Assembly: GCA_019638595.1 (NCBI GenBank)
Contig: JAHBTJ010000015.1
Coordinates: 124,001-188,000 of the forward strand
Direction: 5' to 3'
Length of the DNA stretch: 64,000 nt
From: Chitinophagaceae bacterium
Lineage (GTDB): Bacteria > Bacteroidota > Bacteroidia > Chitinophagales > Chitinophagaceae
Shown: piece after piece, positions 1-64,000 of the stretch
Position numbering within the stretch: the first letter of the stretch is position 1
Layout: every line of letters begins with the position of its first letter
Program-made: the position numbers and the translations under genes
The notes under the pieces: generated by a model
Seen by the model: only the letters and a program-made list of their open reading frames with translations
Databases searched by the model: none
Told to the model about the DNA's origin: nothing

Positions 1-2
1 AC

Positions 3-1469
3 CTCGGCGTTAATATTAACTCTGACCTGCCTGAGTTGCGACCCACCGTATCTGCCGACGGCAACCTGTTGTTTTTTATTTGCCAGAACCACCCGGGCAA
101 TACCAAATACCGTTCGGTACCCAATTCGCAGGATATATGGTATTCCGTACGTGACAGCACCGGTAAATGGAGCGAAGCCTTACATATGGGCTACCCGTTA
201 AATACAACCCATTATAACGCTGTATACTGGATATCGCCCGATAAAAACAAGCTGCTCATACGCGGTGCTTTTAATGAAGGCGCTTTTTTGGGTAAAGGAG
301 TGAGCATGTGTGTAATGCAGCCAGACAGCACCTGGAGCGAACCGAATATGCTGTATATAAAAAATTATCAGAAATACGACCGTGGCCGCCAGTCCGGCGC
401 CTCAATGGCACACGATGGAAAAACATTGCTGTTATACATGACACCCGACCCGGGAAGTCCTTATAACGATATCTACGTTTGTTTTTTAAGCGCCAGCGGA
501 ACATGGACTGAACCTAAGAGCCTGGGCAAAAAAATAAACCTGCCGGGTGTAGATGAAATGACCCCTTACCTGGCGGCCGATGGAGTTACCCTGTATTTCA
601 GCAGTAACCGTGACGGAGGTTTGGGAGATAATGACATATGGATGGCAAGGAGACTTGATGATACCTGGACAAAATGGAGCGATCCTGTAAATCTTGGCAG
701 CCCGGTGAATACAGAAGACTGGGACGCGTTTTTTACACTGGATGCGGGGGGTGAATATGCATATCTTACCACTAATCTTGATACCTACGGCGAAAGCGAT
801 ATTGTTCGTGTAAAGCTGATGGAGCGTGAAATGCCCGATCCTGTAGTATTGGTAAGCGGCAATGTATTTAATGCTAAAACCAAACAGCCGCTGAGCGCTT
901 TGCTGGTATATGAAACATTGCCCGATGGAGCGCAGGCAGGTAACGGCTTATCAAGCCCCAATGACGGAGCGTTTAAAATTGTGCTGCCTTACGATAAAAA
1001 TTACCTGATATGTGCAACTGCCGATAAATTTTTCGCGCAATCGGAAAACCTGAATCTTGATTCGCTGGTAAAAGCCGGGTATAAGGAAATACATAAGGAT
1101 CTGTACCTTGTGCCTATTGAAATAGGACAGGTAGTGAGGTTGAACAACGTGTTTTTTGATTTTGATAAATCAAGCCTTCGTCCCGAATCGTTTGTAGAGC
1201 TCGACAGGGTGGTGAAGCTGCTTACTGAAAACCCCGGTATTGAAATAGAAATGAGCGCGCATACCGACAGTAAAGGCTCCGACCAGTATAACTTTACATT
1301 GAGCGATAACAGGGCAAGATCAGTGATGGATTATATTCTTTCCAAAGGGATTGCCTCATCGCGGATCACTTCCAAAGGGTATGGAGAAAGCAAACCGGTA
1401 GCTACTAATGAAACGGACGAAGGCAGGCAATTAAACCGGAGGGTGGAGTTTACTATTCTTAAAAATTAA
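3..1469 (+). CDS. PD40-repeat OmpA-family protein, 5' partial
   Basis: The reading frame is open to the left edge of the window, with in-frame codons upstream of the first possible start (TTG at 36), so the true start lies outside and about 489 residues are seen. The N-terminal two thirds show PD40/WD40-like beta-propeller repeats (ADGVTLYFSSNRDGG, then GDNDIW). A carboxypeptidase-regulatory-like Ig fold follows (VSGNVFNAKTKQPLSALLVY). The last 110 residues form an OmpA peptidoglycan-binding domain: NVFFDFDKSSLRPES, then AHTDSKGSDQYN and LSDNRARSV, ending in NRRVEF. Proteins of this architecture in Bacteroidota are outer-membrane or periplasmic and link the envelope to peptidoglycan. No ligand can be assigned. 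Confidence 0.9.
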   Translation, partial: LGVNINSDLPELRPTVSADGNLLFFICQNHPGNTKYRSVPNSQDIWYSVRDSTGKWSEALHMGYPLNTTHYNAVYWISPDKNKLLIRGAFNEGAFLGKGVSMCVMQPDSTWSEPNMLYIKNYQKYDRGRQSGASMAHDGKTLLLYMTPDPGSPYNDIYVCFLSASGTWTEPKSLGKKINLPGVDEMTPYLAADGVTLYFSSNRDGGLGDNDIWMARRLDDTWTKWSDPVNLGSPVNTEDWDAFFTLDAGGEYAYLTTNLDTYGESDIVRVKLMEREMPDPVVLVSGNVFNAKTKQPLSALLVYETLPDGAQAGNGLSSPNDGAFKIVLPYDKNYLICATADKFFAQSENLNLDSLVKAGYKEIHKDLYLVPIEIGQVVRLNNVFFDFDKSSLRPESFVELDRVVKLLTENPGIEIEMSAHTDSKGSDQYNFTLSDNRARSVMDYILSKGIASSRITSKGYGESKPVATNETDEGRQLNRRVEFTILKN

Positions 1470-1571
1470 CGGCAGGAATGATCCCGTGAAAAAATGATGA
1501 AAACAAACCACAAACCTGGTGTAAAAGAAGTCCGGATATTTATATCATTACTCACTCTAATCAAATAAACT

Positions 1572-2048
1572 ATGCAGGTTCCTGTAATATTTACCTGGAT
1601 TGTACTGTTGCTTATCCTTGTTCCCGGTATTTTTTATTTACTGACGTTACAAAAAACATTGAGCGTTATTTCACCGCTCAGCAGGATGATGTCGCCGCAA
1701 CAGGTTTGGTTATTGCTGATCCCGCTTTTCAATATTGTATGGCACTTTATTATGGTAAGCCGCTTGTCGGATTCTATAAAAAATGAGTGTGCACGGCTGC
1801 ATATTCCGTTAAAAGAGGAGAAGCCTGCCTATTCGCTGGGTATAGGGATCATGTGCCTGTATCTTGTTGCAGTAGTAATAAACTCAAGTGGAATAGCTCC
1901 TGTGATTGGAAGCTTACTTGTTTTGGCCAGCTTTACAGGATGGATAGTATATTGGGTGAAGATTAACAGCTATAAGAATTTAATAACAGCCAACCATGAT
2001 AATTTTTTATTGGATGTGGAGAGAGAGGCTGCTAACATAAACGATTAA
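1572..2048 (+). CDS. hypothetical multi-pass membrane protein
   Basis: This 158-residue protein has about four hydrophobic segments: near residues 5-25, 42-62, 88-108 and 110-130. A short charged loop follows the second (SDSIKNECARLHIPLKEEK). The topology and the sequence QQVWLLLIPLFNIVWHF resemble small DUF4328-like membrane proteins that are common and uncharacterised in Bacteroidota, but that assignment is tentative. It sits alone between the OmpA-family gene (102 bases upstream) and a DUF4349 lipoprotein on the same strand. No catalytic motif is visible and no function is proposed. Confidence 0.75.
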   Translation: MQVPVIFTWIVLLLILVPGIFYLLTLQKTLSVISPLSRMMSPQQVWLLLIPLFNIVWHFIMVSRLSDSIKNECARLHIPLKEEKPAYSLGIGIMCLYLVAVVINSSGIAPVIGSLLVLASFTGWIVYWVKINSYKNLITANHDNFLLDVEREAANIND

Positions 2049-2283
2049 TGAATATTTTTTGGCTATAGGGGGCCGAACTTTTAAAAGGCTCGGAACTCTT
2101 CTTTCCGCAATGGATGCAGCGATGTTCACGCTTTGCTCCTTTTCACAAATTTTTTCCGGATCCAACGGTTACCTTTTTCCGGTAAAAGGTATAAAGCGAA
2201 AGTTACCCGGTAAAGTATATAAGCTTATAGCCTTTATGTAAAAATCCATTTCCTGCATCTTTTACCTGATAAAATATTTTATA

Positions 2284-3183
2284 ATGAAGACATGTATAAT
2301 GGTTGCCGCTTTGGCGACAGGGATACTTTTTTCCTGTCAACGCCGCCAGGAAAATTTTAAAGCACAGGATATTTCCTTTAATAATATTTCTTCGCCCTCC
2401 GAAAGCAGCGGACTGGTATATACAGGCGAAGAAGAAACGCGCACACCGGATCAGCCAAAACAGGATCCTTCTGCAAAAGGGCCTGTACCCATTCCCGTTG
2501 ATTACAGCAAACAAATTATACGCAATGCAAAAATCAGCTTTGAAGTAAAAAATGCCCGGAGTGTAAGCGCGGCAGTAAATGAAGCAGTAAGAGCATCCGG
2601 GGGGTATATAGCTTCTGCAAACGAAGTGCAATTAGCGGGCGAAATAAAACACGAAATGACAATACGGGTGCCACGGGAAAAATTTGATGAGCTGCTGACC
2701 AGGATTTCCGGATATGCGGATACATTACTGCAAAAAAAAGTCAGCAGCGAAGATGTAACTGCTGAATACATAGATACCAAAGCCAGGATAAGCGCTAAGG
2801 AAAAAGTAAAAGAACGATATTACGACTTTTTGAAGCAGGCAAAAAATATAGAAGAAGTGCTGAAAGTGCAATCGGAAATAGGGAGCCTCCAGGAAGATAT
2901 TGAAGTTGCTTCGGGCAGGGTGAATTATATCCGGCACCGGGCGGCGTTCAGCACTATCATTCTCAGTTTTTTTGAGCAGTTACCCGTTACTGTTGAACAG
3001 CCACAGGCGCCGGGCTTCTGGAAAGAAATAGCAATGGCATGTATGGAAGGCTGGGAAATGATCCGCATAGTGATGGTTGGATTGGTAAAGATATGGCCGG
3101 TATGGTTGGCCGCTATTCTATTATGGGGATTGCTTAAGCGAAGAAAGTCTGTTTTGCGAACAGCTAACCATAAAATTGATTGA
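2284..3183 (+). CDS. DUF4349 domain lipoprotein
   Basis: The N-terminus is a lipoprotein signal with a lipobox ending in Cys18 (ATGILFSC). After a 60-residue linker rich in Gln, Pro and charged residues comes the DUF4349 region, from about residue 78 to 235 (IIRNAKISFEV, then VTAEYIDTKARI and EVLKVQSEIGSLQEDIE). The last part is predicted coiled coil. A single transmembrane helix near residues 265-285 precedes a basic tail (KRRKS). This is the standard DUF4349 layout of periplasmic coiled coil plus C-terminal membrane anchor. The function of the family is unknown. Length and motifs are normal, with no sign of damage. Confidence 0.85.
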   Translation: MKTCIMVAALATGILFSCQRRQENFKAQDISFNNISSPSESSGLVYTGEEETRTPDQPKQDPSAKGPVPIPVDYSKQIIRNAKISFEVKNARSVSAAVNEAVRASGGYIASANEVQLAGEIKHEMTIRVPREKFDELLTRISGYADTLLQKKVSSEDVTAEYIDTKARISAKEKVKERYYDFLKQAKNIEEVLKVQSEIGSLQEDIEVASGRVNYIRHRAAFSTIILSFFEQLPVTVEQPQAPGFWKEIAMACMEGWEMIRIVMVGLVKIWPVWLAAILLWGLLKRRKSVLRTANHKID

Positions 3184-3336
3184 ATAGTGCCGCGGAAATA
3201 AAAGTCCCTTTTACAAAATACATTTCTTTTTCGTTTACTCACAAACAAATTATTCCTGTTACACAAAGTTGCTATACGCTTTTTGTGCAGGTGGATAGCT
3301 TTGCCGCATCAAATAAAAAAATTGAAAAAAACAGTC

Positions 3337-3924
3337 ATGAAAAAGGTATTATTTTTTGTAGTGTGCATGGCATTTTTTGTCGCGGCAAAAGCACAAATTT
3401 CATTCGGCCCTAAAGCGGGGATTAACGTTGCATCCATTGTTGGAAAAGGTGAGGTAAACGGTTATAAACCGAAGGCAGGATTATATATAGGTGGTCAGTT
3501 TTCCCTGCCTTTAAACGATCAGCTTTCAATTCAGCCGGAAGTATATTTTTCAATGCAGGGAGGTATATGGAAAGAAAAAGGAGAAGATGCAGGAAGATCT
3601 AAAATGAGCTATATCAATATTCCTGTTTTGGCAAAGTATACTCATACGTCGGGCTTTTTTGCGGAAACCGGCCCACAGCTTGGTATTTTACTGAGCGCAT
3701 ACGATATATGGGATGACGGTTATAAAGATAACGTTAAAGCGTACGTGAAGAAGGTTGATTTTAGCTGGGGAATTGGCGCAGGTTACCAAACCAGGTATGG
3801 AGTGGGGGTAAATGCGCGTTACAATATGGGTATCAGCAAATACTATGAGAAAGAAAGAAACAGTGTATTCCAGGTAGGATTGTTTTATAACCTGAACAGG
3901 CATTTCGGTATAAGGGGAAAATGA
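3337..3924 (+). CDS. outer-membrane beta-barrel protein, PorT family-like
   Basis: I chose the ATG at 3337 because it starts a classic signal peptide (MKKVLFFVVCMAFFVAAKAQ). The open frame upstream to 3283 adds a non-signal stretch that would bury it. The mature part begins ISFGPKAGINVAS and alternates polar and hydrophobic residues through about eight strands. It ends in YNLNRHFGIRGK, typical of the outer membrane beta-barrel domain shared by PorT-like proteins of Bacteroidota. Such small barrels are common and mostly uncharacterised. There is no genetic context pointing to type IX secretion, so the PorT label describes only the fold. The product is about 195 residues. Confidence 0.85.
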   Translation: MKKVLFFVVCMAFFVAAKAQISFGPKAGINVASIVGKGEVNGYKPKAGLYIGGQFSLPLNDQLSIQPEVYFSMQGGIWKEKGEDAGRSKMSYINIPVLAKYTHTSGFFAETGPQLGILLSAYDIWDDGYKDNVKAYVKKVDFSWGIGAGYQTRYGVGVNARYNMGISKYYEKERNSVFQVGLFYNLNRHFGIRGK

Positions 3925-3994
3925 TGCCGGTATTGTAAATTGAGTGATTTCTTTCTATCCCCTTTTTATATACACAGGCTTTACTTGTGAAGTG

Positions 3995-4032
3995 TGAACT
4001 TTAATGCATTTTTGCGTTAAAGTTCATTTTTT
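3995..4032 (+). terminator. strong hairpin with T-run, directly before the M28 gene
   Basis: The arms TGAACTTTAA (3995-4004) and TTAAAGTTCA (4017-4026) are perfectly complementary. Three further inner pairs, one of them G-U, extend the stem to about 13 bp with a six-base loop. Six T residues follow (4027-4032). It looks like an intrinsic terminator for the barrel gene upstream. It is odd because the next gene's ATG lies only 3 bases after the T-run. A possible promoter for that gene (TTG, 19 bases, CATTTTTG) would overlap the hairpin. Confidence 0.7.
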
Positions 4033-4035
4033 ATT

Positions 4036-5463
4036 ATGAAGTATATCATTTTCCTGTTTGGACTTATTGCACCCGGCTTATTACATGCGCAGTCATCCAT
4101 CAAAGCAAAGCGGCTTCTTAAAAATGTAACATATCTTGCTTCGGATGAATTAGCGGGCAGGTGGCCGGGATCGGCAGGAGACAGTGCAGCAAGAAAGTTC
4201 ATCATTCAACAGTTCAGGCAGGCCGGTGTTATTCCTGTGCTCAACAGCTATGAACAAAATTTTGATATAACAGTAAAACTTGAAGCGCCTGCTGCTTCCA
4301 ATTTCTTCAGGGCGGGCAACGATACGTCATTTGTGTTTAACAGAACCTATGCCATACTCCCTTTTTCGGGTAGTGCCACCGTTAGCGCGCGGGTTATATT
4401 GGCAGATGAGCATAAAACTGCTATGAAAGCGTTGCGGCAGTTTAATAATTCCTGGGTGCTGTTGTGGAGACGAAAACTAATGGCTCCTGCTTCGGATAGT
4501 TTGTCGGACTATTTTTTGGCAAAAGAAGCAGCCAGGAACGGGGCGGCCGGCGTTGTATTTGTTACGCCGGATTCGCTGGACAAAAAAGATGCACTGGTGC
4601 GGCTTCGCCCCCGGAAAGATGAACCGCTTGGCATTCCCGTTGTGCAGTTAAAAAGAGAAGCCTCCAAAAATTTTCTGGAAGGACTTGACAAGGGGCGTTT
4701 GATCGTACATGACGGGGAAACTTTTTTAGTATCCAACCGGCAATTAACCGTATCTGTAAAAATTGATCCTGTTACCATACCGGCAGCCAATGTAGTTGGA
4801 GTGATAGAAGGAAATGACCCGGTTCTTAAGAATGAATATATAATACTAGGCGCGCATTACGATCACCTGGGGTATGGTGGTTACGGAACAGGATCTTTAA
4901 AGCCCGATACTACGGCTATCCACAACGGCGCCGATGATAACGCGTCGGGCACCTCGGCTTTACTGGAAATAACGGGAGCGCTTGCACGTAACAGGAATAA
5001 ATTAAAAAGAAGCATTATGGTTATTGCCTTTGCTGCTGAGGAAGAAGGGTTATTGGGCTCGCAATATTTTGCCGATCATCTTCCCGTAGCTAAAAACAGT
5101 ATTAAGCTGATGCTGAACATGGACATGCTGGGCAGGTTGAATGCGGAAAACCAGCTTTATATGGGGGGCGCCGGAACTTTTCCCGGCGGTGTGGAATTCA
5201 TGAAATCGCTGGAGAAGGGATCGGGACTAAGACCTGTAGTGCATGCAGGTGGAGTGGGAGGGTCGGATCATATATCGTTTTACAGGAAGGGTATTTCCTG
5301 CATCGGCTTTCATACAGGGGGACACCCGCAATACCATACGCCCGAAGACGATGCACACCTGATCAACGCGAAAGGACTTGAAAAAGCAGCAAAATATATT
5401 TATCGTGCGATTGCAGGTCTGAGCAACCGTGAGCAGGAATGGGGCTTTGTGAAGCAGGATTGA
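4036..5463 (+). CDS. M28 family zinc aminopeptidase, secreted
   Basis: This 475-residue protein starts with a signal peptide (FLFGLIAPGLLHAQ) and has a protease-associated (PA) insertion around residues 100-230. The M28 catalytic domain follows, with all expected metal and catalytic residues: His274 (AHYDHLG), Asp300/301 (HNGADDNASG), Glu335/336 (AAEEEG), Asp363 (NMDMLG) and His434 (QYHTPED). It is expected to be a periplasmic or secreted co-catalytic zinc peptidase that removes N-terminal residues. The start at 4036 is the first ATG and carries the signal peptide. It is convergent with the GH92 gene, 18 bases away. The terminator-like hairpin directly upstream may matter for its expression. 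Confidence 0.92.
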   Translation: MKYIIFLFGLIAPGLLHAQSSIKAKRLLKNVTYLASDELAGRWPGSAGDSAARKFIIQQFRQAGVIPVLNSYEQNFDITVKLEAPAASNFFRAGNDTSFVFNRTYAILPFSGSATVSARVILADEHKTAMKALRQFNNSWVLLWRRKLMAPASDSLSDYFLAKEAARNGAAGVVFVTPDSLDKKDALVRLRPRKDEPLGIPVVQLKREASKNFLEGLDKGRLIVHDGETFLVSNRQLTVSVKIDPVTIPAANVVGVIEGNDPVLKNEYIILGAHYDHLGYGGYGTGSLKPDTTAIHNGADDNASGTSALLEITGALARNRNKLKRSIMVIAFAAEEEGLLGSQYFADHLPVAKNSIKLMLNMDMLGRLNAENQLYMGGAGTFPGGVEFMKSLEKGSGLRPVVHAGGVGGSDHISFYRKGISCIGFHTGGHPQYHTPEDDAHLINAKGLEKAAKYIYRAIAGLSNREQEWGFVKQD

Positions 5464-5481
5464 TTTTGATCACTGATAGTA

Positions 5482-8400
5482 TTACTGCTTCATAATAACC
5501 TTAATATCTTCTTCCGTTAACGCGGCGGCAAAAATCTTTACCTTATCAATATAGCCCTCGAAATTTCTTTCGGAAGGGAACTCTTCATTACTGCCGATAT
5601 TCCACACACCCGCTGCCGACAGGTCAGCCTTACTGTTAAGAGGCGTGGTAGTTTGCAATACGCCATCTATATAAACCTTCAGCACCTGCCCGTCGCAGGT
5701 ACCTGCAACGTGATGCCATTTGTTTTTCCAGTCCACCGGTAATTTGGCATCGCATTCTCCCCGGGCCCATCCACCTGCGAAAAATTTTACCGTTCTGTTC
5801 CTGGTTATCTGGATGACGTGATGATCTCCCCGGGCTAACAGATCCGCCTTTTTTCTGTCGCCGCCTGTTGTAAATACCCATGCCATCATGGTAATGCTTT
5901 CTTTCAGTTGGTTGAGGCTGGGTGAAGGTTGAACTTCCACTGTACAGTTGTTTCCGAGCAATGGCAGCGAGTCTGCTATATGGCATTCTCCGGCGATGGT
6001 TGCATCGTTGCCAAATCCCGAAGCATCGGGGATTGAGGTGTTCCCGGTATTTTTAAAAGACAGGTCGAGAATGGAAGAGGATACTTTTGACGCTGCTACT
6101 TTAAACCCGGCTTTCATTTCACCTATATGAATACTTTGCATTCCGGTGAACGGGGATATTATTACTGATTGTACGCTCTTTTCTTCTCCTGGTAGTAAAG
6201 TAACCGTATCTGTTAATACTGTTTTTCCGTTCAGTTGTACCGGTATACGGAATCTTTGCGTAGCGCCGCCCTGATTTTTTGCCGAGTATTGCAGTAATTG
6301 TCGCTCGCCGGGAAATAATACAGGTTCTAAAACAAGGTGGCCGATGGCTGCCATTGTATCTGGTCTGCCATCATTTATTACCTCTATTTCAAGCGGTTGC
6401 AGGCTGTCTATGCCCACCATCCTGCTGCCATAGGCATACAGGCGAAAGGGAATCGAATCTCTTATTTCTTCGCCATGCCCGATCATGGCATATTTCTGCG
6501 CATATGGTTTGCCGTTAACCGTTAGCAGGATCACTTTCGTTCCGGCAGCTCCGTCATTCCGTAATGTAAAATACATTTGAACGGGTTCGTTGGGTAATAC
6601 CCTGCTTTTGCTGAGGTTGTACTTTATAGCGGAGAAAGCCGGTCTTGAAGAATCTGCTGTATTGAATGTAAATGCATCTTCAACAGGATTGGCGCTCATT
6701 TCAAAAACAAGCTCGCCGCCGGCAGCCAGGTTTTCGTGCGGGATCGTTGTTTGGGATGATACTGCCTGGTTGAAATAAAGTTGTTTTACATATGCTCCCC
6801 TGCCATTTTTCCTGATAACCAGTTTTTTTCCGTTGGAAAGTTGAACAGTAGCAGCGTCAAAAACCGGAGATCCGATTGTGTACCCGGGATTTCCGGGACA
6901 AAAAGGATACAATCCCAGCGCGCTGAATACATACCAGCTTGAAACGGATCCCAGGTCATCGTTGCCGGGTAATCCCCCGGGAGTATTATTGAACCTGTTC
7001 TGCAGAATATTGTTTACCCATTTTTGCGTAAGCCAGGGATGCGAGGCATAATTAAAAAAATAGGGAACATGAAAAACAGTTTCATTATCGAAAGCGATCA
7101 GGTTGTTTGATAACGCGGAGTCCAGCCTCTTTGCAAAATAAGCTTCCCCACCCAGTATGTTAATAAGATCCTGTGGCTGGTGCGGAACAAAATACGTATA
7201 GATCCATTTATCGCCTTCCTTATACCCGGTATTACCAGGGTCCAGCTTAAACTCGTCTTTATTCCTGGGTAACATGAACAAGCTGCCGCTGTTAAATACA
7301 TTCCTGTAATTATAGCTCCTGCCGTTGAAATACCGGAAATCTTTTTCATTGCGCAGTACTTTTTGTGCGTATTGTCCAATGCACCATTCATTATAGGCGT
7401 ATTCCGTTGTTCTTGTTACTGATTCCGGCCAGGTAAAGGGCACATACCCTTCGCTGATATAAGTGTTCATGTCCTTTTTCCTGAAAGGACCGGTGAAAAT
7501 ATTACTTTTCAATGCATCGTATACAAGCAGGCTGTCTTTTGTAGTGATGCCTTTCAGGTAAGCATCTACTATGATCGCGATAGCATGATTGCCTGTCATG
7601 GTTTCGGTTGGCAGGTTGCCGGTTTGTTTGTAAAAGTCCAGCAGCGACAATACCATATCCCGCTGCTTACCCGGAAATAAAAATGTTAGCAAAGGGTGCA
7701 GGCTCCGGAAAGTATCCCAGGGGGAAAACCCCGCATATTCATCTTTTCCTGTGGCAGTATATACCTTTTTGTCGCGTCCCATATATTTTCCATCTGCATC
7801 CGATATTATCCAGGGAACCAATAAGGAGTGATATAAGGCTGTATAAAAAATACTTTTGTTCCTGTAGCTGCTGTCTTCAATATCAACAACAGATAACAGC
7901 CTGTTCCATTCGGCGTTGGTTTGCTGCCGGATGTATTCGAAGCTTTTTCCTTTTAGCTCTGCTTCTATATTACGTTCCGTGCTTGTTTTTCCTACGGCTG
8001 ACGCGCTCAATTTTAGTATGATCGTTGTTGCTCCGGCGGCAGCCGGTTTAAAAATGTAAATACTGCCGCTGTCGTTCAGCAGCACTTTTGAATAAGCCTG
8101 GTCAAATATAAATACGGAGTGATGCTTTGCGCCATACAGCGTTTTGTTTGAAATATTTTCAATATTTCCAGCTCCTCCTATAAAAATGGCAGGAATTGTG
8201 CCGCGGGCAAAGGTAAAGCGGAATATACCGCCGCGTGTGGAAGTAGTTGCTTCCACGCTTGTTTTGTTGTCGGGAAAGCTAACGCTGTAATAGCCGGGAG
8301 TCGCGCTTTCATCTGTATGGTGAAATGTTCTTTTCGTTTTCCCGAACCGGAACTTTTCCGGTTCAGTTACCGGCATTACATATAACTGCCCTGAGGAGCC

Positions 8401-8688
8401 GGCAGGAAATCCGCTTTTGTGATTCAGGCAGCTAAAAAAATAAATGGCGGAATCATTATAATAATATCCCTTCGGCTCCTGTATGCTGGTTTCCGGTGTA
8501 AGCTGTATATAGCCAGAAGGCGCTACAGCGCCGGGGTAAGTGCCGCCTTCGCTTCCCCACCTTGTAAAAACATCACTTTTTTCTGTGCCTGTAAAGGGAT
8601 TAACAAAGCTGGTTTTTTGCTGTGCATGAGCAGATGCGGCAGCAATAAAGCACGATAATAATATTACAAAAGTTTTGGTTGAATACAT
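5482..8688 (-). CDS. GH92 family alpha-mannosidase-type glycoside hydrolase with C-terminal LamG-like domain
   Basis: This 1068-residue protein has a signal peptide (SCFIAAASAHAQ). Its N-terminal GH92 beta-sandwich carries VNPFTGT and GGTYPGA (residues 29-54). The (alpha/alpha)6 catalytic domain carries FSPWDTFRSLHPLL, the acid-type Glu491 in KEGDKWIYTYFVPHQ, and the base-type motif GNDDLGS (575-581). GH92 enzymes are calcium-dependent exo-alpha-mannosidases acting on N-glycans and mannans. After residue 680 come about 200 residues of Ig/CARDB-like repeats. Residues 900-1068 form a concanavalin/LamG fold (MAWVFTTGG, then WHHVAGTCDGQVLKVYIDGVL). That tail is not part of the core family and may bind glycans. 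It lies 32 bases downstream of the serine-hydrolase-like gene, probably in one transcript. Confidence 0.9.
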   Translation of the reverse strand: MYSTKTFVILLSCFIAAASAHAQQKTSFVNPFTGTEKSDVFTRWGSEGGTYPGAVAPSGYIQLTPETSIQEPKGYYYNDSAIYFFSCLNHKSGFPAGSSGQLYVMPVTEPEKFRFGKTKRTFHHTDESATPGYYSVSFPDNKTSVEATTSTRGGIFRFTFARGTIPAIFIGGAGNIENISNKTLYGAKHHSVFIFDQAYSKVLLNDSGSIYIFKPAAAGATTIILKLSASAVGKTSTERNIEAELKGKSFEYIRQQTNAEWNRLLSVVDIEDSSYRNKSIFYTALYHSLLVPWIISDADGKYMGRDKKVYTATGKDEYAGFSPWDTFRSLHPLLTFLFPGKQRDMVLSLLDFYKQTGNLPTETMTGNHAIAIIVDAYLKGITTKDSLLVYDALKSNIFTGPFRKKDMNTYISEGYVPFTWPESVTRTTEYAYNEWCIGQYAQKVLRNEKDFRYFNGRSYNYRNVFNSGSLFMLPRNKDEFKLDPGNTGYKEGDKWIYTYFVPHQPQDLINILGGEAYFAKRLDSALSNNLIAFDNETVFHVPYFFNYASHPWLTQKWVNNILQNRFNNTPGGLPGNDDLGSVSSWYVFSALGLYPFCPGNPGYTIGSPVFDAATVQLSNGKKLVIRKNGRGAYVKQLYFNQAVSSQTTIPHENLAAGGELVFEMSANPVEDAFTFNTADSSRPAFSAIKYNLSKSRVLPNEPVQMYFTLRNDGAAGTKVILLTVNGKPYAQKYAMIGHGEEIRDSIPFRLYAYGSRMVGIDSLQPLEIEVINDGRPDTMAAIGHLVLEPVLFPGERQLLQYSAKNQGGATQRFRIPVQLNGKTVLTDTVTLLPGEEKSVQSVIISPFTGMQSIHIGEMKAGFKVAASKVSSSILDLSFKNTGNTSIPDASGFGNDATIAGECHIADSLPLLGNNCTVEVQPSPSLNQLKESITMMAWVFTTGGDRKKADLLARGDHHVIQITRNRTVKFFAGGWARGECDAKLPVDWKNKWHHVAGTCDGQVLKVYIDGVLQTTTPLNSKADLSAAGVWNIGSNEEFPSERNFEGYIDKVKIFAAALTEEDIKVIMKQ

Positions 8689-8720
8689 GACTGCTATGGA
8701 AATACGTTGGATAATAGTCT

Positions 8721-9773
8721 TTACCTGGCGCCTACAGCCTCATCCACGGCCGATTTAAATTGCGTAAATATCTCTTTGCCTTCATCGCCTGATTGCGGCT
8801 TTACCAGCAAAATAGCCGCGTATTTATTTTTCTTATCAATATAAGGCCAAGTGCCTGATAAGGAAGGACTGATCAAAACAGTTCCATTCCCGCTTCCATC
8901 TTCTTCCAACAGCCAGGCGCCAAAGCCATAGTGAAGTCCTTCGGTACCTTTGGGAGTAAACTTAACGGGTAATTCGGTAAACTGCGCCCTGCACATTTCA
9001 GCTACCGATTTTTCGCTGATAACCTGCTTTCCTTCAAACACGCCATTGTTCAATATCATGGCAAGAAAATTAATATAATCATTTGCGCTTGATTGTGCCC
9101 CTATAGAAGGATTGATGCTCATGTTATCGTAATTGTAAAAGGTAGTATTGCGCATTTTCAAAGGGCGTAATATCTTTTCCATTACTATACGGTCGAATGT
9201 TTTTTTACTCACTACTTCCAGCATTCTTCCGGCAATATTCATTCCTACATTGGTATAAAAAAACTCGGTTGGGGGGTTGGTAACAATTTCCCTCTTGGTA
9301 GCAAAATGATTCATCTCCTCTTCCAGCGATTCAAATTTTGCTTTGGGAACCAGCTTTGCCAGTCCGCCCTTATCGCCTTCCAGTCCATCGGTATGCGTAA
9401 GGCAGTGTTTCAGGTTGATATAAGCTTTCATGTATTTGCCCAAAATAGGAATGAGTGTGGATGCTTTGGTTTCGAGAGTTATTTTGCCTTCATCAATATA
9501 GGTCATTGCCAGCGCCGCGGTGATCCATTGCCCGCTGGCCCCGATTGGAACCTGTGTTTTGCCTGTAAAATCTTCCCCAATCTCTTTACGGTAAACTATC
9601 TTATCATCTTTATATACCAGCGCTACTATTCTTCCTCCCAAAGCTTTTTGATTTTTCTGCAGCATATCATCCACCACTGTAAAATCGTATTGTGCTTTTG
9701 CCGACTGAAAGATTAGCATGAAAATTGTTAACATACTGAAATACAGGCAGCTTTGTGTAATTTTATATGACAT
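8721..9773 (-). CDS. class C beta-lactamase-fold protein lacking the SxxK nucleophile
   Basis: This 350-residue protein has an N-terminal signal sequence (about residues 11-27) and the serine beta-lactamase/PBP fold. The second catalytic motif is present (Y173-T-N175 in FFYTNVG), and a plausible third-motif region is SGTWPYIDKKNK. The first motif is not intact. Relatives read S-x-x-K directly before W-x-x-A-A, but here residues 79-82 are A-S-G-Q (PIGASGQWITAA), so both the serine and the lysine positions are replaced. The protein is otherwise full length with no frameshift. It may be a pseudoenzyme or binding protein, although an alignment shift that uses Ser80 cannot be fully excluded. It appears co-transcribed with the GH92 gene. 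Confidence 0.85.
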   Translation of the reverse strand: MSYKITQSCLYFSMLTIFMLIFQSAKAQYDFTVVDDMLQKNQKALGGRIVALVYKDDKIVYRKEIGEDFTGKTQVPIGASGQWITAALAMTYIDEGKITLETKASTLIPILGKYMKAYINLKHCLTHTDGLEGDKGGLAKLVPKAKFESLEEEMNHFATKREIVTNPPTEFFYTNVGMNIAGRMLEVVSKKTFDRIVMEKILRPLKMRNTTFYNYDNMSINPSIGAQSSANDYINFLAMILNNGVFEGKQVISEKSVAEMCRAQFTELPVKFTPKGTEGLHYGFGAWLLEEDGSGNGTVLISPSLSGTWPYIDKKNKYAAILLVKPQSGDEGKEIFTQFKSAVDEAVGAR

Positions 9774-9855
9774 ATTTACCGTGCTTTTGCTTTGGATTGC
9801 TATTTGTAAAGAATGGATAAAGATATTTTAAAACGAATAAAGGAAAACTTAAAAT

Positions 9856-12504
9856 ATGAATCTCAACAACTTTACAATAAAAGCCCAGGAGGCTATCGCT
9901 AAGGCGCAGCAACTGGCGTTCAATGATGGCAATGCCAACATTGAAACAGAGCACTTGCTGAAGTCTTTGTTAGCCGATGATGACTCACCTATTGAATTTT
10001 TACTTAAAAAGAACAATGTAAATGTAAACTTCGTTGAATCGAAGCTGGATGAAAGCATAGCGAAACTCCCTAAAGTGCAGGGTGGTGAGCCGGCTCAGTC
10101 TATCAGCCGCGATGCCAATAATGTAATACTGCGTGCGGGTTCATTGCTTAAAACATTTGGTGATGAATTTGTAAGCGTTGAACATATACTGCTTGCAATA
10201 TTGCAGGGTAATGATAATACGGCCAAGCTTTTAAAAGACGCGGGATTGACCGAAAAAGGTTTGATCGCTGCCATCAAAGATCTGCGTAAGGGTTCTACCA
10301 TTTCATCGCAAACGCAGGAAACTCAATTCAATGTACTGAACAAGTATGCCAAAAACCTGAATGAGCTCGCCCGCCAGGGTAAGCTCGACCCGGTAATTGG
10401 CCGTGATGAAGAGATCAGGCGCACTTTGCATATACTTTCCCGCAGGAACAAAAACAACCCCATGCTGGTTGGTGAGCCGGGAGTAGGTAAAACCGCTATT
10501 GCGGAAGGGCTGGCAATGCGCATAGTAAATGGCGATGTGCCCGAAAATCTTAAAACAAAAATTATTTACGCGCTTGATATGGGGCAGTTGATTGCCGGAG
10601 CAAAATATAAAGGTGAATTTGAAGAGCGTTTGAAGGGAGTAGTGAACGAGGTGGCAAAAAGCGATGGCGGCATTATTTTGTTCATTGACGAAATACATAC
10701 GCTTGTGGGCGCGGGCGGCGGCGAAGGCGCTATGGATGCCGCTAACATATTAAAACCTGCTTTGGCCAGAGGAGAACTGAGAGCTATAGGCGCCACCACT
10801 TTAAATGAGTATCAGAAATATTTTGAAAAAGACAAAGCGCTGGAAAGAAGATTCCAGAAGGTTTTGATTGATGAGCCCAGTGTGGAAGACGCGGTTTCTA
10901 TATTAAGGGGTATCAAAGACCGTTATGAAACACATCACCATGTACGCATTAAAGATGAAGCCATCATTGCCGCGGTAGAATTGTCGCACCGGTATATTTC
11001 CGACAGGTTTTTGCCGGATAAGGCCATAGATCTTATTGACGAAAGTGCAGCCAAGCTGAGGCTGGAAATGAATTCCATGCCTGAAGAGCTGGATCAACTG
11101 GAGAGGCAGATCCGCCAGTTGGAAATAGAAAGAGAAGCGATCAAAAGAGAAAATGATGATGCGAAGCTGAAAGAGCTGGCGAAAGACATTTCTTTACTGA
11201 GCGTAGAAAGAGATACGCTGAAAGCCAAATGGCAGCAGGAAAAAGAGCTGGTAGAAAAGATACAGGCTTCTAAAGCAAGCATTGAAGTATTGAAAACCGA
11301 AGCGGAAAAAGCCGAAAGGAACGGCGATTATGGAAAGGTAGCCGAAATACGGTATGGTAAGATCAAGGAAGAAGAAAAGAATATAGATGATCTTACCGCG
11401 GAACTGAATGAGCTGGCTCCGGAGAAACGTTTGTTGAAAGAAGAAGTAGATGCGGAAGACATTGCGGAAGCAATAGCCAAGTCTACCGGTATACCGGTAA
11501 GTAAAATGCTGCAAAGCGAAAGGGAAAAGCTGTTGAACCTGGAAGATGAATTGCATAAACGCGTGGTAGGGCAGGAGGAAGCGATCAGCGCAGTGGCAGA
11601 TGCCATTCGCAGAAGCAGGGCGGGATTGCACGATCCTAAAAAACCGATTGGTTCATTTATATTTTTAGGTACTACCGGCGTAGGTAAAACAGAATTAGCC
11701 AAAGCCCTGGCAGCCTACCTGTTTGATGATGAAAATATGATGACGCGTATAGACATGAGTGAGTACCAGGAAAAACATACGGTGAGCAGGCTGGTGGGTG
11801 CTCCTCCGGGATATGTAGGGTACGATGAAGGAGGACAGCTAACAGAAGCTGTAAGACGCAAGCCGTACAGCGTGGTATTGCTGGATGAAATTGAAAAAGC
11901 GCATCCGGATGTATTCAATGTATTGCTGCAGGTGCTGGATGATGGAAGGCTGACCGATAATAAAGGCCGCGTGGTGAACTTCAAAAACACCATCATCATC
12001 ATGACCAGTAACATGGGAAGCCAGATCATACAGGATAATTTTGAAAACGTAACGGAATCGAATAAGGAAGAGATCGTAGAAAAAACAAAGCTGGAAGTAA
12101 TGAACCTCCTGAAGCAAACGATCCGCCCGGAGTTTTTGAACCGTGTAGATGATGTGATCATGTTCCAGCCATTGCTGAAAAATGAAATAAGGGGCATTAT
12201 TCAAATCCAGATCAATAACCTGAAAAACCTGCTTTCCGTTAACGGCATTGAGCTGGATCTTACAGATTACGCGATAGACTTTTTGGTAGACAATGGTTAT
12301 GATCCGCAATTTGGCGCACGTCCTTTAAAAAGGCTCATTCAAAAAGAAATAGTAAATCCGTTGAGTAAGAAGATCCTTGCCGGTGATATTGATAAAACCA
12401 AGCCTGTGCTGGTAGACGTATTTGATAATACGGTTGTTTTCAGAAATGAGCAATCTGCAGAAGTAAAGGAAAAGAAAGAGGGAAGCAGGAAAAAGGTTTC
12501 GTGA
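9856..12504 (+). CDS. clpB: ATP-dependent disaggregase ClpB
   Basis: This 882-residue Hsp100 chaperone has an N-terminal Clp repeat domain (residues 1-145). AAA1 follows, with Walker A GEPGVGKT at 206-213 and Walker B LFIDEIH. The long coiled-coil middle domain (about 400-540) is the ClpB hallmark. AAA2 has Walker A GTTGVGKT at 605-612 and [14 protein letters not shown]. No ClpP-binding tripeptide loop is evident, which fits ClpB rather than ClpA or ClpC. Together with DnaK it dissolves and refolds aggregates in the cytoplasm. It is divergent from the serine-hydrolase-like gene across 82 bases. No CIRCE element or other clear heat-shock operator was seen there. A strong terminator follows. 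Confidence 0.97.
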
Positions 12505-12530
12505 CCTGAACAATAAAGTGATAATACTGG

Positions 12531-12565
12531 AACGTCATTGGAGTAAAGTCTAATGACGTTTTTTT
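12531..12565 (+). terminator. intrinsic terminator after clpB
   Basis: A perfect 9-bp stem, AACGTCATT (12531-12539) with AATGACGTT (12552-12560), encloses a 12-base loop. The second arm ends in TT and runs into five more T residues, a textbook rho-independent terminator 27 bases after the clpB stop. Confidence 0.88.
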
Positions 12566-12600
12566 ATTATACTTGCATATAACATCAGGGAGATATTTTA

Positions 12601-12630
12601 TTGATATATGTTCTCATAATACTACTTTTG
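12601..12630 (+). promoter_or_regulatory. Bacteroidota-type promoter for accA
   Basis: TTG at 12601-12603, a 19-base spacer, and TACTTTTG at 12623-12630 match the Bacteroidota sigma-ABfr consensus (TTTG, 19 bases, TAnnTTTG). Transcription would start near 12637, giving a leader of about 15 bases before the accA ATG. Confidence 0.7.
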
Positions 12631-12651
12631 TCTTCGGCCTAAAAACAGTAT

Positions 12652-13623
12652 ATGCCAGAATTTAAACAACGACAATTCATAGAATTTGAAAAACCTATAA
12701 AAGAATTATTTGACCAGTCTGCGCAATTAAAGCAGATGGCGGAAAAGAATGCCCAGGTGGATTATAAAGACGCCATCAGGCAACTGGAAGAGCGTATTGT
12801 TGAAAAGCGCAGGGAGATCACGCAAAATTTAACACCCTGGCAGCAGGTGCAGCTAAGCCGCCATCCTGATAGGCCCTATACGAATGCCTATATTAAAAGA
12901 ATGTTTACCAACTATATTGAGCTGTATGGCGACCGGAATGTGAGGGATGATAAAGCCATTGTTGGAGGATTTGGCTTACTGGATGGCGAAACCGTTATGG
13001 TCATTGGGCATCAAAAAGGCATCAATACCAAAATGCGGCAGCTTCGTAACTTTGGGATGGCTAACCCTGAAGGATACCGCAAGGCATTAAGGCTGATGAA
13101 GCTGGCGGAGAAGTTCAATAAGCCTGTAGTTACCCTGATTGATACTCCCGGAGCCTTTCCCGGAGCCGAAGCGGAAGAAAGAGGGCAGGGAGAAGCGATT
13201 GCCAGGAATATTTATGAAATGATGCGTTTGCGGGTACCCGTTATTTGTGTAATTATAGGCGAAGGGGCCAGCGGAGGCGCATTGGGCATAGGAGTGGGCG
13301 ACAGGGTATTGATGTTGCAGAACACCTGGTATACGGTAATATCGCCCGAAAACTGCAGCTCTATATTATGGCGTAGCTGGGAAAAAAAGGAACTGGCGGC
13401 GGAACAGCTAAAGCTTACATCGAAAGACATGAAAGGTTTTGGCCTGGTGGATGATGTAGTGCCGGAACCTTATGGAGGGGCACATTGGAATTATGAAGAA
13501 GCTGCCAATTCGTTAAAAGCTCACCTGCTTCCTTTGCTGAAGGAACTAAAAGCGATAGACCCTGATACGCGGATCAAACAGCGTATAGAAAAGTATAGTA
13601 AAATGGGCTTCTGGCAGGAGTAG
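12652..13623 (+). CDS. accA: acetyl-CoA carboxylase carboxyltransferase subunit alpha
   Basis: This 323-residue protein is the AccA half of the carboxyltransferase that moves CO2 from carboxybiotin to acetyl-CoA, giving malonyl-CoA for fatty acid synthesis. Recognisable stretches are the N-terminal helix ([10 protein letters not shown]), [10 protein letters not shown], the crotonase-type core [20 protein letters not shown], and the oxyanion region [17 protein letters not shown]. The length is usual for the family. The gene is monocistronic, with its own promoter and a terminator between it and clpB. The accB, accC and accD genes are not in this window. Confidence 0.97.
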
Positions 13624-13662
13624 GAAAAGTTGCCAGCCATCAATCATCATCCAAAATTAAAT

Positions 13663-13677
13663 ATCCGGTAACCGGAT
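13663..13677. repeat. short perfect inverted repeat between accA and dapA
   Basis: ATCCGG (13663-13668), spacer TAA, then CCGGAT (13672-13677). It lies about 40 bases after accA and 34 before dapA. There is no T-run, so it could be an operator or a weak hairpin. No role can be assigned. Confidence 0.4.
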
Positions 13678-13711
13678 CAAACATATATCTCTCAAAGCAT
13701 TTCAATAAAGA

Positions 13712-14629
13712 ATGATCATGTCATTAAGAACGCAACTCAGAGGAACCGGCGTAGCATTAATTACCCCTTTTCAGAAAGATTATAATATTGATTATGATGC
13801 CCTGGGCAGAATGATAGATTTTGTGATCGGCAATGGTGTTGAATACATTGTAAGCCTGGGTACAACAGGTGAAGCGCCTGCTATTTCAAAGGAAGAAAAG
13901 AAGAAGATCGTTCAATATACTTACGAAAAAGTAAACAGCCGTGTGCCTGTAGTGGTAGGTATTGGTGGCAATAATACCGCTGAGGTAGTAAAAGAATTGA
14001 AGTCGTTCGCGTTGGAGGAAGCTGTGGCTGTACTGAGTGTGAGCCCGTATTACAGCAAACCTTCCCAGGAAGGGTTGTACCAGCATTACGTGGCTTTGGC
14101 GGATGTATCGCCCAAACCCGTGATCCTGTACAATGTGCCCGGAAGAACAGGACGTAACCTGGCCGCGGATACCACGTTGCGTTTGGCGGAGCATTCAAAC
14201 ATTGCAGGCATAAAAGAAGCCGCGGGAGATATGATGCAATGCATGCAGATACTCAGGCATCGTCCCGAAGATTTTTTAGTTTCCAGTGGCGATGATGCGC
14301 TGGGGTTCCCGCAAATAGCGTGTGGTATGGATGGTGTGATCAGCGTTATTGCCAATTGCATGCCCAGGCAGTTTTCGGAACTGGTGCGGCTGGCGCTGGA
14401 TGGTAAATTAAAAGAAGCCAAAGCCATTAATGATGAGTTGCTGGATGTGTATGAGCTGCTGTTCGTGGAAAACAACCCGGCAGGAGTAAAGTCATTTCTC
14501 ACCCACCTGGGTTTAATTGAAAATATACTTCGTCTGCCGGTATTGCCGTTGAGCGACAACCTGCACCAGAAGTCCAAAGTTTTATTGCGTAAGCAGTCTG
14601 CCATACCGGTTCCCACAATGTTACCGTAA
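13712..14629 (+). CDS. dapA: 4-hydroxy-tetrahydrodipicolinate synthase
   Basis: DapA condenses pyruvate with aspartate semialdehyde, the first committed step to lysine and diaminopimelate. The (beta/alpha)8 barrel motifs are complete: TTGE (51-54), Tyr140 in LYNVPGRTG with Arg145 nearby, and Schiff-base Lys168 in AGIKEAAGD. At 305 residues it has a normal length. The start could be 13712 (MIM) or 13718 (MSLRTQL), and the second matches relatives better at the N-terminus. The stop codon lies inside the first copy of a 39-base palindromic repeat, so the repeat abuts or entered exactly at the gene end. Confidence 0.96.
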   Translation: MIMSLRTQLRGTGVALITPFQKDYNIDYDALGRMIDFVIGNGVEYIVSLGTTGEAPAISKEEKKKIVQYTYEKVNSRVPVVVGIGGNNTAEVVKELKSFALEEAVAVLSVSPYYSKPSQEGLYQHYVALADVSPKPVILYNVPGRTGRNLAADTTLRLAEHSNIAGIKEAAGDMMQCMQILRHRPEDFLVSSGDDALGFPQIACGMDGVISVIANCMPRQFSELVRLALDGKLKEAKAINDELLDVYELLFVENNPAGVKSFLTHLGLIENILRLPVLPLSDNLHQKSKVLLRKQSAIPVPTMLP

Positions 14630-14659
14630 TGCCAGTCCTACGGACTTTAAGAGGTGGCA
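14621..14659. repeat. REP-like palindromic repeat, family A, copy 1
   Basis: This 39-base unit is found again at 14737-14775 with one mismatch. It contains an inner hairpin AGTCC-TAC-GGACT and outer complementary ends TGCCA and TGGCA. It overlaps the dapA stop codon. Together with copy 2 and the family B hairpins it lies just upstream of an IS200-like transposase gene, the arrangement seen for RAYT-linked REP sequences. Confidence 0.85.
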
Positions 14660-14736
14660 TCATTTGGCTTCTTAAATCTATTTTTCGAAAAGGGTGCTGT
14701 ATACGATGTTAGTGTCATCCCTACGGGCTTCTGTGG

Positions 14737-14775
14737 TTACCATAATGCCAGTCCTACGGACTTTAAGAGGTGGCA
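14737..14775. repeat. REP-like palindromic repeat, family A, copy 2
   Basis: It is 38 of 39 bases identical to 14621-14659, in the same orientation, with the same TGCCA/TGGCA outer ends and the same inner hairpin. Between the two copies, around 14712-14742, is a degenerate relative with inner hairpin CCC-TAC-GGG, in which both stem arms have changed together. Confidence 0.85.
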
Positions 14776-14794
14776 ATCGCGGTTTCCCTATATA

Positions 14795-14869
14795 ACGCCG
14801 TCAGGCGTGCTATTACAGTAGCGCCAGAGGCGCGATATTACGGTAGCACCGTAGGTGCGGTATTTTTTT
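14795..14869. repeat. three tandem hairpins with covarying stems, family B
   Basis: Three units follow one another: ACGCC-gtca-GGCGT (14795-14808), GCGCC-aga-GGCGC (14821-14833) and GCACC-gta-GGTGC (14846-14858). The linkers are similar (tattacagta, tattacggta). The stems differ in sequence but each is fully paired, so the changes are compensatory and structure is conserved. The last hairpin is followed by GGTATTTTTTT and may also terminate dapA transcription. Confidence 0.8.
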
Positions 14870-14934
14870 ATTCATTCATTGGTGCAGATTTTGTAAATTA
14901 ACGGTTACATTATCAATATTGCAAACTATAACCA

Positions 14935-15396
14935 ATGGCAAACACCTATTCACAAATATCCATTCATGCAGTTTTTGCAGTAAAATACAGGAGTAGCTAC
15001 ATTACAAAAAGTTGGCGGGATGAGCTCCATAGCTATATATCAGGAATTATAACAAACGAGGGTGCTAAATCCCTGGCAGTAGGCGGATGGCTGGATCATG
15101 TACATATATTTTTTGGTATGCCTGTTACTACCTGCATTGCAGATTTTATGCAAACTGTTAAAGCCAATAGCTCCAGGTGGATCAACGAAAGAGAATTTAT
15201 TTCACAAAAGTTTCAATGGCAATCAGGTTATGGAGCATTTTCCTATGCAAGGAGCCAGCGAAGTAACGTGATCAATTACATTAAAAACCAGGAACAGCAT
15301 CATTCGGCAAAAACTTTCAAACAGGAGTATTACGAGATACTGCAAAAATTTGAGGTGCAGTATGATGAAAAATACCTTTTTGAATTTTACGAATAA
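14935..15396 (+). CDS. IS200-like Y1 transposase, RAYT type
   Basis: This 153-residue HUH single-strand transposase has the HUH metal motif H55-V-H57 (GGWLDHVHIFFGM) and the catalytic tyrosine Tyr115 in NVINYIKNQEQHH. The N-terminus MANTYSQISIHAVFAVKYR is characteristic of the group in Bacteroidota. All catalytic residues are intact, so it should be active. It is alone, with no tnpB and no flanking target duplication that I can see. Palindromic repeats lie only upstream. That matches a domesticated REP-associated tyrosine transposase (RAYT) rather than a complete insertion sequence, though a plain IS200 copy is the alternative. Confidence 0.9.
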   Translation: MANTYSQISIHAVFAVKYRSSYITKSWRDELHSYISGIITNEGAKSLAVGGWLDHVHIFFGMPVTTCIADFMQTVKANSSRWINEREFISQKFQWQSGYGAFSYARSQRSNVINYIKNQEQHHSAKTFKQEYYEILQKFEVQYDEKYLFEFYE

Positions 15397-15531
15397 GGAT
15401 ACAGCCGGATAAGCTATAAATAACCTGGCCAGTTGTAATAACCGGGGCATTAATCCGTTAATAAACAAAAGATTATATTGCAGCCGGTTTATAGGCAAGA
15501 TTTTTGATTTTATTATAAGGAAGTACAACAC

Positions 15532-17229
15532 ATGCAGCTAAAGAAGACGATTTTACTTACCCTTTTTTTTGCAGGTTTTTATGCGGTACTCTTCGCGCAG
15601 TCCGATCGTATTCCACTTGGAAACAAGCAATACCAGTTACTTGACAGGCTGGACATAAAACTGCAAAACGATTCTGTTTTTTCCTTTTCAACTATAAGAC
15701 CCTATAATCGTAAAATGTATACGGAACGGGCGGAGTATATTGACTCGCTCGACAATGAAGGAGCATTGCCGGCAAAACTGTCGCGTGTAGATAAGTATAA
15801 CCTTCGCAGTTTGTTGATGAACAACGCCGAGTGGACAAAAAGTTTTGGTGATTCATTCCGTACAAAAAAACCAATATGGAATACTTTTTTCAAAACTCCC
15901 GCCCACCTGTACGAAGCTTACTCAAAAGATTTTACGCTTATTATAGATCCTGTAATCAACCTGCAGGCCGGCAAATCATCGCGGGTAGATGAGCAGTTGT
16001 TCGTAAATACCAGGGGTATTACCATGCGTGGCAACATCAGCAAAAAGCTGGGCTTTTACACCTATCTTACAGAAAACCAGGAAAGGGATCCTTTATACGT
16101 GCAGCAGTATACAACAACGCATAAGGGATTACCCAATGCCGGTTATTATAAAGGTTTCCGCAATAACGCCTATGATTATTTTGATGCCCGGGGAGGAATT
16201 GATTTTGCCGCTACAAAATTCATCAACTTCCGTTTTGGATATGATAAGCTGTTCCTGGGTAATGGCTACCGTAGTCTTTTGTTGAGCGATTTCAGTAACA
16301 ATTTCCTGTATTTGCAGATGGACGTTCAACTGCGCAAATTCAGTTATAAAAGCGTATATGCCGAATTGATAGCGCCGTTCAACCCCATTCCTAACAGGGA
16401 TACTATCCGTTATAAAAACTATATGGCGTTCCATCACCTGAGCGTTCAACTGGCTAAATGGCTGAATGTGGGTGTGTATGAAAATGTATTATACAATGGA
16501 AAGAACGGGTATGAATTAAGTTACCTCAACCCGGTTATTTTTTACCGTTCCATTGAAATGCAATTGGGAAGCGGAGGCTCCAAAGCAACTATTGGTATAG
16601 ATGCAAAAGCAAATATTCTGAAAAATGCACAGTTGTACGGACAACTGGTCATCGGCGAATTTGTGTTCAATGAAATTATGCATTATAACCGTGGCAGTTG
16701 GGTTAACAAACAGGCGCTGCAATTAGGCGCGAAATATATTGATGTAGCCGGTGTCAGCAATCTTGACCTGCAGGTGGAAGCCAATTGGGTACGTCCGTAT
16801 ATGTATACGCATCACGATACTGCAACAGGATTCACACATTATAACAAAGAGCTGGCTCATCCGCTGGGCGCCAATTTCAGCGAATATATTGTGGTAGCTA
16901 AATATCAACCCATACCCAGGCTGTACTTTACCGGCAAACTATTCTACCACAGGCAAGGGCTCGATTCAGCCGGTCTTAATATGGGAAACAACCTGTTCAG
17001 GAGTTATCTTACCCGCCCCAGGGAATACGGCTTTTTCATTGGAACAGGTATTCCTGCCAAAAGTATGCTGGTTTCGTTCAATGCCTCGTACGAGTTGCTG
17101 CAGAACCTGTTCATTGATGTTAACTTCAGTAACCGCAGCTATAGCATTCCGTCACAACCCCGTGTCAACGAATTTATTTTTACAGCCGGGGTGCGTTGGA
17201 ATATTACAAGAAGAGAGTTTGAGTTTTAA
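15532..17229 (+). CDS. outer-membrane barrel protein, Wzi-like (tentative)
   Basis: This 565-residue protein has a signal peptide (LTLFFAGFYAVLFAQ). A globular section of about 110 residues is followed by a long beta-rich region with repeated aromatic strands and a C-terminal strand (FTAGVRWNITRREFEF). The segment FGYDKLFLGNGYRSLLLS resembles the capsule assembly Wzi family, outer-membrane proteins that hold surface polysaccharide. The match is from memory of the motif only, so a generic barrel is possible. It is convergent with the porin gene at 17401, with about 170 bases between. Confidence 0.7.
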   Translation: MQLKKTILLTLFFAGFYAVLFAQSDRIPLGNKQYQLLDRLDIKLQNDSVFSFSTIRPYNRKMYTERAEYIDSLDNEGALPAKLSRVDKYNLRSLLMNNAEWTKSFGDSFRTKKPIWNTFFKTPAHLYEAYSKDFTLIIDPVINLQAGKSSRVDEQLFVNTRGITMRGNISKKLGFYTYLTENQERDPLYVQQYTTTHKGLPNAGYYKGFRNNAYDYFDARGGIDFAATKFINFRFGYDKLFLGNGYRSLLLSDFSNNFLYLQMDVQLRKFSYKSVYAELIAPFNPIPNRDTIRYKNYMAFHHLSVQLAKWLNVGVYENVLYNGKNGYELSYLNPVIFYRSIEMQLGSGGSKATIGIDAKANILKNAQLYGQLVIGEFVFNEIMHYNRGSWVNKQALQLGAKYIDVAGVSNLDLQVEANWVRPYMYTHHDTATGFTHYNKELAHPLGANFSEYIVVAKYQPIPRLYFTGKLFYHRQGLDSAGLNMGNNLFRSYLTRPREYGFFIGTGIPAKSMLVSFNASYELLQNLFIDVNFSNRSYSIPSQPRVNEFIFTAGVRWNITRREFEF

Positions 17230-17400
17230 GCGGTTACCGGGGCTGGTTACAGGATTTGAGATTCCAGAAACTATCAAACGGCAAACTATAAACAATAAAC
17301 CTTGAACTGCGTTTACCTAAAAGCATTTTGTCAGCCTGTATGTTTTTTCTGCTGATATACCACCGGCTGCACTTTTTTCTCTTTGCACAAGAGTGTTTCT

Positions 17401-18756
17401 CTATTTTGCCAGGAGCTCCGGCTGTATCCTGATCGTTACATACGCCCAATTGTTATTTTTTTTCGCATTGGTGATGTTTTTAACGGAAGAGGATGCCAAT
17501 GAAGCAGTGCTGAAAAAATGACTGTAGCCTGCTTCAAAACCGATCATTTTTGTGAGTGTATATGCTGCAGTTATATCTGCCTCGGTACCAAAATAGCGAT
17601 TGAGCTTATTGCCGGAAGCATCATATACAGCACTTGCACTACTGAACTGGTGCAGGTCTGCCGACAGGGTAAATTTTCCGGATGCTTTGTACTTCGCTTT
17701 GATATAATAATCCGCCAGTCCTTTATTGCCAAATCCGTTGCCCGCATAAAAATAATCCATGAATCCCCAGAATTTGTGCGGTGTTCCATACAGGGGATCA
17801 AACGCGTTGCTCTTGTTGCCGCTCATACCGCCGGTGGTATAATCAATACCCGGACCAACGCTGAACTTCTTACCGGTATTGAATAGCACATTGGCTGATA
17901 ACAATGCAGCGGATAGTTGTTGGCCTGATGAATTTTTGCCTGTTTGGTAATATACCGATGCTGTAAGTGCGGTTTTACCCAAAGTATGGGTTGTGTGCAG
18001 CCCGGTTGTTATCCTGCTCCAGGCGCCATTGTCCCACACTTTTACGGGGACATTATTTTCAATATTGGTGTGGTATTTATTAAACTGATCCGCAAAGAAC
18101 AGGAACGAAATATTTCCCTGCCCGTACTTCCTGCTGGCATACAGGTACTCAAAGCTTTTGTAGTTTACACCGCCATTCGTGTTACCCGCATAGTTGCCTG
18201 CAGGGGTTTCATTGTACTTTGTGCTGCTGGCATTTTCCTTATTCTGGTTATGGGCAAATCCTCCATGTATCGTCCATTGCGAAGTATTGAACTGTAGTAT
18301 TGCCGCATCATGCCTGCGTGCCTGCTGTAACCAGTCGAGATTGCCGATCAGCCGCTGATCGTCGTATATCAGCTCCTGCCGCCCCAATTTTAAAGAAAGC
18401 GTATATACTTTATTGGTAGTATCGGTTAAACCTATTTCAGCCCACGCTTCATGCAGCATTAAGCCGTTATTATTCTGGGTCGTATTCCGGTTAATGGTAG
18501 ATACATCCTGTCCCCATACATGCACGTCCTGTACTGTTAGTCCAAATTTTAACCGGTAGGTACTGTATCCTGCGGTTAGCCGTGTACGTTGAGAAGTAAA
18601 AAACGCGGGGTCGGCGTCTTTGGATAGGGGAGAACCCTGCCCGTCCCTCAATTCGGTACGTGTGCGAAGTTGAGCAGAGAGACTAAACTGAGCGCTAGCA
18701 AATTGATTAAAAAAAATAACTATTGTTATTGCGGCAATAAACCGGATATATTTCAT
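17401..18756 (-). CDS. alginate-export-type outer-membrane porin
   Basis: This 451-residue protein has a signal peptide (TIVIFFNQFASAQ) and the start of an AlgE-like barrel (FSLSAQLRTRTELRDGQG, then LKLGRQELIYDDQRL). It ends in a terminal strand (NNWAYVTIRIQPELLAK). Alginate-export-family barrels in Bacteroidota usually serve as general anion porins rather than alginate exporters. Its place directly downstream of nirC (76 bases) on the same strand suggests nitrite or nitrate entry across the outer membrane. That role is inference from context. Confidence 0.8.
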   Translation of the reverse strand: MKYIRFIAAITIVIFFNQFASAQFSLSAQLRTRTELRDGQGSPLSKDADPAFFTSQRTRLTAGYSTYRLKFGLTVQDVHVWGQDVSTINRNTTQNNNGLMLHEAWAEIGLTDTTNKVYTLSLKLGRQELIYDDQRLIGNLDWLQQARRHDAAILQFNTSQWTIHGGFAHNQNKENASSTKYNETPAGNYAGNTNGGVNYKSFEYLYASRKYGQGNISFLFFADQFNKYHTNIENNVPVKVWDNGAWSRITTGLHTTHTLGKTALTASVYYQTGKNSSGQQLSAALLSANVLFNTGKKFSVGPGIDYTTGGMSGNKSNAFDPLYGTPHKFWGFMDYFYAGNGFGNKGLADYYIKAKYKASGKFTLSADLHQFSSASAVYDASGNKLNRYFGTEADITAAYTLTKMIGFEAGYSHFFSTASLASSSVKNITNAKKNNNWAYVTIRIQPELLAK

Positions 18757-18832
18757 GTGATTGATGATTGAGAGTAATACAATGCCAGGTATACGCCGGA
18801 GTAGCGTGTACTATCCTGGAATAAAAATAAAA

Positions 18833-19657
18833 TCAGGCTGCTTGCTGCAGGGAAGATAAATTGCCGTCCTTTTGTTTGCCGTAGGTATAATAAATCGCCA
18901 TCCCGGTAAACAGTAACCCGCCAATAATATTGCCTGCTGTTACGATCAGTTGATTGTACAGCCACCAGTCGCCTACAGAAACTTTTGCACCGAATAACAT
19001 GCCGGCAGGAATTACAAACATATTTACTACCGCATGCTCGTATCCCAAAGCGAAAAATATAAAAATAGGAATACCTGCTGCCAAAAGTTTACCCAGGGTA
19101 GATTTGGAAGTCATTGCCATTACAACGCCCATGCAAACCATCCAGTTGCATAAAATGGCTTTTATAAAAGCGCTGAGCAGCCCGGCAGCACCATGCTGCG
19201 CATACCCGGTGGTTTTCTTTTCCGAAACCGCTATCAGCATTTGTTCAATAGCGCCGGGGTTGGTGGAGGTACCCATTTCCGAAGTGGCTGCCCAATAAAG
19301 GAATGCGTATAACAGGCTTCCTATAAGATTGCCGGTAAAAACCCAGAACAGGTTTTTCAGCATTACTCCCGCACCGATCTTTTTTTCGAAATAAGCAAGT
19401 GGAACAAGAGAGAAACTTCCGGTAACCAGTTCCAGCCCCAGTATAACGATGATCACAAAACCCACGGGAAAAACGATAGCACCGGTCAGTGGTATTTTGG
19501 TTTGTGTAACAGCGGCATAGGCAAGGGTAACAGATATGGCAAGCAATGCGCCGGAAAGTATGCTGCGTATCAGCAGGTCTTTAACCGGTAATGATGCTTT
19601 GTTTACAGCGGCATTCATCATATTGCCTGCTACTTCTTTTGGAGTTACATAATCCAT
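18833..19657 (-). CDS. nirC: formate/nitrite transporter family protein
   Basis: This 274-residue FNT family protein has six transmembrane segments and FNT-type stretches: GLELVTGSFSLVPLAYFE, TGNLIGSLLYA, CNWMVCMGVVMA and GYEHAVVNMFVIPAGML. The family forms pentameric anion channels in the inner membrane. Being between nirD/nirB and the porin gene, nitrite is the likely substrate, so nirC rather than focA. It starts with MDYVTPKEVAGNM and has normal length. Confidence 0.92.
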   Translation of the reverse strand: MDYVTPKEVAGNMMNAAVNKASLPVKDLLIRSILSGALLAISVTLAYAAVTQTKIPLTGAIVFPVGFVIIVILGLELVTGSFSLVPLAYFEKKIGAGVMLKNLFWVFTGNLIGSLLYAFLYWAATSEMGTSTNPGAIEQMLIAVSEKKTTGYAQHGAAGLLSAFIKAILCNWMVCMGVVMAMTSKSTLGKLLAAGIPIFIFFALGYEHAVVNMFVIPAGMLFGAKVSVGDWWLYNQLIVTAGNIIGGLLFTGMAIYYTYGKQKDGNLSSLQQAA

Positions 19658-19741
19658 ACAAATTGATTTTAAGCGTTAATAGTTGGTTTAACAGGTATAT
19701 GCTATCCGGTCAGGGATGCTTATTAAAAATTTTACAACGGG

Positions 19742-20104
19742 CTACTGGCTTACATCTATATAAACAAAACCGTTTTCAACTTTTACGGGATATGTTTTAA
19801 GGCTGCATTCATCACCGCTCAGGCATTGCCCGGTTACCAGCGAAAATGTTTTTTTATGGAAGGGGCAGGCAACTTTAGGCTCTTCATTTTTTGTTCCGAT
19901 CATTCCCCTGCTCAATGCCATTTGCTTTTTGTGAGGACATTCGTTTTGTGTGGCATACCATTCGTTGCGACGGGTAAAATAAAAAAGCGCTATCTGCTTA
20001 TTGCCGTACTTCACGCAAACTCCGCCGTTTTCAACCACATCTTCTACTTTGCATGCAGTAAACCATTGACTGTTCTTTACAGCAGTTTCATTCTGTGTAA
20101 TCAT
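19742..20104 (-). CDS. nirD: assimilatory nitrite reductase small subunit, Rieske type
   Basis: This 120-residue protein has a full Rieske [2Fe-2S] motif: C56-P-H58 (NECPHKK) and C80-P-F-H83 (ACPFHKK). NirD partners NirB in the NADH-dependent cytoplasmic reduction of nitrite to ammonia. Some enterobacterial NirD proteins lack the cluster ligands, but here all four are present, so this subunit can carry electrons. It lies 70 bases downstream of nirB on the same strand. Confidence 0.92.
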   Translation of the reverse strand: MITQNETAVKNSQWFTACKVEDVVENGGVCVKYGNKQIALFYFTRRNEWYATQNECPHKKQMALSRGMIGTKNEEPKVACPFHKKTFSLVTGQCLSGDECSLKTYPVKVENGFVYIDVSQ

Positions 20105-20174
20105 TCATACCTATTTAAAAGTGTTAAGAAAAAAATGGCAGGCAATCGTTGAAGAAGTATAGTTGTAAAGCCGT

Positions 20175-22691
20175 TTATTTCCAGTTGGCGGCTTTTTTTT
20201 GCGCTCTTAATGTTTCGAACTGTACGGTAGGATCTTTTTCCTGCGGAGCATTTATAAAATGGGCAAAGCGTTTTCTTATTTCAGGCGTTTCAATAGCTGT
20301 TTTCCATTCGCACTGGTAAGCATCCACCAATGCCTGCATCTCCTGTTCCCATTGAGCAGCCATGCCCAGGCTGTCATTTACTACCACATTGCGTAGGTAG
20401 TCTATGCCGCCTTCCATTTTGTTGAGCCAGGTGGCAGTACGCGTGAGCGGATCTGCTGTACGGATATAAAACATCAGGAAACGGTCAATATACCTAAGGC
20501 AGGTTTCATCGTCAAGGTCGGTTGCTAACAGTAAAGCATGCTGCGGTTTGCTTCCGCCGTTTCCACATACATATAAATTCCATCCTTTTTCTGTGGCAAT
20601 AATGCCAAAGTCTTTACTCTGCGCTTCAGCGCATTCTCTAATGCAGCCCGAAACAGCGGATTTGATCTTATGCGGCGCTCTTACACCACGGTAGCGCTCC
20701 TCCACTCTAATGGCAAAGCTCACACTATCCTGTAATCCAAACCGGCACCAGGTACTGCCTACACAGCTTTTAACTGTGCGAAGCGCCTTACCATATGCGT
20801 GACCACTTTCAAAACCTGCGGCAGTCAATTCACTCCATATCAATGGAAGGTCGCTTACATGTGCCCCGAACAGGTCTATACGTTGTCCTCCGGTTATCTT
20901 GGTGTACAATCCATATTTCTGTGCCACCTGCCCTATTACGATCAGCTTTTCAGGTGTTATTTCACCACCTGGTATACGTGGCACAACAGAATAGGTACCA
21001 CCTCTTTGTATGTTCGCGAGGAAACGATCGTTGCTGTCCTGTGCAGTATCGTTGCCTTTTTTTAGTACCATTTCGTTCCACAAACTTGCCAGTAGGGAAG
21101 ATACCGAGGGTTTGCAAACTTCACAGCCATCACCTTTACCCAGTTGATCCAATACTGCATCATAAGTTTTCAGTTCATGAAGTTTGATGAGGTCAAAAAG
21201 TTCCTGTCGGCTGTAGTTAAAATGTTCGCATAGTACATTGCGGATGTATTTTCCCTGTTGCTTCATGGTATATACCATCAGGTCTTTCACCATCGGAAGG
21301 CATCCGCCGCAACCGGTACCGGCTTTGGTGCATTTTTTTATCGCGTCTACTGTTTCGCATCCATGTTCAGTTACCGACTGGCAAATAATATCTTTGGATA
21401 CTCCCTCGCAACTGCATATCAGTGCATCGCCTGGCAATGCCTGTACTCCCGCGCCTTCCTCTTTTTGGGCTTCGCGCGCAGGTAATACCAGGTCTTCGGG
21501 ATGAGGAGGAAGCAAAATTTTATTTCTGCAGGTCTGTAAAAGCATGTTGTATTGCGATGCATCGCCCACTAATACGCCTCCCAACAGGTATTTGCCATCG
21601 GCAGAAACATTGATCCTTTTATATACACCTTTTACCGTATCCTTTAAAACAATATTGCTTATGTTCTTACCATTCGCGAACGGGTCTCCAAAACTTGCAA
21701 CATCCGTTCCTACCAGCTTTAATTTGGTGCTCATATCAAAACCCGTAAACAATTTTGTGGCAGCAGATGCATCAAACATCCGGCATATTTCACTCACTAC
21801 TACCTCAGCCATGTCATAACCCGGCGCTACCAATCCATAGATCATTTCATTATATAAAGCGCATTCGCCAATGGCATATATAGAAGTATCGGATGTTTGC
21901 ATCCGGCTGTTTACTACAATCCCTCCGTTCATGCCGGTTTCCAGTCCACAGTCAATGGCCAGTTCACCCCGGGGCCTGATGCCCGCTGACACCACCAGTA
22001 TATCTGTTTCAATGGAGCTTCCGTCTGCAAATTCCAAACCTGTTATACAATCATCGCCGGTAATGCGTGAAGTATTGGTATTGGTATGAATAGTTAAACC
22101 GAGTTGTGCGAGGGTCGTCATCAGCATTTCAGATCCCACTTCGTCTAATTGTCTGGGCATTAGTCTTGGGGCAAATTCAATAACATGCGTATTGCTTATG
22201 CCAAGGTCTAATAAAGCTTTTGCGGCTTCCAACCCCAGTAACCCGCCACCAATCACCGTTCCTTTGTTGGCCTTTGGGGCGTACGATTGAATCAGGTGCA
22301 GGTCCTCAATGGTACGATATAAGAACACGCCGTCTTTTTCAATACCCTCAATTTTAGGAACAAAAGCCGAAGAGCCTGTTGCCAGTATAAGGATATCGTA
22401 ATGTTTAATGTAACCTTTAAAAGTGTGAAGCAGTTTAACGGAAGGTTTTATATATTGAACAGGATCGCCCAGGTGAAGTTCAATTCCTTTTTCCTGGTAC
22501 CAAGAGCGGGAAGCTAAACTGAGATCATCTGCCTTTTTTCCGCTAAAAAATTCACTGAGGTGTACCCTGTCGTAAGCGGGATATTGTTCTTCACCAAAAA
22601 CGGTGATTTGAAGGTCAGGAAGATTTTTGCCTACAAGCTTTTCACAAAATTTATATCCTACCATGCCATTTCCAACAACTACAATTCTCAT
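20175..22691 (-). CDS. nirB: nitrite reductase (NADH) large subunit
   Basis: This 838-residue protein shows the NirB order: an FAD/NAD(P)-binding oxidoreductase domain at the N-terminus (MRIVVVGNGMVGYKFCEKL, then GGGLLGLEAAKALLDLG), a BFD-like [2Fe-2S] domain around residues 425-470 (CSCEGVS, then CTKAGTGCGGC) and a siroheme/[4Fe-4S] sulfite-reductase-like C-terminus (CVGSTWCRFGLQD, SGCIRECAEAQ). It reduces nitrite to ammonium with six electrons from NADH. No nitrate reductase gene is nearby. It is transcribed away from cobA, which makes the siroheme precursor, across a 191-base AT-rich regulatory region. Confidence 0.97.
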   Translation of the reverse strand: MRIVVVGNGMVGYKFCEKLVGKNLPDLQITVFGEEQYPAYDRVHLSEFFSGKKADDLSLASRSWYQEKGIELHLGDPVQYIKPSVKLLHTFKGYIKHYDILILATGSSAFVPKIEGIEKDGVFLYRTIEDLHLIQSYAPKANKGTVIGGGLLGLEAAKALLDLGISNTHVIEFAPRLMPRQLDEVGSEMLMTTLAQLGLTIHTNTNTSRITGDDCITGLEFADGSSIETDILVVSAGIRPRGELAIDCGLETGMNGGIVVNSRMQTSDTSIYAIGECALYNEMIYGLVAPGYDMAEVVVSEICRMFDASAATKLFTGFDMSTKLKLVGTDVASFGDPFANGKNISNIVLKDTVKGVYKRINVSADGKYLLGGVLVGDASQYNMLLQTCRNKILLPPHPEDLVLPAREAQKEEGAGVQALPGDALICSCEGVSKDIICQSVTEHGCETVDAIKKCTKAGTGCGGCLPMVKDLMVYTMKQQGKYIRNVLCEHFNYSRQELFDLIKLHELKTYDAVLDQLGKGDGCEVCKPSVSSLLASLWNEMVLKKGNDTAQDSNDRFLANIQRGGTYSVVPRIPGGEITPEKLIVIGQVAQKYGLYTKITGGQRIDLFGAHVSDLPLIWSELTAAGFESGHAYGKALRTVKSCVGSTWCRFGLQDSVSFAIRVEERYRGVRAPHKIKSAVSGCIRECAEAQSKDFGIIATEKGWNLYVCGNGGSKPQHALLLATDLDDETCLRYIDRFLMFYIRTADPLTRTATWLNKMEGGIDYLRNVVVNDSLGMAAQWEQEMQALVDAYQCEWKTAIETPEIRKRFAHFINAPQEKDPTVQFETLRAQKKAANWK

Positions 22692-22735
22692 AAACTGATT
22701 TTAAGTGTTAGGAAGATGGCAAACAATCGAATAGT

Positions 22736-22761
22736 AAAAAATAATATCTATATTATTTTTT
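22736..22761. repeat. perfect 12-bp inverted repeat upstream of nirB
   Basis: AAAAAATAATAT (22736-22747), spacer CT, then ATATTATTTTTT (22750-22761). It lies 45-70 bases upstream of the nirB start, where an operator for the neighbouring regulator would be expected. It does not match the enterobacterial FNR box TTGAT-N4-ATCAA. Confidence 0.7.
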
Positions 22762-22828
22762 GGATATTTAATATTAAAAAATGAATTATATAAATAATTA
22801 TATTATAAATATAATACTATTTGCTTTG

Positions 22829-22863
22829 AATATGTAATTTTATATAAAATTATATTACATATT
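22829..22863. repeat. perfect 10-bp inverted repeat upstream of cobA
   Basis: AATATGTAAT (22829-22838) and ATTACATATT (22854-22863) have a 15-base spacer and end 19 bases before the cobA ATG. The centre-to-centre distance of about 25 bases is more than one helical turn. It could bind a regulator dimer or form a leader hairpin. Confidence 0.6.
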
Positions 22864-22882
22864 TATAATTACAATATAATAT

Positions 22883-23644
22883 ATGTCAAAACTTTCTTTA
22901 GTAGGAGCCGGTCCGGGAGATCCTGATTTAATTACTGTAAAAGCTATTAAATGCCTGCAGCAGGCAGACGTAATATTATATGATGCGCTTGCTAATGAAG
23001 TGTTATTGAATTATGCTGAAAAAGCCCGGTTAAAGCAATTTGTGGGTAAACGGTATGGCTGCCACGAATTAAGTCAATCGGAAATTAACGACTTAATTAT
23101 TGAATGTGCAGGCCACTATGACCATATTGTGCGGTTAAAAGGCGGAGACCCGTTTGTTTTTGGCAGGGCCGGGGAAGAAATAGATGCTGCGACAGGAGCA
23201 GGTATGGAAGTGGAGGTGATCCCCGGTATTTCCAGCGCACTGGCAGTACCGGCCTCGCAAATGATACCGGTTACCTGCAGGGGGATCAACGAAAGTTTTT
23301 GGGTGGTAACCGGTACCACCACCAGCGGCGCTGTTTCAAACGACCTGTACCTGGCTGCACAGTCAACCGCCACGATTGTGATATTGATGGCTATGAGCAA
23401 ACTTGAAACAATTACAGAAATATTTACTCAATACGGGAAAGGCGAGACAGCCGCTGCTGTTATACAAAATGGCACTACCCCCGTTGCAAAAATGGTTACA
23501 GGAAAAGTAAAGGATATTTTTTACAGGGCGCAGTATGCGCAATTAAGCAATCCTGCTGTTATTATTATAGGAGAAGTGGTGAATCTTCGAGCTAAACACC
23601 TGGAAAGGGATATTACAGAGTTGGTAGGAAATGGAGTATTATGA
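22883..23644 (+). CDS. cobA: uroporphyrinogen-III C-methyltransferase
   Basis: This 253-residue SAM-dependent enzyme methylates uroporphyrinogen III twice to precorrin-2, the precursor of siroheme. Family motifs are VGAGPGDPDLITVKA (residues 7-21), LKGGDPFVFGRAGEE (about 85-99), PGISSALAVPA, and MTGK-like MVTGKV near the end. It is the single-domain SumT form, without the CysG dehydrogenase part, so ferrochelation must come from another gene. Its position opposite nirB fits supply of siroheme to nitrite reductase. It overlaps the next gene by four bases (ATGA), which suggests translational coupling. Confidence 0.95.
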   Translation: MSKLSLVGAGPGDPDLITVKAIKCLQQADVILYDALANEVLLNYAEKARLKQFVGKRYGCHELSQSEINDLIIECAGHYDHIVRLKGGDPFVFGRAGEEIDAATGAGMEVEVIPGISSALAVPASQMIPVTCRGINESFWVVTGTTTSGAVSNDLYLAAQSTATIVILMAMSKLETITEIFTQYGKGETAAAVIQNGTTPVAKMVTGKVKDIFYRAQYAQLSNPAVIIIGEVVNLRAKHLERDITELVGNGVL

Positions 23645-24327
23645 AAAAAGAGAAAGGAAATTTTGATGCCAGCGGTACTTTTTTATACCGCCATTGCCTG
23701 AAGGAATGGTGGCCCGCGCTGGACGCTCACAGGCAGGTATTCCGTTATAAAAAAGGTGAAATTATTTTTAAAGAGGGCGATGTGGTGCAAGGCGTGTTTT
23801 TTATGATAGATGGTGTGGTAAAAGTGCACAAACAATGGACAGACGACAAAGAGCTGATCATACGTTTTGCCCGGCAACTGGATATTATAGGACACAGGGG
23901 GCTTTCTACACATGATCATACTTATCCTATTGGTGCAACCGTGCTGGCAGATGCAGTTGTATGTTTTATTACTATGGATTTTTTTCGTTCAACCCTTGCC
24001 GTTAACCCCGGATTTGCGTATGAATTTTTGATGTTTATGGCTGATGAACTGCAGTTGTCGGAACAGCGCATGCGCGACCTGGCGCATATGCAGGTAAAAG
24101 GCCGTGTAGCCAAAGCGCTGCTGTCCATTGAAAAAAAGTTTAGCGTGGATAAAGATAGTTTTATCGCTTTCACCCTCAGCCGGCAGGATATAGCCTCTTA
24201 TACCGGCACTACTTACGAAACGGTATATAAGCTGTTAGCTGAGTTCAGCGAAGCAGGGTTTATTAAAACGAACGGTAAGGATATAGCGTTGCTTAACCGG
24301 GAAGGATTGATAGCGCTGACCCAATAG
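23641..24327 (+). CDS. Crp/Fnr family transcriptional regulator
   Basis: This 228-residue regulator has an N-terminal cyclic-nucleotide-type beta roll (YKKGEIIFKEGDVVQGVFFMIDG at about residues 36-58, written here as a landmark split after KEGD) and a C-terminal winged helix (FTLSRQDIASYTGTTYETVYK, with recognition helix around TTYETVYKLLAEF). The N-terminal part has only one cysteine (Cys19), so an FNR-type [4Fe-4S] oxygen sensor is not supported. Overlap with cobA and position opposite nirB suggest that it controls nitrite assimilation, perhaps through the inverted repeats at 22736 and 22829. That target assignment is inference. Confidence 0.92.
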   Translation: MKKEKGNFDASGTFLYRHCLKEWWPALDAHRQVFRYKKGEIIFKEGDVVQGVFFMIDGVVKVHKQWTDDKELIIRFARQLDIIGHRGLSTHDHTYPIGATVLADAVVCFITMDFFRSTLAVNPGFAYEFLMFMADELQLSEQRMRDLAHMQVKGRVAKALLSIEKKFSVDKDSFIAFTLSRQDIASYTGTTYETVYKLLAEFSEAGFIKTNGKDIALLNREGLIALTQ

Positions 24328-24343
24328 AAGTGTCGGATAGCCT

Positions 24344-25564
24344 TTAACTTAAATTGAATTGCTTCGTCGCCATTTCTTCTACCGCTTTGCCAATGGCAAG
24401 TGCCGCCGTAGCGGCAGGGGAGGGAGCATTTAATACATGTATGGCATTTTGCCTGGCTTCAATTTTAAAATCGTCTATCATCTTTCCCTCACGGGATAAA
24501 GCCATGGCCCTAACTCCTGCACGTGCCGGTATAATGTCATCCGCTTCCAGCGATGGGATCAGCTTTTGCAGCCGTTTCAGGAAATATGATTTTGAAAAAG
24601 CGCCCCTGTATTCATCCAGCCCGAAACGCCAGTGCTTGGCAAAAAATTTCCAGGTGCCGCCGTAGGAAAATGCTGCTGCTGTATCTCTTAAGCTGAAATC
24701 GGTTTTATGATATCCTTCTCTTTTAAAAACAAACACTGCATTGGGTCCGCATTCTACTCCGCCTTTGATCATGCGCGTAAAATGTACGCCCAAAAACGGG
24801 AACTGCGGATTAGGGACAGGATAAATAAGGTTGCGTACCTTGCTCATACCTTTTTCGCTCAAATCATAATAATCGCCCCTAAAGCCCACGATCGCGGAGT
24901 CTGTACCAGTGCCTTCTTTTTGGGCTATACGATCGCTTTGCAACCCCGCGCAGGCTACAATATATTTTGCCGTAAAGTTTCCACGGCTGGTTACTATAGT
25001 GGTTTGCGTGCTGTCTTTAATAAAGTCTTTTACTTCTGTATTTAAAAAAACTTTGCTGCCGTTGAATTTTTGTTCAATCAGTTCTGCCAGCTTTTCAGTA
25101 AAACCTGCATAGTCAATAATACCTGTACATCCTACCCATATGCCGGCTATACCTTCGCAATACGGCTCTATGTCTTTAATTTCCTGCGGGGTAATCATCC
25201 TGATATCTTCTACGCCGTTTGCCTGCCCGTTCTGAAACACTTTGTTCATATGCAGCAATTCGCTTTCATGTGTGGCTACAATTACTTTTCCGCAGATGTC
25301 GTGCTGTATGCCATATTCCTTTGCAAAAGCTACCAGTTCTCTTCTTCCATCCACACAATTCTTTGCTTTATACGATCCGGGTTTGTAATAAATGCCGGAG
25401 TGTATTACTCCCGAGTTCCGGCCGGTTTGATGTGCAGATACCCGGTTCTCTTTTTCAAGGACGGCAATTGTGAGATGGGGATACCTGCTGTTGAGCTTAT
25501 AGGCAGTTGCCAGGCCTACACAGCCGCCACCAATAACTGCAATGTCGAAAGATGAATGACCCAT
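24344..25564 (-). CDS. lhgO: L-2-hydroxyglutarate oxidase
   Basis: This FAD-dependent DAO-family enzyme oxidises L-2-hydroxyglutarate to 2-oxoglutarate. I chose the ATG at 25564, giving 406 residues starting MGHSSFDIAVIGGG, because it places the FAD-binding motif (residues 8-17, IAVIGGGCVG) at the N-terminus as in relatives. The open frame extends 17 codons further up to 25615. Other supporting stretches are HQTGRNSGVIHSGIYY and FPFLGVHFTRMIKGGVECGPNAVF (split at FTRM). It is convergent with the Crp/Fnr gene (16 bases) and followed on its upstream side by cutC. Confidence 0.9.
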   Translation of the reverse strand: MGHSSFDIAVIGGGCVGLATAYKLNSRYPHLTIAVLEKENRVSAHQTGRNSGVIHSGIYYKPGSYKAKNCVDGRRELVAFAKEYGIQHDICGKVIVATHESELLHMNKVFQNGQANGVEDIRMITPQEIKDIEPYCEGIAGIWVGCTGIIDYAGFTEKLAELIEQKFNGSKVFLNTEVKDFIKDSTQTTIVTSRGNFTAKYIVACAGLQSDRIAQKEGTGTDSAIVGFRGDYYDLSEKGMSKVRNLIYPVPNPQFPFLGVHFTRMIKGGVECGPNAVFVFKREGYHKTDFSLRDTAAAFSYGGTWKFFAKHWRFGLDEYRGAFSKSYFLKRLQKLIPSLEADDIIPARAGVRAMALSREGKMIDDFKIEARQNAIHVLNAPSPAATAALAIGKAVEEMATKQFNLS

Positions 25565-25624
25565 GTATGGAGATGAAAATTTTTGCGCAAGATACAGAGA
25601 AGCGGGTTTATTCAAAAGATGCTG

Positions 25625-26362
25625 TTAAGAGGTCTTTTCATATTCCTTCAGCGCGCCCAGCATTTTTTTTACTTCTTCGGTATTTAACTGTACTGTATCC
25701 AGCGTTTCCTGCATCTCTTCGTTAATATATTGCATAGCCGTAGCGATCATTTTTCTTGCCGATGAATGAAACTCTGTTGCCTGCGTTTGTTGCGCAAGCG
25801 ATACAATATTATCTGATCTTACACCCGATCCCGGCATAATAATGATACGGTCGTTTGCCTGGCGTACAAGATCGGAAATGACCTGCGCTCCTTCAGGAGC
25901 CGTGGGTTTTAGCCCGCTTGTAAGAATGCGTTCGCACCCGGCGGCTATAACGTCCTCCAGCGCTTCAAAAGGATTGGCAACCCGGTCGAACGCCCGGTGA
26001 AAGGTTACGCCGAGCGGGTAAGCAGCTTCCACCAGTTGGGCTGTACGTATTTTATCAACGTTGCCATCGGGTTGCAGCAGTCCAATTACCACTCCGTCAC
26101 ATCCAATCTCTTTGCACAATAAAATATCCCGCTTCATTATTTCAAACTCTTCATTACTATACAAAAAGTCTCCCCCCCTGGAACGTATGATGGGATACAA
26201 CTGCAGGGTGGTTCTTTCCCTTGCGGTTTTGATCATACCGTATGATGCCGTGGTGCCGCCATCCGCAGGGTTATCGCAAAGTTCTATCCTGTGCGCTCCT
26301 GCTGTTCCCGCCGCCAGTACCGATTCGATGTTGAATGCAATTACTTCTAATGTATAATTCAT
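25625..26362 (-). CDS. cutC: CutC family protein
   Basis: This 245-residue TIM-barrel protein has the CutC landmarks: LEVIAFNIESVLAAGTAGAH, RIELCDNPADGGTTASYG, the IRSRGGDFLYS motif, and GVTFHRAFDRV. It was named for copper homeostasis in E. coli, but the biochemical role remains disputed and no copper-related gene is nearby. It lies 61 bases upstream of lhgO on the same strand and is probably co-transcribed. It is divergent from the GH109-like gene across 111 bases. Confidence 0.93.
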   Translation of the reverse strand: MNYTLEVIAFNIESVLAAGTAGAHRIELCDNPADGGTTASYGMIKTARERTTLQLYPIIRSRGGDFLYSNEEFEIMKRDILLCKEIGCDGVVIGLLQPDGNVDKIRTAQLVEAAYPLGVTFHRAFDRVANPFEALEDVIAAGCERILTSGLKPTAPEGAQVISDLVRQANDRIIIMPGSGVRSDNIVSLAQQTQATEFHSSARKMIATAMQYINEEMQETLDTVQLNTEEVKKMLGALKEYEKTS

Positions 26363-26473
26363 GCTAAGGGATTTAATAAAACAATCGTTTGCTTAATTTT
26401 TGGTATACTGGTTTTTATTCGTTTAAATTGATGAAATTAGCGAATACTATTTTTATAATTCAACTTACTTGCT

Positions 26474-27895
26474 ATGACTTCCAACCGGAGAAATTTTTTG
26501 CGCAATGTTACATTGGGAACGGGTGCGCTTGCCACTGGATTACCTGCATTTGCCAAAGAAGATGGTAATTGGTTTGCTAACGAAATAACAAAGCGCCAGG
26601 CTGCTGATGGCTTTAACATGTGCGGCTATGCCGCCCCCAAAATTGAAACGGTCAGGATCGGCTTTATTGGATTGGGAAACAGGGGACCGGGCGCTGTTGA
26701 ACGTATTTCGCACATCGAAGGGGTGCAGATCAAAGCGCTTTGCGATAAACGCCCGGAGCGGATAGCGAACTCCCAAAAAATACTTGCCAAAAACGGTTTG
26801 CCCAAAGCAACAGAATATACCGGGGAAGAAGGCTGGAAAGCGTTGTGCGAGAGCAAGGATATTGATCTGGTATACATTGCCACTCCCTGGAAATTACATA
26901 CTCCTATGGCAGTATATGCTATGAATCATGGAAAGCACGCGGCTTCGGAGGTACCCATTGCCGTTACAGTGGACGAGTGCTGGCAATTGGTAGAAACTTC
27001 GGAAAAAACAAGAAAGCATTGTATGATGCTTGAGAATTGCTGTTACGATTTCTTTGAGCTGCTTACTCTTAATATGGCCCGCAATGGAATGTTCGGTGAG
27101 CTCATTCATGCTGAAGGCGCGTATATACACGATTTAATTCAGTCGAATTTTGGAAAAACAAGTTATTCAGACATGTGGCGGCTGAAGGAAAACATTGGCA
27201 GAAACGGGAATTTATATCCCACGCATGGCTTGGGCCCTATTGCGCAATGCCTCGATATCAACCGGGGCGACAAAATGGACCATCTTGTATCTATGTCATC
27301 GAATGATTTTATGATGAATGCGTTGGCTAAAGAAAGGGCTGCTACCGACTCTTTTTACAAAGAATATGTAGATAAGCCCTATCGTGGCAATATGAACACC
27401 ACGATGATCCGCACGCAAAAAGGTAAAACCATTATGCTGCAGCACGATGTAACTTCACCGCGCCCTTATTCACGTATTCACCTTATAAGTGGTACCAAAG
27501 GCGTTGCCAGCAAATACCCCGAGCCTGAAAGAATAGCATTTGGTCATGAATGGATAAAGCCTGAGGAGCTTAAGGCCTTGTATGATAAGTATACGCCGCC
27601 GATAGTGAAACACGTGGGTGAAATAGCCAAAAAAATAGGGGGGCATGGAGGTATGGACTTTATGATGGATTGGCGCCTGATAGATTGCCTGCGTAATGGA
27701 TTGCCGCTCGACCAGGATGTGTATGATGGGGCTTTGTGGAGTGTGATAGCTCCTTTAAGCGAACAGTCGGTTGCCAATAAGTCCACGACCGTTGATATTC
27801 CCGACTTCACCAAGGGGAACTGGAAAACAAATAAGCCTGTTAATCTTACTTTAGAGGGTGGAGGAAATACGGGTGTAAAAACGGTCAGTAAATGA
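26474..27895 (+). CDS. Gfo/Idh/MocA-family protein, GH109 alpha-N-acetylgalactosaminidase type
   Basis: This 473-residue protein has a Tat-like signal (SNRRNFLRN, then TLGTGALATGLPAFA), so it is exported folded with its cofactor. The Rossmann NAD motif is at 62-73 (IGFIGLGNRGPG). The stretches YIATPWKLHTPMAVYAMNHG, MLENCCYDFFELLTLNMARN and GAYIHDL are those of the GH109 group, NAD-dependent glycosidases that remove terminal alpha-GalNAc by an oxidation-elimination route. Substrate assignment to GalNAc is from family resemblance only. It is monocistronic with a clear terminator downstream. Confidence 0.88.
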   Translation: MTSNRRNFLRNVTLGTGALATGLPAFAKEDGNWFANEITKRQAADGFNMCGYAAPKIETVRIGFIGLGNRGPGAVERISHIEGVQIKALCDKRPERIANSQKILAKNGLPKATEYTGEEGWKALCESKDIDLVYIATPWKLHTPMAVYAMNHGKHAASEVPIAVTVDECWQLVETSEKTRKHCMMLENCCYDFFELLTLNMARNGMFGELIHAEGAYIHDLIQSNFGKTSYSDMWRLKENIGRNGNLYPTHGLGPIAQCLDINRGDKMDHLVSMSSNDFMMNALAKERAATDSFYKEYVDKPYRGNMNTTMIRTQKGKTIMLQHDVTSPRPYSRIHLISGTKGVASKYPEPERIAFGHEWIKPEELKALYDKYTPPIVKHVGEIAKKIGGHGGMDFMMDWRLIDCLRNGLPLDQDVYDGALWSVIAPLSEQSVANKSTTVDIPDFTKGNWKTNKPVNLTLEGGGNTGVKTVSK

Positions 27896-27941
27896 GCTGT
27901 GCCCAACAGATCAAACTTCTTAAATAGCTATCATAGCTTTG

Positions 27942-27963
27942 GGCGCCGCGAGGCGCCTTTTTT
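27942..27963 (+). terminator. intrinsic terminator after the GH109-like gene
   Basis: GGCGCC (27942-27947), loop GCGA, GGCGCC (27952-27957) and six T residues. The stem is all G-C and should be strong. Confidence 0.85.
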
Positions 27964-28115
27964 ATAAACTGTATTGGATTTTAATGATAGTGAAAAAACA
28001 ATTTACTTTCCCGGTACAGATATTTTGTACTATTACACGAAGCCTTGTTAAATTGCAGTGCAGCTTGTTCAAAGAAGCTTTGAAGTAAAATCAACAGGAT
28101 TCGAAAAATTAATTT

Positions 28116-28865
28116 ATGAAAACACTCTTCACTTTATTTCTGGTAACCGCGGCTGTATCTGTACATGCCCAGCGAAAGAAAACGCAGTTTTTTGTTTTTG
28201 ATGCCCATCGTAATCCCTGCAAGGTAGACGAAGCCAAATTTTTAGGATGCCTGGATAAACTGAGTGATACTGCTTATCAATGGCGATATTATAATTTTAC
28301 GGGCCCGCTTATAGCGGTGGAAACATACAAGGATGAGGATATTTCTATTCCTCACGGTTATTTTGCATACTATAATAAAAAAGGAAAGATAGACTCTGTG
28401 GGAAATACCTATGAAGGAAAAAAGCACGGCGACTGGTTTTATTATACGGATTCATCAACCATTTGGCAACAAAAAAAATACGAGCATGGAAAATTGATTG
28501 AAACCAGGGATACCGCTGCGCTAAGGCGGGAGCGGGAGGAGAGGAATAAAGCCGATACCGTTAAACGGGTAGAAATTGAGGCCGCTTTTAAAGGAGGGGA
28601 CGAAGCGTGGATGAAATACATACAGAAGCATATACAGGTTCCCGACAGGGCACGTAAGCTGAATGCCGGTGGTACCGTAATAATAGAATTTGTTGTAAAT
28701 AAAGAGGGCAATGTGGAAGCTGTTAAAGTGGTTCAGTCTGTAGAATATTCCATTGATGAGGAAACTTCTGAGATCATCCGGAAGTCTCCCAAATGGGAGC
28801 CCGCCATTCAGGACGGAAGACCGGTGAAAGCTTATCGTAAACAACCTATTACAATAACTTATTAA
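28116..28865 (+). CDS. secreted TonB C-terminal-domain protein
   Basis: This 249-residue protein has a cleavable-looking signal peptide (FLVTAAVSVHAQ) rather than a TonB membrane anchor. The middle part shows a MORN/toxin-antitoxin-like YxYYxKKGxxD pattern (HGYFAYYNKKGKIDSVG, then YEGKKHGDWFYY). The C-terminal 80 residues form a TonB_C domain (GGTVIIEFVVNKEGNVEAVKV, written as a landmark and ending YRKQPITITY). Such proteins are abundant in Bacteroidota. Without an inner-membrane anchor it is unlikely to be a classical energy transducer and may only bind envelope partners. Confidence 0.8.
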   Translation: MKTLFTLFLVTAAVSVHAQRKKTQFFVFDAHRNPCKVDEAKFLGCLDKLSDTAYQWRYYNFTGPLIAVETYKDEDISIPHGYFAYYNKKGKIDSVGNTYEGKKHGDWFYYTDSSTIWQQKKYEHGKLIETRDTAALRREREERNKADTVKRVEIEAAFKGGDEAWMKYIQKHIQVPDRARKLNAGGTVIIEFVVNKEGNVEAVKVVQSVEYSIDEETSEIIRKSPKWEPAIQDGRPVKAYRKQPITITY

Positions 28866-29362
28866 GCGCTGTTATCCTGTTTCAGGCAAGTTCAACTTTT
28901 ATAGTATTTTTTTGATATATATTAACTAATTGTTGTTATATAAGGCTGATTTACAAAACACTATTTTAAGAATGGAAATTGTGTATATATTTGTGTGCGA
29001 AAAGCCTCATAATTAATGCCGGTGGGACGATCATTGTTTTCTATGTCTGAATTTTTATCAGTGGGTATTATTATAAACTAATCCGGTCTAACGCCTGGCG
29101 TTGCGTTAAATTCTGAATATGTCCTTTCTTTTAGTACCAATTCCTATAAGTTTTAAATTAAAAATATCCTGTTTAAGATATGCCAATCTAATATCTTATA
29201 AACGTTATTGGTTTGATTACCAGTGCTGTAAAAATGTAACTGAGGAAAGCAAAGTCATGAAATACAGTAAAAATTAACTAAACCGGCAGTTCAATTAAAA
29301 TCTTATTTTCCCTGTCGGGATTTTATAAAAACAAGCAACAAAATCGGAATTAAAGTATATAT
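28866..29362. other. 497-base leader region upstream of the polysaccharide cluster
   Basis: No coding sequence is visible here. It holds a candidate -7 box (28986-28993), an element at 29089-29108 that can pair in two exclusive ways (AACGCC with GGCGTT, or TAACGC with GCGTTA), and a 7-bp hairpin with one G-U pair (29283-29289 with 29312-29318) about 45 bases before the first gene. If the candidate promoter is used, the mRNA leader would be about 360 bases, long enough for transcript-level control. Confidence 0.5.
28986..28993 (+). promoter_or_regulatory. candidate -7 box for the polysaccharide operon
   Basis: TATATTTG matches TAnnTTTG. A weak -33 candidate, TTTT, lies about 18 bases upstream in place of TTTG. 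No better match is seen nearer to the first gene at 29363. Confidence 0.35.
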
Positions 29363-30136
29363 ATGCGTAATGTAAAATCAATAATAGGGCTGTTAACCAT
29401 TTCTATAGCGCTTTTTTCGTGTAAGGTTGGCAAACAGTTGGCTTATTTGCAGGATTTAGATGATACTACAAGAATACAGGAAGTGCGCATTGCTGCTTAT
29501 GAGCCTCTTAAGCTGCAGCCGGACGACCAGGTTCAGATAACCATCACCAGCAGGTCTGAAGAGGGTGCGCGCCAGTTTTCCATGATGGGCACCAGCATTA
29601 CCTCGGGTACTACCAACCAGGTCATTCAAAATGTATATACTGTTTCATCAAAAGGCACCATTACCATTCCTTTGATAGGTGAGCTTTCAATAGGGGGGCT
29701 TACAACCGAACAGGCTAAGGAGGTTGTTCAAAAGGAGGCTGTTGAATACGTAAAAGATGCGATGGTAGGTTTAAGCCTTATGAATTTCAGGATCACGGTT
29801 ATGGGAGAGGTAACCCGTCCTGCCACGCTCCAGGTGGCCGGCGAAAAGGTAAATGTGCTGGAGGCGTTGGGAATGGCCGGCGATTTAACGGTATTTGGTA
29901 AAAGATACAATGTTAAGGTAATACGGAAAGCGGGCGACAAGGTAGAAGTGGCGCATCTAAACCTTAACAGCAGCAAGGTAATGCGATCGCCCTTTTATAA
30001 TTTAAAACAAAATGATATAGTGTATGTGGAACCTGTAAAACGTAAGGGCTTTGCTGCAGAAACATCATTGGGAGTATTGCCTACGGTTCTCAGCGTAGCT
30101 ACATTAGCCCTGCTGATATTCAGGTATACGCGATAA
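29363..30136 (+). CDS. polysaccharide export outer-membrane lipoprotein, Wza/BexD family
   Basis: This 257-residue protein has a lipobox at Cys21 (ISIALFSCKVG). The polysaccharide export domain begins at about residue 50 (LQPDDQVQITITSRSEEGA), and SLBB-type repeats follow (FRITVMGEVTRPATLQV, then VLEALGMAGDLTVFGKR). A terminal hydrophobic helix (LPTVLSVATLALLIF) precedes a basic end, as in other Bacteroidota Wza homologues. It forms the export channel for the polysaccharide built by the following genes and is the first gene of the cluster. Confidence 0.93.
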   Translation: MRNVKSIIGLLTISIALFSCKVGKQLAYLQDLDDTTRIQEVRIAAYEPLKLQPDDQVQITITSRSEEGARQFSMMGTSITSGTTNQVIQNVYTVSSKGTITIPLIGELSIGGLTTEQAKEVVQKEAVEYVKDAMVGLSLMNFRITVMGEVTRPATLQVAGEKVNVLEALGMAGDLTVFGKRYNVKVIRKAGDKVEVAHLNLNSSKVMRSPFYNLKQNDIVYVEPVKRKGFAAETSLGVLPTVLSVATLALLIFRYTR

Positions 30137-30178
30137 TCAACTCAATAGCTTAGTACATCATACTTTAAAAGATTTTAA

Positions 30179-32575
30179 GTGCAAACATCTTCTCAAAAAC
30201 AGCTACAGCGGATCAATAATATAACGCAGGACGAGACCTTAAATATGCAAAATATTTTTGCCAAGATCCTTAACAGGTGGCCCTGGATCATTTTAAGCCT
30301 GCTGATATCCTTATCGGTAGCCTACGCTTATCTCAGGTATGCTTCCCCGGTATATAAGTCGAAGGCAAGTTTAATGATAAGGGATGACAAGAAAGGAGGA
30401 AGCCCGTTGGACAACCAGGTACTCAGAGGATTGAATATAGAGCCATCCTCCCAGTCGCTTGACAATGAAATGGAGATACTGAAAAGCTATGACCTGATAG
30501 AATCTGTTGTGCGCAGGGAACAATTGTATGTGGATATTAAAACGAAAGGCCGTTTGGTAGAGCGTACCGTGTATGGAAATGAAGAGCCGTTGTTTTTTAG
30601 CTTTGCCAACCCCGATACCGTAGAACGCGTGCTTAACTGGACACTAAGGGAGGCACCGGCAGGTGAATGGACCTTGATCCATCATGGCGAAGACCAGCCA
30701 TTGCACGTTACCCCCGGGAAATGGTACCGCATAAACGGGCTTGCCTTTAAAACTACAGTTAATCCTTTACATGTAAGGGAAAAAACACAAAGCAAAAAAG
30801 AGGAAACTGAATACGCAGTTACAGTAAAGCCGCTTCCACTGGCGATCAACGGCTTTATTAAAAACCTTAATATCAAAGTAGTGGGCAAAGCTGCCAGCAT
30901 TGTATATCTTGAATTTACAGATTATAACAGGCAAAAGGCAGTTTCGGCATTAAGTGCTTTGATCAATATTTATAATAAGCAGGGACTGGATGACAAAAAG
31001 CGGGAGAATGAAAATACACTTGAGTTTCTTGAAGAACGTGTGGCAATGGTGGAAAGAGAGCTGCAGTTGGTAGAAAGCAAGGTAGAAAATTTTAAAAGTG
31101 GCAACAGGATCACCGATGTAAGTACCGAAGGGCAACAATACCAGCAGCTTTCGCAGGCGGTGGATGAACAAAAAGCCCAGCAACAAAGCCAGCTGAACAT
31201 ACTGGAAGGACTTGAAAAAAGAATAAGGGAAAACCAGAACGATCCTAAATTGGTGCCGTCAACGGCTGGCATTACCGAACCAACCTTATCGGGGCTCATT
31301 CAAAACCATAATGCATTAATACACGAAAGAGATAGAAAGCTGCAGATATATGGGCCGAAAAACCCATTGAATGTGGATATGGAAAATGACATAGCGAATG
31401 TGAGGGAAAGCATATTGTCGAACATCGCTAACCTGAAAAGCGCGTACAATACCGCCCTGACTGATATCAATAAAAGAGAGTCCGCTTTATCCGCCAGGAT
31501 CAGGACGATCCCTAAAATTGAAAAGAACCTGTTGCAGATAAACAGGGATCAGAACGTAAAGCAGCAGCTCTATTTTATTTTATTACAACGGCGCGAAGAA
31601 ACCGCCATATCGTTGGCGTCCACTACTGTGGACAGCAGGGTTGTAGAGGCTCCGCGCAGTATGGGCATTGTTAGTCCTAAAGGTCAAACGGTGCTGCTGG
31701 TTGGCATAGTGGTAGGCTTGTTATTGCCCATAGGCATTATTTACCTTATGGATGCGATGAATAATAAAATCGAGAGCAAGATGGAAGTGGAACAGAAATG
31801 TCATGCTCCTTTGCTCGGAGAGATATCGTATTCAAAAAAAACCGACTCTCCCATTATTATTACCAAAGGAAGCCGGTCTATTATTGCGGAGCAGTTCAGG
31901 GTAATTCGAACGAATATCAGCTTTACAGGACGCGGAAAGAAAAGCGAGGTTATACTCGTTACCTCTCATCGTCCTGAAGAAGGAAAATCATTTACCAGCC
32001 TGAACCTGGCGGCGAGTTATGCGCTGCTGAATAAAAAGGTGATAGTGCTTGAATTTGATTTGCGTAAACCACGCTTAAGTCAGAACCTTAATATCAAGGC
32101 CGATATAGGCATCAGTAACTACCTCAATAATTCCGGTAATCTTAAAAGCATGTTGAAAGAAGTGCCGGGCTTTGACAACAATTTCTGGTTATTGCCTTCG
32201 GGGCCTATTCCTCCCAACCCCGCCGAATTGATATTAGGCCCCAAAATGGATGATCTTGTAAAGGAATTAAAAGAACAGTTTGATTATATCATTTTTGATA
32301 CGCCGCCTTATACATTGGTTACCGATTCCTCGCTGCTGTCTGCTCATTCGGATATCAGCGTGATCGTATTGCGCAATGGCTTTACATTTAAATGGGTACT
32401 GCAGGAAATTAATAAGAAAATACAGGACAATCCTGATCAGCCTTATTATACGGTATTGAACCGGGTTGACGAAAGAAGCAGGTACGGAGCATACAGGAAC
32501 TATGGGTACGGATATGCCGAATATTTTGACGCTCCTGAAAGAAAGAAGAAGTGGTATAATATATTTAAAAAGTAA
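30179..32575 (+). CDS. Wzc-type polysaccharide co-polymerase and tyrosine kinase
   Basis: This protein of about 798 residues has two transmembrane helices (near 38-55 and 508-527) flanking a large periplasmic Wzz/GNVR region with coiled coils. A cytoplasmic BY-kinase domain follows, with a Walker A-type motif around residues 596-604 (SHRPEEGKS) and Walker A' VIVLEFDLRKPRLS. The C-terminus is a tyrosine-rich cluster (RYGAYRNYGYGYAEYF) typical of autophosphorylated Wzc. It controls chain length and export with the Wza homologue. The start is GTG at 30179. A later ATG at 30245 would remove 22 residues and is possible. Confidence 0.93.
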   Translation: MQTSSQKQLQRINNITQDETLNMQNIFAKILNRWPWIILSLLISLSVAYAYLRYASPVYKSKASLMIRDDKKGGSPLDNQVLRGLNIEPSSQSLDNEMEILKSYDLIESVVRREQLYVDIKTKGRLVERTVYGNEEPLFFSFANPDTVERVLNWTLREAPAGEWTLIHHGEDQPLHVTPGKWYRINGLAFKTTVNPLHVREKTQSKKEETEYAVTVKPLPLAINGFIKNLNIKVVGKAASIVYLEFTDYNRQKAVSALSALINIYNKQGLDDKKRENENTLEFLEERVAMVERELQLVESKVENFKSGNRITDVSTEGQQYQQLSQAVDEQKAQQQSQLNILEGLEKRIRENQNDPKLVPSTAGITEPTLSGLIQNHNALIHERDRKLQIYGPKNPLNVDMENDIANVRESILSNIANLKSAYNTALTDINKRESALSARIRTIPKIEKNLLQINRDQNVKQQLYFILLQRREETAISLASTTVDSRVVEAPRSMGIVSPKGQTVLLVGIVVGLLLPIGIIYLMDAMNNKIESKMEVEQKCHAPLLGEISYSKKTDSPIIITKGSRSIIAEQFRVIRTNISFTGRGKKSEVILVTSHRPEEGKSFTSLNLAASYALLNKKVIVLEFDLRKPRLSQNLNIKADIGISNYLNNSGNLKSMLKEVPGFDNNFWLLPSGPIPPNPAELILGPKMDDLVKELKEQFDYIIFDTPPYTLVTDSSLLSAHSDISVIVLRNGFTFKWVLQEINKKIQDNPDQPYYTVLNRVDERSRYGAYRNYGYGYAEYFDAPERKKKWYNIFKK

Positions 32576-32610
32576 TTGAATCATGTTTTTGACTATTTAT
32601 AGCAGTCAAT

Positions 32611-33528
32611 ATGTTTTCAGTAGTTATACCGCTTTATAATAAAGAAAAGAGCGTCCCCGGCACGATTGCCTCCGTATTAAACCAGGAGGTTAAAGATTTT
32701 GAGCTGATCATAGTAAACGATGGTTCTACCGATAAAAGTCTTGAGATTGTTGAAGCGATAAAAGACGACAGGATCATTATTATCAATAAGCAGAATGGTG
32801 GTATATCAAGTACCCGGAATGCAGGTATAAGAGCGGCTAAAAATCCCTACATAGCTTTTGTTGATGCGGATGATTACTGGGAGCCTGACTTTTTAACCAC
32901 TGTTTCAGCCCTGATCAGCGATTACCCCGAAGCCGATGCATTTGCAACAGGCTATGTTTGCAAGTTCAATGGACTTACATTGCATACCCTGGGAGTAAAG
33001 AACAGGGGAATCATTAAAGACTATTTCAAACTTGTATATCGCTACCCGGTAATGCATGCTTCATCGGTTTGCATAAAGAAAAGCAGTTTTGAAAAAGTGG
33101 GATGGTTTGATGAAAGAATGACACACGGAGAAGATTATAACATGTGGGACCGGTTGGGTAAGTATGGATTGATCGCGGCGTCTCCCCAACCCTGCGCATG
33201 GTATCAACTGGATACAGAGAACAGGGCATTGTTGCGGGTACCCCAGCCTTCCAAACACTGGATGTATTATATAAATAAAGAGGAGATCAGGAGCAGGGAG
33301 GAGGCTGCCTATTATAAAAGGTATATCAGGCGCCAGGTGCTTTTTTATTTTTTAAAAGGAAAAATAAAATGGGCCTGGCAAATTGCGTATAAGCAACGGG
33401 GCCTAACAAGTTGGTTTTCGTATTTAATGGTGCACGAATACCGTGAATTAAAAAGTATTCCACACCTTGTAATGAATAAATTAAAGAAGATTTTTTTCAG
33501 AAAGCAGGTGGCATTGGCAGAAAGATGA
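32611..33528 (+). CDS. glycosyltransferase family 2
   Basis: This 305-residue GT-A fold protein shows FSVVIPLYNKEKSV at the N-terminus, the nucleotide-binding IIVNDGSTDKS, NGGISSTRNAGI and the metal-binding D-A-D motif in AFVDADDYWEPDF. The second half is basic and lacks clear membrane helices, so it is likely peripheral on the inner membrane. It adds one sugar to the lipid-linked repeat unit, but donor and linkage cannot be read from the sequence. Confidence 0.92.
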   Translation: MFSVVIPLYNKEKSVPGTIASVLNQEVKDFELIIVNDGSTDKSLEIVEAIKDDRIIIINKQNGGISSTRNAGIRAAKNPYIAFVDADDYWEPDFLTTVSALISDYPEADAFATGYVCKFNGLTLHTLGVKNRGIIKDYFKLVYRYPVMHASSVCIKKSSFEKVGWFDERMTHGEDYNMWDRLGKYGLIAASPQPCAWYQLDTENRALLRVPQPSKHWMYYINKEEIRSREEAAYYKRYIRRQVLFYFLKGKIKWAWQIAYKQRGLTSWFSYLMVHEYRELKSIPHLVMNKLKKIFFRKQVALAER

Positions 33529-33556
33529 ATTGATATTGGTAATCAAGAAAGTAAAA

Positions 33557-34849
33557 ATGAAGATTTTAATTGTAAGTTATAGTTATCCTCCTGACAATAC
33601 TCCTGCCGCGCAAAGGCCTTACTTTATTGCCAAATACCTGGCACTATTAGGCCACGATGTAAATATACTTACAACCGGCGCATCCAATAGCTCTCTCGGA
33701 AAAAGTAACTGGGCAAAGCCTTTACCGGGTGTAACGGTTTGGGATACCGCAAGATCAAAACCTGTAGTACATCAAAGCGATGAGCCGGCAGCCCCCAAAA
33801 AAGCCGTTACGGGGTCCAAAACCAAATGGATCAAAAAAATTGCGCAAATGGTACTTTTTCCGGATAAAGCAATACTATGGTTCAGGGAATTGCTGGGATA
33901 CGATCTAGGAAAGATAGGAAAGCCGGATGTTGTAATTAGCACTTCTCCATTGTTTACCAATCACCTGGTAGCAAAAAGAGTGGTAAAGAGATTTAAATGT
34001 AAATGGATCGCCGATATACGCGATTTTCATTATACAAACACGGAAAGAGAGAAATCCGGGGGCTTAAAGAACAGGTTGAACGGAAGAATTGAAAGGGATT
34101 TATTAAAAAGAGCCGACTATATAACATTTGTCACCCAAACAATGAGAAATGTTTATTGCAGCAAATATGAATATGTAAAGCAGAAATCAATGGTTGTTTA
34201 CAATGGCTTTGAGCCTGAAGAATACCCTGCCGCACAGAATATTCTGCCTTCGGATAAAATGAAAATTTTTTATGCCGGTTCTTTTTATGATGGCTTGCGT
34301 GACCCGGCCCCGCTGCTGGCGGCGCTGGATATTCTTGTGCAGAAAAAGCTGGTGGATATTAATAAAGTTGAAATAGAAATTGCCGGCAATATACCCGAAG
34401 TAATTGCCCAAAGGATCAATCAATACCAATCTGCCGCCTGTGTAAAATTTTTGGGGTTGATTGAAAGAAAGGCAGCGATCGAAAAGATGAATAACTCGCA
34501 TTTGTTGTGGCTTATCATTGCCAACGTAAAGTCGCATTATATGACGTTTCCCTTAAAAGGGTTTGAATATATAGGAAGCAGGAGGCATATTGTTTTATTT
34601 TCACCACCCCAGGCAGAAGGTAAGATCATTGTTGAAGAATTGGGAGTGGGTACCTTTTTTAATCTTGCTACCGACGATGCTACAAATAATGAAAATGCGG
34701 AAAAGTTATTGCAGCTTTATAACAGTACTATGAACGGAGCGTTTGCTGATCCGGTAAAGGTAGAAGATGAAAAGCTTCTTCCATTTTTGCGAAAGGGACA
34801 GTCAATGCAGTTCAGCAATATAATACAAAGCCTACATGCAGCAGAATGA
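33557..34849 (+). CDS. glycosyltransferase, GT4-like
   Basis: The ATG at 33557 starts MKILIVSYSYPPDNTPAAQR, the usual N-terminus of GT4-like GT-B enzymes. The open frame upstream to a TTG at 33530 is less likely. The 430-residue protein has VISTSPLFTNHLVAKRV and WIADIRDFH in the acceptor domain, and KIFYAGSFYDGLRDP in the donor domain. The C-terminal E-x7-E motif is not obvious. It ends 14 bases inside the next gene, which suggests tight coupling. The sugar donor is unknown. Confidence 0.88.
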   Translation: MKILIVSYSYPPDNTPAAQRPYFIAKYLALLGHDVNILTTGASNSSLGKSNWAKPLPGVTVWDTARSKPVVHQSDEPAAPKKAVTGSKTKWIKKIAQMVLFPDKAILWFRELLGYDLGKIGKPDVVISTSPLFTNHLVAKRVVKRFKCKWIADIRDFHYTNTEREKSGGLKNRLNGRIERDLLKRADYITFVTQTMRNVYCSKYEYVKQKSMVVYNGFEPEEYPAAQNILPSDKMKIFYAGSFYDGLRDPAPLLAALDILVQKKLVDINKVEIEIAGNIPEVIAQRINQYQSAACVKFLGLIERKAAIEKMNNSHLLWLIIANVKSHYMTFPLKGFEYIGSRRHIVLFSPPQAEGKIIVEELGVGTFFNLATDDATNNENAEKLLQLYNSTMNGAFADPVKVEDEKLLPFLRKGQSMQFSNIIQSLHAAE

Positions 34850-36101
34850 ATGGTTCAATAAGAATTTGCTGGGAAGGATATATGTAATTCTTTCCTTTAT
34901 TATAGTTCCTTTGGGAGAATCGGGCTTAATGGGCAGAATTACCATTCCTGATATAATACTGGTAGCGGCCGCTGTATTGCTGTTGGGAAGTAAAAGAATT
35001 TATGCCCCGCGCATGAAAGTGCCATTGTTTCTTGTAGGGTCGTTTTTGATAACAGCTTTCCTTAGCCTGGATGTACGACTTTCTCTTACTGAAATATTGG
35101 TGATGGTTTTCCTGCTGATAGGGATCGTAGTAGTATATAATGTATATCATCAAAATTTTAAATTGTTGTTTCTCGATATATCAAGGGCCATCATTCTTTC
35201 GCTGGTAGTTGGGGTATATGATTTTTTTGCAGGTGGTGTGGGGTTGCCGAGGCTTTTCCCGGGAAGGGCTCCAGGGGAGATTGTTTCAGCCTTTCGTAAC
35301 GCCGGGCAGGCCGGAGCGTATGTGCTTGTGATGTTAACGATATTGCTGCCGGTATATCTCAGCAGCTTTAAAAACAGCTTTAAGGGCGCTGATAAAATGC
35401 TTATTAATACCGGCATCATTTGCGGGGTGGTATTTTTGTTTATCAGTGGTAAAATTGCCGCATACATCGGCTTTTTTAGCAGTATCATTTTTTTAAACAT
35501 CATGCAACGGAATGTGAAAGCGCTTTTTTCCACTGTTTTTATTGGAGCAATACTGGGTGTTATTTACTTTAACCTGGAAGATATATCTCCGGCGCTCAAT
35601 AAACGTATTCAGGCTAAAATTGAAAGCAGGATCACCGACAATATTGACGGAACCAGGAACGTTACTGAAGAAGGCTTTATCGCTGAAAATATCGGTAATG
35701 CTATCCGTGCCTTTAGCGATAACCCCTTGTCCGGTTCCGGTATCGGTGCTTTTTCTGTGGAATATGGGCGACATGAAGTGCACAGTACCTATTTTAAAAT
35801 GGTGGGGGAAACCGGCTTGATCGGGATAATAGGGTATACTTTTTTCTTCTTTTTTATGTTTAAGATCATTTTGTGGAAAATACCTCCCCGGAGCGTATTG
35901 CAGGAAAGATTACTTGACTATAAAAGGGTATTGCTGCCTTTTTATTTAGGATGCCTTATAAGCTGGGCATATACCTACCATTTAAGAAAACGCGAGTTCT
36001 GGATTATGGTATCCCTGATACTTCTTATAAATACAGTTCTTAAATACGATACGGAAGAAGAAGAGGAGGAGGAAAATAATATTGATTATGCAAAGCAATA
36101 A
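34836..36101 (+). CDS. O-antigen polymerase/ligase family protein, Wzy type
   Basis: This 421-residue integral membrane protein has about ten transmembrane helices and a large periplasmic loop. The Wzy_C-type segment NPLSGSGIGAFS, then EVHSTYFKMVGETGLIG, marks the O-antigen ligase/polymerase superfamily. In this cluster it most likely polymerises the flipped repeat units. The C-terminus carries a run of about seven glutamates (36055-36075). The DNA encoding it is purine-rich GAGGAGGAGG and lies 10-30 bases before the next start, where it could serve as its ribosome-binding site. Confidence 0.88.
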   Translation: MQQNEWFNKNLLGRIYVILSFIIVPLGESGLMGRITIPDIILVAAAVLLLGSKRIYAPRMKVPLFLVGSFLITAFLSLDVRLSLTEILVMVFLLIGIVVVYNVYHQNFKLLFLDISRAIILSLVVGVYDFFAGGVGLPRLFPGRAPGEIVSAFRNAGQAGAYVLVMLTILLPVYLSSFKNSFKGADKMLINTGIICGVVFLFISGKIAAYIGFFSSIIFLNIMQRNVKALFSTVFIGAILGVIYFNLEDISPALNKRIQAKIESRITDNIDGTRNVTEEGFIAENIGNAIRAFSDNPLSGSGIGAFSVEYGRHEVHSTYFKMVGETGLIGIIGYTFFFFFMFKIILWKIPPRSVLQERLLDYKRVLLPFYLGCLISWAYTYHLRKREFWIMVSLILLINTVLKYDTEEEEEEENNIDYAKQ

Positions 36102-37494
36102 TGATAATGTGCGGGCAACGGGTTTGCAGGGAGGATTGGTAGAGAAGGCGAAGCAACTTTTTAACAGGTATAAGAAAAGCAGTTATTCTTCGGGGATCTT
36201 GTTGGCCATTTCCCAGAGTGTTGTAGCGTTGGTTTTTATACTCATAGATTACATCTATTCAAAAAAGCTCACCAAAGTTGAATTTGGCGCATGGAAGAAA
36301 ATGTATTTTATCATTCAGTTCGTTACTCCCCTGTTGTCTTTAGGCTTTCCCGAAGGGTTCAAATTCTATATTGCTAAAGAGAATAACAAACCCTTATTTT
36401 TTTCCAACTTTTTTTTTACATTTTTAGCTATAGCGGTAACAGAACTGGTGGTTATAGTTTTCCTGAATATTTTTCATTACGCGGGGTGGGTAGATCTTAA
36501 TGTGTACTTTTTGGTGAGCCTGCTTTTTCCATTCGCGTTTTTTTGTTACGGTATCAATCAATCGCTTAAATATACTTTTATAAATGAACAACGGGTGTTT
36601 GATTTTATAAAAGTTACCCTTGTCAGCTTAACCACTACAATAGTTTTTATTATATTGTCCGGACTTTTGGTAAGCGTATATAAGTCTTACTATATGGTAT
36701 TGGGTGTGCTGCTGTATATTTTAACTTTTGGGTTGCCGCTCTATGCATTGTACGGAAAATCGGGGTTAACGCTGAACCGGAGCCTGGTTAACATGCAGCA
36801 GGTTAAAAAAATGTTTGCTATCGGCTTCCCGTTATATTGCGCTTCCTTTATCGGGGTAATAAGCATTAATCTTAACAAAGGGGTGGTTGCTTTTCTTGAA
36901 TCTAAAGAAGCGTTCGCTGTTTTTTCGGTAGGCGCTTTGGAAATACCCGTTTTTGCAATGCTGAGCGCATCGTTTTCACAGAATATTTATCCCAAGCTGG
37001 TGCAATATGTTCAAAATGGTGAAAAAGAAAGGGCGAAAAGGCTTTGGATCGACACAACAAGAAAGGTCTCTTATATTACGTATCCGATATTGCTGATACT
37101 GATGCTTTTTGCCAAGCAGATAATCTTCCTTATCTATTCAAAGGAATACCTGGATTCTGTTATTTTATTTCAAACTTTTTTATTGATCGGGCTTTTTAGA
37201 AATAATTTTTATGGAGCGTTAATTGTTGCCTCAGGAAAAACCAAGTTCATTACTTTTTACAGCGCACTTTCGCTCGTTTCTAATCTTATTATTTCATTGT
37301 CGTTGTATTATTTTTTCGGGATCAGGGGAATTGTATATGGCAATCTTATGTCGGTGGTAATTATTAACTGCCTGCAGTTAAATCATGAGAATCTGCTGGG
37401 TGATTACGTCAGGAAATTTTTATTTGATAAAAAAATATTCTTTCTCGTTTTAGCAATTTTAGCAGCATATTTTTATGCTGTATTTAAAGCGTAG
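36088..37494 (+). CDS. oligosaccharide flippase, Wzx type
   Basis: This protein of about 468 residues has 12-14 transmembrane segments and belongs to the MOP/polysaccharide biosynthesis superfamily: SSGILLAISQSVVALVFILI, FGAWKKMYFIIQFVTPLLSLGFPEG (landmark, split at QFVT), and LNKGVVAFLESKEAFAVFSVG. It flips lipid-linked repeat units across the inner membrane. I chose the ATG at 36088 over the TTG at 36082. It overlaps the polymerase gene and is preceded by an unusually purine-rich stretch encoding the polymerase's Glu tail. Confidence 0.9.
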   Translation: MQSNNDNVRATGLQGGLVEKAKQLFNRYKKSSYSSGILLAISQSVVALVFILIDYIYSKKLTKVEFGAWKKMYFIIQFVTPLLSLGFPEGFKFYIAKENNKPLFFSNFFFTFLAIAVTELVVIVFLNIFHYAGWVDLNVYFLVSLLFPFAFFCYGINQSLKYTFINEQRVFDFIKVTLVSLTTTIVFIILSGLLVSVYKSYYMVLGVLLYILTFGLPLYALYGKSGLTLNRSLVNMQQVKKMFAIGFPLYCASFIGVISINLNKGVVAFLESKEAFAVFSVGALEIPVFAMLSASFSQNIYPKLVQYVQNGEKERAKRLWIDTTRKVSYITYPILLILMLFAKQIIFLIYSKEYLDSVILFQTFLLIGLFRNNFYGALIVASGKTKFITFYSALSLVSNLIISLSLYYFFGIRGIVYGNLMSVVIINCLQLNHENLLGDYVRKFLFDKKIFFLVLAILAAYFYAVFKA

Positions 37495-37518
37495 AAAAGC
37501 ATTAAAGCTTTAAAGCAT

Positions 37519-38673
37519 ATGGCCAAAAGAAAATTGATGCGGGTTACAACCATTCCTGGCTCGTTAAGGTATTTATTAAAAAATCAATTGAAATTCATGA
37601 ACCAGCATTACGAGGTTCATGCAGTTGCCAGTCCCGGCCAATCATTGGAAGAGGTTGGTAAAAGCGAAGGAGTAATAACGCATAGCGTATTAATGACGCG
37701 TACCATCTCACCCTGGAAGGATTTTGTAGCCTTAATTAGACTGATAAAAATAATACGAAAACTACGCCCGGAAATTATACATACACATACTCCCAAGGCG
37801 GGCACATTGGGAATGATAGCTGCGAAGGTTACGGGCGTTCCTGTTCGCATGCATACGGTTGCCGGTCTGCCTTTGCTGGAAGCGAGGGGTAAGAAAAGAA
37901 AGCTCCTGGACCTGGTAGAGAAATTAACCTATTCGTGCGCTACCATGGTATATCCTAATTCGTTTGCCCTGAAAGACATTATTATAAAAAACGGTTATTG
38001 TAAAGAAAACAAGCTTTCGGTAATTGGTAATGGAAGCTCCAATGGTATTGATACCTCTTTTTTTGATCCTGCCCGGGTTTCGGAAGAAGCCTGCGACGCG
38101 CTGAGGAAAGAGTTAAATTTTGAAAAGACAGACAAAGTTTTTTGCTTTATAGGGAGGATTGTAAAAGATAAGGGCATTCATGAATTGTTAGAAGCTTTTA
38201 GCCGTAATGAAAAGAAGGGGTTATCGGCAAAATTGCTATTGCTGGGAACCTTTGAGCAAAAGCTGGATCCTATAACCAGGGAGGCGGAGGAGATGATATC
38301 CTCTCATCCTGACGTACGGTTTGTAGGATTTCAAAAGGATGTGCGCCCCTATCTGGCGATAAGCGATATTTTTGTTTTTCCAAGCTATCGCGAGGGCTTC
38401 CCCAATGTAGTAATGCAGGCAGGATCTATGGGATTGCCCTGCATTGTAAGTAATATAAACGGGTGCAACGAAATAGTTGAACACCAGAAAAACGGGCTGA
38501 TAGTGGCGCCTAAAAGCATGGAGGAATTGGGCGATGCCATGCTTTTTTTGATGGAAAATGAAGAAGCAAGAAAGAAAATGGCGGCAATATCGCGCCGGAT
38601 GATCGTTGACAGGTACAGCCAGCAATATATCTGGGACGAATTGCTCAAAGAGTATCGAAAGCAAACTGCTTAA
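37519..38673 (+). CDS. glycosyltransferase family 4
   Basis: This 384-residue GT-B enzyme has the N-terminal acceptor domain with EIIHTHTPKAGTLGMIAAKV and HTVAGLP, and the donor domain with FCFIGRIVKDKGIHELLEAF and DIFVFPSYREGFPNVVMQAG. The latter contains the E-x7-E retaining motif (E394-type, EGFPNVVMQ). It resembles PglA-like enzymes that add HexNAc to a lipid-linked bacillosamine-type sugar, which would suit the PglC/PglD/PglE-like genes in this cluster. That specificity is inference. Confidence 0.9.
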   Translation: MAKRKLMRVTTIPGSLRYLLKNQLKFMNQHYEVHAVASPGQSLEEVGKSEGVITHSVLMTRTISPWKDFVALIRLIKIIRKLRPEIIHTHTPKAGTLGMIAAKVTGVPVRMHTVAGLPLLEARGKKRKLLDLVEKLTYSCATMVYPNSFALKDIIIKNGYCKENKLSVIGNGSSNGIDTSFFDPARVSEEACDALRKELNFEKTDKVFCFIGRIVKDKGIHELLEAFSRNEKKGLSAKLLLLGTFEQKLDPITREAEEMISSHPDVRFVGFQKDVRPYLAISDIFVFPSYREGFPNVVMQAGSMGLPCIVSNINGCNEIVEHQKNGLIVAPKSMEELGDAMLFLMENEEARKKMAAISRRMIVDRYSQQYIWDELLKEYRKQTA

Positions 38674-38736
38674 CATGTTTTACCGGCAATGAATAGGGCA
38701 GCATATTTGTTATGATATTTCTATGCGGACTAAGAC

Positions 38737-38744
38737 TATCTTTG
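38737..38744 (+). promoter_or_regulatory. candidate internal promoter before the acyl cassette
   Basis: TATCTTTG matches the Bacteroidota -7 box TAnnTTTG and lies 20 bases before the start at 38764. No good -33 TTG is at the right distance, so this is weak. If real, the acyl cassette could be transcribed on its own. Confidence 0.3.
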
Positions 38745-38763
38745 ATAATGTAATTATTAATTT

Positions 38764-39405
38764 ATGAATCATAAAATTGCAATTGCCGGTGCCGGGGGCT
38801 TTGCAAAAGAAGTTTATTTAATAATTGAAGCGATCAATAAACGAGAGCCTACATGGGATTTTATTGGTTTTTTTGATGATAAAATACCCAGGGGACGGTT
38901 ATTTTTGAATTTTGAAGTATTGGGAAATATGAATGATTTGAATAATATAAATGAAGGGTTGAATGTAGCGGTAGCAGCGGGCAGATCGGAAAATATCATC
39001 TCTATATTAAATAAGCTCACTTCCCCGGGAATCTCCTTTCCCAATATTATTCATCCAAAGGCTTTTTTACATTTTGAATCGTTGAAAATGGGAAAGGGGA
39101 ACATTATCCAGGCTGACTCTTCTTTTTCGGCAGATAACAGGGTGGGGGAGTATAATATATTTAATGCCTCGGTAAAAGTTGGGCATGATACTTTGATCGG
39201 TAATTATAATACATTTGCTACAGGAACATTTATTTCGGGTGGGGTGGCAGTGGGAGACAGAAATAATTTTGGCATTGGTTCCGGTGTTCTTCAATATAAA
39301 ACGGTAGGTAATGGTAACACAATAGGACCTTTATCTATCTTATTCAAAAGTATTAAAGACAATGGGCATTATTTAGGTGTGCCGGCTTTGCCCACCGGTA
39401 TGTAG
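38764..39405 (+). CDS. NeuD/PglD-family sugar N- or O-acyltransferase (first copy)
   Basis: This 213-residue protein has an N-terminal Rossmann-like domain (KIAIAGAGGFAKEVYLII) and a C-terminal left-handed beta helix with hexapeptide repeats (NIIQADSSFSADNRVGEYNI, split landmark, and SVKVGHDTLIGNYNTFATG). The His in KVGHDTLIG corresponds to the catalytic base of PglD. PglD acetylates UDP-4-amino sugars. Its place beside an acyl carrier protein and ketosynthases suggests that this copy may use a longer acyl-ACP donor. This is inference. Confidence 0.88.
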   Translation: MNHKIAIAGAGGFAKEVYLIIEAINKREPTWDFIGFFDDKIPRGRLFLNFEVLGNMNDLNNINEGLNVAVAAGRSENIISILNKLTSPGISFPNIIHPKAFLHFESLKMGKGNIIQADSSFSADNRVGEYNIFNASVKVGHDTLIGNYNTFATGTFISGGVAVGDRNNFGIGSGVLQYKTVGNGNTIGPLSILFKSIKDNGHYLGVPALPTGM

Positions 39406-39426
39406 GTTAATTAGATATCCTTCTGT

Positions 39427-39458
39427 AAAAATCTTTGTATGGAAGACCATAGATTTTT
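39427..39458 (+). terminator. terminator-like hairpin between NeuD-like and ACP genes
   Basis: AAAAATC (39427-39433) pairs with GATTTTT (39452-39458), and TATGG (39438-39442) with CCATA (39447-39451) inside it. The left arm has a 4-base bulge. The right arm ends in five T residues. It could act as an attenuator lowering expression of the downstream genes. Confidence 0.4.
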
Positions 39459-39478
39459 CATTTTAAACAAAGTTTTTT

Positions 39479-39706
39479 ATGGACAAAAATGCATTTCTCA
39501 GCTCTTTTGCGGATCAGTTCGATGACACGGATATATCTTCCATTACTTTAAATACCAGGTTCAAAGAGCTGGATGAATGGAGCTCAATGGTGGCTTTGAT
39601 GATCATTGCAATGGTAGATGAAAATTATAATAAGAAAATTACCGGTGCAGATCTGAGAGAGTCAGATACTATTGAACAGTTGTTTAACAGGGTCAGCGCA
39701 AAATAG
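39479..39706 (+). CDS. acyl carrier protein
   Basis: This 75-residue acidic helical protein has the phosphopantetheine attachment site at Ser36 in LDEWSSMVALMIIAMVDE. The usual DSL is replaced by SSM, as in specialised carrier proteins. It is not the housekeeping AcpP. It stands between an acyltransferase and an FabG/FabH set in a polysaccharide cluster, so it most likely carries the acyl group that decorates a sugar. No dedicated phosphopantetheinyl transferase is nearby. Confidence 0.9.
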   Translation: MDKNAFLSSFADQFDDTDISSITLNTRFKELDEWSSMVALMIIAMVDENYNKKITGADLRESDTIEQLFNRVSAK

Positions 39707-39808
39707 CTTCGGTATGCTCATTTTGTAATCAGCTCCTGTACCGGCTATTATTGAAAAACTGATATTGGCTGAAAACTTCCTTCAAAATTATTGGTATCAA
39801 ACTTTTTT

Positions 39809-40570
39809 ATGGATCAAAGTTCTCCTTTTTCTTTAGCCGGGAAAACAATCGTGGTTGCAGGAGCCTCTTCGGGAATAGGGCTGAGTATTTGCCGGAGCGT
39901 TGTAGCGGCAAATGGAAAAGTAATTGGTTTGGCCAGGAGGGAAGACAGGTTGCAGGCAATGGTAGATGAATTAGGCCCGGAAAGTGCTTCCTGCATAAAA
40001 GCCGATTTATCGAAAGATGAAGATATTGAAAATGCTGTAGCGCGGTTACCGGAAATAAACGGATATGTACATGCAGCCGGTATTATAAAATGGGGACCGC
40101 TTAAGTTTATTAAAAGACAGGCCCTGGAAGAAATAATGAATGTAAATTATTACTCCATGGTATTGACGCTGGCCGAAATGACCAGGAAAAAAAAGATCAA
40201 AAAGCAGGTGTATTCTTCAGTAGTGGTCATATCATCTGTTTCAGCGCTGGTGGGCTCAAAATCCAATTTGCTGTATACCGGCAGCAAGGGCGCTATGTCT
40301 GCCGCCGCACGTGTAATTGCAAGTGAATATGCTGCTCAAAAAATCAGGGTGAACGCCGTAGAGCCGGCAATGGTACATACCGATATGGCTTCTGAAGCCG
40401 AAGCGTTACTTTCGAGAGAGGCGGTTGAGAAAGATATGCAAAGTTATCCCTTTGGGTATGGTACACCGGAAGACGTGGCCAACGCCACTGTTTTTTTACT
40501 TTCAGATGCTTCGCGATGGATAACCGGCCAGTCTTTAGTGCTGGATGGCGGATGGCTTAATTTAGTATAA
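39809..40570 (+). CDS. SDR-family oxidoreductase, FabG-like 3-ketoacyl reductase
   Basis: The ATG at 39809 gives 253 residues. The open frame upstream starts at a TTG with unrelated residues. The classical SDR motifs are present: cofactor motif VVAGASSGIGLS, active-site Ser in VVISSVSALVGS, Y-x3-K in LYTGSKGAM, and a C-terminal GQSLVLDGGWL. It is expected to reduce a 3-ketoacyl-ACP to the 3-hydroxyacyl form with NADPH. Context beside an ACP and two ketosynthases supports this over a sugar reductase role. Confidence 0.9.
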   Translation: MDQSSPFSLAGKTIVVAGASSGIGLSICRSVVAANGKVIGLARREDRLQAMVDELGPESASCIKADLSKDEDIENAVARLPEINGYVHAAGIIKWGPLKFIKRQALEEIMNVNYYSMVLTLAEMTRKKKIKKQVYSSVVVISSVSALVGSKSNLLYTGSKGAMSAAARVIASEYAAQKIRVNAVEPAMVHTDMASEAEALLSREAVEKDMQSYPFGYGTPEDVANATVFLLSDASRWITGQSLVLDGGWLNLV

Positions 40571-40608
40571 TAACAAAAACAAAAGTATACGGAAGTATAC
40601 AAAAGCAT

Positions 40609-41667
40609 ATGGCGCTACTGCATAACAAACATGTTTCCATTACCGGCATCAGTGCCTGTGTTCCCCGGCAGGTTATAAGGAACCAGGATAACCTTGTCTT
40701 TCCTGAAAATGATGTAAAAACGTTCGTTAGCAATGTAGGTATTGAAGAGTATCGTGCCAGCGAACCGGCAATGTGTGCTTCCGATTTGTGCGTGGCCGCG
40801 GCGGAAAAGCTTATAGAGGATATGGGCATCTGTAAGGAAGATATCGGGATACTGGTATTTGTTTCCCAGTCGCCGGATTATTATTTCCTGCCCAATACTG
40901 CCTGTATCATCCAGGACAGGTTGAACCTTAGCAAAGAAACGCTCGCTTTTGATGTGCCTTTAGGATGCAGCGGGTATATATACGGCCTGAATATTATCGC
41001 TTCCTATCTTTCTGCCGGTCAAATAAAAAAAGGATTGCTGCTGGTAGGAGATACGGCCTCTAAAACCACCAATGCCAAAGATAAAAGCAGCGCCCTGCTT
41101 TTTGGAGATGCGGGTGCGGCTACTATATTGGAGTACGCTCCCGGAGCGGAAGGTATTCATTTCCATCTGGCAACCGATGGTGCGGGATATAAGGCCATCA
41201 TTGTTCCCGAAGGTGGCTTTAGGAACAGGTTTTCTCATGGATCGCTGGAGGAAAAAACCAATGAGGAAGGGTTGATCAGGTGCGGCATTAATGTTCACCT
41301 GGATGGGTTTGATGTTTTTTCATTTGGCATAACCGAGGCGCCTAAAACGGTTAAGAAACTCACGGAGCAGTTAAAGCTTACCAATAGCGATATTGACTTT
41401 GCCGTTTTTCACCAGGCAAACAAAATGATGAATGAAAAAATAAGGAAAAAGCTTGCTCTTCCTGAAGACAAGGTTCCCTATTCGCTTAAAAAATTTGGTA
41501 ATACCAGTTCGGCGTCTATCCCGCTCACCATGGTTGCCGCTATACGCGGGCAGCTGCACCGGCAAAAAGCGCGTGTTATTTTATGCGGATTCGGTGTAGG
41601 GTTATCCTGGGGCACAGCCTATACAACACTTGACGGTATTTTTGTTTCTGAACTGGTTGAATTATAA
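40609..41667 (+). CDS. 3-oxoacyl-ACP synthase III-family protein (first of two)
   Basis: This 352-residue FabH-like enzyme has the full catalytic triad: Cys120 (PLGCSGYIYGL), His268 (FAVFHQANKMM) and Asn298 (FGNTSSASIPL). KAS III enzymes condense an acyl-CoA starter with malonyl-ACP. Two different copies side by side with a dedicated ACP and reductase indicate synthesis of a special short acyl chain rather than membrane lipid. The start MALLHNKHVSITGISACVPR is preceded by two direct repeats AAGTATAC (40584-40603 area). Confidence 0.9.
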   Translation: MALLHNKHVSITGISACVPRQVIRNQDNLVFPENDVKTFVSNVGIEEYRASEPAMCASDLCVAAAEKLIEDMGICKEDIGILVFVSQSPDYYFLPNTACIIQDRLNLSKETLAFDVPLGCSGYIYGLNIIASYLSAGQIKKGLLLVGDTASKTTNAKDKSSALLFGDAGAATILEYAPGAEGIHFHLATDGAGYKAIIVPEGGFRNRFSHGSLEEKTNEEGLIRCGINVHLDGFDVFSFGITEAPKTVKKLTEQLKLTNSDIDFAVFHQANKMMNEKIRKKLALPEDKVPYSLKKFGNTSSASIPLTMVAAIRGQLHRQKARVILCGFGVGLSWGTAYTTLDGIFVSELVEL

Positions 41668-41671
41668 AAAT

Positions 41672-42688
41672 ATGCCGGTTGATCCTGCAACCATATCTGC
41701 TGTAGCGTACTATCTTCCAAACAGGGAGCTGACGAATGAGCAGCTTAGTATCGAATTTCCTGAATGGAGCGTAGAAAAAATAATGGCTAAAGTAGGTATT
41801 GCCAGCCGGCGTATAGCCGCTCCCGATGAATTTGTTTCAGACCTTGCGGTAAAAGCATCTCAAAAGCTGTTTGAAGAGCATAATATTAGTGCTGCCGATA
41901 TTGATTACCTGGTTGTATGCACGCAAAGTCCTGATTATTTTTTGCCGGCTACTTCCTGTATTGTTCACCACCGGTTAGGCTTACCCGCTAACGCAGGAGC
42001 AATAGATGTGAACCAGGGCTGTTCGGGCTTTGTATATGGACTTGGGCTTGCAAAAGGAATAATAACTTCCGGCGATGCATGTAACATTCTTTTGATCACT
42101 GCCGATACCTACAGCAGGTTCCTGCACCCGCTTGATAAAGGTAACCGGTCTATTTTTGGCGATGCCGCCGCGGCTACCCTTGTATCTTCGAAAGGAGCTG
42201 GAGCAATAATAGGAAAAATGATTTGGGGTACTGATGGCAGGGGCGCCCACAATTTAATAGTTAAGAATGGAGCCATGCGTTCACCCAGATCGGGCGATAC
42301 TCATTTATATACCGATGAAGATGGTAACGCATACAATGATAATTACCTCTTCATGAATGGATCGGAGGTATTTAATTTTACGCTGGAAGCGGTTCCTGCG
42401 CTTATAAGCCGGATACTTGAAAAAAACAATTTGAAGCAGGAGGAAATTGATCTTTTTGTTTTTCACCAGGCTAACAGGTTCATACTCGATTATTTAAGAA
42501 AGAAAACGAAAATTCCTGCCGATAAATTTTTTATATGGATGGAAACCTGCGGTAACACGGTTTCTTCTACTATACCTATCGCTTTGTACCAGGCACAAAA
42601 AAGTAATAGTATTAAAAAGGGGGATAAGGTGTTGGTAGCGGGTTTTGGAGTGGGGTATTCCTGGGGAGGAACTGTTTTGTATTTTTGA
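41672..42688 (+). CDS. 3-oxoacyl-ACP synthase III-family protein (second of two)
   Basis: The ATG at 41672 lies 4 bases after the previous stop and gives 338 residues starting MPVDPATISAVAYYLP. The frame extends further upstream into the previous gene, which is unlikely to be used. The triad is complete: Cys117 (NQGCSGFVYGLG), His265 (FVFHQANRFIL) and Asn295 (CGNTVSSTIP). It is clearly diverged from the first copy, so the pair is not a recent duplication. It may do the second elongation or use a different starter. Confidence 0.9.
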   Translation: MPVDPATISAVAYYLPNRELTNEQLSIEFPEWSVEKIMAKVGIASRRIAAPDEFVSDLAVKASQKLFEEHNISAADIDYLVVCTQSPDYFLPATSCIVHHRLGLPANAGAIDVNQGCSGFVYGLGLAKGIITSGDACNILLITADTYSRFLHPLDKGNRSIFGDAAAATLVSSKGAGAIIGKMIWGTDGRGAHNLIVKNGAMRSPRSGDTHLYTDEDGNAYNDNYLFMNGSEVFNFTLEAVPALISRILEKNNLKQEEIDLFVFHQANRFILDYLRKKTKIPADKFFIWMETCGNTVSSTIPIALYQAQKSNSIKKGDKVLVAGFGVGYSWGGTVLYF

Positions 42689-42715
42689 GCACTTTTTCAT
42701 TTATCAGCTTCTGTT

Positions 42716-43324
42716 ATGTACAAAGGATTTTTTAAAAGGATATTGGATTTTTTTGTAGCTACTATCGGCTTTTTGATCTTGCTCCCGGTTTTTTTAATAG
42801 TAATGTTTTTGTTATTGATAGCAAACTCGGGGAAACCGTTTTTTTTCCAGGACAGGCCCGGGCGTAACGGTAAAATATTCAGGGTTATTAAATTTAAAAC
42901 CATGAATGATAAAACCGACGACAGGGGTAATTTGTTGCCGGGAGAATTGAGGATCACAAAAGTGGGGAACTTTGCCAGGAAAACCTCTCTTGACGAGATC
43001 CCGCAATTGATAAATGTAATAAAAGGAGATATGAGCCTGGTTGGGCCGCGTCCGTTGCTGGTATCCTATTTGCCATTGTACAATCAAAAGCAAAAAAGAC
43101 GGCATGAAATGAGACCGGGCATTACCGGATGGGCGCAGGTAAACGGAAGGAACGCCATTAGCTGGGAGCAAAAGTTTGAATACGATGTTTGGTATGTTGA
43201 TAACTGCTCTTTAGGGCTTGATATAAAAATACTTTTTTTAACGGTGCTTAAAGTGTTCAGGAGCGAAGGCATTAACGCAGGTGAAAAGGTAACCATGAAA
43301 CCTTTTACAGGTTCAGGCGAATGA
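42716..43324 (+). CDS. phosphoglycosyl transferase, PglC/WcaJ-type sugar transferase
   Basis: This 202-residue monotopic enzyme has one N-terminal re-entrant membrane segment (LDFFVATIGFLILLPVFLIV) and the catalytic core IKFKTMND, then LDEIPQLINVIKGDMSLVGP (split landmark) and RPGITGWAQVNGRN. The small size, with only the catalytic domain, matches PglC rather than the larger WbaP. It transfers a sugar phosphate from a UDP-sugar to undecaprenyl phosphate, starting each repeat unit. The aminotransferase and NeuD genes nearby suggest a diacylated amino sugar as substrate. Confidence 0.93.
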   Translation: MYKGFFKRILDFFVATIGFLILLPVFLIVMFLLLIANSGKPFFFQDRPGRNGKIFRVIKFKTMNDKTDDRGNLLPGELRITKVGNFARKTSLDEIPQLINVIKGDMSLVGPRPLLVSYLPLYNQKQKRRHEMRPGITGWAQVNGRNAISWEQKFEYDVWYVDNCSLGLDIKILFLTVLKVFRSEGINAGEKVTMKPFTGSGE

Positions 43325-43592
43325 TGGGAACGGCAGGGTAAAGCAATGATTTATTGCAATATTTTGATTGATTCATATAATTTGTTACTGCCTGCTCCTT
43401 CCGGATATGGATAAAACAGAAAAAAAATATATCTTTGAGCATTATTCCCAATAACTCCCTCCTGGTATAATTTGAGCATCATCCCAATGCCTCTACTCTG
43501 GTATAAATGTACCTGCACGCCACTTTTTAGATTTTTGCGGGTGTCTTGTTAAGTTTTCGTGCAGTTGTGGCAGTTTATTTTATTAAGCAAGG

Positions 43593-44621
43593 ATGATATT
43601 ACAGAGAATAGCTTATATACCATACTATTTATTGAAGACACCCTGGAAAATCTTCTTTACTTATTTTTCTTTTGTAAAAAAGAAAAATAAAATCCCTGCA
43701 ATAAAGCTGCTGAAGGATCTGTTCAAAAATATTTTCAGGTACAATGCTGCTCCACTCGATTATTTTACACTTCGTTTTTTTGATCTTACAGAAAATGAGC
43801 GGGCCTTATACGCCTGTACCGGGTTTATGTACGAATACCAGTTAAGAATGAACCCTTCTGAGTATAGATCTGTTTTACGTGATAAAATAAAATTTCTTGC
43901 TCACTTTAAAGATTTATCCGGTCGTGAATGGGCTACCGTAAAAATGCTGAAGGAAGATCCCGGTATTGCCCAAAAATTTATTTGTAATCCTGAAAAAAAG
44001 TTCGTTATAAAGAAAGCCACAGGCCAGGCAGGAAAACAGGTGGAGGTTGTAAACAGCTCGGGTATGAATGCAGAAGCGATCATTAAACTGATGGAAGAGA
44101 AAGGTTTTGATCTGCTGGAAAGATATGTAATTCAGCACGATGACCTGATGAGGTTGTCGCCGGCCGCTTTAAATACGGTAAGGATTGTAACGCAGTATAA
44201 TAATGGTGTTGTGGATGTGTTGCTCGCTTTTATAAGGATCAGCGTAAATATGAAGGTTGATAATTTATCGGCAGGGAATTACGGAGCGAATTTTGGCGCT
44301 CCCATTAACCTGGCAACCGGTAAAATAATGGCTCCTGGCATGTATATTGATATCACAAAGCCCAATGAGTATCATCACCCGGTTACAAAAGTTAAGCTGG
44401 TAGAATTCCAGATACCTTTTTGGAAGGAGAGTGTAGAGCTGGTGAAGAAGGCTGCCTGCCATATTCCTCAAAACAGGTCTGTAGGATGGGATGTGGGGAT
44501 CACCAACCAGGGGCCGGTTCTTATTGAAGGAAATCATAACTGGAATTATTTGTCTCAGCTTTTGGGAAGCAAAGCGTTGAGGAATGAATTTTTACAATAT
44601 CAGTCTGACCTTTTATCTTAA
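43593..44621 (+). CDS. sugar-transfer associated ATP-grasp protein
   Basis: This 342-residue protein matches the ATP-grasp group found with polysaccharide genes: FVIKKATGQAGKQVEVVNSS (split landmark), LERYVIQHDDLMRLSPAALN, TVRIVTQYN, and VGWDVGITNQGPVLIEGNHN (split landmark). The N-terminus is basic with a hydrophobic stretch that may touch the membrane. ATP-grasp enzymes ligate a carboxylate to an amine or thiol through an acyl phosphate. Here it could attach an amino acid or other acid to a sugar. A 268-base gap upstream holds no gene and only a lone TATCTTTG box at 43430. Confidence 0.85.
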   Translation: MILQRIAYIPYYLLKTPWKIFFTYFSFVKKKNKIPAIKLLKDLFKNIFRYNAAPLDYFTLRFFDLTENERALYACTGFMYEYQLRMNPSEYRSVLRDKIKFLAHFKDLSGREWATVKMLKEDPGIAQKFICNPEKKFVIKKATGQAGKQVEVVNSSGMNAEAIIKLMEEKGFDLLERYVIQHDDLMRLSPAALNTVRIVTQYNNGVVDVLLAFIRISVNMKVDNLSAGNYGANFGAPINLATGKIMAPGMYIDITKPNEYHHPVTKVKLVEFQIPFWKESVELVKKAACHIPQNRSVGWDVGITNQGPVLIEGNHNWNYLSQLLGSKALRNEFLQYQSDLLS

Positions 44622-44687
44622 CACAAAAATTCTAAGCAGTTTACCCAGATATATGGTTAGTACTATTTGAATGCCTAATTTTAGATA

Positions 44688-45338
44688 ATGAATAAGTTTA
44701 ATTTACTTGTAATCGGGTGTGGAAATGTGGGGGCGTTTGTAGCTTACAACTTTAAAGATTTTCAACTGGATGATTTTGTGATGCAGGGTTTTATTGATGA
44801 TGATCAGGAAAAATGGGACAAAAATCTTTTCGGATATCCTGTGCTGGGAGGAGTTGACAAGATCGTTCATTTGCAGGAAAAGACAGGGGTTGTAGTTACT
44901 ATAGCCAACCCTGTTATTAAAAAGAAAATAATAGACAAATTACTTCCCAATAAAAATATAATATTCCCTTCTCTTGTTTCCCGGCATTCGTGGATATCCA
45001 CTCATGTGTTTATTGGCAATGGCGTAATTATTTATCCGGGCGTTTCTATAAACTATCATACCCGTGTTGAAGACTTTGTTATTATAAATATGAATTCCGC
45101 CATAGGGCACGATTGCCATATTCAACGGTTTAGCGCGCTTGCGCCGGGTGTTGCTTTAGGGGGCTTTACCAATATAGGAGAGTGTGTTGACATGGGTATA
45201 CATTCCGCCACCAGGCAGTCGGTAAAAATTGGTAAACATTCTGTTGTGGGAGGAATGGCCATGGTAGTGAAGGATTTGCCCGACTCGGTGACTGCCGTAG
45301 GCGTTCCCGCTAAAATCGTAAAAACAAAAAAAGCGTAA
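44688..45338 (+). CDS. NeuD/PglD-family sugar acetyltransferase (second copy)
   Basis: This 216-residue protein has the nucleotide-sugar-binding N-terminus (NLLVIGCGNVGAFVAYNF) and a left-handed beta helix (VIINMNSAIGHDCHIQRF, then GVALGGFTNIGECVDMG). It ends VTAVGVPAKIVK. The His in AIGHDCHI is the expected base. It is diverged from the copy at 38764. Being directly upstream of the DegT aminotransferase, it is the better candidate for plain PglD-type acetylation of the 4-amino group, leaving the other copy for the ACP-linked acyl group. Confidence 0.9.
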   Translation: MNKFNLLVIGCGNVGAFVAYNFKDFQLDDFVMQGFIDDDQEKWDKNLFGYPVLGGVDKIVHLQEKTGVVVTIANPVIKKKIIDKLLPNKNIIFPSLVSRHSWISTHVFIGNGVIIYPGVSINYHTRVEDFVIINMNSAIGHDCHIQRFSALAPGVALGGFTNIGECVDMGIHSATRQSVKIGKHSVVGGMAMVVKDLPDSVTAVGVPAKIVKTKKA

Positions 45339-45392
45339 ACTTTTCCGCTTCGCTTAATTTTACTGCAAATAATCTATTTCGAAATAAAAAGT

Positions 45393-46526
45393 ATGCATCC
45401 AAAAATCTGGCTTTCATCTCCTCATATGGGAGGCAACGAACGGAAATATGTTACAGAAGCTTTTGATACCAACTGGGTAGCTCCCTTAGGCCCGCATGTG
45501 AACGGGTTTGAAAAAGATATCAGCGCTTTTCTTTTGCCCGGCAACGGGAACGAAATTCATGTAGCGGCATTGAGCTCGGGTACGGCTGCAATACATCTTG
45601 GGTTGATATTGATGGACGTAAAAGCCGGGGATGAGGTGATATGCCAAAGTATGACCTTTTCCGCATCGGCAAATCCTATTGCTTACCAGGGAGCCACGCC
45701 TGTTTTTGTAGACAGCGAACCTGATACCTGGAACATGTCGCCTGAATTTCTGGAAGAAGCGATCAAGGACAGGATCGCTAAAGGACGTAAGCCCCGGGCG
45801 ATCATTCCCGTGCATTTATACGGTATGCCGGCCAAAATGGATGCTATTATGCAAATAGCCGGCAATTATGAAATACCGGTGCTGGAAGACGCGGCGGAAG
45901 CTTTAGGCAGCCATATCAATGGTAAAATGTGCGGCACGTTCGGAGTTATTTCCGCGCTGTCCTTCAACGGCAATAAGATCATTACTACTTCAGGCGGTGG
46001 CGCCCTGGTAGCGCATGACGCCCGGATAGCTGAAAAAGCAAGATTTCTTTCAACACAGGCGCGCGATGCGGCGCCGCATTACCAGCACTCTCATATTGGC
46101 TACAATTACCGTATGAGCAATATTTGTGCGGGAATAGGAAGGGGGCAAATGGAAGTGTTGCAGGAAAGGATCGCCCAAAGAAGAGCAAACTTTGAATGGT
46201 ATAAAAATGAGCTGCAAGAGATTGCCGGGTTAGCATTTCCGGCTACTCCCGAAGGTTATTTTTCTAACCACTGGCTTACTACCGTTATTGTAAATGATGA
46301 CAGCGTTGACCGCGAAAAGCTAAGGCTCGCATTGGAAGCCGTGAATATAGAAAGCCGGCCCCTGTGGAAGCCCATGCATAAGCAACCCGTTTTTGCCGGT
46401 GCGCCTTTTTATGGCGACGGCACTTCGGAACGGTTGTTTGAAAAAGGCTTGTGCCTGCCTTCCGGCTCTAACTTAACTCAACAGGAAAAGGAAAGGATAT
46501 TAAAAGAAATAAAAGCGGTGTTTTAA
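45393..46526 (+). CDS. DegT/DnrJ/EryC1/StrS-family sugar aminotransferase
   Basis: This 377-residue fold-type I PLP enzyme has the PLP lysine Lys195 in SFNGNKIITTSGGG, with ALSSGTAAIHLGL and EDAAEALGS in place. The sequence (MHPKIWLSSPHMGGNERKYV, split landmark) resembles PglE-like enzymes that add an amino group at C4 of a UDP-4-keto-6-deoxy-HexNAc. No UDP-sugar 4,6-dehydratase (PglF-like) lies in the window, so that step must be encoded elsewhere. It is the last gene of the cluster and is followed by a hairpin. Confidence 0.93.
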   Translation: MHPKIWLSSPHMGGNERKYVTEAFDTNWVAPLGPHVNGFEKDISAFLLPGNGNEIHVAALSSGTAAIHLGLILMDVKAGDEVICQSMTFSASANPIAYQGATPVFVDSEPDTWNMSPEFLEEAIKDRIAKGRKPRAIIPVHLYGMPAKMDAIMQIAGNYEIPVLEDAAEALGSHINGKMCGTFGVISALSFNGNKIITTSGGGALVAHDARIAEKARFLSTQARDAAPHYQHSHIGYNYRMSNICAGIGRGQMEVLQERIAQRRANFEWYKNELQEIAGLAFPATPEGYFSNHWLTTVIVNDDSVDREKLRLALEAVNIESRPLWKPMHKQPVFAGAPFYGDGTSERLFEKGLCLPSGSNLTQQEKERILKEIKAVF

Positions 46527-46528
46527 AG

Positions 46529-46560
46529 CCTGGAAAATAAATTGTCTTTTCCGGGTGTTT
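46529..46560. terminator. hairpin between convergent genes
   Basis: CCTGGAAAA (46529-46537) pairs with TTTTCCGGG (46547-46555) with one G-U pair. It sits between the aminotransferase gene and the leftward NUDIX gene. The T-run is short (TGTTT) on the plus strand. Confidence 0.5.
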
Positions 46561-46566
46561 GGAGCC

Positions 46567-47202
46567 TTATGGTTGAGGTATCAGCCTGGCCGCTTTCATA
46601 ACATCCACAATAGAAGGAAAGCTGTTGCTGAGCTTTTGTTGTATATCGCCGGGTTGTACCCATTCTATTTGCATAATGTCCTCTTCGGTTTGTGGTTTTG
46701 TTTCTTCGGCAGCGGTAGCTTTCATATTATACCAGTACGATTCTTTTAAAATATGTTTTCCAAACTCTTCGTAGGTATGATAGGTGGTGACGATGAACGA
46801 AGTTAATGCAACCTGTTTCAGCCCTGTTTCTTCCTGTACTTCACGCAATGCGCATGCTTCTAATGTTTCTCCTTTGTCGAGCTTACCTTTAGGCAGGTCC
46901 CATTTTCCGCGCCTGTAAATCATTAATATCGCGTCCCGGCTGTTTTTTATCAGCCCTCCCGCTGCCTGTATCACTATAAAATGCTTCCAGAACATTTTTT
47001 TTAGCTGGCTGATATCCGTATGGTATAGTATGCCTGAATGAAAGCCGGGCTTCGCTATTTCATGCAATAAGGATTTAACTGCGGGATTGGTAAGCTCATC
47101 AATGAAAACAGTATCGGGATGATGCCTGTATTCCTCTATGACAGGGGTCATTTCATCGCACAAAAAAACAGGCTTATCGTTAAAATAGATTTTAAAAACC
47201 AT
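46567..47202 (-). CDS. NUDIX hydrolase
   Basis: This 211-residue protein has a complete Nudix box from Gly106 to Leu128 (GKLDKGETLEACAL, then REVQEETGL). An N-terminal extension of about 70 residues is common in Bacteroidota members. It hydrolyses a nucleoside-diphosphate-linked compound in the cytoplasm, but the substrate cannot be assigned. It is divergent from pyrE with only 27 bases between starts, so the two promoters must overlap. Confidence 0.9.
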   Translation of the reverse strand: MVFKIYFNDKPVFLCDEMTPVIEEYRHHPDTVFIDELTNPAVKSLLHEIAKPGFHSGILYHTDISQLKKMFWKHFIVIQAAGGLIKNSRDAILMIYRRGKWDLPKGKLDKGETLEACALREVQEETGLKQVALTSFIVTTYHTYEEFGKHILKESYWYNMKATAAEETKPQTEEDIMQIEWVQPGDIQQKLSNSFPSIVDVMKAARLIPQP

Positions 47203-47229
47203 ACAAAAGCAATTTATTATTTTCGCGGC

Positions 47230-47859
47230 ATGACGAACGAAAAAGCAGTTGCCGGAAAGCTTTTACAAATTAATGCTATCCGGTTGAATCCGCAACAACC
47301 TTTTACCTGGGCCTCCGGCTGGAAAAGTCCTATATATTGCGACAACAGGAAAACGCTTTCCTTTCCATTCATACGCGATTTTGTAAAATCCGAATTGTGT
47401 AATGTGATCTTCGACAGCTTTCCCGGGGCGGATCTGCTGGCAGGGGTAGCCACCGCGGGCATTGCATGGGGGGCCATGGCCGCAGACCAGCTAAAGCTTC
47501 CTTATATATATGTTCGGCCCAAGCCTAAAGAACACGGGTTGGGCAACCAGATAGAAGGATTTTATGAGGCAGGGCAAAAAGTAGTGGTGATAGAAGATCT
47601 TATATCTACAGGAAAAAGCAGCCTGCAGGTATGTGATGTATTGCGCGGACAGGGGTTGATCATTGAAGGAATGGTATCTATTTTTACGTATGGCTTTGAT
47701 GTTGCCGCCGAAGCTTTTGAAAAAGCCGGCATTCCGCTGAAGTCGTTAACGAATTATCAAACATTGATCGCGCTGGCGGTAGAACAGGGCATTGTGGGAG
47801 CCGAAACTGAAAGCACTTTGTTAAACTGGAGAAAAGATCCGGCTAATTGGAAGCCTTAA
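47230..47859 (+). CDS. pyrE: orotate phosphoribosyltransferase
   Basis: PyrE makes orotidine 5'-phosphate from orotate and PRPP in pyrimidine synthesis. The ATG at 47230 gives 209 residues starting MTNEKAVAGKLLQINAIRL. The longer frame from 47119 overlaps the NUDIX gene and is rejected. Motifs include FTWASGWKSPIYCDNRKTLS (split landmark), the catalytic-loop-type PKPKEHGLGNQIEG, and the PRPP-binding VVVIEDLISTGKSS. The length is normal. Confidence 0.96.
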   Translation: MTNEKAVAGKLLQINAIRLNPQQPFTWASGWKSPIYCDNRKTLSFPFIRDFVKSELCNVIFDSFPGADLLAGVATAGIAWGAMAADQLKLPYIYVRPKPKEHGLGNQIEGFYEAGQKVVVIEDLISTGKSSLQVCDVLRGQGLIIEGMVSIFTYGFDVAAEAFEKAGIPLKSLTNYQTLIALAVEQGIVGAETESTLLNWRKDPANWKP

Positions 47860-47927
47860 TATAAAAAACCGTACCTTTTCATTAAATTTAGGAAACACTA
47901 TTATCCAACAATATTAAAAATCATCGT

Positions 47928-48272
47928 ATGAAAAAGATGTTGTTTTTATGTACCCTCGTTTGCGGGTTGGCCTGGAGCGCAAATGCCCAGCAAAAAAAGC
48001 CGGTTACAGCAAAAATAGCTACGCCTACGGTTCAATGCGAAAACTGTAAGAAAAAAATTGAAAACTTCATGAAGAATGAAGAAGGTATTACGAAAGTGAA
48101 TGTGGACTATAAAAGAAAAATAACTACGGTAACCTACCTGGGAGACAGAACGAATATTGAGAATGTTAAAACAGCAATTGCTAACGTGGGCTATGATGCC
48201 GATGATGTGAAAGCCAATGATGACTCGTATAAAAAATTGCCTACCTGCTGCAAAAAACCGGAAGACCAGTGA
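47928..48272 (+). CDS. secreted heavy-metal-associated (HMA) domain protein
   Basis: This 114-residue protein has a signal peptide (LCTLVCGLAWSANAQ) and one HMA ferredoxin-like fold with metal motif C37-E-N-C40 (VQCENCKKKIENFM). A second cysteine pair near the C-terminus (TCCKKPEDQ) may add a metal site. Because it is exported, it may be a periplasmic copper or zinc chaperone. No metal transporter is adjacent, so the metal is unknown. Confidence 0.88.
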   Translation: MKKMLFLCTLVCGLAWSANAQQKKPVTAKIATPTVQCENCKKKIENFMKNEEGITKVNVDYKRKITTVTYLGDRTNIENVKTAIANVGYDADDVKANDDSYKKLPTCCKKPEDQ

Positions 48273-48296
48273 TGATTTGTAAGAACTGATAATAGG

Positions 48297-48326
48297 AAAG
48301 GGTATGGCTAAGGCTGTACCCTTTTT
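48297..48326. terminator. bidirectional terminator
   Basis: AAAGGGTA (48297-48304) pairs perfectly with TACCCTTT (48317-48324), followed by TT on the plus strand. It lies between two convergent genes and could end both. Confidence 0.7.
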
Positions 48327-48327
48327 G

Positions 48328-50265
48328 TTATTCAAACAGCTCCAGCCTTGTTTTGGGACGCCTTGTTTCCTGCCATTTAAAATTCCTGAAACGCTTTTTT
48401 TCTTCGGGTACTTCACGAACAGGATAGAACCCGCCTGTTACTTCATTGATCCAGGTTATTTTCTGCAATTCACGTTTGGCAAGGTATAAATTGATCAGGT
48501 CTGCCTGTGCATAATTAGCGCCTGTGTAAGCGCTGTCGTCGTCCTGCAGGTAATACAGGCTTTCCGCGCTGCCCTTGGCCCTGATGTGCTCAATGTCCCC
48601 TTCTACAAAATAGCCGTTGATCACGTTGCCTTTTAATTGATTAAAATACTCATCGTTGCTTTTGCTGATGCTGAAAGCATTTTCCCAAACTTCTACACGC
48701 TGCGGCTTTTTATTTTTGGTATGCAGGAAAATAGTGTCGCCTGTAATCTGGCTTTCTTTTGCCCAAACTACCGGGTCGGTAAATAACCTGAATATAGAAT
48801 CTATCCCGGAAAAATACATGCTGTCGCATACAGCCTGCATCGAATCGGAGAAAATTTTTACATGATGATAGGCCCGGAAAAAACGAACACTGTCAATTTT
48901 CTCGATCTCCGGTGGTTTCATCTGCGTTATCGTATCCGGCTTCAGCTCCTCCCGCTTTGCGATTGCTATACTATCCCTGCCGGGGATATTCAGCAGCGAG
49001 TCTGCCGTTAAAGTAACCTGCAAAGAGTCCGTAACAGCAGGAGGAGAGGAGAGGAGAGCAGCGGCAGAATCTTTTTCTAAAGATTGTGGCAGCTTCGCTA
49101 TGTTCCCCGAAGAATCCGCCGCGTCCACGTTTTTCCGTTTGGCTCCAGGAAGGCTTCTTTTGCCAGGGAGCATATTTTCAGGAAGCTTATCTCCTGTTTT
49201 TAAAATACCAGCGTTGGGTGTTGATGGGCCTGCATCTGCCAATGCTTCCGCCGTTGAATCTTTCTTATACAGCGTATCTGATTTTATGCCTGAGTACAGT
49301 ATATCGCCGGTTATAAATAAGGAGTCATTGTCCTGCTTAATGATCATTACAGGCTTAACAGTAGCCATGAATGTTTTTTTATCCCGGTTGAAAATCCCCT
49401 CTTCCGCCATAACGGTAACTCCCTGTGCGGTATCGGCATACACGAAGTTCCCCTTTGCTGATCCGTCGCCGGTCTTTTTGTCAAAAAAAATCGTTTCCGC
49501 AGTTATTCGTTGTGTGCTGTCCTGTATAACCGGCCGCTGGCCAAAATTCGCCTGCCCTTTGTCCATATCATAATACCCGTCTGAAGTTCTGATGATGGAT
49601 TTTCCGTCGTTAATGGTAGTGGGCGATACAAAAGTTGCCATTTTGCTATCTACATTATACAGCAAAGTATCTGTAGCCATAGTATATTCCGGGTCAATCA
49701 GCTTAACGCCTGTTTTAAAATAAGCGTCGCGCGTGTCGGCGTAATAATATCCTTCCTTGCTGGTGAGCGTGGAAGAATTGGTTACAATTTTACCGTTGTT
49801 AAGATAGCTCCCGGTTTTAGTATTCAGGTCGTATTCAAGGTCTTCGGTAGTGAGCGTTGCTTTACCATCGGTGAGCTTTACTGCTTTTTTTAAATTAGCA
49901 AGTTTAGGATTGCCGTAATAAATGAGGTATTGAGAATATACATTTACGCTGTCGGCATCATTAATATGAATATTGCCAAACACCTCAATGATGTTCTTTT
50001 GCTTATTCATTACAATGCTGTCGCCTTTAAAATAGGTATTGCCCTGCCGGAGCCGGGCATTGCCTACCAGTATCTGAAATTCTGTGCTGTCGTCTTTTTT
50101 TTCAAGACGTAAAACATCAGACCTGATAAGATGTATTTCCCTTGTGCTGTCTTTAGGTGGCGGAACACCGGGCGCCCCGGGCACAGGCGGCTTTTGTTGT
50201 GCAGTTACAATGTGTGCGATGCAAAAAAAAATTACCGATAAAACGATCCGTATAAAAATGTTCAT
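48328..50265 (-). CDS. OstA-like (LptA-type) periplasmic protein
   Basis: This 645-residue protein has a signal peptide (SVIFFCIAHIVTAQ) and two OstA/LptA jelly-roll regions, about residues 45-300 and 470-600. Repeated short strands such as LVGNARLRQGNTYFKGDSIVM and IEVFGNIHINDADSVNVYSQ (both landmarks) follow the LptA pattern. A low-complexity Pro/Ser/Asp-rich section lies between the regions. It is likely the periplasmic bridge for LPS transport. The ATG at 50265 overlaps the stop of the MlaD-like gene as TGATG, so the genes are translationally coupled. The first part of each landmark is from the translated frame. Confidence 0.88.
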   Translation of the reverse strand: MNIFIRIVLSVIFFCIAHIVTAQQKPPVPGAPGVPPPKDSTREIHLIRSDVLRLEKKDDSTEFQILVGNARLRQGNTYFKGDSIVMNKQKNIIEVFGNIHINDADSVNVYSQYLIYYGNPKLANLKKAVKLTDGKATLTTEDLEYDLNTKTGSYLNNGKIVTNSSTLTSKEGYYYADTRDAYFKTGVKLIDPEYTMATDTLLYNVDSKMATFVSPTTINDGKSIIRTSDGYYDMDKGQANFGQRPVIQDSTQRITAETIFFDKKTGDGSAKGNFVYADTAQGVTVMAEEGIFNRDKKTFMATVKPVMIIKQDNDSLFITGDILYSGIKSDTLYKKDSTAEALADAGPSTPNAGILKTGDKLPENMLPGKRSLPGAKRKNVDAADSSGNIAKLPQSLEKDSAAALLSSPPAVTDSLQVTLTADSLLNIPGRDSIAIAKREELKPDTITQMKPPEIEKIDSVRFFRAYHHVKIFSDSMQAVCDSMYFSGIDSIFRLFTDPVVWAKESQITGDTIFLHTKNKKPQRVEVWENAFSISKSNDEYFNQLKGNVINGYFVEGDIEHIRAKGSAESLYYLQDDDSAYTGANYAQADLINLYLAKRELQKITWINEVTGGFYPVREVPEEKKRFRNFKWQETRRPKTRLELFE

Positions 50266-51269
50266 CACCGTTTTTTATCTGTTTCCGGCAGCACTGTAGT
50301 AGAATCGGGCAATGGGGTCATTAAAGGAGCGGATTTATCTTTCCGGCCAAATACCAGCCCCCCGGTATACCTGCGGGGATGTATCCTAAAGTCCTGCAGC
50401 AGCACATTCAGGCTGTTGGCGGTAGAATTTAAGTTGTTATACAATTTTTTGTCATTCATCAGCAGTCCCAAGGTACCTTCATTGCCATTAATCTTGTTCA
50501 AGGTAGTACTAAGTTCAGTTACGGCAGATTGCAGTTTTGTTAAAGTACTATCCAGTTCCAGTTCAGACAGCTTACCTGTAGTGGTTTTGAGGTTAGAGAA
50601 TATCCGGGTAATGGTATCGTTGTTGTTTTTAAGGTTACCGGTAAAACCATTGAGGTTTGCCAGTGTTTGCGCCAACGCACCGGTTTGAGTATTGAGCAGG
50701 CTGTTAAGGTGTGCCGTGGAAACTGCAAGGTTGGCAAAGATGGTCTGGAAATTGTGTTGCGTGCTCGGATCAAATACGTTGCCTATCAGCTTTAACACGG
50801 AATCGAGTGAATTAAGGGCAGCGTTTATTTTCACAAGGCTGGGATCAAGCGTTCCCTTTACCTGTGCCAGCAGGCCGGGTGCGGAGTTGGTAGCCAGCGT
50901 ATCGCCGTTTTTAGCATAGCTGGTTTCTGTGCCCAAATCAATATTCAGGGTTGTATTGCCCAATAAGCTGCTGGAAATATGGGCTACAGAGTTTTTGGGT
51001 ATGTTGATGTTTTTGTGAAGGTTAATGGTTACTACTATGCCGGTAAGATTTTCATCCGTTTCCTGCATTTTGTATACTTTTCCTACCTGCAGCCCGTTGA
51101 TCATTACTGCGTTGGAAACAGAAAGACCTTCTACCGAACTGAAAACAGTATATAGCTTAAAGCTTTTTTCAAAGATGGTTTTTCCTTTCAAAAAATTAAA
51201 GCCCAGAATAAGCAGGGTAATGGCGATAGCTGTTAAGGCGCCAACCTTGGTTTCATTTGAAATTTTCAT
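50265..51269 (-). CDS. MlaD-family (MCE domain) protein
   Basis: This 334-residue protein has one N-terminal transmembrane helix (VGALTAIAITLLILGFNFL) followed by an MCE domain (KLYTVFSSVEGLSVSNAVM, then INGLQVGKVYKM) and a long helical C-terminal part rich in Asn, Leu and Thr. MlaD-type proteins form hexameric rings that carry phospholipid across the periplasm. No MlaE or MlaF gene is adjacent. It is coupled to the OstA-like gene by overlapping codons. Confidence 0.92.
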   Translation of the reverse strand: MKISNETKVGALTAIAITLLILGFNFLKGKTIFEKSFKLYTVFSSVEGLSVSNAVMINGLQVGKVYKMQETDENLTGIVVTINLHKNINIPKNSVAHISSSLLGNTTLNIDLGTETSYAKNGDTLATNSAPGLLAQVKGTLDPSLVKINAALNSLDSVLKLIGNVFDPSTQHNFQTIFANLAVSTAHLNSLLNTQTGALAQTLANLNGFTGNLKNNNDTITRIFSNLKTTTGKLSELELDSTLTKLQSAVTELSTTLNKINGNEGTLGLLMNDKKLYNNLNSTANSLNVLLQDFRIHPRRYTGGLVFGRKDKSAPLMTPLPDSTTVLPETDKKR

Positions 51270-51445
51270 CCGTCTATCGTGTTTTTTGGTCGGACAATAT
51301 CATATACTGAAGATCCATTTTAGCTTCAGGATGAACGATAATAACCTTCACTTATTATTCAGAATCAATACTTTCCTGCAAAAATAAGGTACTTGGGGCA
51401 AAGCCGGCGGGAAAGCTTTTAATTGTAAAAGCCGGATGATATTAC

Positions 51446-52381
51446 TTATTTTTTACCGGCACTGCTGTTTTCTGCAGAGGTGGTATCCTGGGCGTTGCCA
51501 CCACGTGTTCCGTCTAAAAGGTTTTTAAACGATATAATGGCGTTTACAATAGCCCGTGTCATTTCTTCCTGCCCCTTTTCGCTGTTCAGGTAATCTTCCT
51601 CTTCTTTATTGGTAATGAAACCGGTTTCAATTAATACTGCAGGCATATTGGTAGCCTGTAAAACCCATATTCCTTTTTCATTTCTTTGTAGCACGCCGTC
51701 GCTTTTCCTGCCGATCTTCACAAATTCATCTTCTATCATGGTAGCCAGGCGTACGCTGTTCTTAAAATATTTTTGAACCCACAAGCGGCTTATCAGCGAT
51801 CCTTCCGGTGTATTGGGATCTGGTGCATCCGCAACTTCTTCACTCGATTCAAACCTTTCAGATACCGCGTCAGCCTTGTTAACACCCCTGTCGGCAGCCC
51901 ACACATAGGTGCCTGTTCCATAGCGTGGATTGGGGGTATGCCAAACTTTATATACGGGTTCTCTTTTGGTATGTTTTTTTCTTTTGGCGCCTTTGCCCGT
52001 ATAATAAGTTTTGTTCCTGTAGCCTGTTATCTGCGAATGCCGGATCGGGGGAGCGGCATTTACGTGAATGCAGATGAACAAATCGCCTTTGTTATTATTG
52101 GCAAACGCCGCTTTTTCTTTTACATTATTAAAAACATCAGTAGTGCGGTTTTGCAGGATCTTTGTTTGAGGCAATTCTTTCTCCAGCAATGCGGCTACTT
52201 TCATTGAAAGCTGTAGCGTAATCTGGGCCTCGGTTGAATAGGAGCCTTTGGCGCCCTGGTCCGATCCTCCATGCCCGGCGTCTACAATTATAGTCTTAAT
52301 CCGGCTCTTGTTCTGGGCGAAACAAACAGAAACAAACAATGAACAGAAAATAAAAGAAGAAGCAATAACTTTTTTGTACAT
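51446..52381 (-). CDS. N-acetylmuramoyl-L-alanine amidase, amidase_3 type
   Basis: This 311-residue protein has a signal peptide (SFIFCSLFVSVCFAQ) and the zinc amidase fold with ligands His37 (VDAGHGG), Glu51 (YSTEAQITLQ) and His106 (CIHVNA), and a catalytic Glu in VLIETGFITN. An insertion of about 80 residues after the third ligand is basic and is typical of Bacteroidota members. It cleaves peptide stems from peptidoglycan. It is upstream of the MlaD-like and OstA-like genes on the same strand, 176 bases apart. Confidence 0.93.
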   Translation of the reverse strand: MYKKVIASSFIFCSLFVSVCFAQNKSRIKTIIVDAGHGGSDQGAKGSYSTEAQITLQLSMKVAALLEKELPQTKILQNRTTDVFNNVKEKAAFANNNKGDLFICIHVNAAPPIRHSQITGYRNKTYYTGKGAKRKKHTKREPVYKVWHTPNPRYGTGTYVWAADRGVNKADAVSERFESSEEVADAPDPNTPEGSLISRLWVQKYFKNSVRLATMIEDEFVKIGRKSDGVLQRNEKGIWVLQATNMPAVLIETGFITNKEEEDYLNSEKGQEEMTRAIVNAIISFKNLLDGTRGGNAQDTTSAENSSAGKK

Positions 52382-52452
52382 GCCGTTGTTAAAATTTAAT
52401 CAGGGTTAGTAATTCTCTTTCAATCTTCACGTTTTCTTACCGCTAATATGGC

Positions 52453-52460
52453 TATTTTTG
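52453..52460 (+). promoter_or_regulatory. candidate -7 box for lptD
   Basis: TATTTTTG matches TAnnTTTG. The -33 region at about 52430-52434 is only GTTTT. Transcription would start near 52467, which rules out the TTG start codon at 52458 and supports the ATG at 52476. Confidence 0.45.
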
Positions 52461-52475
52461 CTGCCTAATGGATGT

Positions 52476-55286
52476 ATGAGAAATAAGTATCGCAAATTTA
52501 AGCGAAATTATATATATACCTTTGCTTTACTGCTGCTTACCATTGCAATAACGTATAATGGGCTAGCAAAAAATCATATTCCAGGTGCTTTTGGCAATAA
52601 TTTAACAGCATTCAGCGACACAATACCCCCCTCCGCTAAAAAAGATACACTGCCTCCGCCCGCTGATACCGCCAAACCTGCAAACGATACTACCGGGCCG
52701 GTGGTTCCGGATTCGCTGCTTACCGACAGCGCCAGGCACCTGAAAGTAGATACGTTCAACGTAAAAATTTCAAAGGATTCGATAGATGCTCCCGTAGACT
52801 ATAAAGCCAGGGATTCAATGGTACTGGATGTTATTGCTAAAAAGTTATACCTGTACGGGGAAACGCAGGTTAAATACAAAGATGTTGATCTTACCGCACC
52901 TGAAATAGCGTTCGACCAGCAGACCAATATGGTAAAAGCAAGAATGAAGCTGGATACCGCGGGCAAATCATTGGGGCAGGCAAAGCTGGTGCAGGCGGAT
53001 ATTGTTACGGTAAGCGACAGCATTGAATTTAATTTTAAAACGCAAAAAGGCCTTACACATAGCAGTTATTTTCAGCAAAACGAGCTGTTTAATTACGCCG
53101 AGGTAGTAAAAAAGGTAGACGCTAAAACCATCTATGCTTATAAGGGGCGTTTTACTACCTGCAACCTCGATACGCCTCATTTTGCTTTCAGGGCAAAAAA
53201 AATAAAATACATCAGTCAAACTGTGGCGGTAACAGGGCCGGTAGGCGTTGAGTTTGAAAATGTACCTGTATTGCCTATAGCGGTGCCGTTTGGGTTGTTT
53301 CCATTACAAAGGGGGCGAAAGTCCGGGATATTACCGCCAACCTTTACGGTAACAGATTTTGGGCTGGGACTGGAGCAAATGGGCTTTTACAAAGTGATCA
53401 ACGATAATTTTGATTTTACGGTAAGGGGAGACCTGTACTCCTATGGCAGTTGGAGAATGAATCTTTCACCCACTTATCGTGTACGGTATCGGTATAGCGG
53501 CACCCTTAATTTCAGCTACCAGCGAACACATTACGGCATTAGTAAGGAAGATGAGGATTACAACCTGAACAAAAGCTTTTTTATAACCTGGAGCCACCGT
53601 ATGGATAGCAAAGCGCGACCGGGAGTTAGCTTTTCGGCAAGCGTAAACGCGGGTTCCAGTAAGTACATGCAGCGCGTAACAAACAACTCGTATGTTGATA
53701 TTAATAATGGCAGCGGGGGCAGCTATTCGCAACCGCTCAGCTTTACCAACCAGCTTAGCTCTTCTATTTCTTACCAGAAGTCATGGATCGGTAAGCCATA
53801 TAATCTTTCCATAAACCTCAATCACAACCAGAATACCGCTTCAGGAATTGTAAACCTAAGCCTGCCGGATATCAATTTTAATGTACAAACGCTGTATCCT
53901 TTACAACCTAAGGAAATGGTAGGCAGCGGTAAATGGTATCATAAGCTTGGTATAGGCTATACTACAAGTGTAAGGGGGCAGGCCTCGTTTTATGATTCGG
54001 CTTTCAGCTTTAACCAGTTAATAGATACTTTTCAGTATGGCGCCCAGCATAATATTCCTATTACGCTTGCTTTGCCGCAACTGGGGCCTATTCAAATATC
54101 GCCGGGCTTCAGCTACCAGGAAAGATGGTATTCGCAGCAGTTACTCCGGGAATGGAATCCCGATACGCATAAAGTAGATACTACTATCAACAAAGGACTG
54201 TATACAGCCCGGGATATTTCTATGTCTGTTTCCTTTAGTACATCCATGTTCGGTACCCTTAACTTTAAAAATAAAAACGCTAAAGTACAGGCGATCAGGC
54301 AGGTGATCCGGCCGCAAATGAGCATCGGCTATAAGCCGGATCTATCCAAAGCATATTATAACCTGATTCAAACCGATACGTTGGGAACCAGGAGAATGTT
54401 GTCGCAATATGATGGAAGTATATACAGTTCGTTTGGGTATGGGCGATCGGGAAGCATTGGTTTTGGAATAGACAATTTTGTGGAAATGAAGGTACGCAAA
54501 CCCGCAAAAGACAGCACTTCGGAAGATGAGGAAGACAATGTAAAGAAAGTAAAGCTGATTGACGGTTACGGGATAACGGGGAGCTATAACATGCTGGCTG
54601 ATTCTTTCAAGCTTTCTAACTTTAACGTATATGCGAGAAGTACCTTGTTTGAAAAAATTAATATCACAGCAAGCGCTAACATTGATCCATATCAAACAGA
54701 TTCAATAACAGGCTTCAGGAAAAACCGGTATGCATGGCAGGATAATAAATTGTCGCTGGGGCGTATTACCAATGGCAGCCTGAATATATCTACCAGTTTT
54801 AAGAGTAAGCCTAAAGATGAAAAAAAGGACGAAAAAGCACAGGCCCAATACGATAATTACGATAACCTTACTGCCGATGAAATGCAGTCGCAGATGGATT
54901 ATGTACGCAATAATCCTTCGGAATTCGTTGACTTTAATATCCCCTGGTCGGTTAATGTATCTTACTCTCTCAGCTTTAGTAAGGTGCTTAAAAGGGATTA
55001 TTCAGGCTACGAAACGCGCTTTGCTTCCAGCATGAATTTTAACGGCGATTTCAGTCTTACGGAAAAATGGAAATTTGGCGCCAATGGTTATTTCGATTTC
55101 AAAACACTGAAAATTCCTTCCTTTTCTATGTTCATCACCCGCGAAATGCACTGCTGGCAAATGTCTATTAATGTTACCCCGTTCGGGTTATGGCGTTCGT
55201 TCAATATCTCTATCTTTCCCAAATCGGGTATGCTGCGCGACCTGAAGATCAACCGTACGCGTACGTTCAGAAGTACTGCCATGTAA
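52476..55286 (+). CDS. lptD: LPS-assembly outer-membrane protein, LptD-like
   Basis: This protein of about 936 residues has an N-terminal hydrophobic export segment (TFALLLLTIAITYNGLA). A Pro/Thr/Asp-rich linker is followed by an OstA/LptA-like domain (VLDVIAKKLYLYGETQVKYK, then FDQQTNMVKARM) and a very large beta barrel (VPFGLFPLQRGRKSGILPPT, then many aromatic strands). This is the Bacteroidota LptD layout, the barrel that inserts LPS into the outer leaflet. Its position divergent from the amidase/MlaD/OstA-like group places an LPS-transport set together. The ATG is chosen because the TTG upstream overlaps the promoter. Confidence 0.9.
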   Translation: MRNKYRKFKRNYIYTFALLLLTIAITYNGLAKNHIPGAFGNNLTAFSDTIPPSAKKDTLPPPADTAKPANDTTGPVVPDSLLTDSARHLKVDTFNVKISKDSIDAPVDYKARDSMVLDVIAKKLYLYGETQVKYKDVDLTAPEIAFDQQTNMVKARMKLDTAGKSLGQAKLVQADIVTVSDSIEFNFKTQKGLTHSSYFQQNELFNYAEVVKKVDAKTIYAYKGRFTTCNLDTPHFAFRAKKIKYISQTVAVTGPVGVEFENVPVLPIAVPFGLFPLQRGRKSGILPPTFTVTDFGLGLEQMGFYKVINDNFDFTVRGDLYSYGSWRMNLSPTYRVRYRYSGTLNFSYQRTHYGISKEDEDYNLNKSFFITWSHRMDSKARPGVSFSASVNAGSSKYMQRVTNNSYVDINNGSGGSYSQPLSFTNQLSSSISYQKSWIGKPYNLSINLNHNQNTASGIVNLSLPDINFNVQTLYPLQPKEMVGSGKWYHKLGIGYTTSVRGQASFYDSAFSFNQLIDTFQYGAQHNIPITLALPQLGPIQISPGFSYQERWYSQQLLREWNPDTHKVDTTINKGLYTARDISMSVSFSTSMFGTLNFKNKNAKVQAIRQVIRPQMSIGYKPDLSKAYYNLIQTDTLGTRRMLSQYDGSIYSSFGYGRSGSIGFGIDNFVEMKVRKPAKDSTSEDEEDNVKKVKLIDGYGITGSYNMLADSFKLSNFNVYARSTLFEKINITASANIDPYQTDSITGFRKNRYAWQDNKLSLGRITNGSLNISTSFKSKPKDEKKDEKAQAQYDNYDNLTADEMQSQMDYVRNNPSEFVDFNIPWSVNVSYSLSFSKVLKRDYSGYETRFASSMNFNGDFSLTEKWKFGANGYFDFKTLKIPSFSMFITREMHCWQMSINVTPFGLWRSFNISIFPKSGMLRDLKINRTRTFRSTAM

Positions 55287-55300
55287 CAGCCAATATATTA

Positions 55301-56053
55301 TCAGGACAATACGGGTATATTGCTTTTGCAATGATCGTACATAATATTGAATACCCTTTCTTTTAATGCAAGTGCGGTATCGTTTGGTTGTACGGCTACC
55401 GGCGGAAGAAAATGCATGTGCATGGTAGCCGGCCAAAGATAAAAGGGCTTGGCTGGTCCCGGTAAAACCTTTTTAGTATTGAACAGTAATACGGGTATAA
55501 TGCTCTTGCCGGTATCTATAGCCAGCTTAAAAGCGCCATCGTGAAATGGCTTTAAAGGTTCGGCGGTTTTGTTGCGGGTACCTTCGGGATAAATGCACAT
55601 GTGCAATCCCTGCTTCAAAACTTCTTTCATCTTGCCAAAGCTGTCTTTCCGGCTTTTTTCATCTTTCCGGTCTACCAATATAGATCCCCGCTGGTAAATC
55701 AGGCCAAATAACGGCACTTTAGCCAGTTCCGCTTTTGCAATGGTTTTGTTGGGGCCGGGTATAAAAGGGGTGGTAAGCGGCACATCCATATACGAATTAT
55801 GATTGCTGGTTACAATGTAATTTTCTCCTTTTTTAAAATGCTCTTTACCTTTTACGATCAGTCTGCAGCCAATCAGGAAAATGAAAACCTGCATCCATGT
55901 CCTGGAAATTTTCCTGAAAATTTCGGTTCCCCGCGGCTCTTGTATATAATTTGTAAGCCAGATGGGTATTATCACAAGTAATAAAGTAGCAATAAAAATG
56001 ATGGCTCCCCAAAAAGCCCAGATACGACCCAAAACATTTTTAATCAGCAACAT
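55301..56053 (-). CDS. 1-acyl-sn-glycerol-3-phosphate acyltransferase, PlsC family
   Basis: This 250-residue membrane enzyme has an N-terminal helix (AFWGAIIFIATLLLVIIPIW). The catalytic motif HX4D is at H85-D90 (HNSYMD), and the substrate motif PEGTR is at 156-160 (IYPEGTR). It acylates lysophosphatidic acid, giving phosphatidic acid at the inner membrane. It is convergent with lptD, 14 bases apart. Length and motifs are normal. Confidence 0.92.
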   Translation of the reverse strand: MLLIKNVLGRIWAFWGAIIFIATLLLVIIPIWLTNYIQEPRGTEIFRKISRTWMQVFIFLIGCRLIVKGKEHFKKGENYIVTSNHNSYMDVPLTTPFIPGPNKTIAKAELAKVPLFGLIYQRGSILVDRKDEKSRKDSFGKMKEVLKQGLHMCIYPEGTRNKTAEPLKPFHDGAFKLAIDTGKSIIPVLLFNTKKVLPGPAKPFYLWPATMHMHFLPPVAVQPNDTALALKERVFNIMYDHCKSNIPVLS

Positions 56054-56225
56054 GGAGGCAATTTAATACATTTGATGGAGCCGGTGAACCTGCTCCTGCA
56101 TGGTTTTTTGAATTATAAATGCACTACCTTGATAAATATTGATCTTTTAGTGGATAAATATAATTGTAACAGCATACAACCTTTCTGTAAGAAAGCAACA
56201 CTAAGTAAACTAAAAACCTGATAAT

Positions 56226-56789
56226 ATGCTCGACAATCTTTTTAATCTGGTAAAGCAGTATGCCGGCGATGCAGTCATTAATAATCCTGCTATACCCAAT
56301 GAACGTAATGAAGAAGTAATAGCTGAAGCGTCTGGTTCTATCCAGGGAGGTTTCCAGGATATATTAGCGCAGGGCAATATTTCCGATGTTTTAAAATTGT
56401 TTGGAGGCAGGGATAATGGCGGAGTGCAGAATAATATTACGCAGCAAATTTCCGGGGGGCTTATAGAAAATCTCATTGGCAAATTTGGAATGGACAGGCA
56501 ATCTGCAGGCAGCATTGCCGGCGGGCTGATACCAGCGGTGTTAAATAACCTTGTTAGTAAAACAAACGATCCCCAGGATAGCAGCTTTAATATACAGTCG
56601 CTTTTCAACAGTTTTTCCGGCGGTAAAACCTCCGGCATGGATATACAGGGCTTATTGAATAAAGTAAAAGGCGGCGCGCTTGATCTTGACGGAGACGGAG
56701 ATACTGACCTGCAGGACCTGCTGCTGCTGTTTAACCAGGGAAAAGGCGGCGGATTGATGGATAAAATAAAAGGAATGTTCGGCTCTTAA
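56226..56789 (+). CDS. hypothetical helical protein with one dockerin/EF-hand-type calcium loop
   Basis: This 187-residue protein has no signal peptide. It contains amphipathic and Gly-rich segments (GGFQDILAQGNISDVLKLFG, then ISGGLIENLIGKFGM) that resemble DUF937-like proteins. At residues 153-164 it has a single calcium loop D-L-D-G-D-G-D-T-D-L-Q-D followed by LLLLF, with Asp at loop positions 1, 3, 5, 7, 9 and 12. This is very close to half of a type I dockerin or an EF-hand. The ending GGGLMDKIKGMFGS is small and helical. The function is unknown. Confidence 0.8.
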   Translation: MLDNLFNLVKQYAGDAVINNPAIPNERNEEVIAEASGSIQGGFQDILAQGNISDVLKLFGGRDNGGVQNNITQQISGGLIENLIGKFGMDRQSAGSIAGGLIPAVLNNLVSKTNDPQDSSFNIQSLFNSFSGGKTSGMDIQGLLNKVKGGALDLDGDGDTDLQDLLLLFNQGKGGGLMDKIKGMFGS

Positions 56790-56827
56790 AGCGCATACGG
56801 CATATTTTTGATCCCACTTTTTATAAT

Positions 56828-56869
56828 AGGGATTTGCAAACTGAAGTAGTACTTGCAAATCCCTTTTTT
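56828..56869 (+). terminator. long perfect-stem intrinsic terminator
   Basis: AGGGATTTGCAA (56828-56839) pairs over all 12 bases with TTGCAAATCCCT (56853-56864), with a 13-base loop and a T-run to 56869. It ends the small calcium-loop protein gene. Confidence 0.9.
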
Positions 56870-56993
56870 AATTGTTATCTTGTTGGCACAACGCCAATAA
56901 CTCTTCTGCAGGAAACCTTCCGCTTTTTAATCTTCGCACCGGTTCTGTTATTCTTAGAAAACCTGTACATATTCATCTTAAAATATAACAGGT

Positions 56994-58571
56994 ATGCCAC
57001 TATTCGATTTTCATGTTCATCCAACATTAAAATGCATGTTTTCTGAAACGGAAACCAAAAGCAGTCCATGGACTGATATAGATGTAAAACAAATTCCCTG
57101 GATACTGCGGTGGTGCTCGGATTTTGAGTATATACTGGGTTCGCAGGCAAATCTGCGACAGCTTAATACCGATGGACCCGATATTATTTGCGTAGCGATA
57201 TTTGTTCCCGAACGGGGTATGACGAACAATAAGCTTATTCTTAAGCAGGCGCAGGGAACCTTGCAGAAGTATCTTAACCCTGAGCGGTTAAAGAAAATGA
57301 ATGATGAAACCCTTAAGCCATATCCCGACCTGGTAACGGAAGACCTTGAAGTATTACTGAACGCCGGAAGCTTTGGTATTACAGATAAAAAAGTAAAAAT
57401 CCTGTTGAGGGATACGGTATACGATGAAAATGATACCAGCAGCATGTATGTTATTTTCAGCGTAGAAGGCTGTCACTCGCTATCCTCCACGCTCGATAAA
57501 ACCAGGGTGTCTAAAAATGAAATACTGGAGAACCTGGATGAGATTGCCGGCAAATACCCGCTCGTATCGGTGAACATAACCCATCTTGAGCAATACCCGT
57601 TTTGTAACCATGCATATGGCATACAGTTTATTGCGAACGAAGATTTCAGACCTACAGGTAACAGGATCTCGGCCGATGGGCTGGATATGATACGGCATTG
57701 CTATAAAAGAAAAATAATGGTGGATGTAAAACACCTGAGCCTTGCCTCCCGGAGAATGCTGACAGAAGATATCAGGCACAGACTTGAGTTCATACCCATC
57801 AACCAGCCTTTGATTTGTACACATGCCGGTTTTACGGGACTGTCGTACAAAGACATACCGGATTACATGGACTATAAAGCGGAACGGAAAAAGAATTACA
57901 GCTATATTTTATGGGGTAAACCTAAAAAGTACGGCATGCTGGATTTTATGACCGCATTCAACCCAAGCAGCATTAATTTGTATGATGAAGATATTATGGC
58001 TATACTGAAATCCGGGGGTATGATAGGCTTGAATCTTGATAAGAGGATACTGGGCTATTCGGAAGCCGATGGCAGGCCGGCAGCTATGAATGAGCTGGCT
58101 TTTGAAGAGGAATATATATCAAATGCTGAAAGAGATGTGTATCTCACCCGCAGAACGATCGGTAAAAAGCTGGATGATTTTCATTGCATCACCATGCAGG
58201 AAGTATTGCAGGGAGGAGTAGTGAATCCGGCTGTAAGCTTTTATCACTTATGCCATTTTATGTCTCACATACTTCATTTTATAAAAGTGGTGCAGGAGCA
58301 CAGCGATTACGATATACAAAAAGCGTTGACACAAATTTGCATAGGCTCCGATTTTGACGGGTTGATCAACCCGGTTTGGTGTTGTTCAACCGTATTGGAT
58401 ATACCCTCTTTCAAAAAAGCGTTTACGGATACTTTTATGCGGTATGCCCATGCCAACAGGAATATAGTAGCGCTTCCTGCAGGGTTTGATGTACAGCAGT
58501 TCGCCCGCCAGCTTTTCTTTGAGAATGGTAAAAATTTTATTCTTGAAAGGCTGCGGATAATGTATGCTTAA
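56994..58571 (+). CDS. amidohydrolase-superfamily peptidase, M19 (membrane dipeptidase)-like
   Basis: This 525-residue protein has metal-binding His7-Val-His9 at the extreme N-terminus (FDFHVHP), then FSVEGCHS, VNITHLEQYP, VDVKHLSLAS, a THAGFTG motif and the family-typical IGSDFDG near the end. These correspond to the metal ligands and catalytic Asp of renal-dipeptidase (M19) enzymes. The protein is about 100 residues longer than usual, with insertions around 60-120 and 290-330. No signal peptide is seen, so it is likely cytoplasmic. The dipeptide substrate is not certain. It ends one base before the convergent purB stop. Confidence 0.85.
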   Translation: MPLFDFHVHPTLKCMFSETETKSSPWTDIDVKQIPWILRWCSDFEYILGSQANLRQLNTDGPDIICVAIFVPERGMTNNKLILKQAQGTLQKYLNPERLKKMNDETLKPYPDLVTEDLEVLLNAGSFGITDKKVKILLRDTVYDENDTSSMYVIFSVEGCHSLSSTLDKTRVSKNEILENLDEIAGKYPLVSVNITHLEQYPFCNHAYGIQFIANEDFRPTGNRISADGLDMIRHCYKRKIMVDVKHLSLASRRMLTEDIRHRLEFIPINQPLICTHAGFTGLSYKDIPDYMDYKAERKKNYSYILWGKPKKYGMLDFMTAFNPSSINLYDEDIMAILKSGGMIGLNLDKRILGYSEADGRPAAMNELAFEEEYISNAERDVYLTRRTIGKKLDDFHCITMQEVLQGGVVNPAVSFYHLCHFMSHILHFIKVVQEHSDYDIQKALTQICIGSDFDGLINPVWCCSTVLDIPSFKKAFTDTFMRYAHANRNIVALPAGFDVQQFARQLFFENGKNFILERLRIMYA

Positions 58572-58572
58572 G

Positions 58573-59919
58573 CTATATGGCCGGATTAATACCCGTATAA
58601 TTTTGTGGTGTAATAGCTTTCAGTTCCTTTTTAACCGCCTGCGAAATTTTAAGTGAGTTGATAAACGCGTGCATGCTTTTTTGAGTAATGCCTTCAGCAC
58701 CTCTTGTCAGCTCCTTCAGCGCCTCGTAGGGGTTGGGATAGTTTTCTCTTCGTAAAACGGTTTGTATGGCTTCTGCCACTATCGCCCAGTTGTTCTGAAG
58801 GTCGTAATCCATCTGCCCGGCATTGAGCAAGAGCTTACTGATGCCTTTGTCTATTGATTTAAGCGCCAGTATTATATGCGCGAACGGAACGCCTATATTC
58901 CTCAGTACTGTTGAGTCGGTCAGGTCGCGCTGAAGGCGGGATACAGGCAGCTTGCCGGCCAGGTGTTCCAGCAATGCACTGGCTATTCCTGCATTTCCTT
59001 CCGCGTTCTCAAAGTCAATGGGATTTACCTTATGCGGCATAGCCGATGAGCCAATTTCTCCTTTCTTTACTTTCTGCTTAAAGTACTCCATTGAAATATA
59101 GGTCCATATATCCCGGCAAAAATCAACCAGTATACTGTTGATCCTTTTCATACCATCAAAATGTGCGGCAAGGTTATCGTAATGTTCTATTTGCGTGGTA
59201 AACTGCTGCCGTTGCAAACCCAGCGAATTGTTGCAGAATTCATTGGCAAATTTTATCCAGTCGGTTTTTGGATAAGCAACATGATGCGCGTTGAAGTTAC
59301 CGGTTGCCCCTCCGAATTTGCAGGAGTAAGGAACCGATTGCAGCAGTATTAATTGCTGTTCCAGTCGTTCCGCAAATACCATTATCTCTTTGCCCAAACG
59401 GGTGGGCGAAGCAGGTTGCCCGTGCGTGCGGGCAAGCAACGGAATGTTTTTCCAATCGGCGGCCAGCTTTTTTAACTGTAGTATAAGGGTAGCTATAGCC
59501 GGGTAATATTCGTGCTCAAGCGCTTCTTTCCACAGTAACGGAATAGCGGTGTTATTCACATCCTGCGAGGTTAGGCCAAAATGAACCCACTCTTTGAATT
59601 GCCCTAATTTCAGGGTATCCAGCTCCCGTTTAATAAAATACTCTACGGCTTTTACATCATGGTTGGTACTCTTCTCAATATTTTTAATTTCCTGTGCCTT
59701 ATCAGTACTAAACTGCTGGTATATTTCCCTGAGCGGTTTAATATGTATTGGTTTAAGGGCGAAAAATTTTTTTTCACCCAACGCAATAAAGTATTCTATT
59801 TCAATTAAGATCCTGTACCTTATTAAGGCGAATTCCGAAAAATACTGGTCTAAATGCTGTAACTGACTCCTGTACCTGCCGTCTATCGGGGAAATGGCTG
59901 TAAGCGCTGATAAATCCAT
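58573..59919 (-). CDS. purB: adenylosuccinate lyase
   Basis: This 448-residue fumarase-superfamily enzyme cleaves SAICAR and adenylosuccinate in purine synthesis. Motifs are LTAISPIDGRYRSQ (residues 4-17), ESTNHDVKAVEYF-like STNHDVKAVEYFIK, TSQDVNNTA, ARTHGQPASPTRLGKE, and the signature GSSAMPHKVNPIDFENAEGN (split landmark). The length is normal. It is convergent with the M19-like gene, with a single base between stops. Confidence 0.96.
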   Translation of the reverse strand: MDLSALTAISPIDGRYRSQLQHLDQYFSEFALIRYRILIEIEYFIALGEKKFFALKPIHIKPLREIYQQFSTDKAQEIKNIEKSTNHDVKAVEYFIKRELDTLKLGQFKEWVHFGLTSQDVNNTAIPLLWKEALEHEYYPAIATLILQLKKLAADWKNIPLLARTHGQPASPTRLGKEIMVFAERLEQQLILLQSVPYSCKFGGATGNFNAHHVAYPKTDWIKFANEFCNNSLGLQRQQFTTQIEHYDNLAAHFDGMKRINSILVDFCRDIWTYISMEYFKQKVKKGEIGSSAMPHKVNPIDFENAEGNAGIASALLEHLAGKLPVSRLQRDLTDSTVLRNIGVPFAHIILALKSIDKGISKLLLNAGQMDYDLQNNWAIVAEAIQTVLRRENYPNPYEALKELTRGAEGITQKSMHAFINSLKISQAVKKELKAITPQNYTGINPAI

Positions 59920-60055
59920 AAACTCTTTCTGTTGAACAATTAAAAAAGGGGATTATACCCTACTTTTGCGGGCAAACCTACATGAAAAAGTTGAATAATT
60001 TTTGTGTAGCCGAATGGCTTGATCCTGGAAACAAAGCTGGAGCAAGCCTGCTGAG

Positions 60056-60820
60056 ATGCAAGAAAAAATAAGGGTTGGCATTATTAACTACCTGAATGTA
60101 AAACCTTTTTTATATGGTATTAAGCGTTCGCCGGTTTTAAAGCAGGTAAAGCTGGTGGAAACATACCCTTCGAAATTGGCGGATATGCTGCTGAGTGATG
60201 AAGTGGATATTGGTATTGTGCCCGTTGCCGTCATCCCCCGGCTTAAGGAACCTTATATTGTTTCCGACTATTGCATTGGCTGCGATGGACCTGTAGCTTC
60301 TGTATGCCTGTTCAGCGAAGTGCCCATTCACAAAGTGGAACGGGTTTGGCTCGACTACCAGTCCCGCACATCGGTGGCGCTTGCTCAAATTTTATTTAAA
60401 AACTACTGGGGTATACAGCCCCTGTTGGAAGACGCTCAGGGAGAGGAGTTCAGGCACCTTATAACCGGCGCCACAGCGGCCGTGGTAATAGGCGACAGGG
60501 CTTTTGAACAAAGAAAACAATCTACCTACATTTACGACCTGGGAGAAGCCTGGAAAGCATACACGGGGCTGAATTTTGTATTTGCGGCATGGATAGCCAA
60601 TAAAAAGCTTCCCGAAGATTTTCTGGAAGCGTTTAACCAGGCAAATGCCTTGGGGGTACAGCTTATAGATGAAGTGGTAAAGGAAACAGATTATCCTTTA
60701 TTTGATCTGAATGCATATTACAGGTATAATATTAACTATATGCTGGATGAAAGAAAACAGGCCGGTTTGGAAGAGTTTTTGTTTCAATTAAAACGGCTTC
60801 GCAGCCAACCGGTGTATTAA
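60056..60820 (+). CDS. mqnA: chorismate dehydratase (menaquinone biosynthesis)
   Basis: This 254-residue protein of the periplasmic-binding-protein fold is without a signal peptide. It has the N-terminus VGIINYLNVKPFLYGI, EVDIGIVPVAVIPRL and RTSVALAQILFKNYWG of MqnA, the first enzyme of the futalosine menaquinone route. It is a useful marker that the organism makes menaquinone by futalosine rather than by the Men route. A TACTTTTG box at 59961-59968 lies upstream, but no -33 element is at the right distance. Confidence 0.93.
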   Translation: MQEKIRVGIINYLNVKPFLYGIKRSPVLKQVKLVETYPSKLADMLLSDEVDIGIVPVAVIPRLKEPYIVSDYCIGCDGPVASVCLFSEVPIHKVERVWLDYQSRTSVALAQILFKNYWGIQPLLEDAQGEEFRHLITGATAAVVIGDRAFEQRKQSTYIYDLGEAWKAYTGLNFVFAAWIANKKLPEDFLEAFNQANALGVQLIDEVVKETDYPLFDLNAYYRYNINYMLDERKQAGLEEFLFQLKRLRSQPVY

Positions 60821-60848
60821 ACAATCTCAAATTTCAAATCAGTAATCA

Positions 60849-61604
60849 ATGGAATGGCTAACAAGTCCTGAAGCATGGATATCACTTTTAACACTTACCG
60901 TGCTGGAGATCGTATTGGGCATTGATAATATTGTGTTTATCTCCATTATTTCGGGTAAACTTCCCGCAGAACAGCAAAAAAAGGCACGCAGGCTGGGGCT
61001 GATGCTGGCAATGATAACGCGGGTATTACTGCTGCTTTCCATCAGTTGGATAATGACGCTTACCGCGCCGATCTTTAACATCGCTTCACTTATAGGAATA
61101 CACGAGGGAGAATGGTTTGAGAAGCTGAAAATATCAGGACGGGATATTATTCTGATAGTAGGCGGGCTTTTCCTGATCTATAAGAGCACTACAGAGATCC
61201 ACGAAAAGCTGGAAGGGCATCATGAGGATAAGGATAAAACGCCCAGGATCGTTTCGTTTAGCAGGGTAATTTTCGAGATAATACTACTGGATGTGGTTTT
61301 TTCGCTTGATTCGGTCATTACCGCGGTTGGTATGGCCGACCATATTGAGGTGATGATCGCGGCGGTTGTAATAGCGGTATTGATCATGCTGGTTTCCGCG
61401 GAAAGCATCAGCCGTTTTGTAAATGATCACCCTACCGTAAAAATGCTGGCGCTGTCGTTCCTGCTGCTGATAGGAATATCGCTGATCGCCGAAGGGCTCG
61501 ACCAGCACATACCCAAGGGATATATCTATTTTGCTATGGCGTTTTCGGTGTTTGTGGAAATGCTTAACCTGCGGGTTGCTAAAAAGAACAAGTCTAAAAT
61601 ATAA
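60849..61604 (+). CDS. TerC family membrane protein
   Basis: This 251-residue protein has about seven to eight transmembrane helices and the TerC motif VLEIVLGIDNIVFISI, then LLDVVFSLDSVITAVGM (conserved Asp residues in LGIDN and SLDSV). A His-rich cytosolic loop (HEKLEGHHEDKDK) may bind metal. The family is linked to metal-ion, often manganese, efflux and to tellurite resistance. It is 28 bases after mqnA and probably co-transcribed. Confidence 0.92.
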   Translation: MEWLTSPEAWISLLTLTVLEIVLGIDNIVFISIISGKLPAEQQKKARRLGLMLAMITRVLLLLSISWIMTLTAPIFNIASLIGIHEGEWFEKLKISGRDIILIVGGLFLIYKSTTEIHEKLEGHHEDKDKTPRIVSFSRVIFEIILLDVVFSLDSVITAVGMADHIEVMIAAVVIAVLIMLVSAESISRFVNDHPTVKMLALSFLLLIGISLIAEGLDQHIPKGYIYFAMAFSVFVEMLNLRVAKKNKSKI

Positions 61605-61635
61605 TTTTACATTTCGCAACATTGCTTTACCTTTG
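61605..61635 (+). promoter_or_regulatory. Bacteroidota-type promoter for rpmE2
   Basis: TTTT at 61605-61608, a 19-base spacer, and TACCTTTG at 61628-61635 fit the consensus, with one mismatch in the -33 part. The predicted leader is about 47 bases. Confidence 0.6.
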
Positions 61636-61688
61636 CACCTCTTTAATAACGTACGGCAAAATCCGTGCAACATAAAATATTGATTATC

Positions 61689-61937
61689 ATGAAACAAGAT
61701 ATCCATCCCAAGTCTTACCGGTTTGTAGTTTTTAAGGATATGAGTAATGGTCACACTTTTATTACCCGTTCCACCGCGGCTTCTAAAGAAACTATTAAAT
61801 GGGAAGACGGAAACGAATATCCCCTGATCAAGCTTGAAATTTCCAATACTTCTCATCCTTTCTTCACCGGCCAAAAAATGCTGGTAGATACGGCAGGACG
61901 TATTGACAAATTCAATAAAAAATACGCTAAAAAGTAA
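61689..61937 (+). CDS. rpmE2: 50S ribosomal protein L31, type B
   Basis: The ATG at 61689 gives 82 residues ([20 protein letters not shown], split landmark). The frame upstream to 61665 is not needed. It lacks the CxxC zinc ribbon of type A L31 and ends [20 protein letters not shown] (split landmark) with a basic tail, so it is the zinc-independent form. It has its own promoter and terminator. Confidence 0.95.
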
Positions 61938-61961
61938 TTCAGCTTACCGCAAATATGTGAG

Positions 61962-61990
61962 TCCCCTCAATTTGGTTTGGGGGGATTTTT
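61962..61990 (+). terminator. intrinsic terminator after rpmE2
   Basis: TCCCC (61962-61966) pairs with GGGGA (61981-61985), followed by five T residues. The loop is 14 bases. It is moderately strong. Confidence 0.65.
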
Positions 61991-62020
61991 GCTTTATACA
62001 ACAGTCAATTGGAATTGCGC

Positions 62021-62998
62021 TTACTGTTGTTCCTTTTTTGAAAGGAGCATTTTATTTTTGATCAGCTCGTTCTTTTTATATACCTGCTGTTCTTTTTTAT
62101 AGCTATCCTTATCAAAAGGCTTATTTTCAAGCGCTGCTAAATTGGGCCTGCCGGCATTTACCCAGGCGGTATACCAGTAGTCTGCAATAAGATCGGCCGA
62201 GCGCAACAATTGTTGGTTGATCGCTTTTCCGCACCTGTTGCCATATTCCTGCGCGAAAGCCGTACTGTATGATCTCGATTCTTTTCCATTCCTTATTTGT
62301 ACCCGGTATTTTAACGAGTCGGTAAAGTTTTTGGACGCCTGTATTTCTTCATTAAATACGGCAGGTAAAAGACTGTTTGCCTGCCGCAGGGCAACGCGCA
62401 ATTTTTCAGCGGGCTGGCGCAGGTATTTTGCCTTATGCCTGCTGTATAGGTGAAAGCTGTCTAAAAACAATACCGGTACCAGTGTTTCCCATAAGCTATG
62501 CAATCCTTTCTGGTTACTCAACTGTCCATCGTAATTTTCGGTAGTATGCAGCGGAACGTGCGCATCGCCGATATAATGCCCCAGGTCGGCAGCGTAAAAA
62601 AGAATGCTATCCCTGTTTTTATTCCGGAAAGCGTTGGTCAGCAGTTCCAGCGTAGTTTCTATTTGGTAGGGAAGATATCCCGTATGCGCCAGGCTATCAG
62701 CGCCATACTGACGGAAAGCCTCTGCCCGTGTAAGCGGCGCTTTCCATATCGCCGAATCGCCCAGTAATTCAAAGTCAATATAATGTTTGGGGCCTTCGGC
62801 AGGATCAGTGCCTGTTCGTATATCGGGGCGGGGCGCGTTGCTTACCAGGTATTCCATATTGCTGTAAAAAAAATGCTGCATGCCTTTGGGCAGCTTGTAT
62901 ACTGCCAGTTGATGAACTGTGCGGTGTACCAGGAACCCCCAGCTTCCCAATACAAACAATGCTGTGCCAAGTAAAAGGAGTATAGCTGTTCTTTTCAT
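62021..62998 (-). CDS. zinc-dependent nuclease/phospholipase C superfamily protein (S1-P1 type)
   Basis: This 325-residue protein has a signal segment ending at Gly18-Ser19, then W20-G-F-L-V-H25. In S1-P1 and bacterial zinc phospholipase C the mature N-terminal Trp and a His five residues later both bind zinc, and that spacing is kept here. Other ligand motifs are PDIR, KHYIDFE, LGHYIGDAHVPLH and HSLWE. The enzyme is probably exported and hydrolyses phosphodiesters of nucleic acid or lipid, and the motifs do not separate these. It is divergent from the GlmU-family gene. Confidence 0.88.
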   Translation of the reverse strand: MKRTAILLLLGTALFVLGSWGFLVHRTVHQLAVYKLPKGMQHFFYSNMEYLVSNAPRPDIRTGTDPAEGPKHYIDFELLGDSAIWKAPLTRAEAFRQYGADSLAHTGYLPYQIETTLELLTNAFRNKNRDSILFYAADLGHYIGDAHVPLHTTENYDGQLSNQKGLHSLWETLVPVLFLDSFHLYSRHKAKYLRQPAEKLRVALRQANSLLPAVFNEEIQASKNFTDSLKYRVQIRNGKESRSYSTAFAQEYGNRCGKAINQQLLRSADLIADYWYTAWVNAGRPNLAALENKPFDKDSYKKEQQVYKKNELIKNKMLLSKKEQQ

Positions 62999-63095
62999 GA
63001 TAATAGTTTAATTACTACGAAGTTGGCTTAAAAAACAGCTACAATCAAATTTGGGATTTTGCCGATTACCCTGGAAATTTGATCATCCTTGCATC

Positions 63096-64000
63096 ATGAA
63101 CATTATTTTATTTGATACAACAGAACGGCGCTTTTTGTATCCTTTTACTTATACAAAGCCGGTAGCGGCGCTGCGGGCGGGCATTTTAACCAATATGGAG
63201 CGTTGGGAAAAAAGTACCGGCGTTAAAGCATATGCGCTTACCGCTGATTATCTCCAGCCTCAGTGGAACCTGCCGGATGAAAATAACAGCATAATAATTG
63301 ATGCCAGGGTTTTGCCGGATGAAAACCTGGTGAAAACGATTATGGACCTGGAAAAGGGAGAAGCAATTACAGGCGAGACCTTTGTGATAGCAGGAAAACC
63401 TGCCAAATGGCTGAAAAAAAGCATGAGCTTCGATCTTTCTTCTTTTCAAAAATATATTCCTTACACGAGTTCTTTTCATAAAATTGCTTATCCCTGGCAT
63501 TTGTTCCAGCTGAATGAATACCTGCTTCGGAGCGATATCCGTCTTTTAACTGCTTTGCGAACTTCGGCAAAGCTGTCTGCAACCAACCAGGTGTTGAACA
63601 GCACTTCTGTTTTTATAGAAGAAGGAGCAGAGATGGAGTATTGTTGTATCAACGCAACTACCGGGCCGGTATACATTGGCGGGAATGCGGTCATCATGGA
63701 AGGTTCACTGATCAGGGGACCTTTTGCTGCGGGTGAAGGAGCCGTTGTAAAAATGGGGAGTAAAATATATGGCGCAACTACTGTGGGGCCTTATTGCACG
63801 GCAGGGGGAGAAATAAAGAACAGTATACTGATGGGGTATAGCAATAAAGCGCATGATGGTTATTTGGGTGATTCGGTAATAGGGGAGTGGTGTAATATTG
63901 GCGCCGGTACCTCTAACTCTAATGTAAGAAACGATGCAGGTACAGTAATGGTTGCAGATGAAAGCGGTGAAAAAAAAGAAGTTGGATTAAAATGTGGATT
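63096..64000 (+). CDS. GlmU-family sugar nucleotidyltransferase/acetyltransferase, 3' partial
   Basis: An open frame begins at the ATG at 63096 (MNIILFDTTERRFLYPFTYT, split landmark) and runs past the window end without a stop, with 301 codons seen. The first half has a diverged nucleotidyltransferase-like part with KPVAALRAGILTNMERW. From about residue 190 a left-handed beta helix begins (GPVYIGGNAVIMEGSLIRGP, split landmark, then GDSVIGEWCNIGAGTSNSNVRND). This fits the Bacteroidota GlmU-like family that may make UDP-GlcNAc or a related nucleotide sugar. The usual Leu-x-Ala-Gly-Gly pyrophosphorylase loop is not evident, so activity is uncertain. Confidence 0.88.
   Translation, partial: MNIILFDTTERRFLYPFTYTKPVAALRAGILTNMERWEKSTGVKAYALTADYLQPQWNLPDENNSIIIDARVLPDENLVKTIMDLEKGEAITGETFVIAGKPAKWLKKSMSFDLSSFQKYIPYTSSFHKIAYPWHLFQLNEYLLRSDIRLLTALRTSAKLSATNQVLNSTSVFIEEGAEMEYCCINATTGPVYIGGNAVIMEGSLIRGPFAAGEGAVVKMGSKIYGATTVGPYCTAGGEIKNSILMGYSNKAHDGYLGDSVIGEWCNIGAGTSNSNVRNDAGTVMVADESGEKKEVGLKCG

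Follow-up and report, generated by a model that had tools for sequence, protein, structure and literature searches.

The window, a stretch of 64,000 nucleotides from a Chitinophagaceae bacterium, carries five co-directional genes, AT1, ACP, KR, KS1 and KS2, inside a polysaccharide cluster of the Wza/Wzc/Wzx/Wzy type. We consider it somewhat probable that this cassette builds a short hydroxyacyl-ACP, with 3,5-dihydroxyhexanoyl as the most likely acyl group, and that AT1 moves the acyl group to a 4-amino sugar made by a PglE-type enzyme. The genes with their motifs, the predicted fold of ACP and a neighbourhood with PglC, PglE and PglF homologues that recurs in relatives form the basis of this reading.

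Gene content of the cassette

Table 1. Features of the cassette and of the surrounding polysaccharide cluster.
Feature	Coordinates	Strand	Evidence
Wza-like export protein and Wzc-like chain-length protein/kinase	29363..32575	+	PF02563, PF02706, PF13807
Three glycosyltransferases, Wzy-like and Wzx-like proteins	32611..38673	+	Pfam
Wzy-like polymerase	34836-36101	+	Pfam
Wzx-like flippase	36112-37494	+	Pfam
AT1, NeuD/PglD-like hexapeptide acyltransferase beside ACP	38764..39405	+	PglD_N over cut-off, NeuD model under
ACP, dedicated; Ser36 is the proposed phosphopantetheine site	39479..39706	+	Alignment, AlphaFold2, Foldseek
KR, SDR-family 3-ketoacyl-ACP reductase	39809..40570	+	PF13561/PF00106, SDR motifs
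KS1, FabH-like ketosynthase, KS1 clade	40609..41667	+	Profile search, tree, alignment
KS2, FabH-like ketosynthase, KS2 clade	41672..42688	+	NF006829, tree, alignment
PglC-like initiating phosphoglycosyl transferase	42716..43324	+	PF02397 212 bits
ATPgrasp_ST (sugar-transfer-associated ATP-grasp) ligase	43593..44621	+	PF14397 149 bits
PglD2, second NeuD/PglD-family acyltransferase	44688..45338	+	TIGR03570 167 bits
LegC/PglE-type sugar aminotransferase	45393..46526	+	PF01041 323 bits; TIGR04181 389.6 bits

Every gene that an earlier note on this DNA had named between 38764 and 46526 was found in its place on the + strand. The same interval also holds the ATP-grasp ligase, PglD2 and the aminotransferase, none of which that note had named. 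Pfam was run on the 20 ORFs of 24344-46526 and NCBIfam on ten of them. Neither returned a dehydratase family, and the claim that dehydratase and enoyl reductase are both missing holds for these 20 ORFs; the label "Enoyl-ACP reductase" that Pfam gives KR comes from a generic SDR model. Pfam likewise identified only one sugar aminotransferase in these ORFs.

ACP reaches 18.8 bits against PF00550, under the cut-off of 20.8. In its AlphaFold2 model (pLDDT 93.3) a helix begins at Ser36. A Foldseek search with this model is dominated by ACP entries among the 50 matches listed, with TM-scores on the query of 0.62-0.82 and none at E 0.001 or better; the remaining matches are presumably chains of large complexes that contain an ACP. 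Trp34 and Ser36 are invariant in 17 aligned sequences, and a W-x-S-[M/L/I/F] motif occurs in 154 of 161 sequences. It is not the only one of its genome, which has 13 PP-binding places elsewhere, one within an 83-aa frame. We take it as an ACP specific to the cluster, with a predicted fold.

KR shows the SDR motifs GASSGIG (18-24) and YxxxK (Tyr156 and Lys160). PF13561 and PF00106 match, and FabG models score it below their cut-offs. Its start was set at 39809 in a frame open from TTG 39791, and that of KS2 at ATG 41672 in a frame open from TTG 41630.

The complete Cys-His-Asn triads reported for both ketosynthases are indeed intact in an alignment of sequences of 300-420 aa (Cys120/His268/Asn298 in KS1, Cys117/His265/Asn295 in KS2), and a KS/chain-length-factor pair was rejected on these grounds. 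With 212.2 (KS1) and 259.5 bits (KS2) against FabH model TIGR00747, both stay under the curated cut-off of 292.1; KS2 exceeds the NF006829 cut-off of 249 with 289.9 bits. A tree was built from rows of at least 290 aa, those of at least 380 aa being cut to the last 352, and each row was labelled beforehand according to which of the window's two ketosynthases gave it the better phmmer score. The tree places KS1-type and KS2-type proteins in two distinct clades (SH-aLRT 97 and 98). Ordinary fatty-acid genes were rejected as an explanation: the tree, which includes four of the genome's other FabH-like proteins but not a fifth on contig 45, separates both clades from these four, and the genes are located in a polysaccharide operon. 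KS1 and KS2 are devoid of the Trp/Arg/Arg residues of the FabH CoA loop, which two FabHs of the same genome have, and an acetyl-CoA starter is thus not assured. An attempt to derive the order of action from one-KS loci failed: each clade occurs as the sole ketosynthase of some cassette, and the order is therefore not readable from them.

Acyltransferases and acceptor sugar

AT1 is called NeuD-like because its PglD_N score of 42.1 bits exceeds the cut-off of 23.4; against the NeuD model TIGR03570 it scores 145.5 bits, under the curated cut-off of 160.8. Gly-His-Asp 140-142 is invariant in 12 aligned sequences. PDB matches comprise PglD (3bss, 38 bits), VioB (7txp, 51), PerB (4ea7, 65) and a pilin glycosylation protein (4m98, 65 bits). 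We propose that AT1 acts as a hydroxyacyl-ACP:4-amino-sugar N-acyltransferase.

The NeuD-family tree has 71 rows (190-260 aa), 49 of them ACP-adjacent (same strand, <4500 bases). AT1 groups with four ACP-adjacent relatives, and the adjacency label requires 7 changes versus 18.9 in shuffles, a difference inflated by related loci. The window's PglD2, about 5 kb from ACP, was scored as not adjacent. Beyond its own, AT1 had 22 matches, for which 20 loci were retrieved (G038 and G370 were left out). The idea of AT1 as part of an ACP-specific clade holds in part only, as AT1-like proteins were also found without ACP.

PglD2 directly precedes the aminotransferase gene and passes the TIGR03570 cut-off. 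It is 52% identical to its counterpart in locus L145, the next best rows reaching 28-38%. A model of the ATP-grasp ligase (pLDDT 75.8) matches ATP-grasp enzymes of the RimK/LysX/Ddl type at a TM-score of about 0.4; a literature search under the family names found no paper. The aminotransferase stays under the TIGR04181 cut-off of 420. The cluster contains no PglF, and the best candidate of the genome is a 675-aa dehydratase on another contig (PF02719 381 bits, under the NCBIfam cut-offs shown). The acceptor of AT1 is uncertain because a second NeuD gene and an ATP-grasp gene are present.

Conservation in relatives

Gene labels in relatives were assigned by phmmer with the window proteins and a few locus proteins, so divergent genes may be missed or mislabelled, and contig ends truncate several of the loci. 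The relative order AT1-ACP-KR-KS1-KS2 is kept in L145 and L146 (same genus) and in L161 and L162 (close named loci), with one extra gene within it in L146; the five proteins are 61-78% identical to those of the window. Both ketosynthases are present in these four loci and in L147/L163. L145 has the same NeuD-family pair together with ATP-grasp genes. L146 has orthologous Wzx and Wzy (56/58%) and PglE nearby, and the 19.5 kb examined there contain no NeuD gene besides AT1.

L148 (same family) and L189 (Flavobacterium xinjiangense) show the order PglC-KS2-NeuD-ACP-KS1-KR-PglE-PglF; L148 was not scored complete, its run being interrupted by an ORF called on the reverse strand between KS2 and AT1. 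The two-KS kit lies near PglE in L146, L148 and L189, and each of the stretches seen contains one NeuD-family gene if a weak 18-bit match 10 kb upstream in L148 is disregarded. One-KS forms are found as PglC-NeuD-ACP-KR-KS2-PglE-PglF in L084, where the stretch seen likewise has a single NeuD gene (L114, a repeat of L084, was left out of later comparisons), and, ignoring unlabelled genes, as PglC-ACP-KS1-KR-NeuD-PglE-PglF in seven loci.

A NeuD gene lies within the KS1 run in 34 of 80 named KS1 loci. These 34 all have ACP, 32 have KR and 24 have two or more ketosynthases; PglE lies within 3 kb on either strand in 23, and the same co-directional run holds PglE in only 10 and PglC in 8. The full two-KS set with NeuD occurs in other gene orders in 15 of the 80, ten of which are similar Flavobacterium loci sharing one arrangement. 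Since these ten are alike and the named and unnamed locus sets overlap, as contigs of equal length noticed by eye show for at least L193/L032, L235/L044, L163/L147, L221/L249 and L061/L250, the counts are not independent. No F. psychrophilum locus is among the 80; the sequence MK214917 belongs to strain CSF259-93 of that species. With KS1 of L189 as query and E values up to 1e-60, KS1-like genes were found in 52 of the 398 genomes of the genus of F. xinjiangense, and gene contexts were read for 20 of the 52.

An even sample of the class gave no complete KS1+KS2+KR+ACP+NeuD set in 54 loci; it contains forms with NeuD and one KS as well as GtrB forms without NeuD. GtrB-type neighbours without a NeuD gene occur in 41 of the 54, so that KS types alone do not define the product. 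A grouping of the five genes beyond chance is borne out by their recurrence together in relatives, though not in this sample. Some related cassettes carry adenylate-forming enzymes (L146, L219, L225) or Rieske-oxygenase add-ons; L173, a two-KS locus of Flavobacterium johnsoniae, has a Rieske-labelled gene.

Proposed product and alternatives

The cassette would represent a short-chain type II acyl pathway serving one sugar of a Wzx/Wzy polysaccharide. Ser36 of ACP would carry the growing chain. One ketosynthase may join a two-carbon starter to malonyl-ACP, after which KR would reduce the 3-keto group; the other would add a second malonyl unit, KR would act again, and 3,5-dihydroxyhexanoyl-ACP would most probably result. 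The hydroxyls should stay on the chain because dehydratase and enoyl reductase are missing. The acceptor of this chain would be UDP-Qui2NAc4N, acylated by AT1 at its 4-amino group. The PglE-type aminotransferase would supply this sugar together with a PglF-type dehydratase whose gene lies on another contig, and loading of the sugar on a lipid carrier would fall to the PglC-like enzyme. Which ketosynthase acts first, the two reductions, the chain length and the acceptor of AT1 are the parts that we infer. The link between a dedicated acyl-ACP kit and a 4-amino-sugar pathway is supported; the "exactly such" of the earlier note is not, the product being a predicted one. Transfer to a 4-amino sugar is in good agreement with the kits near PglE in L146, L148 and L189, but PglD2 blurs which amino group AT1 acylates.

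This last point leads to a rather unlikely alternative in which PglD2 acetylates the PglE-made amine and the hydroxyacyl group goes through AT1 to a different amino sugar or to a substituent that the ATP-grasp enzyme has made. The window has two NeuD-family genes, of which PglD2 precedes PglE and is the sole one over the NeuD cut-off, and the same pair with ATP-grasp genes recurs in L145. However, the stretches seen of L146, L189 and L084 each hold a single NeuD gene, which lies close to ACP and PglE; the same goes for L148 apart from its distant weak match. The 20 window ORFs scanned include no second sugar aminotransferase. This alternative and the preferred explanation overlap as to the synthesis of the acyl group. 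We regard as quite unlikely a composite side chain, in which the ATP-grasp enzyme adds an amino or hydroxy acid to the 4-amino sugar and AT1 caps it with ACP-made dihydroxyhexanoyl. If true, one sugar would be modified successively by an enzyme resembling peptide ligases and by a kit resembling a polyketide pathway. N-[(R)-3-hydroxybutyryl]-L-alanyl on 4-amino-4,6-dideoxyglucose is a structure of this type, cited without a pathway in the available part of a review (PMC3210612).

The same kit and sugar might also yield a one-condensation acyl group, 3-hydroxybutyryl or other, with the second ketosynthase using a different starter or being spare. One-KS cassettes look self-sufficient (the seven KS1-only loci and the KS2-only L084), and Pseudomonas syringae obtains 3-hydroxybutyryl with one ketosynthase, according to the part of PMC3927599 available to us. 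We nevertheless think this unlikely: both triads are intact, both ketosynthases are retained in L145, L146, L147/L163, L161 and L162, and a C6 product is given for the known two-KS cluster in the accessible part of PMC6519341. A preformed non-acetyl starter, giving a longer or branched hydroxyacyl chain, is very unlikely; the altered CoA-loop residues of both ketosynthases and the adenylate-forming enzymes of L146, L219 and L225 would fit it, but the window's own cassette genes include no adenylate-forming ligase.

Significance

Serotype depends in part on acyl groups of 4-amino sugars. A gene kit with one-KS and two-KS forms leads to a testable rule, namely that KS number sets chain length, which would make acyl groups predictable from genome sequences. 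Further acyl groups are hinted at by the Rieske and adenylate-ligase add-ons of relatives. In a wider and quite unlikely reading, the recurring kit, with one or two ketosynthases and optional Rieske oxygenase and adenylate ligase, would amount to a combinatorial acyl code on bacterial surface sugars.

Comparison with known systems

A literature search on ACP/KS cassettes for bacillosamine-type sugars gave nothing relevant among the matches listed. The Campylobacter PglC/PglD/PglE/PglF bacillosamine pathway shares with the window the family of AT1 and PglD2 as well as PglC-like and PglE-like enzymes. It has neither ACP nor ketosynthase, and Campylobacter PglD uses acetyl-CoA. LpxA and LpxD, local matches of AT1, have a hexapeptide fold able to take acyl chains from ACP; they differ in handling long 3-hydroxyacyl chains for lipid A and are not known to carry a PglD_N domain.

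Fatty-acid genes are described for enterobacterial flagellin islands in the available part of PMC4875605. The P. syringae viosamine island (vioA/vioB/vioS/vioR/acp) resembles the window in its KS III, KR, small ACP, VioB acyltransferase and sugar aminotransferase and differs in its one ketosynthase, C4 product (a 3-hydroxybutyryl amide), dTDP-viosamine and flagellin glycan; a vioR mutant loses the modified (acylated) viosamine (PMC3927599, as far as the accessible part goes).

The closest description is that of F. psychrophilum. As stated in the earlier note, a 3,5-dihydroxyhexanoyl amide on Qui2NAc4N is real in Flavobacterium: it was established by NMR in the O-polysaccharide of this species, whose R-group genes alter LPS antigenicity, and its authors assigned wfpC/E, wfpD, wfpF and wfpG to this acyl group, with predicted roles (PMC6519341, available part). 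For the O-antigen of Vibrio cholerae O3, too, a review reports 3,5-dihydroxyhexanoyl attached to this sugar type. Likened by description, R1 wfpC-G (with wfpB/PglC, pglE and pglF) and the window have the same complement: two 3-ketoacyl-ACP synthases, an O-PS-specific ACP, a 3-ketoacyl-ACP reductase and PglD, PglC and PglE homologues (PMC6519341, same part). The window has two KS III with triads, a cluster-specific ACP, a KR without dehydratase or enoyl reductase and a PglD homologue near ACP. Unlike wfp, its order is AT-ACP-KR-KS-KS, PglF is not in the cluster, and an ATP-grasp gene, a second NeuD gene and Wza/Wzc-type genes are present. The suggested "new version" of the pathway is mostly another example with a different gene order, the idea of such a kit being already known from wfpC-G, proposed in 2019, and from the P. 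syringae island. New here are the one-KS and two-KS forms, the shuffled orders, and the Rieske-oxygenase or adenylate-ligase add-ons in relatives.

The acyl cassette and its cluster

Main genes of the cluster are all co-directional, and the acyl kit lies among them as a run of a NeuD/PglD-like acyltransferase (AT1), ACP, ketoreductase (KR) and two FabH-like ketosynthases (KS1, KS2). The earlier note had described a dedicated acyl-synthesis cassette here; this observation is correct, coordinates included, and reflects biology and not chance. Its gene list holds for the genes it named, but it omitted an ATP-grasp gene and a second NeuD-family gene (PglD2). The host genome comprises 7.06 Mb in 52 contigs. 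Elsewhere in it, G000:C23:188188-216248 is a large NRPS/PKS-like cluster whose open frames, 690 to 3260 aa long, hold 8 carrier-protein domains.

Features of the window and of tailoring genes in related loci (L numbers)
Feature	Coordinates	Pfam	Remark
Cluster genes, in order	29363-46526		Wza-like, Wzc-like, GT2, GT4, Wzy-like, Wzx-like, GT4, AT1, ACP, KR, KS1, KS2, PglC-like, ATP-grasp, PglD2, PglE-like
Sugar-transfer-associated ATP-grasp	43593-44621	PF14397	adjoins kit
Opposite-strand reading frame	46567-47202		after PglE-like gene
Rieske-type oxygenase	L165:8053-9138	PF00355 + PF00848	within Flavobacterium cassette
Rieske-type oxygenase	L189:5681-6766	PF00355 + PF00848	within Flavobacterium cassette
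Adenylate-forming ligase	L225:5585-6976	PF00501	inside related cassette
Adenylate-forming ligase	L219:10350-11726	PF00501	inside related cassette
F390/PaaK-related protein, taken as adenylate-forming ligase	L146:12082-13494	no Pfam match; scores under all cut-offs shown	inside related cassette

Motifs of the kit proteins

The complete Cys-His-Asn triads noted earlier are present in KS1 (Cys120/His268/Asn298) and KS2 (Cys117/His265/Asn295); at the three triad positions 158, 159 and 159 of 160 KS1-type rows conserve the residue, as do all 76 KS2-type rows. In a 110-row tree (short search, SH-aLRT support only), the KS1 and KS2 types form two groups with supports of 97 and 98; four further FabH-like proteins encoded by the host genome fall outside both. 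The nearest relatives of KS1 (L146, 75%) and KS2 (L145, 68%) come from same-genus genomes, and among named genomes the best match to KS1 comes from a Chitinophagaceae MAG (L161, 74%).

In FabH, residues Trp32, Arg36 and Arg151 hold the CoA adenine. Two FabHs of the host genome carry W, R, R at these positions, while KS1 has T, N, K and KS2 has K, K, K. In related sequences, 11 of 76 KS2 rows have Arg at the second position, and Arg fills the third in 16 of 160 KS1 rows and 7 of 76 KS2 rows; Trp at the first position is outside the seven commonest residues in both groups. Given these differences, the starter, or the carrier of the starter, may be another than that of FabH.

The ACP scores below the Pfam cut-off. 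Its predicted structure is confident (pLDDT 93.3), with a helix beginning at Ser36, and resembles known ACPs in structure comparison. All 17 aligned sequences share Trp34 and Ser36, and 154 of the 161 small frames labelled as ACP contain W-x-S-[M/L/I/F]. KR carries SDR motifs, found among 144 KR-labelled frames in 139 (GxxxGxG) and 144 (YxxxK) cases. Gly-His-Asp 140-142 of AT1 is invariant in 12 aligned proteins.

Spread and variants of the kit

KS1-like genes (E up to 1e-60) occur in 55 of 295 class genomes. Within the family, 12 of 294 genomes have KS2-like genes (E up to 1e-70); both counts include the host's own genome. Five same-genus genomes were listed in the family search, and three of them carry KS2-like genes. 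One same-genus genome (G665) has two different KS1-KS2 pairs, one in a full cluster (C34, locus L145), the other on a 3.8 kb contig (C47, L147) with an ATP-grasp gene after it.

In an even class sample of 54 loci, 41 have GtrB-type neighbours and no NeuD gene, 36 of these with GNAT; six have a NeuD gene, six neither NeuD nor GtrB, and one (L084) KS2 only. L032, L035, L188, L193 and other loci of the class sample show a separate, common operon type that lacks a NeuD gene: KS2-ACP-KS1-KR, then genes for a GtrB/DPM-like glycosyltransferase and a GNAT acyltransferase. The best 80 named loci, a set biased towards the window's KS1, divide into 34 with NeuD, 22 with GtrB and 24 with neither. All 34 NeuD loci have an ACP, 32 a KR and 24 two or more ketosynthases; a Rieske-labelled gene occurs in 12 (11 of them two-KS) and an adenylate-ligase label in five.

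The exact set, KS1, KS2, KR, ACP and NeuD in one run, was found in none of the 54 loci of the class sample. Of 12 family loci two have it (L145, L146), as do 2 of 20 Flavobacterium-genus loci and 15 of the 80 named loci, namely L161, L162, L181, L189, L197 and ten Flavobacterium loci that share one arrangement. Thus, the exact set is patchy and the wider kit common. Over all sets, which overlap somewhat, 61 NeuD + ACP loci show 43 orders of labelled genes; a gene content that persists through such reshuffling speaks for a functional unit.

Proposed target of the acyl group

The family member L148 and F. xinjiangense (L189) share the order PglC-KS2-NeuD-ACP-KS1-KR-PglE-PglF, in L189 with the Rieske-type gene between NeuD and ACP. 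Ignoring unlabelled genes, 6 of 20 Flavobacterium-genus contexts show PglC-ACP-KS1-KR-NeuD-PglE-PglF; L084 combines its one ketosynthase with PglC, PglE and PglF. The same-genus locus L146, with orthologous Wzx (56%) and Wzy (58%), carries the kit with one extra gene, plus PglE. Such neighbourhoods point to the ACP-adjacent NeuD enzyme as the natural candidate for the step that acylates the PglE product. Of the 34 named NeuD loci, 10 have PglE in the same co-directional run, and 23 have it within 3 kb when both strands are considered.

A rival reading of the acylation finds room in the second NeuD gene, which stands with the ATP-grasp in the window and in L145. AT1 is the sole NeuD gene within the 19.5 kb of L146; L148 has, 10 kb upstream, a weak second hexapeptide match of 18 bits. 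In L162 the ATP-grasp is accompanied by another, weakly matched gene of ATP-grasp type, but not by a second NeuD gene. The PF14397 gene also stands beside the kit in L145, L147/L163 and L162; its family names returned no paper in the literature searched. From AT1 to PglC the order is constant in L145, L161, L162 and the window, while the downstream part varies; PglC is absent from the stretch covered in L146.

We still somewhat favour a short hydroxyacyl group made by the kit and moved by AT1 to a PglE-type 4-amino sugar, with confidence slightly lowered because no locus of the even class sample contains the exact set. Tailoring may extend this scheme. Rieske-labelled genes also occur in L252, L253, L258 and the F. 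johnsoniae locus L173 (by label), and such an oxygenase could add a further hydroxyl to acyl chain or sugar; the adenylate-forming ligases suggest loading of other starters.

Comparison with published systems

Among the titles matched, no account of the kit's distribution was found, subscription journals being mostly outside the search; the wfp gene names led to PMC6519341 alone. According to that paper, F. psychrophilum carries 3,5-dihydroxyhexanoyl on Qui2NAc4N, as determined by NMR, and WfpC/E (KS), WfpD (ACP), WfpF (KR), WfpG (acyltransferase) and WfpB (PglC) are all predictions (PMC6519341). The earlier note's interpretation, a hydroxyacyl group on a 4-amino sugar, is probably correct as to type and plausible in its particulars, but the same proposal had already been published for F. 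psychrophilum; the window's kit is a new member that differs in gene order and has additional neighbouring genes. A one-KS case is vioS, vioR, acp and vioB, where a vioR mutant lacked the modified viosamine, d-Quip4N(3-hydroxy-1-oxobutyl)2Me (PMC3927599). A review gives 3,5-dihydroxyhexanoyl on the same diamino sugar type for Vibrio cholerae O3 (PMC3210612), which provides the proposed two-KS rule with another known structure as reference. The more useful outcome is the comparison of one-KS with two-KS kits and their tailoring genes.
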